Positions 1 through 64,000 of a stretch of DNA of 64,000 bases are shown here, piece after piece. The notes beneath the pieces were generated by a model. That model was given only the letters and a program-made list of their open reading frames with translations, ran no database searches and was not told the origin of the DNA. The first letter of the stretch is position 1; every line of letters starts with the position of its first letter. A program made the translations under genes and the position numbers. The stretch is from assembly GCA_026419785.1 (NCBI GenBank), contig JAODTK010004543.1, forward strand, positions 1 through 64,000, read 5' to 3'. The DNA is from Sclerodactyla briareus (taxonomy: Eukaryota; Echinodermata; Holothuroidea; Dendrochirotida; Sclerodactylidae).

Positions 1-26
1 AAAGAGATGAGCTGTCACATCACCAG
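1..26 (+). CDS. TOP1: Possible TOP1 exon end at the window edge
   Basis: The first 26 bases end in CACCAG followed by a consensus donor GTGAGTT. Read in the phase that fits the next exon they give a short charged peptide (KRDELSHHQ), which would suit the disordered N-terminal region of topoisomerase I. Only the donor and the phase support it. The N-terminal region is poorly conserved, so homology cannot decide. Confidence 0.3.
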
Positions 27-800
27 GTGAGTTGTCTCGGGTTCATCATCCTGGATTTTTATTGGGGCTTCGATCTGGCGTTGCCAAATTGCCCTGGGGT
101 TGAAGTATACTATTTGAGTTGCTACAAAGGGAACTTGGCGAGTATATTTTAACTGTTTTGTACACTATCTCAGCATCTTATTAAAGACAACGGTCTGGCA
201 CAGTTTTTGTACAGGTACTACATGCATTCATTACATGTAGGTGCCATACACCATAATGGCTCCTTTTGTTTCGTTTCCCAACTTGGATGGGAATTCTTGA
301 GCGAAACACTGGGTAATTGAGAATAAGAAAACTTTTTGTCCATAGTATATCCTGCCACAAGAAAAAGGACAACAAAAATACTAAGCTATGTCATTAAGGC
401 ATAAGTTTTAAACATCCTACGAATGAATGAGAATTTAAAAATATTAACCCATTTGTAAATCAAGACAATCTTCCTCCCCCTCCTTTGTCTGTTAAGACTG
501 AAGGGAATACTGAAATTGTCAGAACTACCAATCTATAAATGATTTAGTCCATGTTTCATACGTCAATTCTTACTCCGTTTATTATAAAATAAGATATGAT
601 TTTTACAGGTCTTGAGGCCATGACCTCTCTGGGCCTTGTACCTACAGATTAGCTTTACATGCTGTATGGGCTTTGGTCTATTACCTATCACAGACTTGCC
701 CTTGAGCAGTTGACCACTAGGTGCAGTCGCCTTACATTAATCATGTCCGGCCTTCTACTACAATTTGCAGTCATACAGGTCCCTCGATTTGTCTTTTCAG
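27..800 (+). other. TOP1 intron or upstream DNA
   Basis: AT-rich sequence ending in the acceptor tract GTCTTTTCAG at 791-800. I see no repeat family shared with the rest of the window and no further exon here. Confidence 0.5.
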
Positions 801-857
801 TCCAGCAAGACAGTAAAGCCGGAGCCAGAGAGTGATGACGAAGATGAGAAACCCTTG
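801..857 (+). CDS. TOP1: TOP1 exon, acidic N-terminal region
   Basis: Bounded by TTTTCAG and GTGAGT, 57 bp, phase 0 at both ends, encoding a Ser/Glu/Asp-rich peptide that contains [12 protein letters not shown]. This matches the character of the unstructured N-terminal domain, which carries nuclear localisation and protein-contact functions. The sequence is not conserved enough to align. It is assigned by splice phase, strand and position. Confidence 0.7.
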
Positions 858-3800
858 GTGAGTAGATGTCATTACACTTTAATTGCCATCAGCGACTAAC
901 AAATACAAAATAACATGAATTTCAAAACAAATCGTAACAGACCTAATACTCAAAACAGAGCTACCCACAGATACCAGCCTGTTTTTCAGTGTCAAAATTT
1001 TCATTTAGCTCAAACATTACACTTCAGATGTCCCCAGGCAGAGCATTCTATGAGTTTACCGCCACGTCTGAATGAAGCATGGCCTCCCCACTTAGTTGCA
1101 GACTGTTTGGGGTGGATCAATCACTACAAGCAGTGATTTTTCGAGACGGCCTGCCTTTTTTGCACACTCTAAGCGCTAAAATAATCCTTGTTCTTTGCAG
1201 AACCAGAGCTACAAAAAGCGCCCCTCCGATGACTCTGATGATGATGCCGCTCACTCACCGGTAAACTGGTGAAATGATCCAGTTAAGTATCATTTGTATT
1301 CTTGAGTTAAATTACAAGTCATATAACAAAACCACACCCTTCTCGTCTGTTGGCAGTATAATCAGATAGGCAATGTTATAATAAGTAAAATTGGATTAGC
1401 CTCAGCTCAGTCAACGTTAGTAGGCTTCTTTCCACTTGATAATAACATTTAAGATAAAAACCTTCCATATCCTATACTATAACACTTGTGAATTCTTTCA
1501 GATGTCAATCATGTTTCATTTCCACATTCCACATTGCATTGACTTGTATTAAACAGAGTCCACTGTGATGCCCCATGATGTTACAAATAGTATTTTTGTC
1601 ACGCCTGAACAAAGTCAAGGAAGAGACTTATCTATCACTTTGTCGTGTGTGTGTAATGTATGTGTGTCATTTTTGGTTAGCAGTGATTTCTCCATCACGT
1701 AACATAGATTTCGTTATTTTGTATGTAGTGTGAGGGTTGGATCTGATTAGATTTCGTCACAAATTTACTAGTAGTTTGATTAGGCCTATTTTAAGGTAAT
1801 TTGTATTTTAAGCTTGTAATCAAGATTATACTAAAACAGTAGGTGCTAGGACAACAATGTTACATAAGACTGGAGGCCTTCGTGCATTCTGTGTTTGCAT
1901 TATTTTTTCAAAAGGGGTCAAATTTGTTTGATTTCCATAAGCTTGATATGATGGCTACCTTTAGTCCCAAATCTGTCACTGGGGGTTATTCTATATATTT
2001 TGCTCATTTTAGCAAATGTCAAGTTGTTGGATTCCATGGAACGTTTTAGGTGTTGTCCACCATTGGTCCCCCTTCTGAGAGTTAATAGAAAGAAAAGGGT
2101 CATGGGCAGTTAAGTATTTTCTTAATTTGCCTAAGGTAGGCATTTCAGTCTCATTTCCTTGAAACTTACATTATATACCTCGGTAGACATGGGCAACAAT
2201 CCTCCTTATAATTTGATTAGTACTGTTAGTAATCTGTTTCAGTCAATGCTAATCTGAAAGCAACCAAAAAAATATTGAATCCTTATAATTGTTTGCCTGG
2301 TGACGATGGAAGAAACCACTGATTGTGCACCCAGGCGAGACACTGGGAGAATTGCCTTGTGTAATTTAGCAGATTATGTGGCCTGATTGACACGTGTATT
2401 TGATGCTGATTTTTTTTGGACAACATGGACCATGGTACAGGCAACAGTCTATGTGTTTGAACCCACCCCTCCCCTCCACAAACACTTTGCGGTACGGAGC
2501 TTACCCGGAACCAAGGTCTGTAGGTCATTGTCATGTGATACTTGCTCATTCCTTCAGTCACAGAAATTGAAAAGGTCAGAAGAAGATGAAGAGTGAGTCT
2601 GATGAGGATTGGTCCCAGAACGGCCACGAAGAGGCAGAAGAACCTGATGCTGAAGACTTTGGATGAAAACCCTAGTAAGGGAGAGCCCACACCTTATAGG
2701 AAATTTTCTTGGCACCACCTCCCTTTGGCGTATCCTTCATACTGATTCAGGGACTGGGTGTCCAATGAATAGGTACCAGGGAGGTGGGGATGTAAGGGTC
2801 AGCTGTCCTGATTGTTTTTTGGTCAACTGCGCTTTCCTGGGCAGTAACTCACCGTTCCATTGGAGAATCCCGCCACCATGTCTATCTCCACAAGAAACCC
2901 CTTATTTAGGGCCGGCCGCCGGAACGTCCCCATGTGCTCCAATGTGGCGCAGCTTTGGTTCAGAACTCGGGAGTTGGGGGGCTGTTCAACCATCTCAATT
3001 TCTTTCTTTCTCAGCAAACTCTCAATCCCTCAACAGAAAAAGAAAAAAAGAAAGAGACGCCAAGACGAGAAAAAGGAACAGAGGATGTGAACGGCAAGAC
3101 TGAGAAAACCGCAACAAAAAATAAGAAAAAGAGGAAGAGGCCGAAGTTGAAGTGTTTTAGGAGGAGCCACTCCCAGAGGTGGTACTATGGAGTTCCTTTG
3201 AACACAGAGGGCCCGTCTTTGCACCCCCGTATGAGCCTCTTCCCCCCAAAGTGAAGTTCTAACTATGACGGTGAGTAGCTCTCTGGTTTTTGAGGCATTT
3301 GTTATCATGTGTTTGTATATCAATATTACTATAGGCAGTGGACTGAAGTATTACCTGCGTGTGTGCGATAGTGTCACTCGCCCAACTAGACACAAATGTA
3401 CTGATGGGTCCTCATATAGATTACCTCTTGTCTACCTGACGCATATATTACTCATAATGCAACAGCGGCCAACCATGCAATATATGCAGGCATTGTTATA
3501 TACCAAGATTAGTTTAGCTGGTTGGTAGAGGCTCTCAAATTGCCAATAAAAAATATGGTGTGGCCCTAGTCATGGCACTTTGTATGCATTGGTTCCTAAT
3601 ATCCGTGTATACTTGGGAAGCACTTTATATAAGATCGTTGGATGGGTCTATACATGCATGCAGAGTGTATGATTAGTCATCTTTCAGTTGGAGCAATTAG
3701 AAGAAGTGAATACTAGCCATATTTTTGTATCTGGCAGAAAAGTTTATCAGACTTGATCAGATTTCATTAAGGTCATTCTACGGGGCTCTACCAAATGCAA

Positions 3801-6800
3801 GAAATGATCAGCTTATATGCACTGCGTCCTTGAGCAAGGCACTGTGGTTTGTGACAATCTGCCACTCAAGAGTTGCTGAAGGTGAAGATGTAGATTTGCA
3901 ATGGGCTCACATGAATGGTCAGAGTGATAAATAAAGAAATGATAGGAGAGACTGAAATCCATTTAGATTTTGCAAATCTGAGAGAGATATGTTTGATACG
4001 ATTGGGTCACATATCGGAAGGAAGGAGAGACAATTTAAGAAGGAGCGCAGTATGATAGTTGGGCAGAGGGAAAACAGCAGACCCAAATCACATTGATACT
4101 CAATGATGTATTGAAGAAATGAGAGCCTGAAGAGATACAAACACACAGGAATCAAGCTGGAAGAGAAATAATCTGCCCCTGGGACCGCCCCCCCCCATAC
4201 TGTTTTTGGAAAGCCTGTAGAAATGCGATGGGACGAGATGTGTGTCATATGGTCCTGCATAGGCCAGCCAGGTAAGGTAAACTGTGTCCGTTAAGCTACA
4301 TTAGTTAAGTCTCGACTACTCACTCTGTCCGAATGCGTCGCCACAGGGGTGAAAATATAGTACTGATGAGGATGCTGAAGGAAGTGCTGGAATTCTATGC
4401 TCGCATGGTGGGACCACCTACAACAACAAAATAATATTCACAAAAACTTCTTCAGAGATTGCGGAAAGTCAGTGGCCGTCATTTTGGGTGCCAACCACCG
4501 ATGTTGTCAATTTAGGGTAGATCCACTAATCTGCATGGCAGTCAAAGAGATTATGGAGTTGGATTTAGAATCTCATGGTCGTCATTAGATTAGGGGGTGG
4601 ATTCGAGTTTCAGTCCGTAGATCTCTGGACTTGAGATCAATAGATGCGAGTTTGAATCCATTTGAAGAACCCAAGGGCTTTTTCCGCCGTGCTATTAGAC
4701 AAGTCATGTCTCCTCGAATGTCTCATCTCCACGCTAACCCACTGTGAAATGTTTACCTTAGAGGTAACCGAATAAGGTGCTGCTGCTGCGTTGGGCTGCC
4801 AGGGGTGTAGTAGGTCGTGAGCGAACTGTTCATCCTGGGTGGTGCAAGGCCAGGTCTCCATCAGATTACCAATGACCCCGGGGATTGAGTGGCTAATCGT
4901 TGAGGAGGCGTTGCCACCTCTGACTACACCTTGAGTGTTGGAACTGAATTGTACCCCAGATGTTGTCTGGTCACACTCACAGTATATTGCACTGTACATT
5001 GTCCAGCTTCCATGGTTGTTCTTGTAAAGCATGTGAGATAAAAATGTATGAAGGTTGTGTGGTGCTCTACATGAGCATTAGTGTAAGTTCTATTCCCCAC
5101 AATATTAAACAATGCCGATGAAGCTGCTTGAAGCAGACAGTTGGCAGACAGTGGTGTTACACTAACTTCGCCGGAAAGCTGGGTCAAATCCCCTGTGAGG
5201 AATTGTGGGATTCTTTATGGTGTATCCCCTTCACGTCAGAGTGGTTTAATTAAAACCTGCTGTAATTTCTGCATGTTCTAGAGATACGATTCTAGGGGAT
5301 ATAATCGATTTGGGTGTGTAACTACCACAGGGGATTGATGGGCCGTTGTTGCCAGAATTGTGCATATTGGTCCTTATTGATTTAAACGCACATGTTCTGC
5401 CATGAAAATCATCATCCTCGGAGGATCAAAAGTGGGCATCGCTGCATTGTGCTACATGTTATTTCTTTTAGTTTGTTAATTTTTGTGGTGATCTTAGCAA
5501 ACCCCCTGGTGGATTTGGGAAACATCCCAACAGAAATGGACACCATTTTAGGACTCACTGGAGGTCCATCAATGTCTAATACGATTCTTCCAAATTTGCT
5601 TGAATGTAAATCAACTCTCCTACTTTACTGTAAAAAACATTCATGGCCTGTGAGAGTTTGCTGTACAACCGCACACTAACTGAATGAGAGTACTTCTTAG
5701 AAGGCTATGAGACCGTTCTGTTTATAGTCTGTACACAACTGCATGTGTTAATGTGTCTGTTCAAAATGACTGACCCGAACATAAAGCACATGGCTGCAGA
5801 ATACTACATTTTGGCCGGTCATGTTTAGTCCTTTGTAATTCATATTTCAGTGTGTTTCGTTGGGGCGGATGTGAGCACTGTGCAGGGCTGTCACTGTGAG
5901 TGGGTTCCTATAAATACCTAATTGTTTTAGTAGACGGTCCCTGATCCTGTCTATGGTAAACACACATATGTTGCACAGCACATCTTCATTCTATCCATCC
6001 CACTTAATTCGTTTTCTCTTTCCTTAGACATGAACAAAGAGGAAGCATGCATCATCACAACCGATCTTCAGAAGTGGTGCTTCACACGGATTCACAAGTA
6101 CTCCTGGCACAGGCCGAACTGGAGAAACGGACAAAAGAGGAAAACAAGGTTAGCTATGTCAATCACACTTGTTGATGGTGATTGATTGGGAGTTTTTTGT
6201 TGCATCACATTTGGGCAGATCAGCTGAATGGTTTGACAACTACATTTTGAACAAAGAATGCATCTTCGCCATGCTTCCTATAGCGCCGACGGGTAAAGCA
6301 TGATGGTCCGATGCGGTTTTTGTACAAATAGAGAGGGTATAGGATAGGACCCTTATAATTGGCTCCCATGGATTGTCTACAGAGGACACATCCGCTTCCT
6401 GGATTGCTCGTTTCTTCACCGGCACTTATTAATTCCTAATTTTTGAACCAAAAAAAATGTCTGCAAAAGTACTCCCAGCAATGCAGTTCAAAACCAGGTG
6501 GAGAAAGTAGGGATGGGGGGTGGAGGGAAATTTGTTTTACAGAAATCTGTGCCTGTTGATAATTGTCTCCTTTCCTTTGTAACATGTTAATTGTGGTTAC
6601 TGAATACATGTGTGATCATGGAAGACCTGTTTCTGCCAACTAAATAAACGTAAGCCATTGAATTGAATTCCTTGTGGAATCCAGGCAGTCTAGCAGGTCA
6701 AAGTGTGTGTACTGTGTATGTGTTGATTGATGCGTACGTGAATTGTACCCCACCTGGATGGATCAAGCTCATACTAGGTATCAGGGTCCTTTTCATGGTG

Positions 6801-9800
6801 CATGATTCCTTTTGTTTAGGAGTCATCAGCTTTGAAGATATTGAAATGGTTTCAACTTGTGAACACTCTTCGAATAATTGATGCTGCTGATTGAATGAAT
6901 CACGGCAGAAACAGTGCATTCATTCCATGTTTGCGATTTTTTTTGGCTTGTCATTTTAATTCTTTTGAATTATAATGAAAAGAAAAGAATATCTCTGCCT
7001 CTGGACCCACAATTTGTTATATTCTTTATAGAAAACAATCACCCCCAGTCTTGTATATCCCTGCGACACTGGAAAGTGTCAGGGGATATTATGAGATTGG
7101 TTGTGTAGCGCCGTCATCGCACCATTTAGGCTTTTAGGCAATAACTCAATTTAACGCTTATCAGATGATCTGAAACTTGAAGACCTACACATGTCTGCAC
7201 CTAGTGAAATCGGATGAGTTCGGAATAGGGGCTCGCTATCATTGCATGGGGGCCGCTAATGAATAATTTACGTTGAAATTTTCAAGTTGGTCGGGATTTT
7301 GAACGAAACTTGGATGGGTATAGGGAATTAGTTGATCCTGAAAAAATCTTGAAGGTTCATTTCAAGGTCATCGGAGGTCGGGAATTGCAGAATTTATGCG
7401 ATTCGAAACTTGGTAGATTTGAATGAAACTTGGTGGATGGGGCCTCACATTCGCCCTCACTAAGTAGAGTCATTCCAAAGCAACGTGGGTCAAATGTGCA
7501 AATTCATGTGCCTATTAACTTCATGGAATCACAAAAAAATTGGTTTGGATGAAGTCTTATTCTTGGTTTTGACCAAAAGGGGGTTGTATTATGGGTTGTG
7601 GATAGCTACTTCTTCCCAAGTATTGCTCAAGCGGGAGATACACGTGGGCGGGTTACCCGCCCACACATGTTTAGTTTTGTTGACTTTTTTGTTACAGTGT
7701 GATAACATAACAGTATCTCGATCGCCAAGCTGAGATCACCTGAACAAGAATGCGTCATCATTAACATTGTGAGACTAACCCTTGTGGACCGTGATGCTCT
7801 GTGCAGCTGCGGAATTGTGTACAAACTTTCCATGGAATAACAGTAACCCTATTGTTTCATGTGTAGCATTGGGATCATTGTGTTTGTAGAAATGTGAGAA
7901 CTGAAATATGCATATTTTGGCTTGTTGTGATAAAACCTGACATTGGATCAAGCTATATGGTTATGTGGGTTGATGGGCTCTCCATAATGAGTACATGACC
8001 CATGTTTTCGGAGTCTGGGTCATGCATAGGGCATCTGAGGGACCGATTCAAGGCTGAAATTGCTGTATGGGAGACAAGAGTGTCTAAGGGTTGGCTGTTT
8101 ATTTACAGTATTGGCCCCTTGTTATAGAGTCTGGAGATTCTGTGAAGGATTTGTTAGTGGTGGGAAATTTTGGAAAATATGGATAACAGATCTTTGTATA
8201 CCGTCCTCGGGAATGTTTAATGGTACACTCTGATGTGACGTTTTGAGTGTTCTTGTAGGCTCGGAAAGAAGCCAAACGAGAAGGTGATGCAGGGTATGGA
8301 TTTTGCCAAATATGAGGGCACAAGGAAAAGATAGGCAACTTCAAGATTGAGCCCCCGGCCTGTTCCGTGGCGTGGAGACCACCCAAGGGCCATTGCTGAA
8401 GAACGGATCCAACCAGCCAGGTCATCATTAACTTAGCACGTAAGTGACATTACCCATGACTAGGGCCCGGGAGAATCCGTTTGAAATGGCAAATTCGCGC
8501 GCCATTACGACGGAAAAGTGTTTTTTTTTCGGTATCATACGATCGCCTTTTCCGCCACGCTTCGGCGCCATGTGTTACTGTTTCGACGAAAGTCAGGCTG
8601 ATGATTATCGCAGCTTGTGTATTGATAGGGTTTTTGCCACTTCGCTGGTCACAGAAGAAACTAACCCAAAATCGTACAATCGACGCGTAAAGGGTACAAT
8701 TGAAATGTCTGGCCATTCAATGGATCTCGGTCGCTGATATATTTGGAGTTCGGACCTTCGAGGTGATGAATTCGCTCTGTTACCTAGGGCCATGATTGAT
8801 AATTTGGAATATAAAGATTGACCAACGGGCTAAAGATGTCTGCTCTGCATGGGCAATAGTGCGTAAGGAGATGATAAAACTTCCCTGAAGAGGGACGTTA
8901 AAACTGGTTATGAAGTGATGTAATTGTGTACGACAAGCTGAAGAACCCAAATGAGGTATTTTTCGATTGTGGGGCCCTTGACTATATTCAACACTTGTCA
9001 CATAGTCATGTGATAATCATGATTGACAAGCTGCTCTGGGGAAGCATGGTCCAAAGTCAATCCTGTCAAATCACGGAACCAATTGCGACAAAATCCGCTC
9101 TCCAGGGCGAGATGAATGATGATGAACACCGTTCACGCACTACATTGTCGCGAACGGCTGTTTATGTTTGCACGTCAAGCTGGATTATCTTTGCCCTGAC
9201 AACCTCAGAGGCTTTGGTGAGTGTATCAAAACTTTATATAGAAAATAAACGATCACAGTTTTATATAAAGGAATTGAGATTGAAAGGAACCGGAGACTGC
9301 ACATGATTTCCGTGATAGACAGGCACAAATTTTCCGACATAAGTCCGTGATTTTTCCAGAAATCCGCGAGAACGCCACCGAATCGAGCATAAACATGTCA
9401 TTTTCGTGATTCGCGGGAATTCTCCCGGGCCTACCCATGAAAGACTTCTCCCTTCCCTTCTCGGATGATGATGACTGCTAGAGGATGGTCGAGCCCACAA
9501 ACTTAGGGAAAAATGCCAGGGGGTCCTGGTTATACAAGGTTGAGAATACCTGATCAAATTTGGTCAAAGTATTCTTATGATTTTTAGCCGGGTTGTAAAA
9601 TTTGACATTTTACGCTTTCGAAACACAAATTTCAAACTAGGACCATGTGTAGCGGGCATACGACACGTGTATATCCCAGACATTTGAGCAGTCATTGGGA
9701 GAAGTATCTAACACCCATTAAACACCCCCTTTGGTCAGAAACAAGATAAACTTCATCCAAGTTTTGTTGTATCCATGGAAGTTAATATGCACATGAATCA

Positions 9801-12800
9801 TGCGATTTGACACCACGATAGCTTGGAATGACTTTAATTGTGAGGAACACATGTAGCCCCTACCGCCCAAGTTTCGTTCAAATCTGAAAAAGTTGGAAAA
9901 TCGCATAATTCGCAAATTTGACCCCCGAGACTTGAAATGACCTCAAATTTCGGGTCAACTATATTCATACCACGAAGTTAAGTTCGTTCAAATTGACAAA
10001 GTTTGGAAAATCCCAAAATTTGGCAAATTTGACCTTCCGATGACCTTGAAACGACCTCTATATTTTTCAGGTAAACTATAGTACCTACTACCAGTTTCGT
10101 TGGAAATCCGAATAACTTGAAAAATGTCGCATAAATTATGCAACTTAAGCCGCCCCAGCATTGCAGTGATGCCACTTTCGAACTCAATCCGAGATTTTCA
10201 CTAGGGTGGACAAGTGTACCAAGGTTTAGATCAATCGGATGACGCGTTGTTAAAGAGTTATTGCGATAACGCCTGAAGTTGGCGGAAGGGCGGAGACCTG
10301 GGACAGCATGGGGGGGAGGTGGCAACACACCCAAAACCAATAATATCACCGGACACTTACAGTGTCCCGGGGCGGGATTATGAGAACTGAATGGCGTCTC
10401 CACCTTCAGTCTGAGTCATTCAAAATCAGAGAATGGGGTCACTGTAGGTCATATAGGGTCCAATTGGCATATTCTGGCAAATCTACTGGGTCATTTTTCA
10501 ATGGTTAAAGTCAAGGAATATAAAGATGGACTGGACACTTTTTCAGCTCTTGAACATGATTATGCCTAGTTACATGGAGTCATGGAAAGGAAAAAATCAA
10601 TTTATTGCAAATGAGGCTGTTAAATGGTAAATAAAACATGATGGTTGGATTGAGTTGATTTTGAAGGTCCTGTGATGAGTTCATGTACTTCATTGATTTT
10701 AGAATAGAGATCAGAGAGTAATCTAGGTCGCAGATTGCTGAAGTCTGCAAGGAAACAAAAAAAAAAAACTGACAGTTTAGTTTCTTCAGGGAGAGACAGA
10801 CCTCGACCTATTGTTCATTTGGAGATTAACGTTCATGTGGTGACAGGTAAAAATGGGACATAATTGTGCTATGGGCAATTGGTCTGTGTACCCCAAAGAC
10901 CACTCGTGAGCAGTTGCATTGGACTGTAAAATGTCTATCAGGTGTGTTTGTCAAATTTGTGAACCCTTATTCATTCACATGTCAATCTTGCAGGGACTCT
11001 GTGATAGATAAGCTCCGAGGCCACAGGTTGGACGGCCGTTACCACGATGACAGCGTTACATGGCTGGTGTCATGGACAGAGAATATACAGGGGATCCAAC
11101 AAATATATCATGCTCAACCCAGCTCTAGGCTAAGCGTCGTACTTCTGGCTTGAATAACTATTTGGATGCAAGTATTCAAATGTCACTCATACGTGCGTAC
11201 ACATTCCCCTTTGCTTGCTGAATCAGGTAAAGGACCATGCACTCTGTATATTCAAATGCTTCCTCCCATCGAAATCAGATCAAGTTATCATTGATTATTC
11301 TTATATTAATCTTTGGAGCAAAAAGATTTTGAATGATTGTACAGGACAGTAGTTTGGTTTCCGTCGGTATAGTGTGATTTGAAGGGCCTACTGCAGGATT
11401 GGCTATACAGAGGTATATTGTGGGGAATGGGAAAAACCCCCACCCAATTGTAGAGTCCATGATTCTTACCCACCCACTACAGCCATCCCCTCTCACCCCC
11501 TCATCATTTTTTAACGTGTAGATTCATTACTCATGAAAAATATTTAAGGTTGTGGCAAGTATGATGTGAACATCATTTAGTCTTTATAATAATGCTTTCC
11601 GATTGCACAAAAACACATGCACAATCGGAAGGCCTCATAACGAAAAAATGGATGAATGTCAGCATTTGGACTGACACCTTCCTCATTAGGTATATAGTGG
11701 ATTTATTATTCAAATCCTGCAGTAGTATATACGTTGTTTCTTCCATCCAATCCCTGCTGAGCAATCCAGTGGGTGACACACCTAAGTTTCATTGGCAGTG
11801 TTGCATGTGAATTTGAGAAATATAGGTCATGCCCATATTTTTCACTCCTTAGGGTGAGAAAGGAGTGGATGAAGTATGAGGGAGCTGCGAGGAAGCTCGC
11901 AGAAGTGTGTGGATGGATCAGGGAGACTACAAAATGGACTGGAAGAAAGAGAAAGGAAATGAGGATGACGACCAACGAGCTGTGGCCCCTTTACTTGTAT
12001 TGATAAGGTAAGCATCTAATCGAGAGAGATTTTGCTATTGAGGTGCTACGCTTAGAAAGTGGATGCTGCCTTGAGTTCTCATAGTTTGATATTGGAGGCA
12101 ATTTCTAATCATACTGTTCAGGATATGATGGACAATGGGTAGCCTGGGAAGTCGAGAATCTGTACTGTACACTGCTCCCTTGTAATTGCCAGTCTGTTCA
12201 CTAATGAAACATGATGGTCATTACAGTGGAGTTGGCTGGAATGAGCAGGAATGATTATATAATGAGGGGGTAAAATTACAAAGCATTTGAGAGCAATTCT
12301 GAATCAATTGGTTTTGCTCCTTTTCATTCAATCAGCCCGGCCCTGAATAAGCAGGTAACGAGAAGGAAGAGGGAGAGACGGCTGATACCGTGGGCCTGCT
12401 GCTCCCTCCGGGTGGAACACATCAAGCTACATGAAGAGGATGACGGCCAGGAGTTTGTTGTAGAGTTTGACTTCCTGTAAAGGACTCCAATCAGTACCTG
12501 AAAAAAGTGTGCAGTGGAGAAGAGGGTAAGTCAATGACTCAAGTCATCACTGAACAGTCAGGCTGCTGGTACCAACCTGTCTTGAAATTTCAATGCCTGA
12601 GGTATGTTGTAATTGATCTTGGAGGAAGAGTGCAATTAAACATACAAACTTGGTGCTTTTCAGCTCACTTCAGTCATGTGGCTGAGTGAGCTGTTGTGTT
12701 TGAGTATGTCTCTTTATGTCTCTTTACTCGTCTTCGTCCACGAATGATTCAAATTGCTGCTACTTGTACATTCTTGGAAGGATCATAATCACATTGATCA

Positions 12801-15800
12801 CTGGGTGAAAGGCATCTGGGGTGTTTACAAAGTTGACGACAAAGGCCATATATGGGCCATCTTGTCGAGATTTCTTTCGGCAGCATATGCCAAAGGAAGC
12901 CAATTTGTGCCTTCTGTTGGGGACCAATAGAGTAAGAGTAGAGAAGGTAATAGAGAGAAAGTAGATGGTCATTAAGTAGAGGTTGTAAACTCCTTTTGAC
13001 TACTTGGATGAAATTCAGGAAGAGACTTAGTGGTCACTTTGGCGTGTGTATGTCAACACTTTCTTGTTAACAGGATTTCTCACAAACTGTGAGGCCAATT
13101 ATGACGAAATTTTTGTGTTGTAGCACCGGGGTTGGGTGCACACGATCTGATTAGATTTTGGGCAGTTAAGTCATTAATTAAGTTGGGTAATTAGCCTATT
13201 TTATGTGATTTATTGTTTAAGCTCATTAGCAAGATTACGCAAGACCGTATGTGCTACATTGATGTAGTTTGGCATGAATTGGATTGAATTCCACCATATA
13301 ATAGCCTCTGGGTATTTATGGAGAGGAGAGTGGGTTGGGCATGATGAAATAAAAAGCAATTGAGGGACTTGTATTAAGAGTAAAACTCATTGGTCAGATA
13401 TTTTAGGAATTCTTAGGAACTTTCATGTGTTATATGTGAAAAATATGTGATTTCTTTCGACATGTCGATGGTCTGCATGAACTAGTTGGTTGTTTGTGTA
13501 GTGATAATACAAACCACCAACGATCGCGCAACCAGGCGAGACACTTTTTGGCGATTGCCTTGTCTTTTGTACTAGTTAGTCCTTTGCTTTGTCCTCTGTG
13601 ATCAACTAATGTTTGGAGGCAGCCGGCCATTACTATTGCCTATGTATGAGTACTACTGAATGCAAGCAACAAACCATTCATTGATTCCCCGATGTAAAGC
13701 TTTCATAACAACCATAGTTTGGTGTCTTGTTTCCACATATTAACCAACCCTATATAACAGGCCAAGTATTGGCGTTTTGTTCAAGCTGTCGTACTATCCT
13801 ATTCGTCACAGGTGTTCAAGAACCTTCAGCTTTTTGTTGAGAACAAGCAGGGTGACGATGACCTCTTTGGATCGTCTGACACCTCCTCCTTCAAGCAATT
13901 ACTCCAGGACTCATGCCAGGACTGACTGCTAAAGTATTCAGGACCTTTAATGCTTCAATCACCTTACAGAACCAGCTAAAGGCACTTACAGTCCGTAAGT
14001 TAACTCAGTCTTGCCTCCCCCCCCCCCCCCCCCCTCCCCTCCCAGTGGAATAGGAGTTCTATATTAACACTGATGATTAGGGAGGCATATGGTGAAACGC
14101 ATGCCTAGCTGCAGGTGATCATGTCCTAATACTTGACTATGCAAGTCAATAGTGTCAGACAGTGTATGTAACGCCCGGCTTGTGATCACAAAAACTGAAC
14201 CCCCTTCTGAAAATGAAGTTCAGAGTGATCGGTCCGATCAAGCTGAAATTTAGCGTGCAGCTTTTTATGGGGAGCATGAAAACCCCATTGTTTTTTGTGT
14301 GGTTAGAGGGTCCTCTCTAGGAGAAAATTTGGAAATTGAGAATTTGCCACTTTCGCTGTCACAATATCTCAACCCCACCTAGATTAGATCAAGCTCATCC
14401 GTTTTCATCCCCATAATAGTACACAAACTTTTGGTTTTGGGGTCCGGGCATCTCTGAAGTCACTGGAAACCTTGTGACCACAATTAGCCCTAAATGCTTG
14501 ATCCGATCATGCTCAGATTAGGTATGCAAGCTTTTTAATGGATCAAGCTCATACATGTGCCCAATCTTGACTACATGGTCTCTATTGTCAGGGGCAGATG
14601 TCATTTGAAGTCATTAAAAACTCAGTCAAGGTATCACTGAGCCTTCTCGCTCACTGGTTTATGCTGCTGTTGATGCCTAACCTGCAGAGGTTCAACTACA
14701 GCTCCACAATTTACCAGTCTAGGATATTCTTTAAATAAGGTTGAGAGACCACCATTTCCGTCCCCATCTGACTGGTGGTGCACCACTATTGAACCAAGTG
14801 GGTTTGGATCCAGGTACCCCCATTTGTTTCGTCACTCTACTGCAACAATGATATTATTTCTTAACTTGAGGTTCTCTATAGCACATCTGTTAGTGCATCA
14901 TTAACCTGCTCGACCAGTATACCAAGTCTTCGCAACTACATCTGGGTATGACCTACTGCTACTGAAGTAGTGATCTTGAAATTTGAAAAAAAAGGCCACA
15001 CAGATCACCAGAGAAGGCTTCACTCGGCTTGGAAAGGACATTGCACCTTTTATCAACGTGTTCGCACATTTATTGACATGATATGGGTATGCCTTTTTGG
15101 AAAGGGTGTGGGGGGGGGGGGGGTGCTGGGGCTGAATCTCCAAACTTTCCTTCCCCCCTTGGAACCACACTTGCAGATATGCACTATTTCAAATAACTCC
15201 CATTTCGGTCTGCAATATTTCAAATCACTCCATTCTAATTCAATTCACATTACACGTTAGTACAGTGCATACAGCCATGCAGTACAGTAACTTTCCTACA
15301 GTACATTTCACTAAATTATGTGAGATAATATATATATATTAGACGATTTGTGAGAGCTATTTCTAAAGGCATTTATACTTGCAAAACCGTTGATCGGTTT
15401 CAGTAAGTTAGCATACTCAAGCCCTGTAATTTCTCTTAACCCCTCAGCTGAAGATGGTATACCTTCCAAGATCCTGTCCTACAACCGTGCTAACAGGGCG
15501 GTGGCCGTACTCTGTAACCATCAACGTGCCGCACCAAAGACCTTTGACAAGCAGATGGCCAACCTGAAGGAGAAGGTCAAGGCCAAGATGACTGCAATCA
15601 AGAGGCCAAGAAAGATCTGAAGTCTGTCAAACAGGAGTACAAGAAGAGTGGCAATGATAAAATGAAAACGTGAGTTTGCAGTCAATGTTGAGGTAGTTTG
15701 GTTAGTGGATAGCTATTTATGTATACACAACTGGGAAAGACTGTGCAAAGAAACCCTTGAATCCATCATGTCCCGCATGAATGAAGCTCAAAAAGGACTA

Positions 15801-18735
15801 TTTTTGTGTGTGTTTATGATGGCAAGCTACAATCTCTGCCAAAAGTAGTTGGAAACAAAAACTGCACGTACTGCAAAAACCCCCAGCACCCCCGAGTCAA
15901 TGTTGAATGTTATTAGCTTTCATTCATCCATATGAACATTTCCCCAACATTGAAACGGGGGGTGGGGGGGTCTGGGTTGCATTGATTGATCGTCCCAGCT
16001 CCAAATACATCATTTCAGGAGGATTTGTGCCAACAATATGGCGGAGGATTGTAGCTTAGCAGGATCTACCTGTGAGATTCATCGGGCCCATCATTAGTAA
16101 ACCGTAGAAGCTATGATGATGTGGTCTGGCATATAAAACTGAGGTAATTGAACAGATGTTTCTGGGGTGAATAGACATGTGAGGCGTCAGCGGGTAGACT
16201 GTCGACGTGTATATTTCTGCAGGAATGACCTTTGTGGACCTCGTTTAGATAAAGCACATCAAATCATGTCCATTTGACCTCGAGTGACTGTTAAGTATTA
16301 CCTCTGTTCAGGACCAACTGTAGTCCACTGTCTCCAAGTTTCATATAAGTTAAACGTTGAACAATTTCAGTCCATATTCTATTCCATATTTAAATCTGAC
16401 ATAGAAAAGCTCCCCTCAAAAAAACCACAAATTCGACCTCTGGTGACCTAAAGTCACTGTCATGTTTTCGAGACCACTTTTTAACAACAGCCACCAAGTT
16501 TTTTGTAAATCGAACTAACTCTACTTTCGCAGAAAACCCTTTTGACCTTGAATCACTATAATGTTTTGTCCAAAGCCCAGCAAGTTTTGGTTAATCAGGA
16601 CTGCCCACTTACAGACGATTGGTGGAAAAACGTGGGATTGCCGATGATGCCTGAAGTTCTGGCAGGGGGCGGATAGGCCCCCGCTACACCCCCAAAACCA
16701 TAACATGCTAAAATAGGTCTCATTTGCATATTAAATGCAAATTTTGTCCAATTTTGACAAAATTAGTGCATATTGTCCACTTCCAGAGGAAGTCATCCAA
16801 TGGGACCAATAATTATGTGAGAATTTTGAAAGTATGTGGTGTGTGGAGTTGAGTTTGTTGGATTTTCATTTAACTTGGTGAATGTGTAGTAGGGGGATGA
16901 ATGTTAATCGCATTTGCATAGTTATGCAATATTTCAAAGATTCATTAGACTTGAAAAAAACTCACTGAATGTGGAACCTGTATAACCTGTATTTCCCATG
17001 CATCTTGTTTCTGAGACAGCCATTCAATGATCCATCCGCATGATGAATTTCTAATGTGGATTCTTTGTATGTTCTTGAGTGAATAGTTCAAAATTTCAGG
17101 TAGGTAAAGGGCAAATGAATATTCCATGAAATTCACGGAATTCTCCAAGTGGATCTTTGCATGTTTCCTGCCCGATTGTGGGTCTATATGATATCTTGGA
17201 ACCCAAAGGTTGCTGGTTTCGGGATCCTAGATGTGTGTTGGTTTCTTCTCTAGGCCGGAAGATCAATCTGCCGCCAGGTAGGCCGAGTAATCAGGAAAGC
17301 TTGATTGGGCGTGAATTAAACATTGGATCAGTAAATTCTGGCTGCTCCCAGCCCACTCAGCTGGTGTTTCCACTGGGGAAGAGAGCTGCTGTCCAGATGG
17401 TACTGCCCCCATTGTTCGTACATAGTTGGCCAGGGTTGAGCTGTCAGGATCATAAGCTCCTTGGCTAGGCACTGTCGCAGTATGCACCTCTAACTTTCCT
17501 CTGTCCTGGAGTGAATGTAAATTTCTGACTGACTAAACAGGAGATATTTTGGTGTGAATATTACATGCCAGGCACTGCTCATTAACAACCTCGAAATTAC
17601 TTATTGTGTTCTGTTTGTTTTGATAGGTTGGTGGAGAGGAAGAAGAAAGCCGTGGAGCGGCTGGAGGAGCAGCTGAGCAAACTAGAGATGCAGGCCACAG
17701 ATAAGGAGGAGAACAAAGAAATAGCTTTGGGAACCTCCAAATTGAACTACCTTGACCCAAGGATTAGTGTAGCATGGTAAGTACTGAACTACTTTGATCC
17801 CTATGATCAGTGTGGTGTGCCTCGTAAGTACTGAACTCCCTAGACCCAAGCTTAATCAGCAGGTTAGGAATTGTCATTAGATCACTCCCAGAGAGGTAAA
17901 CTGCCTCCTGCTAACACAGCCCGACTCGGTGTCTGTTTAAATTTTGCAAGAGCATATTGTGTACTGGCTTGTCGGTAGCAGCAATGCAATGCCAAGACCG
18001 AAGTGACCCGGGGATACGCTGCCTATTTTTATTCTCACGAACGATAGCAATTTGCATGTCTCTGAATAACTCTAACTTCACAAAAGGGCAAATGCATGAT
18101 GTCTGCTCGCTGTCTATATCGGATACTGCTGACCTTGGGGTGAAGATTCTGAATTCTTTCAAGTTCCTCATCACACTTAACAGTTTTACTGTTGTTAACC
18201 CTATTGTTATTCGCTTGGAGGAGACAATGTGACCATGCAAGTTATAACAGCATGTGTTGCTGCGAGCTATTATGGGATGTGATCGTGAACACATCAAGCA
18301 TGCATCTATAAGTTTACAGCAGATATATGTTGGTCGAGTCTTTAGCCAGAAGAAGGTAGGCCATCACCTGGACCAATCTTTTTCATGATTTCATTTGACT
18401 GATTCTCATCCAAATTTCCTGACCGAGGTACACCTTGGTCACTGTTACCTGCAGTAGAAACCCAAATCTCAGCCAGAACTGTGCTGTAGAAATCAAGATC
18501 ACTGAGCGCAAGCTTGTTTTCACGACATGTATGGTATGTATGTGGATGTTTGTTTTTCTTTGGTATCTGCCAATAACCTGAACCAATTATTTTGCATTTG
18601 CAAGTAATAAACCCACTCCTTTTTATTTGCAGGTGCAAGAAGTGGGAAGTGCCAATGGAGAAGGTCTACAACCGTACTCATAGGGACAAGTTCCGATGGG
18701 CTATCGACATGGCTGATGAAAACTATGTTTTCTGA
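801..18735 (+). CDS. TOP1: DNA topoisomerase I (type IB), 14 exons placed, 5' partial
   Basis: Nuclear type IB topoisomerase: it nicks one DNA strand through a 3'-phosphotyrosine link, lets the helix rotate, and reseals. Translated exons follow human TOP1 in order: acidic/lysine-rich N-terminus, core start ([12 protein letters not shown]), core ([40 protein letters not shown]), [31 protein letters not shown], lysine-rich linker, and C-terminal [15 protein letters not shown] ending in DMADENYVF plus stop. The human R590 equivalent is the AGG at 13940-13942, H632 is CAT at 15519-15521, and the nucleophile Y723 is TAC at 17748-17750. The K532 equivalent (AAG 12480-12482) is readable one frame off. 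The R488 codon is scrambled. Nine or ten exons contain 1-2 base indels while GT/AG sites stay intact, so sequencing error is likelier than decay. Introns exclude a processed pseudogene. The start codon is upstream of the window. Confidence 0.95.
858..1200 (+). other. TOP1 intron
   Basis: 343-bp intron from GTGAGT to TTCTTTGCAG. No repeat or other feature seen. Confidence 0.6.
1201..1260 (+). CDS. TOP1: TOP1 exon, acidic N-terminal region
   Basis: Bounded by TTCTTTGCAG and GTAAACT, 60 bp, phase 0, encoding a peptide with [11 protein letters not shown]. Like the preceding exon it is charged and low-complexity, as expected for the N-terminal domain. No indel is evident. Assignment rests on splice sites and phase. 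Confidence 0.7.
1610..1860 (+). repeat. Dispersed repeat family C, copy 1
   Basis: Shares a long diverged stretch with 13010-13270: AGGAAGAGACTTA, a GTGTGTATG-rich run, a GGTTGG...ATCTGATTAGATTT block, and AAGCTtgtAATCAAGATTA-type ends. The reverse complement of 63840-64000 carries the same blocks. No coding capacity and no terminal structure recognised. It is probably the 3' part of a non-autonomous element. Confidence 0.6.
2313..2400 (+). repeat. Dispersed repeat family G, copy 1
   Basis: Contains ACCCAGGCGAGACACTGGGA followed by ATTGCCTTGT, matching 13505-13575 on the same strand and 60065-60160 inverted. Non-coding and of unknown class. These three copies are the only ones I found. Confidence 0.5.
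2558..2674 (+). CDS. TOP1: TOP1 exon, acidic N-terminal region (frameshifted)
   Basis: Starts after CCTTCAG with [12 protein letters not shown]. One extra base near 2594 moves the reading into a second frame that continues the acidic run ([20 protein letters not shown]) to about 2665. Donor GTAAGG at 2675. An alternative short exon ending at 2592 before GTGAGT is possible. The longer form is preferred because the acidic coding character continues. Confidence 0.55.
2675..3014 (+). other. TOP1 intron
   Basis: 340-bp intron ending in a strong pyrimidine tract TTTCTTTCTTTCTCAG. No other feature seen. Confidence 0.55.
3015..3270 (+). CDS. TOP1: TOP1 exon, basic region and start of core domain
   Basis: First half encodes a lysine-rich stretch ([12 protein letters not shown], then KKKRKRPK) that fits a nuclear localisation signal. 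Second half enters the conserved core: [18 protein letters not shown] then KVKF, against human [17 protein letters not shown]. Base-level damage lies between about 3150 and 3195 (core-start WW/EEE region), and one extra A sits at about 3261 before the final YDG. Donor GTGAGT at 3271. Confidence 0.85.
3271..4346 (+). other. TOP1 intron
   Basis: About 1.1 kb with no recognised repeat. A run of C at 4190-4197 is the only compositional oddity. Confidence 0.6.
4347..4467 (+). CDS. TOP1: TOP1 exon, core domain (AEEV...FFRDWRK)
   Basis: After CCACAG. Reads TDEDAE, then [13 protein letters not shown], then HKNFFRD in successive frames, matching human [33 protein letters not shown]. At least two indels break the frame. 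Donor GTCAGT at 4468 falls right after DWRK, so the next exon joins without a gap. Confidence 0.8.
4468..6027 (+). other. TOP1 intron
   Basis: 1.56 kb. A B-box-like GAGTTTGAATCC at about 4649 lacks a matching A box. Otherwise nothing recognised. Ends in TTTCTCTTTCCTTAG. Confidence 0.55.
6028..6148 (+). CDS. TOP1: TOP1 exon, core domain ([10 protein letters not shown]...KEENK)
   Basis: Encodes [15 protein letters not shown], then CFTRIHKY, then [15 protein letters not shown] one frame over, against human EMTNEEKNIITNLSKCDFTQMSQYFKAQTEARK. A missing T near 6091 explains the main frame change. Donor GTTAGC. Confidence 0.85.
6149..8258 (+). other. TOP1 intron with Helitron copy
   Basis: 2.1 kb holding one near-complete short Helitron (7049-7674) and two fragments of repeat family D (GGATCAAGCTCATACT at about 6761 and a related one at about 7949). 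The remainder is unremarkable. Confidence 0.6.
7049..7674 (+). mobile_element. Non-autonomous Helitron, copy H1
   Basis: Starts with TC followed by TTGTATATCCCTGCGACACT and a 5' stem-loop (CGACACTGG / AGTGTCAGGG). Ends with a perfect 10-bp hairpin GTGGGCGGGT/ACCCGCCCAC at 7643-7663, then ACATGT and TTAG (CTAG in other copies) before T. Internal modules contain GAACGAAACTTGG and AATTTATGCGAT. No Rep/helicase coding. The class is assigned from terminal structure and not from a transposase. Confidence 0.75.
8259..8439 (+). CDS. TOP1: TOP1 exon, core domain (YGFC...FKIEPP)
   Basis: Starts [18 protein letters not shown], then [14 protein letters not shown], then CSVAWRPP in place of LFRGRGDHP, and IQP plus SQVIINL in shifted frames. 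Human: [32 protein letters not shown]...PEDIIIN. At least three indels. A consensus donor GTAAGT begins at 8440. A hAT-like element begins 20 bases after the donor start. Confidence 0.9.
8461..9433. mobile_element. hAT-like MITE (non-autonomous DNA transposon)
   Basis: Left end TAGGGCCCGGGAGAAT at 8461. The right end is its inverted copy ATTCTCCCGGGCCTA, ending at 9433 with one G fewer. Flanks repeat CCCATGAC (8453-8460) and CCCATGAA (9434-9441), an 8-bp target duplication with 7 matches. An 8-bp duplication and a TAGGG-type terminus are known for the hAT superfamily. No transposase domain is recognised inside 973 bp. Short open frames at both ends of the element are probably chance. Confidence 0.65.
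9637..10383 (-). mobile_element. Non-autonomous Helitron, copy H2
   Basis: On the minus strand it begins TCATAATCCCGCC, passes a stem-loop CCGGGACACT/AGTGTCCGG, and ends in a degraded hairpin followed by ACATGGTCCTAG and host T. Three to four internal modules with AAGTTTCGTTCAAAT and AATCGCATAA lie between. The base before TC is C instead of the expected A. Confidence 0.75.
10994..11135 (+). CDS. TOP1: TOP1 exon, core domain ([13 protein letters not shown])
   Basis: Encodes DSVIDKL, then [19 protein letters not shown] and TENIQG, then KYIMLNP and PSSRL in two frames. Human: [39 protein letters not shown]. Very strong match. The break near 11093 loses one base. Donor is probably GTCGTA at 11136. 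It is a weak site, chosen because the next exon opens with GEK. Confidence 0.9.
11136..11852 (+). other. TOP1 intron
   Basis: 717 bp, no repeat recognised. Ends TTCACTCCTTAG. Confidence 0.6.
11853..12007 (+). CDS. TOP1: TOP1 exon, core domain ([12 protein letters not shown]...IDK)
   Basis: Reads GEK, then [21 protein letters not shown], then KMDWKK and KEMRMTTNE, ending in IDK, against human [48 protein letters not shown]. Several frame changes. Donor GTAAGC at 12008. Confidence 0.85.
12008..12335 (+). other. TOP1 intron
   Basis: 328 bp. Nothing recognised apart from splice signals. Acceptor TTTTCATTCAATCAG. Confidence 0.55.
12336..12525 (+). CDS. TOP1: TOP1 exon, core domain ([14 protein letters not shown]...VEFDF)
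   Basis: Encodes [14 protein letters not shown], then [18 protein letters not shown] and EFVVEFDFL, then KDSNQYLKK and AVEKR across three frames. Human equivalents surround R488 and K532. The catalytic lysine lies at 12480-12482 (AAG before GAC TCC) in the shifted frame after one missing base. The R488 codon falls in a scrambled AATAA stretch at 12347-12351. Donor GTAAGT at 12526. Confidence 0.9.
13010..13270 (+). repeat. Dispersed repeat family C, copy 2
   Basis: Best-preserved copy. Blocks GGAAGAGACTTAGTGGTCAC, GGTTGGGTGCACACGATCTG and AAGCTCATTAGCAAGATTAC match 1610-1860 directly and 63840-64000 in reverse complement. Confidence 0.65.
13480..13580 (+). repeat. Dispersed repeat family G, copy 2
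   Basis: CATGAACTAGTTGGTTGTTT, then CGCAACCAGGCGAGACACTT and GATTGCCTTGT are the reverse complement of 60065-60160 and resemble 2313-2400. Confidence 0.6.
13812..13994 (+). CDS. TOP1: TOP1 exon, catalytic core ([13 protein letters not shown])
   Basis: Encodes [19 protein letters not shown], then LQD, then [20 protein letters not shown] after frame changes. The Arg of KVFRTF (AGG 13940-13942) is the equivalent of human R590, which contacts the scissile phosphate. At least two indels between 13870 and 13922. Donor GTAAGT at 13995. Confidence 0.9.
13995..15447 (+). other. TOP1 intron with family D repeats and G/C runs
   Basis: An 18-base C run lies at about 14017-14034. Family D modules (GATCAAGCTCATCCG, GGATCAAGCTCATACATG) occur at about 14150-14600, and a G run at about 15110-15123. 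The C and G runs may be length-inaccurate. Confidence 0.6.
15448..15669 (+). CDS. TOP1: TOP1 exon, catalytic His and linker domain
   Basis: Encodes [20 protein letters not shown], then [20 protein letters not shown], then [12 protein letters not shown] and, after one missing G at about 15604, [18 protein letters not shown]. Human: [38 protein letters not shown]. The His of CNHQR (15519-15521) is the H632 equivalent. The lysine-rich tail is the coiled-coil linker. Donor GTGAGT at 15670. Confidence 0.95.
15880..16010. repeat. Dispersed repeat family F, copy 1
   Basis: GAACATTTCCCCAACATTGA followed by a G-rich run and a C/T-rich tail. Its neighbour blocks (CCCCCGAGTC, AATGTTGAATGTTATTAG) recur at 29930-30060. 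Non-coding, class unknown. Confidence 0.5.
16171..16710 (-). mobile_element. Diverged Helitron relative, copy H3
   Basis: The left edge has ATAGACATGTGAGGCG and a CGACGTGTATATT box like the 3' ends of other copies. The interior has TTTGACCTTGAATCACT-type modules and the right edge ACCCCCAAAACCATAACATG. The 5' stem-loop and TC end are missing, so this is 5'-truncated or a sister subfamily. Confidence 0.5.
17627..17776 (+). CDS. TOP1: TOP1 exon, active-site tyrosine
   Basis: Clean 150-bp exon, no indel. Encodes [20 protein letters not shown], then [20 protein letters not shown] and [10 protein letters not shown]. Nearly identical to human ESKKKAVQRLEEQLMKLE...[15 protein letters not shown]. 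The Tyr of KLNYLDP (17748-17750) forms the covalent 3'-phosphotyrosine. Splits the Trp codon at donor GTAAGT. Confidence 0.97.
17777..18632 (+). other. TOP1 intron
   Basis: 856 bp. An early stretch repeats the donor neighbourhood imperfectly (AAGTACTGAACT at 17780 and 17826). No other feature. Confidence 0.6.
18633..18735 (+). CDS. TOP1: TOP1 terminal exon
   Basis: After TTTTATTTGCAG. Encodes [20 protein letters not shown], then [13 protein letters not shown] and TGA at 18733-18735. Human end: [33 protein letters not shown]. No indel, native stop. Confidence 0.97.
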
Positions 18736-19173
18736 GCTCCATATGTTGTTTTTCAATCTGCTGCAGTTAACCCATGAGAGGCCAGTTGGTGTTTCCATTG
18801 CTCAGTGGATGGTACCATAGGGTCTGAGTACCAGCTTTCTACCACCCCCTCCTCATGGTGGTATTCCATAAGATTGTTTCTGTGGCATTACCTACACCTC
18901 CTCTCAGATGGGACATTGTTAGGCAAACCCAAAAGGCATGAGACTTGGGTGTCTCGTGCTAGGACCAGGACGGTGTCTCGTGCTAGGACCAGGACAATCT
19001 CTGCTACACGAATATCTTGACTGGTGGATTGGATCTAGTGTTGGACCTTGACTTGCTGACCTTTTAGAGTACCCTCATGAACTTGCCTAAGCATGTTCTA
19101 TAATGTTCATAGGGTGACATTTTCACCTCGTACGTAGTCCGATAATATTCATTGACACTGTTTTTAAAAAGAG
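18736..19173 (+). other. TOP1 3' untranslated region (probable)
   Basis: Follows the stop directly. No AATAAA here. Contains a tandem duplication of GTGTCTCGTGCTAGGACCAG (about 18949 and 18973). The true 3' end cannot be placed. A canonical AATAAA occurs at 20327-20332. Confidence 0.4.
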
Positions 19174-19547
19174 GAGACTCATGGATATAAGTGGGTTATG
19201 ACTCATGGATAGAAATGGGCTTTTATCCTTACGGGTACAATAAGCTGCGACTCGTGGATACACATGGCCTGCGACTCATTGGTACGAAAAGGCTGTGACT
19301 CACAGATATGAATGGGCTGCGACTCAAGGTACAAATTGGCTACGACTCACAGATACACATAGCCCTGCAACTCTTGGATACGAACGACCTGCAACTCCTG
19401 GGCTACATACGGCTATGACTCATGGATACAAATGGGCTATGACTCATGGATACAAATGGGCTATGACTCATGGATACAAATGGGCTCACAGGTAGGAATG
19501 GGCTCATAGGTAGGAATGGACTTTACTCATGGATTCATGCTATTTGC
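19174..19547 (+). repeat. 24-bp minisatellite
   Basis: About 14-15 units of a 24-bp motif, GACTCATGGATACAAATGGG plus CTAT. Early units are degenerate and the last three (about 19415-19486) are near-perfect. Being a multiple of three it reads as repeating YKWAMTHG, but there is no sign of translation. Probably in or just after the TOP1 3' UTR. Confidence 0.85.
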
Positions 19548-21179
19548 ATCGCCAACAGGTTTTGAAGGGCAGTTTTTCTGTTTTTGATTCTTTAGAATTT
19601 AAGGCACTATATTTTATGTTGGCAATTAAGTAGTATTATAAGGCATTAGGTATTTCATATTCATTCAATTACCATTTGTTGGCAGTTATTCTGGTCAAGA
19701 TATGCCTAACAATCATTTTGGTATTGGAAGGGACAATCGTTATAATTTGCACAAGGTTATTCAGGCACCCTCATTGCTGCTTTGTGTTGTGCAGTGTCCA
19801 CCTGCTGCCCTTCCTGTTTATTCAGACAGTGCTAAACCTGGAAGGTGTGTCCATAGTAGAAGCCATGTGCTTCATTGATGTACTGAGGTGGGAAAACAAA
19901 ACAGGGTCAGCAGCAGTTGTATTCGATAGAGGTATTGAGTAAATTTCTAGTACATAGGGGGCACAATTGTTCAGCGTTGTGCTGATGAAATTTTAAAATT
20001 ACAATTTGAATTCTATATATTGGGGGATTGGAGGTCCAGGAATTCTCCTGTTTTTAAAAACGAAGAGGAGAATAGAAGAATATCATTAGAACTTTGTAAA
20101 AAAGGAAATTAGATTTTTAAAAATGGTCATGACCATTGGATAGTATAGTAGGTTGTATAAAGTAACCGTCATGTATTTTACAATTCTGCTTTGAGTAATG
20201 TGCACTTGAGTTATGCCGCCTTTTTAACAATTTTCCACTGTTTTGCAAGGTTTTAATGTTTTCAAGAGGCAGTCACCATTCCTTGGACGAGAAGCCCAGG
20301 TCCAACAAACAAATCCGGAACCTCAAAATAAACCAATCCAAGAATTTATTCTACTGACCGTTTTGAGGATTCCAGACTTAAGCAGGCCATTAATTTAGAC
20401 AAAGTATTCTATGATCAACTTTGTCAAGCTCAGGCTCTGCTTGCAGCTTTTATGTGCTGAAAACCTTTGAAACAGTTATGTTGGATCTGACAAATTGACC
20501 AATCTAAGGCAATTCAAAACCAGAAATAGGCATATAATAACAGTTCTTCAATATAATATTAAATATTCCAAAATGCTTGTTTCTTCTGCAGAAAGAACAA
20601 TATCTGTTTGTGTACAAATGAAGTTCGGTGGTGTTATTTTTTAATGATTTGCAAAGAAAACATTAATTTCTGCTTTCATTACTGCAATTATTTTCTCTTT
20701 TGGTAGAGTAGATGATTAAAACTTCATTTGCTGTCATCACAAATTCCTCATGAGTTGCGTGCTGCTATAGTGACCTCTTTTTCTGAACACTTGACAGATC
20801 TTCCATATAAATTGCAGTTGGTAATTAAAAAAGATTGGTGATAAATAGGGTGTGTGTGGTCCGTGAGTTGATTTGTTCGATGTTAAGCTCATAGACCATG
20901 CAGGAGTTCTATAGCATATGGGTGTGCCCTGAACAATGCACTCTATCTATATCTTTCGTTTTCACAGTGCATGAGCCATGAGGTGCATGTTCCATCCAGT
21001 CTTTAGTCACAAAGACCTGAGCAATGTCACTCTTTGAGCAAGGCACACTCATCCTAATTGAGCAGAAATGGAATTAACTTCTGATTATTGAAAGGTGCCA
21101 TGACAATGTTAGTACAGGTTGTACTGCCCAATTGTAAGCTGCCATGGTTGCCATTGGCAGAAACCTATACTTGCATATC
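19548..21179. other. AT-rich stretch without recognised gene
   Basis: No conserved protein or repeat seen. Possible polyadenylation signal AATAAA at 20327-20332. Otherwise low-information AT-rich DNA. Confidence 0.4.
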
Positions 21180-21905
21180 TATGGTTAGTCTTGAGTCTAC
21201 TCATTGTGTATTTGTCATTACTACATTGCAATTGAATGCTGCATGCAGTTTGGTTGCACCACAGGATGACTAGCTCAGCTGTGATGCCGACTTGCCCTAG
21301 GCAGTGCGCCACTGCATGCAAATGGTTAGTCATGTTGTAAGTCTACTCATTGTGCATCAGTCATTGCTGCATGCAGTTTGGTTGCACCACAGGATTGACT
21401 AGCTCAGCTGTGATGCCGACTTGCCCTAGGCAGTGCGCCACTGCATACAAATGGTTAGTCATGTAAGTCTACTCATTGTGCATCAGTCATTGCTGCATGC
21501 AGGTTGGTTGCACCACAAGATTGACTAGCTCAGCTGTGATGCCGGACTTGCCCTAGGCAGTGCGCCATGCATAAAATGTTTAGTCATGGAAGTCTACTAT
21601 TGTGCATCAGTACATTGCGCATTGCAGGTGGTTGCACCACAAGAGTGACCGAGCCATGCTGTGGGGCTGCCGACTTGCCATAGCCCGTGTGCCAACTGCC
21701 CAGCAAATGTTAGTTATGTAAGTCTACTCATTGTGCATCAGTCATTACTGCATTGCAGTTTGGTTGCACCACCAGGACTGACTAGCTCACTGTGTTGCCA
21801 ACTTGCCCTAGGCAGTGTGGCAGCCCTTGCGTGCAATCAATGGTTTAGTTCATGTAAGGCTACTCATTGTGCATCAGTCCATTACTGCACTCATGCAGTT
21901 GGTTG
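21180..21905. repeat. ~130-bp tandem array
   Basis: Five and a half diverged units. The landmark ATGGTTAGTCATGTAAGTCT starts at 21322, 21451, 21576, 21707 and 21840, spacing 125-133. An earlier partial unit begins at 21181. Each unit carries TTGCCCTAGGCAGTGCGCCA and GGTTGCACCACAGGATTGAC. The third to fifth units contain most of the small length errors. Confidence 0.9.
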
Positions 21906-23439
21906 CTGATCTCGGCCTTGACAGCAGTAACACATCACATCAGCGCTTATTATTGTACATCTATCCGTGGTGGTGCGGTAAGCATAATACAATGAACTCA
22001 TTATTTGAGGAGTTAGATGAAAATGAACAAGCTGATAATTTTGTAATTGCGAAGAAAGGAAAACTTCAAATATAAGTCTATTTTTGTTTCCAGTCCTATT
22101 GTCTACCTTAACCCTGTTCTGCCCACCCTGGATTGGTTCTGAATTCGCCTACCCCAAAAATGCTGCTTACAAGGTATGAATGTAGGGGTACTGAACTTTT
22201 AGATCATTATGTTTTTAATGTATTTGATCCACAGCCACTGAATTAACCTTGTTGTTTGTGACTAGTGTATGAGAATAAACATTGGTGAGAACAAAGACTT
22301 ATGAACATTCAAGCTTATTGATTAGTTATTCTGGGTATGTGTGGTCATGGTTATACGGGGGAGGAAGGATAGGCCATGAGCCCTTCTCACTGAGAATGTT
22401 CTCTCCTCTTCATGTGTGGCAACAAATCCTTTTACAATACCAGTCATGATGGGTACGTGAACTCGAAGAGGGTGAATTATGACATATTCATCATCGGTAG
22501 TCTGAAAATATCTTGTGCTATGCACGAATATGACGTCTGATTTTGTCTGGGGTGTCTTCATTAGTCAAAACTGCGTAGAAGACAGAACTGCCTTATATTT
22601 TGGTATATTAACAGGGATTGCCTTAACAATTTTTGTTTTCACTCGCCAGTCGAGTAGAACATCTGAAGCTTTGGTAGCCCGCATGCTGGTTTCAGTGGCC
22701 CTGCAACAGTGTGTGTATTAATGGTTATTGGACTAAAAAATTCAACTCGCCAACGGCCGACAGAAGATGTGTGTTTTACTTGCCTTACTTACCAAATGCT
22801 AGTGAAAATGGCCAGCGGGCGAGTGCTTATTCGGGCCCTGTAATAAACCAGGAGCACAGATTCCAATTTTGTAGTTTTCTGGGTGCAGTGCAATGATCTC
22901 AATGACTGGTTACTGCCAGGAATTGATTGGGTTAGTTAGTTAGGTAGGCAGGCAAAGTGCAAACAAAGAGAGTTGTCTTTTGGGAAATGAGAGACTGCAT
23001 TTCTAGGATCATTCTATTTATGTTAATACCAGAAGTCTGTGAGAGGGGGGTTGCTGATGGTTACTTTTTTGGAGGGAGACACTAGAACTTGTATGTTGGC
23101 CAACTGATGTTGCACTGTAGAGACTCCCCCTGATTTCTCTGCCTAATGACCAAGGTCAATAACTCGATGAAGGAACATTGTTCTTAGTTTGAACCTGTAG
23201 ATATAGTTCCCTCTGTTATACCCAGTCCTGCAGTTCAACCATTTGGTTTAACAAGTTGTGTCCATGCTCCAGTTTTCCATTAGTGGATCCTACACGCTGC
23301 TATACAAATCATCACGTGCAGATGCAACATTTGAAAGGTTCGCTGGTATTTGAACAAGGGACTGCAGAGTTCTGATGACTAGCCATTAGATCACGGCCTG
23401 AAAAAAATTACAGATCACTTATTTTGTATGGCATGCCTA
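21906..23439. other. Intergenic stretch with one possible exon
   Basis: Contains the exon-like interval 22094-22173. An imperfect pair of CAGGG ends at 22612 and 22841 was considered as a short transposon and rejected. Nothing else recognised. Confidence 0.4.
22094..22173 (+). CDS. Exon-like interval, unknown
   Basis: Flanked by TTTTTGTTTCCAG and a donor GTATGA. One frame is open throughout: VLLSTLTLFC then PPWIGSEFAYPKNAAYK. The composition looks protein-like, but it is short and no family is recognised. It could equally be chance. Confidence 0.2.
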
Positions 23440-23736
23440 CCGGCAAGATATCTGAGGTAATAAGATTAACTTTGTGTTTTTCCAAAAACTGACAAATTCA
23501 ACCTCTGGTGACGTTGAAATCACCGTCATGTTTTGGGACCAACTTTGTCCCACCCACAAAGGTTCTTGTAAATCGGATATTTATATAAAACGTGTATTTT
23601 TGTGGTAAACATGCGAATTAGAGGGCAGCAGACATGAAGTGATGCCCACGGATAAAACGTTATTGCGTAAAGTTCAGCGGCAGTGGCCACACCCTCATAA
23701 TATCCCGAACACCTAAAAGTTGTTGCGGGGATATGA
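23440..23736 (-). mobile_element. Helitron fragment, copy H4 (5' part)
   Basis: On the minus strand starts TCATATCCCCGCAACAACTT with the second half of the stem-loop GGGATATTATGAGGG, then module sequence shared with H3 (CGTCATGTTTT). The 3' end with hairpin and CTAG is absent. Confidence 0.5.
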
Positions 23737-24235
23737 CATACTAGTTTCATTCATCTGCAGGGAATTGCGGACAGTTTCCTCCGGGAATTTCCTCCTTATC
23801 AATCAAGGCTCCCTTGTGGGGAGGCATCCACAATTCCGGTTTGCGCTGGCAAACGGCTTAGCACTAATAATTCTGAACTCTATTGCTGACAAAAAATAAT
23901 AAGCTTGTTTAGTGCTTACATGGTCGTGTGTGATTGACCGGAATCACACGGGGAGTTGATACCCACTGTGATGACCCCCCCCCGTTAACCCAACGTAGCC
24001 ACGCCCTTATTGCTCTCCCCGTACAGTCAAAATAGTTGTTTGAGGTAATGGTTTATTCTGAAACAATTGTTAATTGTTTTTATCAGGGCCGGATTAGATT
24101 TTGTAGATGAGAATTGTATCATTGTTGTAGTTGCGGGGTAGGCATCAGTTGCGATTAGTATCATTTTGGTTGGCAGAAATCTCTTGATGAGAGGCTGATG
24201 AAATTTGCGGAACACCCGAGGACGGGTATAGCAAA

Positions 24236-24300
24236 AGGAGCACCCGTGGCGTAGTCCGTTAGGTCTCACAGCAAGACCGTAAACTGACTGGTTCAGGGAT
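24236..24300 (+). repeat. tRNA-derived SINE head (probable)
   Basis: A-box-like TGGCGTAGTCCG at 24247 and B-box-like GGTTCAGGGAT at 24290, 43 bases apart, inside GGAGCACCCGTGGCGTAGTC context. This is the spacing of internal Pol III promoters in tRNA-headed SINEs. The tail after 24300 is G/T-rich and its end is not defined. No second copy seen. Confidence 0.4.
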
Positions 24301-25159
24301 GTGTTTTGGGGATTATTTTTTGTTTGGGGGAAGGGGTTTCCTCTTCCCATTGAGATTTTTTTCAAGAACAAACTTCGATTGGTGCAAAATGTTTGTTATC
24401 TTTTACATAGCTCAATTCCACATTGCCGCTAAAAAGTGCTCTGTCTTGCATTTCAGTGTTTTTCAGAACAGTTTCACAAATCTAATATCAGTGAGCTGCT
24501 GTGCCATGCCCTAGCTTGAAGTTACTTGAAACTTCTGTTTATCTGTGAATCCGTAAAAATGCTTAACGAACACGTGGGGGGCGACCGAATGTTTCAATAT
24601 AAACCGACGATGATGAAACGTTAAATTAAAAAAACCGGGCATACAGATCATCAAATTCGCCCCAGTGAAGCACAATTTTGTTTAGCCCTTCGTCCAACTG
24701 ACAAACCAAACTACAGCTACCCCTGTGGCATCCAGCCCGCCTGACCATAGTCAGTTAGCTTGATGATGCGCTAGTGCACTTGTGCTGCTGGAATTTAGCA
24801 ATAATGTCCAGAATGTCCACCGAAAATCTTACTCCATACGCCATCCCAAAGCTGCTACAGGACGAAAGTACGAGTCGACTCAGACATGTCTAAAAAGTTT
24901 TCAGTCTTCTCACACAGGAAAACGATTCTCTGATTGTAGCGGAAATATAGAAAAGTGTCCAATAAATCCGGCCGGGAAGAGAATGTGCAAGGTAGGGAAC
25001 ATATCTCTCATTCGTTCTGATCGGAATGGGGCTGCTATCTGCCTTAATGTTCGGGGGATTCTTGGGGGGGGTGTCCGTCTGTAGTGCTTTCTGCTTCAGT
25101 CATGTTGGTGAGTAGATTTGCCTCTCAGAAAAGAGTGTTAGTCCTTGATTTACCGGATA
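24301..25159. other. Intergenic, nothing recognised
   Basis: No repeat shared with the rest of the window. A 100-codon open frame at 24782-25084 has no recognisable domain and is not called. Confidence 0.4.
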
Positions 25160-25289
25160 ATGTTCAGTCAGACCATCACGTCGTTTCCAAGACGTAAAGA
25201 ATCAAGTTCTAGCCTCGGGACACTTCGCACAAATGTCACTTTTTCGGGGCACTCGTAGGCATTATCCCCGCGACCCACAAGGCATAAAC

Positions 25290-26310
25290 TTTGGTTAAAC
25301 CTCGATGGATAAGAGCTGGCTTCGGAACGTTTCGAAAAGTGGGGGGGGGGGGCACATCGAACGCAAATGACCAACTAAGCCGAGCGCCACCAGCTTTATC
25401 GCGGCTTGTAACAAAGAAATTCGATTTTTCATACCCCCAGCGACTGGAACGGCACCTTGGCCAGGCTCCAATAGCACTCCATCTATCTACGTGTTTTATT
25501 TGAGTAAAGTGTCATTTGTGCTTACAAAAGGTTACCGAGTATCGCACTTGGTATTTTTTATTACCTTTTTCTACTGTGGCTTTGTTTGTGTGAATCCCGG
25601 GTCTACCGAACGTGGGATCGATCATGGAAAGGCCATAGGCTTCGGGACCACTTCCATTTAGGAGCAAACATCTGGTGCCCCAAAGTGTACAAGTCAGTGC
25701 ATTGGAAACTACCCCGCCCGCGCGAATCGCCGACAAAAATTGCATGTTTTCCGGGCTTTTATTAAACGAAGTCTGCAAGAAATTCAGGCATTTTTTTTTC
25801 ACTTTGTGCAATTTTTCCTCTTCCTCCTTCCAATTGTCCACGAATTTCCCGCCCCGAATTTTCATCTCAGAAAAATTGGGGGGGGGGGGGGGACAGTCTG
25901 CCCCCCAGGCTTCTGAAAGTAATCGAGGACGAATGATTGAAGCATTACATCGCATATTTTAATAGCCCGCAACGCCGGAGAAAGCGCATTGGCGCGAAAC
26001 ACTTTTCGAGAATCGTATGAAACATGGGTAATCCTTCCACTTCGGTCTTGGGGCCCTAGTCGTCCAGATCTCCACCTGGGTCCGCACATGGAATTGGTGG
26101 ACTTAAGGACTATTTCCAACGCGGATTTTTGTTGGGTTAGACAAAAATTGAATCAGTTTAGAGCTGATACAAAATCTGGCATGTGCCTAGTATTTTTTAT
26201 TACGTCCGGAAAAGTGGGGGGACACGATATGATTATCCCCCCCACTTTTGAAAGTGGGGGGACCTTTGATATTATGTCCCCCCGTCCCCCACCGACCTGT
26301 TGACGGCCCA
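25290..26310. repeat. G-run family E element, copy E1
   Basis: About 1 kb that aligns along its length with 28110-29150. Shared blocks in order: AAAAGTGGGGG...GACAC, a GAGCGCCACC hairpin (GCGCCACC...GGCGCG in E2), TATCGCACTTGGTATTTTTT, GCATGTTTTCCGGGC, a G run then CAGTCTGCCCCC, GGATTTTTGTTGGGTTAGAC, and a tail in which GTGGGGGGACA and CCCCCCCAC face each other twice. Non-coding, class unknown. Confidence 0.7.
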
Positions 26311-26952
26311 TGATAGTCAATGCGTCCAATCCCATTTAATTGAAGTCTTGACGTGTTTAGTCGAGACTTCGATTAGATCGGAACTGGGATGATTGTTGCA
26401 GAATTTGAACAGACCAAATAAATCAGTCTGAGAATGAAGTGTATGGGCTTCATTCACTCGAATCCTCAATTTAAAAATGTTTAATCGGATTTTTTTGGGA
26501 TGGGGGGGGGGGGTTGCCCCCAGTGCCGTCGTGATGCCGCAGATGTGCAATCCGGCACACCATAAATACCAAGATAGGGAAAAAAAATATGTCAGGGCTT
26601 TTTCAGTAGGAAAAGGTGGGAATTATTAAACGAACGTTCATAAACCTGGAAAAACGTCGATGTATTAAATGTCACTATCAATAAAATATCAATATCACTT
26701 TCAGTCAATTAATATTGTGACCACTATATATTTCCGAGCTATAGGAATGTTTTTGTTTAATATTCCTATCATATAGACTAAATTTGCGACCTAAAAATCT
26801 CTTCTTTGACAATGTTGTGCTACGCTGCTTGACAAGTCATGGTGCCATCATTTGACCGCTTCATGAACTGCTAAAGTGATATTCTTTTTATTGTGTGAAA
26901 GTTTAGTTTAATTTCTGAATATAAACATAGCCATCACTGTCCCGCCCCTAGT
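26311..26952. other. Intergenic, G run
   Basis: A G run at about 26501-26512. No other feature. Confidence 0.4.
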
Positions 26953-27690
26953 CATCTGGCACTCACCATTTGGCATCTATAAAGACCTCACTTTAATAGA
27001 TTTGTTACACTACGCGGAAACCAATAATGTTGCTCCGCAATTATAGGCTAAAATTCGCATGGACATAGAGAGGTTAAGGCGAACTCATTCTAATTTGTAA
27101 AGTTAATTTTCAATTTATTTATTTGAAAATAAGTAGCCATCTGGAACTCACCATTTTGGCATTCATTAATGATTAATTAAAAAAAAAAATGCTACGCTGC
27201 GCTTGGATAGCCTCGAAATCGCAAGAACAGTGGCTAAGGGAAATTATAAAAAAAAAAAAAGAACAAGGTCACCATTGATTCGAGTTTACTTTTGATTTAT
27301 CACATGAAAGTAAACCATCTGGAGATCACCATTTGGCATTTGAGAAGACCTTATTTCGGAAATTTCGCTACGCGGCGCGGCAACTATAGTGCCGTTTGAG
27401 TTGGATAGTATAAAGCCGCGTGGAATACCAGTGGCTAAGTGAAATTCATTTCAGTTTGCAAGTTTATTTTCAATTAACTACAGGAAAAATGGCATCTGGA
27501 GCTCACCGTGCATTGAGAAGAACATAATTTGAAGTTTTCGCTAAGCTTCGCGACAACCAATGCTGCCGCTCTGCTCTCATAGACTAATCCGGTATCAATA
27601 TGATGTTTGCGATGTTTCTTCCTTGGTTCCATTTCAAATTTAAGTTTATTTGAATGATCTTGAATGGCAAAACAACCATCTGAAGCCCGG
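26953..27690. repeat. ~181-bp tandem (satellite-like) array
   Basis: The landmark CATCTGGAACTCACCATTTGGCAT starts at 26953, 27138, 27316 and 27493, with a last partial copy at 27677: spacing 185, 178, 177, 184. Each unit continues with AGAAGACCT, a TTTCGCTACGC box, a G/C patch, and GTTTATTTTCAATT. Units are clearly diverged, so the array is old or weakly homogenised. Confidence 0.85.
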
Positions 27691-28109
27691 AATAAAAAAA
27701 AATTGGAAGTCTTCTGTAAAGTCAGGGTGTTGCCTTTACGTCCATGGACACGGGATATGGGAAGTGTCTTTTCATGCTATCTGACAGACATTTGTATGTA
27801 CGGTTGCGCGCCAGCTGTGGTGGCGCTCGGCTTAGTCATCACCTGCTGATGCCCCCCCCCCACCCCCAATTATTTTTGCACGACGCCCCTGGTTGCCCCA
27901 TTGCCAGCCGCCACTGGACTGGCACGTCGTTTATTCACAAATTAAAATCTCAATTCAAAGGTATGCAATATGAGCAGGTATGCTGTTGGATTAGTTCATC
28001 AACGGGCAAACTAGATTACTGAGCATACGAGCCAATGCGTATTTCACTAAAGAGGTTTCTTGTAATAACAAGAAGTATCCATTAAGGGAAAACCCATGGT
28101 GAAGTTACC

Positions 28110-29150
28110 CATGGGTGTAGGGGTTAAGATGTGTGTTGCACAGGAGCGTCGGACCGTTTGAAAAGTGGGGTGGGGGACACAACGGATGCAAATATTACCA
28201 TCTGAGGGAAGCGCCACCATCGGTTGGCGCGAGGCGCACCAAGAGAATTTCAGATTTTCATAGCCTCCAGATCGACGAAAACGGCATTTGCCAGGCTCAA
28301 AAGCACCCATCTACATGTGTGATTTGAGTAAAAAACAGACAAAAAAGCTGTCATTGTGCATACTAGGATCATTTACCGAATATCGCACATGATATTTTTT
28401 ACCTTTTCTATTGGCTTGTTTGCGGGGGGTATAGGGTTCTACGAACAGTCTTGGTGGGATCGAAGGGAAAAAAAAGCAATAGGCGTACGGGACCTCTCCT
28501 ATTTGGGAACAGACATTTGTAATCCGAATTTTACAAGTCAGTCATTGAATACAACCGGCGCGCGAAGCGCGGGGGGAACAAAATTGCATGTTTCCCGGGC
28601 ATTTCATCGGGAAAGTCTGCGAAAAATTCAGGCCTTTCTTTTCACTTTGGGCCTGTTTTCCCTTCCTAAATTTCCACGAATTTTCGCCCGACTTTTTAAT
28701 CTCAGAGAAATTGGGGGGGGGGGGCAGTCTGCCCCCAAGGCTCCTGAAATTAATCGAGTGAACAAAATGATTCGAAGCATTACATCGCATATTTAGCCTA
28801 CAACACTGGAAGAAAAACGCCATTGCGAGCAAAACACTTGTGAAATTATGCACTTTGGCTATTCGATAAAAAAATTCGAGAACTCTATGAAACAGGGTAA
28901 TCCTTCGACTTCGGCCATAGTCGTGTCCAGATCTTCACTGGGATACGCACATGGGATAGTGGACTTGCGACAATTCCAACGCGATATTGTTGGTTAGACA
29001 AAAATTGAATCAGTTAATAGACGATCATCAAATTATCATTATTATTTTTTTTATGCGGTCGGCAAAAGTGGGGTGGAGGGGGGGGAAATACGAGATAACC
29101 CCCCTTTATGAAAGTGGGGGGGACATGTCCCCCGTCCCCCACCTGTTGTC
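28110..29150. repeat. G-run family E element, copy E2
   Basis: Same block order as 25290-26310, including GGCGCGAGGCGC beside GCGCCACC, TTACCGAATATCGCACATGA, GGGCAGTCTGCCCCC and a tail with facing GTGGGGTGGAGGGGG and CCCCCC tracts. The start is ill-defined. A nearby CCCATGG...CCATGGG hairpin at 28093-28115 may be flanking DNA. Confidence 0.7.
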
Positions 29151-29597
29151 TCATGGCGTGCACTCCATAAAGAATAGCTGTGTGTTTGTTTCGTTTGTGT
29201 GGGTGCGCGGAGGCCTTTAGTGTGTGTCCCCAATGTGTATGTGCGTTGCGTGTCTATTACAGGTCACAGATTTTTTCACAGATACCTCCAGTTTGAAGAT
29301 TCTCCGAAATTTCGCAGTTGCATATATATATCGTTTCATATGATTTTCTCCTATTTTGGCCGAATGTAACCGAAATATAAATTTTGCTCCGCAATCGGGC
29401 AACATACCCAAAATGGGGATTCTTTCTGGGAAGCTCATATTTTACTAAGCATTTTGATATTCTTCCCCCTCAGGTTAATTGGAGATTGGACGGTTTGAAG
29501 TTTTGGAATTTGGCATGGAAAGTCATGAAACATTGGCTCGAAATCGAAGATCCCATACCTTCCCATTAACCCTCAAGGGGCAGTTATTTCTATGGAT

Positions 29598-29656
29598 TGT
29601 GTGTAGTGTCTTGTGGGTGTGTGTGTTTGTGTATGTATGTGTGTGTGTGTGTTAGG
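29598..29656 (+). repeat. TG microsatellite
   Basis: Imperfect (TG)n with TTTG and TATG interruptions, about 59 bp, followed by a G run. Confidence 0.85.
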
Positions 29657-29929
29657 AGAGGGGGGGATCCTGGATCGCCACTATTTACCGAAGTTTTTGA
29701 AGATTAACCTTGCCAGATGTTTTCAAATCCAGCATTGGAATGGAGAAGCAAAAATGGTCACGAAACACAGTCATGTTATATGGCCAATATGGGTGAACAA
29801 TAGTAAAGAATTTCACAGAATGCGTGAAGATCTTGCAACTTGGGGGTTTACCCCCGACCGTCCCCTCTGGTCAGTGCATGGTGAGAGCGTTGTCACTCCC
29901 AAGTCATCCAATGATCCCCCGTGGAATTA

Positions 29930-30060
29930 TTATGCAGAGCCCCCGCGCCGCCGATGCAATGTGAATGTTACTAGTGTCATTCCATCCTAAGAACATTTCC
30001 CAAACATTGAAACGAAGGGGGGGGGGGGTTTCGGGTGCTGACTCCGAATGACCGTCCAGT
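29930..30060. repeat. Dispersed repeat family F, copy 2
   Basis: AGAACATTTCCCAAACATTG, AAACGAAGGGGGG and upstream GAATGTTACTAGTGTCATTC match 15880-16010. Non-coding. Confidence 0.5.
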
Positions 30061-30670
30061 CCAAAACCGGTTTCCGACTAGGATTCCAGACTTATCGTGT
30101 AACGAGATTTCCAGACTGATCTTTCTTGACATGCTGTACTGAGTCTGACCCCCAAACAATAGGGATCATATATGACTATTTATTGGGAAAACCCCCCAAT
30201 CACATTTTTCCTATTTTACCCAGAACTGCCGATCCCAAAAACACTAAGGTTTTTTATTCCCTCATCAAAAAAACAGCTGCATACCAAATTACAACCCTCA
30301 TTATTAAAGCAGCAGGTGTCAACTAAAAGTGGGCAGGTTTTAACATGAGCTAGACAGAGACGCTGGTACGTTCCAGTTAGTAGTAAAAGCTCAACAGCAT
30401 AGCACTAAAGGGCAGGAGGACAGGGCCATCCACCGACAATCCAATGCAACCCTTGATAGAAATTGGGGCAAAATTATGTAAGAAATTCAAATTTCCATAC
30501 CAAGGTTTTTTGTCCTGAAGTATTCTGGTTCACTTATTGGGGTTGAAAGGCATCTTCAAAAATTACGTAGCAGCATTTTTTTTACCATGTTCGGCAGAGT
30601 AATTTGAACATCCTGGCGTACATAAACTTTCATGTAATGTAAGGTCACAATAAATACTTTAACCTACAAA

Positions 30671-30757
30671 GTGAGTGGTAAGTGAGTGAGTGAGTGAGTG
30701 AGTGAGTGAGTGAGTGAGTGAGGAGTGATGAGTGAGTCAGTGAGGGAGTCAGTGAGT
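30671..30757 (+). repeat. GTGA microsatellite
   Basis: About 20 units of GTGA/AGTG with a few interruptions near the right end. Confidence 0.9.
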
Positions 30758-31254
30758 GGTTGAAGCATCTGATTTGCAGCAGGACCAGAGCTCCACAAGA
30801 GGACCTTAATCAGGTATCTGAAGATTACCTCATGTACCACCAACCACCAATGAGTGGTTTTGGCTGTTGTGCACTACCTATGCAATGTGGTTGAAAACAA
30901 TTTACATAACCAGCAGCATGCACATACAAGGCAATAGGCAAATTAGGCGTAATGTTCGAGGGGTAATTGCAACCAGCTTTCTCAGATACTCTATATTTTT
31001 TCTCAGGTTCTCCCCACGAGGTTGACCTAGGGAAAATTCCGTAATACTGCCGGAAGATTTCATCATATATGCTCAAGGACCAGGGTTGGAAATTTGTAGC
31101 TAAAAATGTTCAAGCTGTGGTAATGGCTGTGCTACATGATGATCAATGCAACTCGAAAATATGGAAAGCAGTTCTTCAAAAGTGACTTATTGGATGGAAA
31201 CAGAACAATGGACACCGACCAACTGAGAGATGCATGAATCAAGGTAGACCTACA

Positions 31255-32115
31255 TTAGTCCATTGACGCATGGGGGGGGCCCCTGGTGTACTTTGAATTT
31301 ATCACTTTTCGTGTGGTACAATAGGAAAATATTAACTTCACAAGCGGACGCGAATCGTACAGTGTTTTAGTAGTGCAAGACCCCCCCCCCACCCTCTCTC
31401 CGGCGTTTTGGCGGTATGTACCAAGCTTGGAACATGCGGCATTTTTGGTCACAAATTGGAAATTTCGACCATTTCGTCGGACTTCGGTCCTCTCGCTGCC
31501 CCGAATTCAAAGTTTCAGGGGCTTCCGATTTCCCGGGACATCTGAAATAAATCATGGATCTCCGCGAAAATGTAGGACAATTAGACAGCTTCAGCTAGCT
31601 TACTGTCCCGCCATGTATAAACGTCATGCCCAAGGGGCAAGGACCTCGGAGTAGCAGTTCCCTGGAGGAAAACCTGGATGAAAATCAAGACGTCTGATAG
31701 CTAGCTACTGCAGTCCAAATTGCGCTCGTCGAAAGAGATAACAACGGACCGAGGTTAAAGGATTCAGTCATCGGAAAGATGTTGATTGTTAGTTTCCAAG
31801 GTCATGAGAATGTGTTTTGTAATTTCACCACATAGATGTATAGGTTAGGGCCATGAAAAAAGGCAGAAATTACAGAGAGTTTCGGAGAGGAAGGGCGAGC
31901 AACGGGACGAATTCCACCGTTAGTACCACGTGCGAAGCACGGAATCTGCACACCCTCTTGGTGCATTCGAGACAAACTTTTGCACATAACTGCTTTAAGT
32001 TTCTTGTGATAAAACAAACAAATTAGCTAAGATCTAATATTTATCCAACTCGTAGTCATTACTGACTCCATAATTTTTCGTTTCTCAAAATTTCATTGAG
32101 GGGGGGGGCATACGC
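31255..32115. repeat. Dispersed repeat, E-related subfamily
   Basis: Blocks GTACCAAGCTTGGAACATGC, then TTTTTGGTCACAAATTGG, later AAGGTCATGAGAATGTG and CACGTGCGAAGCACG, recur at 47300-47800 in the same order. Starts and ends near G runs. A G/C homopolymer patch follows at 32099-32215. Confidence 0.55.
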
Positions 32116-33889
32116 AGGCGCGGTTCTACGGGGGGGCTTTGGTGGTCTCGAGCCCCCCCCCCCCCCTGTTCTCAAGCCCCGCCCCCCCCCCCCCCCCAGC
32201 TAAAAAGCCCGGGGTGTGGGGGTGATAGTTTTTATGTTGAATATGCGTATTGGCATTTTAATGCATGGCAATTAGTATTCTATGTGTTGTGAAATTTTTG
32301 TGTAGGCCTATCACGTACTTTACCGAGATGCTAAACCCTCAGTCCATTACGCAAGTGTTCAGTCGGTCAATCCGATATTTCCTGGCTGAGGCCGAATGTC
32401 ACCAGTCCCAGTGGTCATGATGGCTGGAACATTCTGCCACATTGATGATAGAACCTAAGTCTCTATTTGCCAACCCATTCCGATGTTGAATAGCCCTATT
32501 CCTTACGTTGCGCATTCATCGATATTTTCTTTTTATCGTTGAAGCTTAACGATTATCGTACGACTTTTATCGTTTTCGATATGACGTCATTTAGGAATGC
32601 CTCTTTGTTCAAATTCTCGCAATTTTGGAAGGTATTGTGGATACTGCACTGTATTTTTTTTCATTTATCACCACACAACCCTTCCCCTTGCTCAGGCTGA
32701 ATCTAAGAAGATCTTTATCCGAACTATAAACAAATCGTTATAAGTGTGACCGGCCTTAAGACGTTGATGAGTATATTAACCTGATTCCCGCTGGCTTTTA
32801 TCTCCGCTAAGAATGCGCAGCACCATCATGAGATTCTGCAGTGCGCCAGAGAACAGGATAGCCATGTGTGTGTGTCGGGCGGTCTATCGTCGTGAAATAT
32901 AGGTGGCATATGCAGGGAGTTTCATAGAGGTCTGAATAATAGTGTCAGCGGTTAATGAACGAAGGTAGGGACATAGTCACACTTTATCGACGTCTTAAAG
33001 TACAATGGCTGCAACCGATCATCTTTAAAAGAGCACAGAAAAGATGACATGTCAAAACCCCGCACAAATTTTGACGATTCTGACGTGGTCCCTCGTTGAG
33101 TTATCTGTTTTATTTGAATGAAATTCACCCTGACTGATGTCGTCCCGCAGAGTACGATGGCAAGGTCGCTTATTGACTTTACACAGTTCACTGCTGATAT
33201 TTCTTACCATTATAGCAGAAAAATGTTAGTTGATATTCAGTGTAATGATATGATGAAATTATTCTTCCATATCTTTGTGACAATCTGCCATTTTCAATAA
33301 GATCCCATTGTAGTTTTTCTTTTGTCACAAGGTTGGTAAATACATGTTTGGATTGAACTTGTATTACACAGGGACACAGGGTCAACGGTTACTCTCTTGG
33401 CGTCACGGGGCGACATTGCGCAGTATGAAAATGTCCTCCTTTTCACAACTCGAATCGGCTGATTTTTTTTTTCTTCTGAGGTTCGTGTGTCCCAACCACT
33501 ATAATGAGACACCAAAATAGCAGTAGTTATGTTTACATGAATCTTATACTTCAGTCTTAAAGGACAACTGCAGGATGAATTATACACCGGCTAATATATA
33601 TAGGAGAAAACTGAATGCACTGGTCCAAACCCGACGTTCGTACGACTTTCCTTTACGGGGTTACAGTCCTTTGATTTGTGCATGTGTATCGCGCAGATCG
33701 AAAAGATCCCATCATGCAATAATAACTGATGGTCCGGGCGGCGCCACAGGGGGGGCACGGGGCGGTTTTTGCCCCCCCCTCTGGGTTTATGAACCTGAAA
33801 AAATAGAATCGTTTTGAACGATGTTTTAACCCACTTTTTTCGTGAGGGGTGGGTGAGGTGTCTAGTAGTAGTAACTACTACTACTAGCA
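32116..33889. other. Intergenic with homopolymer patches
   Basis: C runs at 32154-32166 and 32179-32198. A (AGTAGT)/(ACTACT) small inverted repeat at 33863-33886. No gene recognised. Confidence 0.4.
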
Positions 33890-34500
33890 TAGTTTGTCGG
33901 AATCGAACAATCTTCGTAATTAGGGAGGGGGGCAAGTTCCCCCATTCAAATCCTTGTGGAAAAAAATGTTGGGTATGAATAGTAGTTTAACTCTTGTGTC
34001 AATGAAAAACCTAAAGTTTTCCGCGCTCTTCTCCGCGCGTGGCCAATTTTCTTCGGCAGTTTTGATTTGATCCGATGATATCCACGCATGGTCTAATGTA
34101 CAAAAATCAGTTCGCGGATTCAAACAAGTATTCGCAGATGGGGGGCCACGTTCCCCCAATTAAATCTAGTTTTTACCTTATGAAAATCCCAATAATCTTC
34201 GCGCGTCAAGCGCGCCTGGCTGTGTTTTTTTCGTCAATTTTCATTTTATCCGATTATATGCCACTCATCAATTTAATGTACCAAACATGAATTTCGCGGA
34301 TTCGAACAAATCTGCGCAGATGGGGGGGGGGCATTGTTGCCACCCGAATCCCCAATGAAAAATGTTGTGGGGATAATGGTTGTTAACACTTAGGGTAAAA
34401 TCAAAAAATCTAAAAAATTTTGGATCCGCGCGCGTGTCGTGTTTTCTACATTAATTTTCATTTTATCCGATTATATGCCACGCATAGATCTTATGGTAAC
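33890..34500. repeat. ~180-217-bp tandem array, three copies
   Basis: TTTTCATTTTATCCGATTAT with ATGCCACGCAT occurs at about 34061, 34239 and 34456 (spacing 178 and 217). Each unit also has GCGGATTCAAACAA, a GCAGATGGGGGG tract answered by CCCCC, and an AT/CG patch of CGCGCG type. Confidence 0.75.
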
Positions 34501-35034
34501 GTTGGGGCTGTGGACTTCAGAGGGAGGCGTTCATCTGTAATCGGCTGGGGGGATCATTTCCGGCCCCCAGTCTGCACATTTACTCCAGCGGTTATTAAGT
34601 CCAACAATCGGCAGTTCAAAGTTCAGTACAATCTTACGCCTTGCCGCATAGGCACACTGGAACTGAAGGCCTTACGTCACCATCGAGTTTTTGGGTGTTG
34701 CCTATTAGTTTATTGTCTGCCGGTCGATGGTGGTCGTCGGGAACACCCTCGCCATCATAAAGTGAGGAAAAAGTTTAAATAAAAATACCCATTCTACAAA
34801 AAGTGACAGGACAAAAAAGCCAGCCTAAAGATCTTTACAGTGTCTAGAAATGGCCCAGAGAGGCGATTTCCTGTCATCTGGGAGATTCAGAAAGCCAAAA
34901 AATTTCTGGTACGCTACGCGTCACCTGTGGGTGGCGCTTCGCCGTAGATAGTCAATCATAAGTTTCGCCCACCCCCCCCATTGTAAAACCTGGGCCCGCC
35001 CCTGAATGATGTCACGGCACAACCATGCAAACAA
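34501..35034. other. Intergenic, nothing recognised
   Basis: A GCTACGCGTCACC patch at about 34912 resembles the E family's GCGCCACC box, but only over a few tens of bases. Confidence 0.35.
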
Positions 35035-36123
35035 TCTTTATTATATCCCACTCGGAGGATATTCTGGTTTTGGCTCGCCGCGGTATCCGCCGCCGCCGCA
35101 GCGTGGCGTCGCGTCCGCCGCAGCGTTTCTTGTTAGCGCATAAACTCTCCAACACTTTGTCCTTTCGAGCCGAAACGTGGCACACATGTCAGCCTAGTGA
35201 ATCTCGGAGGAGTTAGAAGTCGTGGCGTCGCCACATGAAAGGGGTCCGCGAATTGCATAATTTCCACGATTGTGACGATTTTCCCGTTAGAGCACAAGAA
35301 ATCTTTAACGCTTTATCCCATTGATCTGACACTGGGACACTGTCCCGCCTAGGAAATCTCGGATAGTGGAGTGGGGCATCGCGGCACTGCTGGGGCCGCT
35401 AATTCGGATAATTTTGGCGAAATTTTCAAGTTCGTCGAGTTGAACGAAACTGGTGGGTAGGGGATATAGTTGGATCCGAAAAATGTGGAGGTCATTTCAA
35501 GGTATGGAGGTCAAACTTGCAAAATTTATGCGATGTTCCAAACTTCGTCAGAATTGAACGAAAACGAACTTGGTGGATGGATGGGGGCTACATTGTTCCT
35601 CACGAAGTTAGAAGTTCCATTTCAAGCATCATGTGTCAAATTCGCATAATGTGGGAAATGTGGGGGTCATTTCAAGGTACCAAAGGTCTCAAATTTTGAA
35701 ATTATGCGATTTTCCAAACTTTGTCAGATCTGAACGAAACTTGGTGGGTAGGGCGGGAACTATAGTTGGTCGGATCCGAAAAATGTGGAGGTAATTTCAA
35801 GGTCATCGGAGGTAAAACTTGAAAAATTTATGCCGATTTCCAAACTTTGTCAGCTTTGAACGAAACTTCGGTGGATGGGGGATACATCTGTTCCTCACAA
35901 ACTTAGAAGTCATTTCAAAGCCCTCATGTGTCAAATTTGCAAAATTCATGTTTGCCTATTAACACCAACGGATTACAACAAAACTTGGTGGATGAGGTTT
36001 ATTTTGGTTTCTGACCACACAAAAGGGGTCTTATGGGGTGTTAGATACTCTTCCCAATGATTTGCCTCAAACAAAGTGGGGATATACAGTGGGCCCGTTT
36101 AACCGCCCTACAACATGTCCTAG
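35035..36123 (+). mobile_element. Non-autonomous Helitron, copy H5 (longest)
   Basis: A|TC start at 35035 (TCTTTATTATATCCCACTCG) and CTAG|T end at 36120-36123, with hairpin remnant GGGCCCGTTTAACCGCCC just upstream. 1,089 bp. Four internal modules with GAACGAAAC at 35442, 35556, 35732 and 35858. The 5' part has CCGCCGCCGCAGCGTGGCGT. No coding capacity. Confidence 0.8.
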
Positions 36124-37789
36124 TTTCTATTGAAATTCACACAGTATATTCACTTCGAAAAGCATTTAGTACATGGGAGAGGATAGTGGGTTGGTAGGTG
36201 ATGATGAGGTGGCTTTACGTTTGGTGAGAGAAATTCAACCGACTTCTGCTAAAGGTTGGCTTATTCAACAAATGGAAAACTGAATACATGACTTACCTTC
36301 CTGGGTTGTCAAGTGGATTTGACGTCATGCGTCATTGCGCGCTCGGATTCACCCCGATTTCTCTGCCTATCATGGACCCAACTTGAAAAAAGCCGCTACA
36401 CTCCCAAATAGAAAACGCCGTATTGAAATGGGGTTTGGACCTGTGGATACAGTTTTCCATTCTCCACGATGTAAACTCTCTCAGGTGTATCCAAGCCTGC
36501 AATTGTCCTTTAAACAATTACACCATCTGGAATGGTCAAATAACATATGCGCTGCGTTTCATTTGTCAGGGCCCCAACAAAGTTTTGAAAAATAGGGTCC
36601 ATTTAATTACACGCCCGAACAGAACAAGCGCACAAGGGACGGTGAATTGCGGGCACCTACTGAGAGCAACAGCTGGCTGAATTTGGAAAATGGTTTTGAA
36701 ACATTCTCTATGGCTTGGAAATCGACTCCACTCAAGATGGCCACTACATTTCGAAGGGGGGGAGGAGGTTTGCTGCGATTATTGAAAAGGGCGAAGCTTG
36801 AGTATTCCGGATGAAGAAATTTTGAGCTGTTCGACGTCAACGGTAGCTGGTGCCGTGGTCGACAAAAAAAAAGAGGCTGGGCAACGATGTGTTGTGGGCG
36901 GGGTACTAGTTGTGAACTGTTCCGCAATCGCGTTCGTCATTCTCTTATGTCTATCTCGTTGTTTTTTTTTTTTTTTCTTTGAAAGACCAAACCAAACGAA
37001 GATTACATAGACCACTAAAGCACACCACTGGCCACCTTTACTGCGAATTCACGGCTGCTGACTTTGCCATTGTCAACCCGTTGTTGATATGGGGGGGGGT
37101 GGGACCAGGAGAATTTATAATTGAATATTATATTATATGATACTCGAATTTTCCAGAAGTTTTTTGTATTGTTCTTGGTGGTAGGCACTAAACTGATGCC
37201 TGATGGTTGAAGGTTTCCTAGCGACAAAATTCAACATCATTGCCGAGCTATCTTTAGGCAACTCATTTCATAGGACAACCTGGTTAGCAGTCAAGGGAGC
37301 CAAGCCAGAAAAAATCCAATATTTTTCACTTTGTTGGGGTGTATCGCCAATAAAATCCTGATAATTACATAAAAATTGCGAAATTCCAAATCAGCAATTA
37401 TTTTGGTTTTGGCTTAATAAGTGCATTCAATGGGAATTTCAACCAACAAACACATTCACCATTTTTATTGTGGAGTAGAATCCCAGAACAAAATTCGAGA
37501 TTATGGTGGCGATCGGCGGCCTACCTGGGAGGTGTTTTTTTCCCAAAACCCCCCCCCCCCCCCCCTCCATTGGTTTTCGGGCTCAGCCGGCTGTCCTTGA
37601 AGGATTACGAGTGGCACCTCTACCACACTCATGCCTTTCAATGCTGAATAACAGCACCAGGGGAGGATGCCAAAAAAGAGCTGTTGTGCGAAAATTCTCC
37701 AATTGACTTAGTGTCGGAATAGTCGTAATGACTTTTTTGTGAAAAGTTGGAAAATTGTGAAGGAATGGAGAATTGGCAAATTTAGCTTG
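36124..37789. other. Intergenic, nothing recognised
   Basis: A T run at 36961-36975, a G run at about 37091 and a C run at about 37549-37564. No domain recognised in any frame. Confidence 0.4.
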
Positions 37790-38900
37790 TTAACATGATA
37801 GCTCTATTCCACCCGCTGGAGATGAGCTATACTTAGTTTGGTGGGGTCCCCAGAATTAGTACATGATCCCACTGGTTCGAGGTCAGGTCAGGAGGTCATC
37901 TTAAGGTCACATGAGGTCCAGTCTGAAGCCTGGTAACACGATAGTCCAGAAGGTCCTCACCCCGATAGTTAAATTTGGTATGCAGCTACCTTATGGGAAG
38001 TAAATTGAAATTGCCTATTGTTAGTGGAAATTTTTAGAAATTGACATTTTGGCCATTTTGGCTCGGTAATCCAAAAACTGGATCCCACCAAGGGTCAGTG
38101 TTGAGGAAAATGGGAAATGGTGAAAAAATTATATTTTAGCCAATAGTAGAGCTCTTGTTTTTCAGGATGGCTTGATCCCACGTGGATGGAAAAAGCTTAT
38201 AATTGATATATGGGACCCCGTGATGATGTTGGCATGATCTCATTGTTTTGGGGTCAAAGGTCAAGAGAGGTCAAAGGTCAAGAGTGGTCAAAGTTTAAAA
38301 ACCGTTGTTAAGACACATACCTCAAGAATGTATCCCTTATCCCGTTAAAATTTGGCATACAGCTTTAGTATGGGCAGAAACATGTGCTACAGTATCTTGT
38401 TGCTGAATAGGACTGGTCAGGTAATATTTGTGGGAGGAAAAAATGGAATTTGGGCCAATTTCAAGCTGTCTGAGATTGATTAAATAGAACCCCCCTGATG
38501 GAAGAAGCTCATACTTGTTATTGGTTTCCCCATAATGAATGGAACAAGCCCAGTTTGGGGTCTGGTGAAAGTCATTTAGGTTCAAGGGACTCAAGAGAGG
38601 AGAAAGAAAAAGTGAGAAAAAAAAGTTGGGGAAAGAAAAATAAAGTGGAGACAATAAGTCCCGAATTGCTGGTCCGTTAGAACATTAACCCGATTGTTTT
38701 GGTGACAACCTTGTGACTGAAGGCCATTTGGGTTTTGTTAAATGATGTAAATTTTATAAAAAAACAGCAATTGTAGCATTATCGATACTTGACCTCACTC
38801 TGGGTGGATCAAGCCCAACTTAGTCTAATGTGCATTTCTCCATCCTTCATACATGAACCCTATTGTTCTGGGTTGCAGTCTGAGCTTGCATGTAATCTTT
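37790..38900. repeat. Family D modules in loose tandem array
   Basis: At least four repeats of a ~300-bp theme: GTTAAATTTGGTATGCAGCT, GATCCCACTGGTT or CCCATTGTTTTGGGGTC, AGGTCAAAGGTCAAGA, TGGATCAAGCCCAACTTAGT. The same theme occurs singly at about 6761, 7949, 14390 and 45708. Common in marine invertebrate genomes. Function unknown. Confidence 0.6.
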
Positions 38901-39200
38901 GCAAGCATGTGGAGTTGGACAAATGCTTAGCTGATAAGTGAGGATCATTTCAAGAATCGCTAAGCCTTTGGCTATGATTAAGAAAAACATTTTGTTTACA
39001 TTTTCGCATTCAGTGAGAATCATGAATTAGATCATATTATAGTATATTATAGTAAAGGTAAAATTCTCTCTAAATTTCGAGTTAAAAATCGATAATCTAT
39101 GATCCTGTGAAGCAGGATTACTGATTTCTGAAGTATTTATATATATCTCTTATCATTATCTTTCATGGAACTTTTGTTTCAACGGTTTATATTTACACAG

Positions 39201-39345
39201 ACTAGCATGCTGGGAAAGGAAATCCTTTCTTGAGTTGAGAGAGACTGCAGGCATTTGTGAAGACTGTCAGAAGTCCGCATTGTTGACCATGATAACCTAG
39301 AGGTTGATTTAGGTGAAAGCTGGGAGCAGCCAGTTAGTATGGAAG
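39201..39345 (+). CDS. Exon-like interval, unknown
   Basis: Bounded by ATTTACACAG and donor GTAGGT. Protein-like in pieces: LQAFVKTVRS, then RIVDHDNLEVDL and GESWEQPVSMEG in another frame, so at least one indel is needed. No family recognised. Spacing and strand would allow splicing to 40440. Confidence 0.22.
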
Positions 39346-40439
39346 GTAGGTGTTTATTGGATGAGAATTCTAATCTACTTTTGTTGTTTTTTTTGCGTAC
39401 GGTACCAAAAAATTCCTGGACTGCGAGGTGGCACCTTCCCAGGTGTTTGATGTTGCCTGACAATTTCACCTTGTGACATGGGCATCGTGCTGGAGAGAAA
39501 AGGATGCTGTATTGAAGTTGAAAATTATTATCTACCAAAACTAACTAGCAGTGAAAACTTTCATCACAAAAGGGAGATAGATTGCCATCATGCCAACCAA
39601 GAGTACTTTAGACTTTAGTGAACTTACGCATTGGTTAGTCTGCACAAATTTGAGAAAGCGACTAATAGCGATCAATTGCGCATGTGTGTAGAATGAGGGG
39701 GGAGGTCAGACCATGTTACAGGATTTATCTGAAAACTGTATATGACTGATTCCCATGAAATTCTGTATTTAGTATTGAAGTTGGCTGAACACAATCTTGA
39801 TGGATTGGAAGGTGCATGGAAGTCTCTAATTAAGGGGGGTAATGAGTCTATTAGTAAAAAATAGGCTGAATCGCGTGGTCTAATTTACGGAATTATGGCA
39901 AATTTGTTCGTGGATGCATATGAAACTTGGTGAATAATTTCTTCTACCTTAGTCCAAAAATGTTAAAACATGACATCAAGGTCACTGCGAGGTCATTCGG
40001 TGTCTAATGTGCATAATTTATGACTTTCCAAAGGGTGCCTGATTACCATGAAAAAGTATTGAGTGCAGGGTCCACTGTTGGTTCTGCAGATATATATAAA
40101 ATGAGAAAATTGGTCACTGGAAATCAAGTAGGTGCTACTTTACAGGGCAATTTTAGTTCACATTCAACAACAAATTGGTATCCTGGCAAGACATCAGTCC
40201 TGATGAATTCCAATTTGGTTCAGTGATTAGTCTCAATTTATACTACACACCCAGGGGGCTGGCAAATACATATATCCATAGATTTGGCTGTTAATCTGCC
40301 AACTTTCCTCTCTTCCGACCTCTAAATCCAGTGAGTTGAAAAACATACTAAGACAAAATAAAAAACAACCAATGATCGCCAAAAAAAAAAAGAGCAAGGT
40401 ACTAGCGTTCATGAACTCAATTGTTTCTTGTTACTACAG

Positions 40440-40682
40440 GATATCGTTCCCCAAGATGTGAGCTTGGACATCTTGTGGACTCGTCAGAAAAACCTTGCAA
40501 TGTCTTCCAGTCACGCGAAGATCTTCGGCCAGAAAAAAAAAACAAATGAAAAACTATACAATGCACTCAGTTGATGAAGCTCGTTGACAGAGGACAGGAC
40601 TTGTCAAGTTACCCTGATATCTTCTACTTGGTTCGTAATTCGATAAACCATGAAACCAAAGAACTTATTGCAAGTACATCAG
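40440..40682 (+). CDS. Exon-like interval, unknown
   Basis: Starts after CTTGTTACTACAG. A single frame reads DIVPQDVSLDILWTRQKNLA, then MSSSHAKIFGQKKKTNEKLY and NALS to a stop. One frame over it continues MKLVDRGQDLSSYPD, then IFYLVRNSINHETKELIAST. The join needs one indel, as in the TOP1 exons. Weak donor GTGTGG. Amino-acid content looks like a real helical protein, but I do not recognise it. Confidence 0.38.
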
Positions 40683-41726
40683 GTGTGGGGGTTTAATTGG
40701 CCCCAATATAGAAACCATCATTGTTACTTCGGGTAATAGCCAACAATCAAGAGAATCACGCACTAAACAAAAAAACAGGTCAAACCCTACCACTGATCAG
40801 TTATAAATACAGTCATGGGGTTGAATGTCCTCTCCATCTAGGTGTTAATTAGGTACATGTGAGGTGCAACATTCAACAGACCAAAAACTTTTTGTAAACA
40901 TTTGAACGCATGTGTTGTAAATTTGTCACAGAAACTTTCACCTAATATGGCTCACCAATCGATCCGTTTACCTGGTAAACTGGTTTGTTTATCTGATTAC
41001 ACATAGCACCACGATCAGTTGTAGCAAGATAAATTGCCAGTATAATATATAATAAATACAAGATCATCAGGACTCTTGCAACCCTACCAATACAATTATT
41101 GGCAATGACTGATGTTCATCGAAATATGCCGATCCAGGTGATCAATACAATAGATTCCCACAATTGCCTGAGGAGAAATGGTTTTCAAAAATTGATATAA
41201 GCCATGACCAGTCCTTAAGTATTGTTATTTCATTGAAAATGCACTGTTTATTAGATAGGTAGGTGGTTTCATACTGATCACGTACAAAAACCAGCCAAGG
41301 TCCACATGGGCAGGTAGCATGCTGTATTGTGTTGTTGTGGACAGTGCCAAGGCATTTCCAAAAAGGTACATGAGGCAAGGTTACCCACATTTACTATACT
41401 GTATAATGATAGGAGCAACAGTACACATTACTAAGCTTGCGCGTTTGCTGTATTTCAGGCAGTGGTTTGCACTAAATTCATGTCTGTCTCGCTAGCCGGG
41501 CCTGTGAAGCATGACTATTATAGGCCTACAGTTAATTAACGTTGAGTTTACAGAGGCTACTCCGTGAGTTTTCAAACTTCAGAAGGATGTTTTATAAAAC
41601 AAAGATTGCACTTGAATAGTTCATCTACCTTCGACTCACTGCACTGCTAACGTGACTTGGGCCGACTGGCTTGCAGCCAATCAGAACGTGTTGGGTGGTA
41701 GGCGGGGGGAAGTATATTACTGTGTT

Positions 41727-42376
41727 AAAGACCTGTGTAGGCGGGTGCTGAACCTCAAGGGTTATATCCCTGCTTTTGAGCACTCTTGGGGAGAAGTATA
41801 TCTAACACCACATTATAAAGACCTCCATTTCGTCAGAAACTAATGGATAGGCCAATTCATCCCACCAAGATTGGAATCCGTGGAAGTTGACAAAAAAAGT
41901 CACATAGATTATGCAAATTGACCCCTGCGGGCCTTGACAATAATGCTTCTAGAACTTCGTCAGGAACAAAGGTAGCTCCCCATCCAACAGTTGGTTCGAA
42001 TCCGACAAAGTTGGAAATCGCATATAAATTCTGCAAATTTGACCTTGGAATGACCCTACAATTTTTCGGGATCAACTACATGTATAATCCTACCACCAAG
42101 TTTCGTTTGAAATCAGATAACCTAAAAATTTTATAGAGTGAATTTTCGCAAATAGCGGTCCCAATGCATGCATTTGCAGTGATGCCACTTTGGAACTCAT
42201 CGAGATTCATGTGTGGGCAGACAGGTGTCCCAAGTTTCAGATCATTCGATGAAGCAATTTAAGAGTTATTGCCGCTAAACGCTTAAGTTTCCCGACAGCG
42301 GAGGGAGCATGGGACGGCGGCTGGCTACAACCGAAACCATAATATCAGTACACTTCCCGTTTGCGGGGAGGATATA
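41727..42376 (-). mobile_element. Non-autonomous Helitron, copy H6 (degraded ends)
   Basis: Minus strand. The 3' box GGGATATAACCC plus GCACCCGCCTACACAGG at the left, with CTAG lost. The interior has modules CAAGTTTCGTTTGAAATC and AATCGCATATAAATT. The right end RC reads TTATATCCTCCCCGC. Confidence 0.65.
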
Positions 42377-44019
42377 AGGGTTTGACTCTACTTTCCTACC
42401 TGAAATTAGTTCTCCCCCTCCAACCATCTATAGGTTAAGCGCCCTTCTTTATTCAGTCACCATAATTTTGTGTTTGTCTTGTTCTAGTTATTTTTTTACC
42501 TACCCCAAGTGCGCCAGTGGCTACTGAACCGAGCACACTCTTCCTTTGCTTTGAATGGGAGGTAAACAACTGACATGTGTAGAAATGATGATTCAGGTTC
42601 TCAGACTTTGGCTGCGATGCTTTGATAAGATGTATTTTTCGTATGCTTGGCATCTTCATTTACAATATACAGTAGGGTGGCTACATGCCTTCCAAGAGCT
42701 GTTTACAGTATACTCGCCAGGGCTGGTTGCTCGTTTTCTTGACATGACCCTTCTTTTCTACTACCCCCTGGATGACGCAGTTGTTAACCACCTTTGTATT
42801 AAAACATACCACTGGAATTGCACTCGAGCCATAGTTGGAGAGGTCTACCTACATGGGGTCATACTAGACGAGATGGTGATATGTGATCTATTTCAGGCAA
42901 GTCCGAGGACTGGAGCCATTGAAGTTGGGCGGGAATGGTCTTGGAGGCCGACAGCCGTGGAGACCAGTCCTAGGCAGGGACTTACAGGTCAGGGTCATGC
43001 GGCAGGTGAAACAATGCTTGTGAGTCATACCTATGTGTTTCAGCTCAAATAAAACTATGGCTGGTTGAGTTAACTATTCATTTTACAGAAGTTGCATGCC
43101 CCAGTAACTGAGCATACCCTCGTTTTGTGATCTTTGTGTCTTAATAGAAACACAGTAGAAATCAGACTAAAGGTCTAACATCTGTTTTGTAAGATTTTGA
43201 TCATCTTTCAGCATTGACAATCGATCGACCACACAAAAATTAGCTCCAATTACATTTTCAAATGGGGATTCTCTTTCATGTCTGTGTTAGATGCCTGGTT
43301 TTGCTCTGATCCATTTTGTCGGTTTGCCTTGGACGCCCGTATGCAAATCATTTCATACTTGTGCTAGTTCAGGAACCATTGGTCTAAATTTAAAACCCAC
43401 AGTTGCTTGTTAGGTGTTGCATCATATGGCGTGTTCTATGAGGGTGATGAAACATCTTGGATCTTACTATGTAACTCTAATAATAATAGCTCCTTTGATC
43501 AGAGCGCTTTCCTGGTCAAAGACATGCTCAAAACGCTTTACAGGTAGTCCACTGATAATAGTGACTTTTACCCGTACCATACAGAACGCACCACTTGCTT
43601 TGTTTCCTCTCCTGACGCACCATTTCTAGTATGTAACTTATGGTGTCCCGGGGGCGTCCCACTATCAAGCAGCCATAATTGTACAGCGCTCGATACTCTT
43701 CACAAGGCGCACCTCACAAGGTAACCACTTGTTGACACATGGTGCGGGTAGCGTGAGACATTAAAGGAGACATGCCTTGGTCCAACAGCACTGCGGAAAA
43801 GTCCTCGGGCAATCAATGGGATCTGAATCGCAATTACTTGTTTTGCAGGTCTAGAGCTCCACCGGACTGAGCTAATCCCCCTTATCCAGTTGGTAAACTG
43901 TTTTGCTATCAAGTGCTTGCTTTTTAACAAATGGTGGCCAAACGTGGATACATGGCCTGTTGACTAAAAGAGACATCTTAGACCAATTTACAGGTCTAGG
44001 TCAACAAGGGACGGCGATT
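42377..44019. other. Intergenic, weak coding signal
   Basis: A 165-codon open frame (42555-43052) has no recognisable domain. Part of it (42899-43008) lies between TTTCAG and GCGGCAG|GTGAAA and could be an exon, but nothing supports a specific product. Confidence 0.25.
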
Positions 44020-44160
44020 TGTTGGTGGCAACTTGGGGGACGGGACCAGAGAACACTATCTAAGCGGGCGCCACCATAGGGGTGGCGCGTAGCGTAACAA
44101 GAAAATTCACGTTTGACAACCCCTAGTTGCAGGAAACGGCAACTTCCGTGCCATTATGGG
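44020..44160. repeat. E-family fragment
   Basis: GCGCCACCATAGGGGTGGCG with CGTAGCGTAACAAG and AAACGGCAACTTCCGTGCC matches the GCGCCACC segment of 28201-28285. Only about 140 bp retained. Confidence 0.5.
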
Positions 44161-44454
44161 AAAATTATAGGCACCTTCCTAAAATTGACACATGTTTTTA
44201 GGAAAGGTTTTCCAAAACTTATCGCTTTAGGGATCAATTCAAGGTTTTGCGTGGGTGCTTGACATTCCAAAAATACAGCAAGTGAGGTTACAGGAGGGTA
44301 TAAAGAAGCAATGGAAAGGTGGCAATGGGTGAGGGTAGCAACGAGATTTTGAGAATTTAATTTGACCAAGACATTGCACGGAACCCTACTTTGACCTTTC
44401 ACTTAGATATGCCTGCGTTTTTACTCAAAGATACGGCCCCCATGTTTTGATCAG

Positions 44455-44590
44455 GGTTGGAGGGCGCGGGAAGGACAGGCATCGGCCTTGAGGACGCAGT
44501 TTTGGCGGCCTCGGCCTTGGAGGCGCGGCCCCCTCGGTCTAGGCCTCGGGCTTTCCGGCCTCGTATTTCAGGGCAAGGCCGGGTCGAGAC
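44455..44590. repeat. GGCCTCGGCCTT-rich minisatellite
   Basis: Degenerate array of a 6-12-bp theme GGCCTCGGCCTT, sharply GC-rich against an AT-rich background. Same theme at 46425-46447 and 46730-46820. Confidence 0.7.
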
Positions 44591-44600
44591 CGGACAATAT

Positions 44601-46301
44601 TTGTGACTATAAAAAATAAAAAACAAATGAAAATTTTATGTCACGAATGATTGCTTCAGGATTGTTTTGAATTTCGCGACAATTTGAAATAAAGCACATA
44701 TGCATTACTCGGTTCACCCAAAAGACTGCGATGTTGTGAAAGTATTGGCCGATGCGCTCGGCCGCGTGTTGCAATCCCCAGTGCAGTAAGTGCAGTGTTA
44801 GGTCCCGGCGCCCTATGTACAAACTAGGACCCACCGGAGCCTAAGCGAGATTGCTGGCCATCGACCATCTTACAGTACTGAATTGCACTTGCACAGCAAA
44901 GTGCACATATATACGCATATGTATATGCTTGTGTACAAAGCAGCGTATCCTGCACTGGCGCGGCACACTCACGTGTGAACACTCAATATGCTCGCCCCTT
45001 ATGTCGTAAGTAGGAGTAGCGAGATGACTAGTATAGTCTCCAGTGCATAAAACGGAAAAGCCTGACCAATAAAATACAAAGAATGTGGTCGGTTCTGCAG
45101 GGATCGCTGAATGCGTTTTATATTCAATATAAATTTATATATATAGTCTGTAGTGTGTACATGAGAACGTCAACACAAACAAAATAATTTGATTCCTTCA
45201 TGCATTATATGCCAACATAGGTATGGGATTATACGTTCGGCTTCGCCACAGATAACTCTCTGTTAGCGCGTAACTCTCCAACGCATGGTCGGATTGACTT
45301 GAAACTTCGAACACATTAAATTTGGATGAGTTCAAGCAATGGAGTCGCCCCTACACGAGGGTGCGGGCATATCTGGATTTTTTACGTTACTTCTTTATCG
45401 CTGAATTTGCCGTTGTTTGGCAAACAGGTGATCGTTTAGGACTAACTCTGGTGTTAGCCTCATGGGGGACCCAACGAATCTTAGTACAATATCAAAGAGA
45501 TTGACATTGTCTCTCCCCGGTACACTGATGCCTCAAATATTTGAGATTACGTTGCTAGGTCTGCACCCGCCAGGCGATGTGTAGTTCATGGTTGACTTAG
45601 TCAACGGAATCTATGCAGTCATGACAGTGTGGTGTGGGTGTATGTGTGTGGTGTGGGTCTGTGAGCCCTGGATTGTTAAACCACGAGAACTCGGACTCCA
45701 CCTAGTGGATCAAGCTCATAATTGGTATGTGGTTCCCATAAGAGTATTGATCCCTATTGTTGTTCGGTCAGACAAGGTATTGAGGTCACAAACTTCAGGG
45801 GGCAGTCAAAGGTTATCACTATAGCCTTTGGCTCTCTGGTTTTGTTTGTAGGTTTGAGTCACTGTATGATTTGGATTGATAATGAGGTGCAAGTAAGCCT
45901 AGCCAAGAAGACTTTAAAAATGTAATTTTATGATAAGAAAAATATATATGTGTCGTCACACATGATGGGATGGGCAGGTCATTGCTGATAAAATCCACAG
46001 CACTGGAAAAGCCAGAGGTTGCAGCCAGATCAATACTCTGCTTATCCCCAGATGATGGAATACTTGAAGTTTTCAAAATGAGTGCAGTGTCCTAGCATCT
46101 AAGGCTGTGACCTGTCTGCCTGTGCACTGAAGAGTCAGTATTGAGAGTGTATTATGTGATGGTATGTAAGTATACCTTTTCTAGCAAATGCAAAAGCATG
46201 AACAATTTCACAAACTGCATCCATATTTTTTTTTTATTCGAGTAAGCACTTCAAGAATAAAATTGGTGGCCTATTCACGTTGCTTGTTCAGTCCTCATTT
46301 C
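44601..46301. other. Intergenic with small repeat fragments
   Basis: A Helitron-interior fragment (GTTAGCGCGTAACTCTCCAA) at about 45262 and one family D module at about 45708-45800. No gene. Confidence 0.4.
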
Positions 46302-48430
46302 CGGGACTTCAACTTCTTGTCTCCATATATGAATCATCTGACTAGCGTAGCCATGGGGCAGACAAAAACGTAAATTACTTATGTATTCAAAACTGTCATT
46401 TAAAATGTATGCTGTTATATTATTGGCCGGCCTCGGCCTCGGGGGGAGGTTAATCAAAAAGAGGTTGATTGTAGTTTTCAAGGTCAATGAGAATGTTGTG
46501 GTATGATTCAACCTCACAAATATGTATAAGTTAGGGTGCCAATGAGAGATGATGCAAAAAATTTCCAGTTGGGTGTGAGGGAGTGACAGGAAAGCATTTT
46601 CATTTTCGGGACTTCAAACATTCTTGTCTCCATCTATGAATCATAATGACTAGCTGTAGCATGGGCAGAACAAAACAGAAGACTAATGTATTCAAACAAG
46701 GGTAATTTAAAATGTATGTGTTATATTATGCCCGGCCCGGCCTCGGGAGGTTGGCCTCGTTCAGCCTCGACAGGTGCGGCCTCGGCCTCGGGGGGGTGCT
46801 GCCTTGGCCTCGGCCGCGGATGCAGCGGCTCACTACAACACTGTTTTTATCTATTTGAGGACCCAAAGGCGCATGGGAGGGACACCTCAATCCGGGACCA
46901 GAAAGTGGCAAATGAGTATAACACAAAAATACAACAGCAACTGCGCGCGAGGCGCTCACAAATTTTTTTTCACTTCGAACAATCACATCGTAAAGTCAGG
47001 CACTCTTTGGATATAAACTTATCCTCACTGAATCTTGAATCCTGTCTTTGCACGCTGTTGTGGCGGTTCCCTGGCCGAATATTCGATGGCTATTTATTAG
47101 TTAGTATGTGACCACGCATGCACCCAAACTTTCAACAAGTGATCGCCCCCATTAATTGATTGCTTAACACTAATTCAAATTCGCAAATAGCAATAGCGTC
47201 ACCAGACTTTCATTACGGATGGGGGGGGCACAGAATTTTTCGGGAAAAGGAAATTTTGCGCAAGTCCCCAGATGGCCGGTAATGAACTCTCCGGGCGTTT
47301 AGGTTGCAGGTACCAAGCTTCAAAATTGGGCATTTTGTGATCACAAATTCTGTCATCAGTGGAAATGTAAAACAGGTTTGTCAGTCCTCGGTTTCTTATG
47401 GCTGCCCACAAATTTAACATTTTGGCCAGAAATATCAATTCATTGTGCTCCATATAGGAAAAACAGGATCTCACTCACAAATTGGACATTGAAATGAGTT
47501 GAAATCCAAGCAGTCTGTTAGCCTAGGCTACGGCAGTTCAAATCGGTTGTGGTCGAGGAGAGGAAAACGGGGACCGGGGGCTAAATGGTTTAGTAATCAA
47601 ATAGAGGTTGATTTGTTTTCAAGGTCAATGATAATGGTGTTGTATGATTCCACCTCACAAATATGATTATAAGTTAGGGGGCCAATGAGCGATGATGAAA
47701 ATTTCCATATGGTGGTGCGGGAGACAGGAACGCACGGGACGAAATCCACCACTATTACGCGCGAAACACAAAATTGGTTCACTTTTTAGTGTATTCGAGG
47801 CGAATCTCCTTTCTTTGTCACCTTGGGGCATGATTCCATCAAAAATTCAGGAAATATTTGGACTTAGACTTTTTAGAATCATTTCTTTTTGACATCGCCA
47901 AGTTTTGTGGCGTTCCCGCACTCCTGGCCGCATTCGAGGCCCACCGTGGCTCTCAGAGTGATAGGATGTGACCGTGCACCCAACTTTCAACGAGTGGTAG
48001 CCCCGCGTGAAAAAATTTTTAAAAATCACAGATCCCGCCAATCTTATGCCAAACGATATGGATGAAGGGAGAACCTTCTTGCATTGATAATTAAGAACAA
48101 CCGGAGTAAATTTACAGGCATTTTTTGTTAAGACAACATAATATGTCTGCACAAGGCACACATATGTCGAACAGTCCTGGTACATAAGATACCGCGCGCG
48201 CAGCGCGGCAAAAATTTTCGGATAGGAGCAGCAAAAAGTCAACTCAACTTCATCATTTAGGTCATTATGCTTTGTTAAAACCGGTTGCTGATGGATATGT
48301 CGGATACAGTGACAGCCAAAATAGTGTCGAGCTCAAATATTGGGGGGGACAAAGCATTTGCATCCCCCTCAACCAAAAATATTGGGGGGATTGCCGTCCC
48401 CACGTCCCCCCAATGATCGCCGCCTTGAGG
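46302..48430. repeat. Nested block of duplicated E-related repeats
   Basis: CGGGACTTCAACTTCTTGTC occurs at 46302 and as a diverged copy at 46607, a ~305-bp direct duplication that includes the GGCCTC tract. A second duplication pairs CACCCAAACTTTCAACAAGT at about 47121 with 47978. GAGGTTGATT...AAGGTCAATGA occurs at about 46460 and 47600. The right end carries two ATATTGGGGGGA tracts and CCCCACGTCCCCCC (48338-48412), like the E-family tail. Confidence 0.6.
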
Positions 48431-51307
48431 TCATATCATAATAGAGGAAACATACAAAAAAGTGTAGGCATTATGTGAAAAGTTGCCTAATGAGCTATCA
48501 TATGAAAAATAGGTTGGATCAACAAATATGGGTCAGGGTCTCATTGAACAACAATCGCACCTGAGAGGTCTAGCTAAGGTGGAGGTCAGTAAGGGCCGAA
48601 TGAGCTATATATAACAAAATGGTAAAAGTAACCCTTGATGATGCATTGGTCAATCTAGTGGTACCTCATGGTATGTTCCAGAACACCACTGTTATGTGAA
48701 AAAATTGGCAAATGCATTGATCCCTACAGGGTAATTTGGTTATGGTGATACTGGTCGGTGTTATAATCAAAATAGTGAGTGGTACTGTTGGGTGTTGAGG
48801 TCATGATGATGGCAACTTGGCGAAGGTGCACCTCCATACATACTGTTACATTTTTCCCTCACACAATATGTCATTACTGCTTGACTTTATGTTCAAGTTA
48901 GAAATTGCATTCTTAAGGTATTTTAAAATCAGTTCACAGCAAAGAAAGTAGAGAACGCCATATATGTGCACTAGAACCTTTGTCTGTTTAGTGAGTGTAA
49001 ATGCATTAATAACTGCAGGGTTGCTAAGTTTGGGTGATAGGCTAGAGAGGAAATTTGTCAGTCTGAGACTATTTGAGCGGAGGTTGCGTGGAGGTGAATT
49101 GTTGGGGCAAATACACTAAGATTGCAGGGGAGAATGCCCTCTCCCAGCCTAGATAGTGTCTATATGCAATCAATATTTAGGTCCCATTGTCGCAAACTGA
49201 CTATGTTCAGGAAAGAAAAACAATCTTCTTCGCAGTGGGTTATACACAGGAAGGTTCATCTCATGTAATATAAACTCATAACTGCCTTTTGGATAGAAAT
49301 AACTGACTTTTGTATAGAAACCAGCTCCACCACCACTCTCAATTAACCATTCCAAGAATTTTCATCTGTTGCTGTTTAGTAAGCTGTTGTATAAAAGTCT
49401 TACCCCAGCTGTGGATCACTAGCCTGAGTAGTTCATGATGTTTATAGCGTGGACTAAACTACTTGCACAAACACTGACCCTCAACTGACTACACAAGGTA
49501 TTAGAGGCCAGTATAGTGTTGTGTAAATTATAATGGTTAAACAAATGCCTTGTGACTACAGACAGCTTTCCACGACGGTGTGCTATTTGCAACCATGTGT
49601 TAGACGACAAAACAGGTCTGACGCCGTAGAACTAGCCCGACCTGTCATGGGGGGCATACTGTTACTCCTGTAAAATAAGTAATTTCCATAACCGGACGGT
49701 AAAGACCAACTAAGAACACTCGCTGAGTCCATTACACAGAAAGCAAGATTGTCAGTAAGGCTTGCATCTCGATGCCTACTGCTGTAGTTACGAAATGTAG
49801 AATGAAATATGCAGTACACATCACGATTTACTGTAGAAAAAATGCTGGGCAATTGTTCCGATTGTTTTTAGACTTGAATAAATAAAAGGCTTGCAAATAG
49901 TGCTAATCGCCCCATCAGCATTTCCATGTTCATTAAATGCAATTATGTATTGTTTTTATTTTTTTGGAAGATGTTTGGATTGGCAGGGCATGCTTCATAG
50001 TTAATTGATTAGCCAATGGTGACATGGGGGAACATTTTATGATTTTGCAATGATATTCTCTACTGAGCAATGTTTCCATCAACTTTGAAAAATTCACTTC
50101 TCAAGAAATTTCAGCTATGTCCGGTTTTGGGACTGCCTGAAATTGTCCTCAAAGGAGTGAGCCTCATGCTCAATGAGGGAGGACTTGGCAGCCCTGTAAA
50201 TGCTTTATCATAGAAATTTTATAAACCTATCCCAATGTACCAGCAGGTGTGGGTATAGTTTAAAATAAAATACCAATAAACAGATGACCTGATAAGAAAT
50301 GTAAATAGAGCTGGTGGGGGACATGGGGGAAGGAGAAATTGCATTGTTTACAAACATTTAATAACAAGGTTTTCATAATATCAACATTCCCTATGACAGT
50401 AAAAATTTCACTTTTTGGAACACAGTGCAAGTTTGCATTTTAAAAATCATTAGAAGCAATTAATAATCTGCTTTTGTTGTTTATTGCAGCTCTGCCTGGG
50501 GAAGGTGATTCTAGTGCTCTAGTTACCCAGGCACAGGGTCACCCGCATGGTGAAAACTCTCTGCTGTGAAAGCTTGTCAAGATCCTGAAGACATCCATTA
50601 TGAGCACCGTTGTCACGAGGGATATATGTAAGTAATCTAGGAAAACTGTAGGCAGGTTAAACTGCTGACTTGTACATCACCACATTTGATCAATCAGTTC
50701 CGCTGAAGATCAGCGACGTAATTCCCATGCATAGGACAAAGGGCCCAAGTATGAGGCCGCTGTAACTTTCAAGGGACTGATCCGATGTAAAGTAGAAGTG
50801 TACTGGCAGTCAGGTATGGTTAGACCGCATTAAGGCATTGTGGTGAGCCACCAACGGACCTTGGTACTAGGTGGGGGTGACTAACACAGGATGCAGAAAT
50901 GGGATTGATAGTAGAGAGGGGCAAAAGTTTGGCTGAGAGGCGACCTATGAAAGCAACGGCCCGGGGCAGTCCACTATGGTGGTCATTACACCCAGGAGGA
51001 CAAGTTACCCTCGATGAGTTCCGGGGCAGAGTAGGTTGACGTCCCATAAATCCTGGAACCCTGGCCATCGAAAACACAACACAATTGAACCCAGCATAAT
51101 GTGTGTATACCTATGCTGGATGTCGTCAACCTGAAAGCAGGCTTGAAAGTGATAGGGCCTGACCATGTTAGCAGAATATTCGGAGATAAGGCATCCGCCA
51201 GAAACTAATGTGGTCCAAAGGCCATCTGGACTCTCTACTCAAAACTCCTGCCGACTCGCTGATGTTTATAACTCAGCATTGGATTAACCGTGGGTGACAG
51301 TGTCATC
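48431..51307. other. Low-repeat interval with one exon-like segment
   Basis: Notably free of the dispersed families. Contains the exon-like interval 50490-50627. Confidence 0.35.
50490..50627 (+). CDS. Exon-like interval, unknown
   Basis: Strong acceptor (TTTTGTTGTTTATTGCAG) and consensus donor GTAAGT at 50628. Reads LPGEGDSSALVTQAQGHPHG, then ENSLL, one TGA at 50567-50569, then KLVKILKTSIMSTVVTRDI in the same frame. With the error pattern seen in TOP1, the single TGA need not be real. Helical, armadillo-like in feel. No family assigned. Confidence 0.38.
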
Positions 51308-51954
51308 TCATCAATATCCCCACAACAACTGGAGTGTCCTGGGGATATTATGGTTTTGGGATGTCGCCGCGGCCGTCTCTCTGCCGCCGAATGCTGTCGC
51401 TCGGAAACCTAGCCCGATAACTCTTCAAACTTTAATCCGATTGCTTGTGCAATCTGGATGAATTTTCGAAAGGGGCATCACCACTGCTTTCTGCTGCCCT
51501 CTGTTTTGCAGGTTCCACACAAGCATACTGATTTATTAATATCCGATATAACAACACGAACACTTGGTGGGGAAAAAAGTTAGTCCCAAAAACATAGGGT
51601 GATTTTTCAAGGGTCCCGATTAGTGTTTTTTTCCCTTCTCGCCCACAATTTTCCTACTTTGTCTGATTTGAAGAAAACTTGGTGGAGATGTCGAGTGATG
51701 TAATCCTAAACAACATTAAGGTCATTTCAAGGTCACAGGAGGTCATTTGCATAATATCAATTTTTTCGGATTTGAACAAAAACTGCAGTGGATCTGGACT
51801 ACAGTTGGACCTGAAAAACGGTAGGAGGCATTTCAAAGTCACTGAGAAGGTCAATGGACATAATTTTTGTGCTTCCTCCTCTAAACGAGGTCCACAAAGG
51901 TGTTTCTTCTGGCAGGATATACACGTCGGCAGTTTATACCCGCCTGCACTCTAG
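51308..51954 (+). mobile_element. Non-autonomous Helitron, copy H7
   Basis: TC start (TCATCAATATCCCCACAACA; the exact first base is ambiguous by a few positions), 5' stem-loop with GGAGTGTCC and GGGGATATTATGG, modules with AAAACTTGGTGG, and ACCCGCCTGCACT then CTAG|T at 51951-51954. Confidence 0.75.
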
Positions 51955-53858
51955 TTTGATACTGAAATAGTCCCTATGACCTAAATGATTCACATTCATC
52001 AAGTTTGAATTGTTGTAACATCTACCACATTTGAAAAATGACATAAAGATGCAAATTCCATGGCCGATCACCTCAAATGACCAAAATTTTCTCAGTATCA
52101 GTATTAGTATTTTACAATCCACCAAGTTGTTAAAGTTCCACAACACACTTTGAACTATTGTGACAATATGCAAATTAAGTGAACCCAGGGGTGCGTGTGG
52201 TAACCTGTCATACCACCTGACCTGAATGACATGACCTCCGCCCCTGCCTCGCCAGAAGGCATCGGTGAAGTGCTATTGGGATTCCCCAGTGACTTTGCTA
52301 GGACTCTTACTTCCCTATACAGAAGGCATAAGGGCACCTCTCACAGAAGTTACTCAACTTTGTTCCTGAAATTCTGGATCGTTCCCTATCATGTGGGCTA
52401 TTTCAGGTGAACCTGTTTGCAGGTTCGGCCTCCTAACTTCCTGCAATTAAAAGATTTGTAGACTGAAAGTGCTTCGATATATTCCGCCTTTAGATATTTC
52501 ATTAGGTACAGATGGTTTGTTTATATGGCGCTAGACCTATGTATGTTTTTTGTATGTGTGCTCTGGTTTTCTGTTTCGTATACCACCACATAAATCGCTC
52601 CTGTTTCCTCCCTCACTCTTAAAAATCTAGGCTGCTATTCCTCACAGAGGTGAAAGCGGAGTGATTCTAACTTATAGTGTATCATTTAAAACCATCAATT
52701 TTTTCCTGTTGAATGGGGGGGGGGCAACCTATATTAGACATGACCATGAGTTCTTTCAACTGGCAAAATAGGTGATTAAATAAACTTTCCATGCAATGAG
52801 AAGTCCCAACCCACTCCATCTTACCCTGACTTTTGCCCGAGAACACGTATTTATTCCCTAAATCATCACTCTAGTTTCTTTCAAAACCTGAAATGAGTCC
52901 TATCTTGGGATGCGTCCAAAAAATGACAAGAAATGTGCTTTAGAAGCTTCACTACAACAGGAAGTGTAAATGACTCCCCGAAGGCAAGGTGGGAGTCAGG
53001 AAATTGTACTGCATATTTTCCTATTATTTGTGTCCAATGAAGCCAAATCACCGGAGTAACCAAAATGCCAATTCCTATCAGTTTGGGCAAAATGCGCAAT
53101 TTAAATCGTGTTACATTGTCAAGGTAGGACTATCAAAGATGGACCCTGGGTGACCTCTTATTTGTGAATCTCGATTTACCATGTCGAAAACAGTGATTTG
53201 AGTTTTGAACAAAAAGGCTGAAATGACCTTGAATCTCTCAAATTCCTGAACTTCGCACATATGATTACATGAATTCATGAACCAACTATGTCATAATCTC
53301 AGCATTTTGTAGGAGTAAAACACTTTACTGTTAAACCATAAAGCCACAATTGACCTGTAAAGACCTTTACCTCACAAATTTTCTGAACATCCTACATTTA
53401 TTATTAGTCCATGATGAGTACGAAAAATGACAATACTACATTTTTCCACTCAATAACAAAAGGGTTTTGGTTTTTTTTGGAAGCCACTTTGACCATTCAG
53501 ATTATATAACCTCTTTAACTCTTATATGGACCTTTTGACCACAATTCATGATCATTGCATTGATCATGATAACTGGACCAAACTTTTCATGTTCAACCCT
53601 ACTGTTCTTTAGGATTAACGCCACTTGACATTTTCAAATCGCACATGAGCCTAACTGAAAAAATTGACCCTAGGATGGGCCTTGACGAGTGTGACTCCGA
53701 AATCCCGTCCTAGCTCCTCATATATAACCATTTGCCAGTGGCAGGAGCATTTTGTTCACATGACCATCAGCAAGTGAGCTACCAGACTGGCTCCTATAAT
53801 GACCTTTGATCTCAAATTTCCTGAAACCCCCTATAATACTAATAATAATAATAATTAA
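51955..53858. other. Intergenic, nothing recognised
   Basis: AT-rich. Short stretches with TGACCTTGAAT-type wording recall the Helitron interior but do not align at length. Confidence 0.35.
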
Positions 53859-54493
53859 CTAGACATTTGTAGGCGGGTAGAACGCCCACGTGTATATCCC
53901 CGCTTTTGAGCAAATCATTGGGTAGAAGTATCTAACACCCATAAAGACCCCCAGTTGGTTCAAGAAACCAAGATAAAACTTAATCCACCCAAGTTTTGTT
54001 GAATCAATGGAAGTAAATGGCACATGAATTATGCGAAGTGACCCCGATGGTTTGTGTGAAATGAATTCTGATTTGCGAGGAAAACAAATGTAAGCTCCCA
54101 TCCACAAGTTTCATTCAGATCGACACAGTTTGGAAAAAATCGCATAAAATTGGCAATTTGAAAGTCATGAGCTTGAAATGACCTCCCATTGTTCGGGTAT
54201 AAACTCATAGTCCTCCCACCAAGTTTTGTTCAAATCGATTAAAATTTCACCTGAAATATGGCCAAATTAACAGCCCCCAGCATTGCAGTGTGCCCACCTA
54301 TCCGAGATTTCACGAGGCCGACATGTTGTACCAAGTTTCAGAATCAATCGGAAATAAAGTGTTTAAGAGTTATTGTGCTGACGCCCAAAGTTTCCAGCGG
54401 CTGCGGAGCATGGGACGGCGGCGGCGGCGGGCCCTGACACACCCCAAAAACCATACTATCCCCGGACACTCCAGTGTCGCGGGGATGTAATGA
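53859..54493 (-). mobile_element. Non-autonomous Helitron, copy H8 (reference copy)
   Basis: Minus strand, 635 bp, both junctions as expected: host A then TCATTACATCCCCGCGACAC, and ACAAATGTCTAG then host T. Stem-loops CCCCGCGACACT/AGTGTCCGGGG near the 5' end and GGGCGTT/AACGCCC-type near the 3' end. A (CGG)5 tract at 54414-54430. No open frame of note. Confidence 0.82.
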
Positions 54494-54559
54494 TATAACC
54501 AGTCCAATTATAGCACAAACTCCAACAAAAGAGTGTCAATGCGCTCTCCGGAGGATGCT
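54494..54559. other. Short spacer
   Basis: Between Helitron H8 and a LINE fragment. Nothing seen. Confidence 0.3.
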
Positions 54560-54850
54560 GAGAGTTGCAGTGGAAACATTAGACTGAGGAAAGGAAAAAA
54601 GAGAAGTTTTCCGGACGACGTCTGAAAAGAGCGATAGATTAAGAGACCTCAAGAGACCTCAAATCAACACGAAGGGAGTTGCATAAGCGGGGAACGTAGT
54701 TAATAAAAGGCTTACGGTCACAGGGTTTTATTTGAGAACCTGGGGAACAGAAGTTGTGTTGAGGATGGGAGTTGAAAAAGGTCAATGTTGGCTCTGTGTG
54801 TGTAGTAAAGTATGTTAAGCATTGGTTACTGATCATACTGATCAATTTTC
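54560..54850 (-). mobile_element. LINE ORF2 C-terminal fragment (CR1/L2-like)
   Basis: Minus strand reads LTFFNSHPQHN, then FINYVPRLCNSLRVDLRSLE, and RRRPENFSL one frame over. This matches the WNSLP...L..FK pattern at the C-terminal end of CR1/L2-type LINE polyproteins, with Trp replaced by Cys and one frameshift. No reverse transcriptase core is present beside it. Confidence 0.45.
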
Positions 54851-56199
54851 AGGGTTGAACAAGAATGCCCAGCCACATGGTCGAGGTGAGCAAAGAACAA
54901 TTTTGGCCACAAAAAAAATTCAACAATACATAGCCCCCCATACTGAAAGTTCAAACCAACTCATGTTCTTTTTTCCACAGTATCATGCCAGCAATATTGG
55001 GAGTTGAGAACAAGCAACAGGGTCGGAGGTCAAACTGTTGTTTGCCAGCTTCTTCTACTGATGACATGCTGCCCGATCAAAAGCTCTGACTCATTACGGT
55101 AGTCTATATGTTTTAGATCCGTTCCAACAGTGATAGGACGTGCTATATGGTACTTCGGGAATAGACGACAATAGTACAGTGTGAAACAACTTTTTTTTTG
55201 AATATTAATATTTATTGGCACTTTTCAACATTACAACGGTTTTATCGCCTATTATGAAAGGGGGCACAGGTTGTAAGCAGTGGTAGAATACTTTGGTGGT
55301 GGTGTTCTGGTCTTGACAGTATTATTATTTGATATAGTTCTAAAAAGAGACCTTGATTTCAACAGTGTTGTAAAAAGTCATGACTTGAGTCACTACTTTT
55401 AAAAAAGGTGATGACCCGAGCAAATGTTTGAACATGTTCCCCATTTAAAGAGTAAAGTGACTCAGTCAGTAACTCGGACTTGATGCACAGAGAACAGGTC
55501 TGTAACTTGATTTTGCACGGGAGTATGATAGTCAAATGCAGCCAGTTTAAATTGGCCGTTGGAACTTATGGAATTGGAAGTGATACCAAGGCAGTAAAGC
55601 ACTTGTCAGCAAAATTTGTTTAAAATGATTACTGGATTAATTATTAACACTGGTATTGTTAATGTAGAGTTAATTCATAATAAAATGGAGAAGAAATTGT
55701 CATACTTCAGTCAGATTCTGAAACTCATATCTCGTCACAGGTTTTTGTTCTTTAATGTGTGTTTTTAATATTTCATTACAAATAGAATCAGTAAATTAAA
55801 GCAATTATATGCACTTCTTGGGAACTAATTTTGTGAAGGGAAGGTAGAAAAGAACTAACATTTGGAAATAAACTATTGTTGAGGTAGGTATTTATCATAC
55901 ATGTAGGTTTGTGAGGATTTGATATATTGAGGACCTTTTTATGTCCACAGTCTTGGAAGGGATGGTCACGTGTTCTACAAATTATCGGGCGATAAGGAGC
56001 ATGCACCCTTGTGGTAGCCGCTGTGGAGGAAACAATCTACATTTTCCACCGAATTTCTAGGTTACAGGAGTCGAGTGCTTGTTTCATTCGTGACAAGTAC
56101 CCAATCTACGTGGGAGATGATCGCTAGACAGAAATATTTGTCGAAAACAGTTGTGCTTATCTGTACTTACAGAAACTTTCAGACAACTTTCTTCACGTT
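54851..56199. other. Intergenic, nothing recognised
   Basis: AT-rich. A 72-codon minus-strand open frame at 55788-56006 has no recognisable domain. Confidence 0.35.
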
Positions 56200-57600
56200 A
56201 GTTGCCGATTATGTGCTTCCAGCATGTTGAGGCATACGCACGCAAAGCTTAGGGCTTTGCCTCTGCTATTCCACATATACTTCACGTTGGTGACTTTCTG
56301 TGTACTTCTTGATGGATTAATATCTGTGTGTGCAACATAGGGATTATGCCGCACTATACCAATAAAGAACTACTTAGCCATAACAAAGGAATGGCCACCC
56401 GCTGCCACAGGCAGTTTGGAGCTGGAATATGAAGTCGGTGGGTATCCAGTGGAAACGATCAACCCATAGAGGATCAAAGGGATCAAGGCACAATCAGAAT
56501 CACCAGGGGCGACGACGAGCGATCGCTCTGCTACGTAACGTGATCAACCTAGGCCTATGGAACGCTCACTCGGTAAGAAACAAGAGCCCTATGTGTTATG
56601 ACTATGTGGTTGAACATGATGTCGACTGTTTATTGATAACTGAGACATGGTTAAATGTATCAGACCCTGTGGTCATTCACGATCTTACACCCCCGGATTA
56701 CAGCTTTTGAACGTGCCAAGTAGCAGCGACACATACGGAGGCGGTATAGGTGCCCTTTTCAAGACGGAACTGAAGCTGCAAATCCTCGACACGGGTTGGA
56801 GTGCTCGCACATTCGAGCACGCATGTTTCACCGACCCGCGAGGACCTGTACTACTACGTATATACAGGCCACCTCCCTCATCAGGATGTTTCAGGACTAA
56901 TGACTTTCTGGCTGAATTCAACGATTTTGTCGATTTTATCAACACTATCCATACTAAGGTTTTAAGAACTGGTGATTTTAATGTAGTTGATCCCCTACAT
57001 CCATGTGTCTCCTTTCCTAACAACATTGAGCAATGCCAAGCTACATCAGTATGTCCATGGGCCCATACACACGCTAGACCTTGTGATAGCTCGCACCGAA
57101 GACAATCTAATATCTACGTGTACATAGATTCCCCACTGTCTGATCACAATGTTGTTTTGTGCAAATGACACCGACCGATCCTGGACAAGATCACCTCTCT
57201 CGTGCAAAACCTAAAGGACGTCGATCACTAAATTTGAATCTATGGTTCAGATGTGTGATGTTGATCAAATGACAGAGCACCACATTGATCAGTGATCTCC
57301 GTGTTGGTGAGGGAATGCTCCAGCCAGAGTGGTTACCCAAAGGTCAAGAAAACGACACCCGTGGTACAGCAGTTAATTCATCAAACTCGTCTGGTTCGAA
57401 GGAGTCTTGAAAGGAAATGGCGCAAAACCAAGCTCGAGGTACACCGTCAACTCTATGTTCAGCAGCATAACGTCGTTTAATGTTGTACCTACCGGACAAG
57501 AATTCTTACTGCCGACTCGAAGTCTCTCTTCAAGAAAGTTAATGAACGAACTACTTCACAGAACGTGAAGTTACTCCCTGTTCATGAATGAATTATGCAA
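56200..57600 (+). mobile_element. LINE fragment with AP endonuclease (CR1/L2 superfamily)
   Basis: The translation shows the APE-type endonuclease motif series in order: WNAHSVRNK (56559-56585), LLITETWL (56629-56652), GGGIGALFK, TGDFNVV (56970-56990) and SPLSDHNVVLC near 57130-57165. These are the Asn, Glu, Asp/Asn and His positions of the family. After about 57290 comes the basic linker RSLERKWRKTKLEVHRQLYV that precedes the reverse transcriptase in CR1/L2 elements. The frame changes near 56690, again near 57030 and between 57170 and 57290, and a stop follows at 57478. The reverse transcriptase is absent here. The left limit in the 5' UTR is a guess. Confidence 0.85.
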
Positions 57601-58225
57601 CAACCCTTCGCATGATACACCTCACAGGTTTACATAATTAAAATTATTTATATATTTTCCAACACAAGCTATCCGTTATTGTGAATACAGGATTCTGATT
57701 GGCTAATCCCAATCAAGTAGCCATTTTTGCAATAACAGTCAGTCTTTTTGCAATAACAGTCAGCTGGTCAGTAGATACACACAACAATCAAATACTCTGC
57801 ATTTGAGATTCGCTGCATCCTAAATAAACGCAGTAGTAGTAGTAATTTTTAAACGTGAATATAAAGTTGCGTGAGCCTTTGGGAGTTCGTTTACACGCGC
57901 AGATATGGTTTTCAGTATATGCACGCTTCAGAGGGCGTACTGCCAGGCCTCAACGGAATACAAACCAGCGAAACGACGCGTCGCTCATTGAATTGGTGAG
58001 TGCCATGTTCACATGCGGGCAGTTTGGCACGCGTGGTTTGTATTGAGTCTTCGTGAAGTACGCACAGCCAATCATTTGTACGCAATGCATTTTACTTTAT
58101 TTCGATCGAACTAACGCAATAGTTTACCCGAGCTCTTATTTACTGTTTATAGATACAAAGACTAGAGCTAGGGATATAGATACTCTAACGTTTGGGTATT
58201 TCCCTTTCTTTGCGGTCGCAGAATT
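57601..58225. other. Intergenic with short direct repeat
   Basis: TTTTTGCAATAACAGTCAG occurs twice in a row (57723-57741 and 57744-57762). AGTAGTAGTAGTA at 57831. No gene. Confidence 0.45.
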
Positions 58226-58396
58226 GGAATAATCTACAGCAGGTCGACTTTTAACGGGTTCATAAACAGTCTCGACTCGACTCTGAATTTAGGTAAATAA
58301 CAAACTCGGCTGCGCCTTGTCTGTTATTTACCTAAATTCAGAGTCTCGACTGTTTATTCACCACCAGTAAAAAGTCGCCCCGTTGCAGTTTATTCC
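58226..58396. repeat. 171-bp fold-back (long hairpin)
   Basis: Left arm 58226-58303 and right arm 58317-58396 are inverted copies (CTCTGAATTTAGGTAAATAA against TTATTTACCTAAATTCAGAG). About 80-bp arms with few mismatches and a 13-base loop ACTCGGCTGCGCC. Probably a MITE-type element or the end of one. No clear target duplication. Confidence 0.85.
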
Positions 58397-58799
58397 TTAA
58401 ATATACAACTATGTGCAAACTCCATGTATCATGTTAGTGTGTGTTAGGCACCTAGGATGGAACACATTGGGATAATGAAGAGAAATGAGCATTTAGGCCT
58501 ACTGCTGAGACGGGTATGTGGCCAGCTGCCCCACCCCCCCGATTACACCAGATGTGCTTAGGTTTACTAAGATTTGATGATACTTGAAAGAAGTACTTTC
58601 CAAATCTAGTCAATCCATTTAAAAATGTAGCTTTCCCTTGACATTTACCAAAGGACGGAGTGTTTTTTCTCTTTAGGCTCAGAAAGCAGCCATGCTAGTT
58701 GAGCTATTTTGATCTGCATGTTAAAACACCCAAAACATTCTATCTATCTATTCATTTATCTGTCTGTTTGTCCATTCCGTCAACTTTTGCCTTCTTCTG

Positions 58800-59990
58800 G
58801 CCTGTTTCGCTCGGTCTTCTATGGATGTTGACCAAACTTGGACACAATGTTCATTTACCACTGGGAGATCTTGAACTTGAGTAGGTCAAGGTCATTGAAC
58901 GGGCAAGATAGGCGTTGTGGTGCAAATTTTTCAAAATGTATCTCCTACAAATTGGCTCGGATTTGCTGAAATCATATATCATATTGCCCTTGGGTGGTGC
59001 TACTTTCAGCTCGTTCACAGATTTTGATGCAACATCCTATAGTGCCAGTAGAGTGAAAAACAGTAAAATCTTATGAGATGTTCATAGGCCCTTTGGATGG
59101 ATGTTGACTAAACTTGGATACAAAGTTAATTGACTCTTGGGACATCTTTGACCATGTTGAGGGTGAGGTCAAAGGCCACCAAGGGGGGGGGTTGAAATTG
59201 CTTTTCTGGCCCCAAATGTCCATCATTTGATGAATGTCAATCAAACTGGGAAACAATGTTCATTGACCATTGGGACATCTTTGACCTCGAAGGGTCAAGG
59301 TCGAAGGTGATTAGAGTGGCATAAAGGCCATTGTTTGCAAAATTGCAAAATTATCCCTCCGACAGAGTGCATTAGATTTTCTTGAAATCCTGTCATAATG
59401 TTCCTTGGGTGGTGCTGCTTTCAGCTTGTACACAATTTTTGGATGTGATAGTCATATAGTGTGCTTAGTTGAAACAGTAAAATGTGGTATTATAGGCCTC
59501 CCAAGCATCAATTCTTCCATGGATTTTGGGTCAACTTGGACACAACGCTCATTGACTGTTGGGCCATTTGACCAGTGAAGGTCAATGTCAAGGGTCATTA
59601 AGGGTCAAGTTACACAAAGGGGCCATTGTGTGAAATTGCCTCGTGGTATTCTTTGTGATTGTTGACCAAACGTAGACACAGTGATATTGACTGCTGTGCA
59701 TCTTTGATTTTGTGAAAGTCAAGGTCAAAGGACATTAATGTGGCGCAATATGCCATTGTTTGAACCTGAAACTTTTTGACCCCAATGTTCATTTCTTGTA
59801 AATGTTACCAATTTTACCCCAGTGATTATCGCTTGCTGGTGGCCCTTGGACCTCATTAAGGTCAAGATCACAGTTCATTAAAAAGAACTGGGGGTCATTG
59901 TGTTCATTTGGCCGTTTTTGTTCTCCATTTGATTGATGTTGACCAAACCTGGATACAGCGATTGTTGATGGTTGGCTACGGTACTCATGC
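58800..59990. repeat. TTGACCAAACTTGG tandem array
   Basis: Six diverged units of the theme GATGTTGACCAAACTTGGA, ACACAATGTTCATTGACC, TTGGGACATCTTTGACC and AGGTCAAGGTC at about 58825, 59099, 59230, 59515, 59655 and 59935. Higher-order pairs share CCTTGGGTGGTGCTACTTTC (58986 and 59402). Unit length varies from about 130 to 300 bp. Confidence 0.7.
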
Positions 59991-60064
59991 AGCAGGCAAA
60001 AACACATATTCTTAAATTTTGTTCATTGTTTCTTGTGTGATGCCTCTTTCATATGTCACCTATT

Positions 60065-60164
60065 TGTAAACAAGGCGATCGCCAAAGTTCTCGCCTGGTT
60101 GCGCGGTCGTTGGTTTGTATTATTTCCACTACACAACAACCAACTAGTTCATGCAACCTCTTCT
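60065..60164 (-). repeat. Dispersed repeat family G, copy 3 (inverted)
   Basis: CAAGGCGATCGCCAAAGTTC, TCGCCTGGTTGCGCGGTCGT and CAACTAGTTCATGC are the reverse complement of 13480-13580. It directly abuts the LINE fragment that starts at about 60165. Confidence 0.6.
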
Positions 60165-60600
60165 TGTCAAAACTGGGCTGCTAAAATAATTTGCCAGGTT
60201 GCGAAAAACGAGTATGCACCCTCTTTGCTTAGACTGGTGCACTGGTACCCATCAACCAAGAAATCCATTTCGAGTTATTGTGCTGTGTTTATCGATGTCT
60301 CCATGGGTCAGCCCCGCAATACTTATCATCCTGTGTCACACTCCAACTGTCCTAACCGCCGATCCTCTGCAATTAATACTCGCCTTTGAACACAATACCA
60401 CTAGAATTCCGAAATCAGTAGAGCGTCGTTCCTTCCGGTTGGCAATTCCAAACTCTGGAATTCGCTCCCATCTACAATAAGAGAGCTGCCAACTTTGAAC
60501 AGGTCAAGAAACAGCTGGAAGACATTTTATTTTTTCGCCTAATCTGGCGTTGTTTGCGGCGTTATAGCGCTACGATATTCATGGAGCAGCGCTTCATAAA
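60165..60600 (+). mobile_element. LINE ORF2 C-terminal fragment (CR1/L2-like)
   Basis: Reads CQNWAAKIICQVAKNEYA, then LLRLVHWYPSTKKSI, FRVIVLC, SCHTP-like, PNRRSSAINTRL, PKSVERRSFRLAIPN and WNS-like, across two or three frames. This is the QNxAAR...LLxxLHWLPV...RSF.vaaPxLWNSLP pattern that follows the reverse transcriptase in CR1/L2-type LINEs. 5'-truncated. Several frameshifts. Confidence 0.75.
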
Positions 60601-61055
60601 TATCATCATGTATGATGTATGTATATATTTTTCACATATAACAAGAACAACGTCCCCAGGTAGGAAGAGAGGAAAGAAAAATGTTACAGTATTTTGTAGG
60701 TCTAATCAACCTAATCAAACTGGTTGGGTAGAGAGGGTTTGCTTGTGGCAGCTTATAGCAGCAGTTAAACATGTCACAGGAGCTCTGGGGGGGGGGGGAG
60801 GGGGATTACTCATCCTCAGTGCTTTTCTAACAGGAGCTATTATTGGCGAGATTTCAATCAAATTCATGAACATCAAACAACCCAGAAAATGTAACAGACC
60901 ATCCTACTGAGTTTGGCGAATTCCTACCAAGTTGGAAATTGGGAATAAATATGCAAATTAGGCACAGACAATGACCTCAGCTGACCCCAGCTGTACCTTT
61001 AAAATGATCAGGATCAAAAGTTTTGTGGAAATCCAACGAACTGTCGAAAATTGCA
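60601..61055. other. Left flank of the DIRS insertion (older repeat)
   Basis: Contains a G run (60787-60803). From about 60900 it carries ATATGCAAATTAGGCACA and AAATTGCATAA wording that resumes on the other side of the DIRS element (TTATGCAAATCAGGCACA at 63683), so one repeat is split by the insertion. Confidence 0.5.
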
Positions 61056-61094
61056 TAACTTACTTCAGGGCACTTACCTTCTGGACGTACTACC

Positions 61095-61217
61095 AAAATG
61101 AATTTCGGCCAAACGGCCGCTTCAACACAAACCTATACCACTAAAAAGAGTAAGCACAGCGCCGGTACCGACGCAGCCGTAACTAGCTGGTGCGGCAACG
61201 GGGCAGTACTATCATTC
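61095..61217 (+). repeat. DIRS-like left inverted terminal repeat
   Basis: TTTCGGCCAAACGGCCGCTT...CCGTAACTAGC...GGTGCGGCAACGGGG is the inverted counterpart of 63498-63616, with modest divergence. Confidence 0.85.
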
Positions 61218-63362
61218 TTTTCGGTGTGTTGCACCGCAACACACCGCTACTGTTATCTCATCGTGAAGGCTGGGGGCTCGTCCCCCGGATCCGCGTTGGC
61301 TCCGTGTGGGAATCGAGCTCGGGGGACCCAAAAACGTGCTCGAGTTGCTGGCGGTGTTCCGCGCTTTGAAAACTACTTACTACTCCTTGGCAACGAAGTG
61401 GCGGGCGCCTCGTCAACTGGTCCGTTGGCGACGGTAACCCGCGGCGGTGTCCGTACATAAACCGCAGGGCGGGACGCGTTCGCGCTGAGGCTCTGGTCCG
61501 TGACCTGGGACCTTTTCCAGTGGTGCCGCGCGCACGGAGGGCGCCTTCAGGCGGTTCACCTTCCGTGTTTCCGGAACTCCATCCGGACGCTCTCTCTCGC
61601 GCATCACTCAGCGCCGACGGAGTTGTCTCTCACGTCGGAGGGTGTGCAAGCGTTTTGTTCGAGGCGTTTCATCGTCCGGAGGGGGACCTGTTCGCATCTC
61701 GCCTCTCACGCAAGCTGCCCTCTTCTGCAACCACGATCCCCTTTCGAGGGGCGCCTGGGCGGTAGATGCTCTGGCCCTGGATTGGGCGTTTCTCGACGCG
61801 TACGCCCTTCCCGCCGTTCATTCTGTCGACAGGGTGGTCGAAAGGTTGGCAGGGAGCCCGTTGTTTTGGTCCTGAATAGCGCCGTTTTGGCCGACCCCCA
61901 AGCAATGGTTCCGTCCGGCCACTCCTGGCGTTGCTGTCGGGGGCGCCGCGGTTTCTCCCTTGCTTCCCGGACCTCCTGGGGGGTGGGGCTTCCGGTCTGG
62001 GAATGCACCACCCGCACCCAGAGGCTTCTGCTTCCTGGTTGCGTGGCCCGTGTCAGCTGGATTCCTCCCGAGCGTCCGGGCCTTTCTATGAGGCTGGCGC
62101 GATGGCGGTCCACGGGTCGGAGAGATTCCACCCTACGCCTGTTTGCCATTCGTCGACTTCGGATTGTTACCAGGGGGTGTGCGGATCGCCAGGTTTCTCG
62201 GCCCACGGCCACTGTCGGGGAGGTGGCCGATTTCCTCCTCTACTTGTTTCGTTTAGGCGGGCGAGTGAACTACGGTCCGTCGTGTTACCTCTCCTCTGTT
62301 GCGGCTATAAATAGCGGTTTCGGGGATGGATCAACAGGTCTGCTGCGAAGCCCTTGACCTCCTCTTCTTAGCATATTTTTGGATCGGACGTCCTGCGGAT
62401 ACTAGCGGACCCTCCCTTCGAGCCATAGCGGACTGCTCTCTGCGCAGTTGTCATTAGAACTCGTTCCTCTTGAGCGCCGGCAGCGGCTCGGCGCCGTAGT
62501 GCCTTGCATGATTTGTCTACCCTCCCGTGGCCATATGCGTTTTGAGCCTCCGGGGTCCGCCTTGGTTCAGGACCCGACGTTTCTCACTAAAAACGCGTCG
62601 GTCAATTTCTCCCGGCTCTCCGATTTTTCATCGCTGCTATTGGGGAGTGCTCGGGAGTGGAGGGGATGAGGTGTGGTGTTCCGGTTCGGGCCCCTTCGGT
62701 TACCTGGACGGACCCGTCCCCTCCGTGGTCCGTGGTACGTCGCTGTTTGTTTTATCGCGCAGCGACTCAACCCGCGCCTCCAAGGATACGATCTCTTTCT
62801 GATCGTCAGCCGCGATCCGCTGCGAAACCGGGGGATGGTTCGTCTCGACCGCGGGCTCACGATGTGCGGGGGGGTCGCCTTCACCCTCGCGCTCTATAAA
62901 GGTGTGCCCTTTGGAGGAGATTCTCCCAGGCTCTGCGGATGGAAATCTCAGAATACCTTTACCGCTTCATACCTTCGGGACCCCCTGCGAAGTGATCCCA
63001 CTTGCCAAGCCACCGCTTTCTCCCGCGCGGGGTTCCGCGGTGTTCGGGTGCCGCGTCTGGCGGTGGCCCTTCCGCCGGGGGGGGGGGGCAATGGCCCTTA
63101 GTAAAGGCGTCGGCTTTGGCGCCCCTCCCTTTCCCCACCCGCGGCTCGCCCGTGGACGGTTGTGTGGGCACGTGCTGGCTCGGGGACTCCTAATCCTGGC
63201 CTTTGAACGGGAGGGTGCCCCCCGCTCGGATGGTCTGGAGTCTGGTGTGGACTACTGGGCGGTACTCAGACTTCTTTCTTTACGGTGAGTGGTCCCTTAT
63301 TCTAGTTGGATTAATTTCGCTCCCCGGCTTCCCACCTCCCTGCGGGTGGAGTCTGCAATTTG

Positions 63363-63462
63363 TAGTAAGTCCAGAAGGTAAGTGCCGCGACGTAAGGTTA
63401 GGACCCCCTTCGTTAATGGGGGCTACTTACGAGGGGCACTTACCTTCTGGACACCCGCCCGT
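63363..63462 (+). repeat. DIRS-like internal complementary region
   Basis: The left part (AGTAAGTCCAGAAGGTAAGT) is complementary to the outer left end (ACTTACCTTCTGGAC at about 61072). The right part (ACCCCCTTCGTTAATGGGGG and CTACTTACGAGGGG) is complementary to the outer right end at 63625-63685. This arrangement is the family's known circular-intermediate template. Confidence 0.82.
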
Positions 63463-63497
63463 CTCCCCACTAAGCCGGGACCTCGGGTGCTAGTTGG

Positions 63498-63616
63498 AAT
63501 GGTGGTGCAGCCCCTTTGCCGCACCCCGCTAGTTACGGCTGCGTTCGGTACCGTCGCGTGCTTAACTCTTTTTTAGTGGTAATAGGGTGTGTTGAGCGGC
63601 CGTTTGGCCGAAAATG
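63498..63616 (-). repeat. DIRS-like right inverted terminal repeat
   Basis: Contains CCGCTAGTTACGGCTGCG and AGCGGCCGTTTGGCCGAAA, inverted relative to 61095-61217. Confidence 0.85.
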
Positions 63617-63685
63617 CAAGTGGAGTAAGTCCGAGTAAAGTTGCCCCCTCGTAAGTAAGCCCCCTTAACGAAGAGGGTTAACTTA

Positions 63686-64000
63686 TGCAAATCAGGCACA
63701 TTAACTAACTCCGTGACCCTGACTTTAAATTGCGCGGGAACATGGTAGCCCACATCCACCAAGTTTCTTGAAAATCCGCAAACTCGAAAAATTCGCATAA
63801 ATCATGAAATTAGACCACTTAATTAGCATAGTTTTAGGCTGAAAATCTAATAAGTTCATATACCTGTCATCCAGGTCCTAGATGCCAAATACATCCTGTA
63901 TAGCACATACGGTTCTTGCGTAATCTTGCTAATGAGCTTAAACAATGAAGGACATAAATTAGGCTAATTAATGACTTGCTGCCCAAAATCTGGATCAGAT
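63686..64000 (-). repeat. Right flank: older repeat including family C copy 3
   Basis: 63686-63830 continues the repeat split by the DIRS element (CACCAAGTTTCTTGAAAATC, AATTCGCATAAATCATG). From about 63840 to the window end the reverse complement matches family C (GTAATCTTGCTAATGAGCTT against AAGCTCATTAGCAAGATTAC at 13218). The element runs off the window. Confidence 0.65.

Follow-up and report, generated by a model that had tools for sequence, protein, structure and literature searches.

The window analysed here, a single stretch of 64,000 nucleotides of presumably animal DNA with a G+C content of ~43%, carries a dispersed family of repeats built on a two-ended plan, in which a hairpin and a subTIR mark each end. 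The plan is clearest in the c7049 and c53859 copies. The members of the family are distributed over both strands, as follows:

7055..7674, plus strand: c7049 copy, 620 bases; hairpins at both ends the best kept of the family; 3′ end TTAG
9637..10381, minus strand: c9637 copy, 745 bases; two internal units ~114 bases apart
16172..16731, minus strand: c16171 copy, 560 bases; both ends decayed yet recognisable; 5′ block ATATGC badly decayed
23484..23734, minus strand: c23440 copy, reduced to its 5′ part, with the 5′ block at 23734; no 3′ module discerned by eye
35043..36123, plus strand: c35035 copy, 1081 bases, the longest; three internal units, spacing 175 and 125 bases
41728..42375, minus strand: c41727 copy, 648 bases; TCTT in place of the expected CTAG
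50637..50685, minus strand: possible orphan 3′ end (c50640) with subTIR-like and palindrome-like sequence and CTAG; weak support
51314..51954, plus strand: c51308 copy, 641 bases; closer to c16171 and c23440 than to the other five
53859..54488, minus strand: c53859 copy, 630 bases; 5′ end at 54488, 3′ CTAG at 53859

Comparison of the window with itself by blastn matches the c7049, c9637, c35035, c41727 and c53859 copies all to one another, with a best E per pair of 1e-57 to 5e-11. The matches of c51308 are confined to c53859 (3e-7), c16171 (6e-16) and c23440 (2e-9). The six-copy family on both strands described by the first-pass annotation is thus real, five copies being mutually matched and c51308 being linked weakly to c53859. 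The same annotation had listed two further copies as partial, which holds for c23440, reduced to its 5′ part, but not for c16171, which keeps both ends in a decayed state. Across the 21 pairs formed by seven copies, aligned identity is 50-68%, against a mean of 38% and a maximum of 41% in one mononucleotide-shuffled set; the ends of these seven copies were anchored by eye, from the 5′ block to the 3′ CTAG or its variant. The copies are strongly diverged, and this divergence suggests that they are old and probably dead or long inactive.

A short motif, ATATCCCCGC, occurs 10 times in the window at up to one mismatch when 2.27 occurrences are expected, a count reached by none of 100 shuffles. By position, seven of these ten occurrences sit at the end of some copy. 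The 5′ block reads ATATCCCC(GC) and is followed within ~40 bases by an inverted copy, GGGGATATTATG, with which it forms the 5′ hairpin; an inner stem, GACACT/AGTGTC, is present in c7049 and c53859. The terminal features of the c53859 copy illustrate the plan at both ends:

54479..54488, minus strand: 5′ subTIR ACATCCCCGC, found by the ATATCCCCGC motif search; 8-base inverted match to the 3′ subTIR
54456..54488, minus strand: 5′ hairpin composed of the subTIR, the inner stem GACACT/AGTGTC and the inverted repeat GGGGATAG; DNA fold z -3.8
53894..53903, minus strand: 3′ subTIR GCGGGGATAT (inverted ATATCCCCGC), found by motif and pattern searches
53869..53889, minus strand: 3′ palindrome GTGGGCG...CGCCTAC before CTAG; stem present in the fold, z only -0.8

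Folding energy was assessed as DNA against 200 shuffles for eight ends per side, and the resulting z-scores are rough, as some anchors lie a few bases off and the c41727 segment misses part of the outer stem. On this scale the 5′ hairpin reaches -5.0 in c7049, -3.8 in c53859, -2.0 in c23440 and -1.7 in c51308, and it is at best weak in the four other copies (c9637 -1.4, c41727 -0.4, c16171 0.0, c35035 +0.3). Counts of paired bases in the stem arms were not used as evidence, since the arms were picked by eye and the counts are biased upward. Pattern searches agree with an organised 5′ module: ATCC...GATATTNTG has eight matches, five of which are 5′ ends of copies, compared with a mean of 0.38 and a maximum of 2 in 50 Markov controls. 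With a less strict hairpin pattern, ATCCC...GG[GA]AT, by which many hairpins are scored on both strands and so enter the count twice, there are 19 matches for a control mean of 9.08 and a maximum of 15, and a pattern for the 5′ inverted-repeat tail with six mismatches is mildly enriched (26 matches, control mean 17.85, maximum 24).

Near the opposite end, the 5′ block recurs in inverted form as GGGGATATACACG, followed by the CCCGCC palindrome arm and then by CTAG. Inverted ATATCCCCGC is found near the 3′ end at 36076, 41764 and 53894, so that the motif marks more than the starts of copies, and in the corresponding copies (c35035, c41727 and c53859) the 3′ repeat lies ~35-47 bases from the end. 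The two subTIRs of c53859 share an exact 8-base inverted match, ATCCCCGC, that beats 40 of 40 shuffles; an exact 8-base match in c35035 likewise beats all 40, and in the remaining five of seven copies the match fails to beat every shuffle. A 21-base pattern for the 3′ subTIR, allowing up to seven mismatches, is clearly enriched in the window, with 16 matches compared with a mean of 3.3 and a maximum of 8 in 20 controls. A 23-base pattern for the 3′ end is not enriched at up to eight mismatches (nine matches, control mean 6.95, maximum 12). The stem-loops at both ends proposed by the first-pass annotation are thus borne out in the best-kept copy, c7049, whose 3′ hairpin has a z of -3.7, but energy lends no support to the 3′ hairpin at the seven other ends (z from -0.8 to +0.9). 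CTAG is exact at five of the eight 3′ ends (c9637, c35035, c51308, c53859 and c50640), in keeping with the CTRR consensus, whereas the other three end in TTAG, TCTT and TCTA. In c41727, c16171 and c50640, the 3′ end departs from the full consensus and was anchored by eye. The last of these, the possible orphan end at 50637-50685, has 7 mismatches in 21 positions to the 3′ subTIR pattern and a fold z of +0.2. Directly past it on the minus strand, at 50600-50640, lies ATATATCCCTCGTGAC, a sequence resembling a 5′ subTIR; the two might represent a decayed head-to-tail arrangement, and blastn gives no match between the stretch around 50600-50640 and the family.

The limits of the copies also emerge from the conservation of individual columns, a contrast that arises in part from anchoring by eye. 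Identity per column in the eight 5′ ends ranges over 0.54-1.0 at positions +1 to +6 and stays at 0.18-0.39 upstream, except at -2 (0.54), the sole raised column upstream of the subTIR. For the eight 3′ ends, values of 0.46-0.57 in the last four bases are followed by 0.75, 0.75 and 0.39 at flanking positions +1 to +3, and mostly by 0.18-0.32 beyond, with single columns up to 0.54. T occupies 3′ +1 in seven of eight ends (P 0.0009) and 5′ -2 in six of eight (P 0.008), both positions having been chosen post hoc with some ends anchored by eye. Such seemingly T-rich flanks agree with the Helentron plan. Empty sites were sought by joining the 300-base flanks of seven copies and comparing them with the window, and no match spans the joint by at least 15 bases on each side. 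With ends set slightly off, two alignments cross the joint by two bases only, one from c7049 to its own 3′ flank and one from c16171 as an inverted match within its own flank, and neither marks an empty site. As no empty site was found in the window, the precise termini of the copies are putative, and so is a T-rich target.

Between their ends, several copies contain repeated internal units that are detected by blastn. There are three such units in c35035, 175 and 125 bases apart, two in c9637, 114 bases apart, and one each in c7049 and c53859; c51308 contains a short piece. No copy holds an array in the output of Tandem Repeats Finder. Elsewhere in the window, there are tandem arrays at 21237-21889 (126-base unit, 5.1 copies) and at 19176-19486 (24/48-base units), as well as another repeat of ~1 kb, whose two copies at 25319-26293 and 28146-29143 are 69% identical.

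The family members are apparently non-coding, and the longest stop-to-stop ORF listed for the window encodes 298 aa. The window has 58 ORFs of 100 aa or more, and Pfam returned no match for the 20 of them that were scanned, nor for the stretches 54500-59870 (plus frames) and 60000-64000 (six frames) translated with stops as X. This silence extends to overlapping plus-strand ORFs at 56384-57168 that by eye resemble the endonuclease domain of a retrotransposon or a Helentron, which indicates that degraded domains may escape detection. Searches against the PDB gave only two matches to these ORFs, both at chance level (E 1.2), and they were not taken as a link to Helentrons. The region 60000-64000 is richer in G+C (54%) and carries the longest listed ORF (61461-62357, plus strand), which by eye resembles a fragment of a tyrosine-recombinase retroelement and on which Pfam is also silent. 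Rfam at gathering thresholds gave no match in the window, and the tRNA search found none. Scans for exact patterns in viral contigs and prokaryote genome contigs gave 0 matches, a result of little weight, as these collections are not animal genomes.

Altogether, these findings make it very probable that the family consists of short (560-1081 base) non-autonomous rolling-circle transposons of the Helitron2/Helentron branch, similar to HINE and DINE-1 elements. As no Rep/helicase coding was found in the scanned ORFs and stretches, the assignment to this branch is drawn entirely from terminal structure. The 5′ subTIR (or ATIR) lies at, or a few bases from, the 5′ end placed by eye and pairs with an adjoining inverted copy to form the 5′ hairpin, while the 3′ subTIR is located upstream of the 3′ palindrome, which is the organisation of Helitron2 and Helentron ends. 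Counting against this assignment are the 3′ hairpins that energy does not support, the 5′ hairpins and subTIR matches that are weak in several copies, the 3′ end pattern that is not enriched, the lack of listed tandem arrays, and the CTAG end, which is a trait of canonical Helitrons.

It was as canonical Helitrons that the copies had been interpreted by the first-pass annotation, and a canonical family of Helitron1 elements, with TC...CTRR ends, an A|T target and an incidental 5′ stem-loop, would account for the exact CTAG at five of eight 3′ ends and for the A that precedes a TC in three of eight copies (c35035, c51308 and c53859). In the published portion consulted, the oyster genome paper also describes elements that have TC and CTAG ends, insert at A|T and bear subTIRs, some of them with a 5′ inverted repeat (PMC7992393). 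The TC, however, stands at varying distances from the conserved 5′ block. Its offsets in the eight copies are -6; -9/-4/-2; -8; -10; -11/-8/-6/-3; -5; -2; and, in c16171, none within 12 bases. Given that 51% of random 12-mers of the window contain a TC, its presence in seven of eight copies has a P of ~0.04. With TC found 2 to 11 bases away from the 5′ block, or absent, the constant TC start that had been proposed is not upheld. Nor does the A|TC junction, which had been claimed for two copies, find support as a property of the family. Moreover, the relevant sections of Bao and Jurka describe canonical Helitrons as having neither a 5′ hairpin nor ATIRs (PMC3627910); here, a fixed 5′ TC terminus was not found, and the best copies have a 5′ hairpin. 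A canonical Helitron1 origin thus appears improbable. Of the assignment proposed earlier, the non-autonomous rolling-circle repeat of the Helitron superfamily is still the best reading, and the canonical 5′ end is not supported. The 5′ stem-loop itself is real, as its z-scores of -5.0 in c7049 and -3.8 in c53859 indicate, yet it seemed unusual because the comparison had been made with canonical Helitrons only. It is expected in the Helitron2/Helentron branch, of which it is a published and, for Helitron2, a defining hallmark in the sections cited (PMC3627910), and it does not set apart a distinct lineage.

A variant of the Helitron2/Helentron reading, with which its likelihood overlaps since it is a special case of it, holds that the family is intermediate between Helitrons and Helentrons: its 5′ module and subTIRs would be those of a Helentron, while its CTAG end would be functional and its target A|T. 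The co-occurrence of CTAG with a 5′ subTIR and inverted repeat argues for it, such mixtures are reported in the oyster (PMC7992393), and a CTAG-ended proto-Helentron that inserts at A-T has been described in Phytophthora, in the part of the study drawn on here (PMC4067079). On the other hand, the 5′ flank shows no preference for A, the T at -2 and at 3′ +1 being the favoured bases, and without empty sites the copies are indistinguishable from ordinary HINEs. An intermediate lineage is accordingly an unlikely reading, though less so than a canonical Helitron1; if true, it would show that each terminus evolved in a step of its own. Inverted repeats toward both ends could also evoke a cut-and-paste element of the MITE type, bounded by terminal inverted repeats, and DINE-1 was itself called a MITE (PMC2374699). 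This candidate was rejected and is considered very improbable, as the asymmetry of the ends, with a 3′ repeat set well inside the end and followed by a palindrome arm, is unlike that of a MITE.

For a family of the Helitron2/Helentron branch, one can propose a model of movement in which an autonomous element located elsewhere would supply Rep/helicase in trans, and the hairpin-marked ends would be recognised and nicked. One strand would be peeled off through rolling-circle replication up to a stop point marked by the 3′ palindrome and the 3′ repeat, and the copy would then insert into a T-rich site without target duplication. We infer every step of this model from published families. The importance of the family lies mainly in annotation. 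A search restricted to TC...CTRR ends with one 3′ hairpin may put the 5′ end in the wrong place, which was the case in the first-pass annotation of this window, and the density of such elements is of note, with seven two-ended copies and one 5′ fragment within 64 kb.

The ends of the copies can be compared with those of known systems, each of them considered here through the published sections consulted. In Helitron2, as described by Bao and Jurka, the 5′ repeat lies 0-2 bases from the end and pairs with downstream bases to form the 5′ hairpin, whereas on the 3′ side the repeat is inverted and subterminal, upstream of the hairpin (PMC3627910). These authors suggested that, at the end of replication, pairing of both repeats opens the 5′ hairpin and fixes the endpoint (PMC3627910). 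The copies in the window share with Helitron2 the 5′-ATIR within a 5′ hairpin, the 3′-ATIR upstream of a putative 3′ hairpin and an apparent 5′ preference for T (PMC3627910). They differ from it by their CTAG-like 3′ end, by the absence of an autonomous partner in the scanned part of the window, and by a 3′ repeat located ~35-47 bases from the end rather than ~20-30 (PMC3627910). The distance is in line with that of HINEs, in which the 3′ subTIR lies 38-60 bases from the end (PMC4067079). Thomas et al. report an equivalent plan for Helentrons and the non-autonomous HINEs, which insert into T-rich targets without modifying them (PMC4067079). The subTIRs, the palindromes at both ends, including the 3′ palindrome, and the apparent lack of coding capacity are common to HINEs and to the present family, and T-rich targets may be as well; a difference is that here CTAG precedes the Ts (PMC4067079).

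DINE-1 of Drosophila has an ATACCC-type subTIR (e.g., TATACCCTTGCAG) with a partial inverted repeat adjoining the 5′ copy, a 3′ stem-loop and a TT target, but its subTIR sequence is different, and the likeness is drawn from the ends rather than from the DINE-1 core (PMC2374699). Fusarium elements have a plan in common with the Helentron/HINE group (PMC5148889). Among oyster elements, Cg_HINE of the Pacific oyster presents a 5′ subTIR and inverted repeat, internal repeats, and a 3′ subTIR and palindrome, with a microsatellite where c53859 and c35035 have a CCG-rich stretch (PMC7492417). Oyster monomers measure 160-180 bases (PMC8268682), whereas the internal units here are spaced by 114-175 bases and belong to none of the arrays that Tandem Repeats Finder reports. 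The oyster Helitron-like elements, with a mean length of 1,092 bases, have TC, CTAG and a 3′ hairpin, and subTIRs are found in 257 of 751 of them, 33% of those having a 5′ inverted repeat (PMC7992393). They resemble the copies in the window, where the 3′ hairpin is clear in c7049 only, by joining CTAG and a 3′ hairpin with subTIRs and, in some, a 5′ inverted repeat, but their TC 5′ ends and their A|T targets (86%) are not seen in the copies here (PMC7992393). The oyster genome paper regards its subTIR-bearing elements as possible intermediates, so that the combination of CTAG, subTIRs and a 5′ inverted repeat is already published (PMC7992393). The plan as a whole is in print, in the sources cited, for the oyster, flies, mites, algae and fungi, and the family is an ordinary repeat family whose paired end structures correspond to the signature published for a known group of transposons, and not a new kind.
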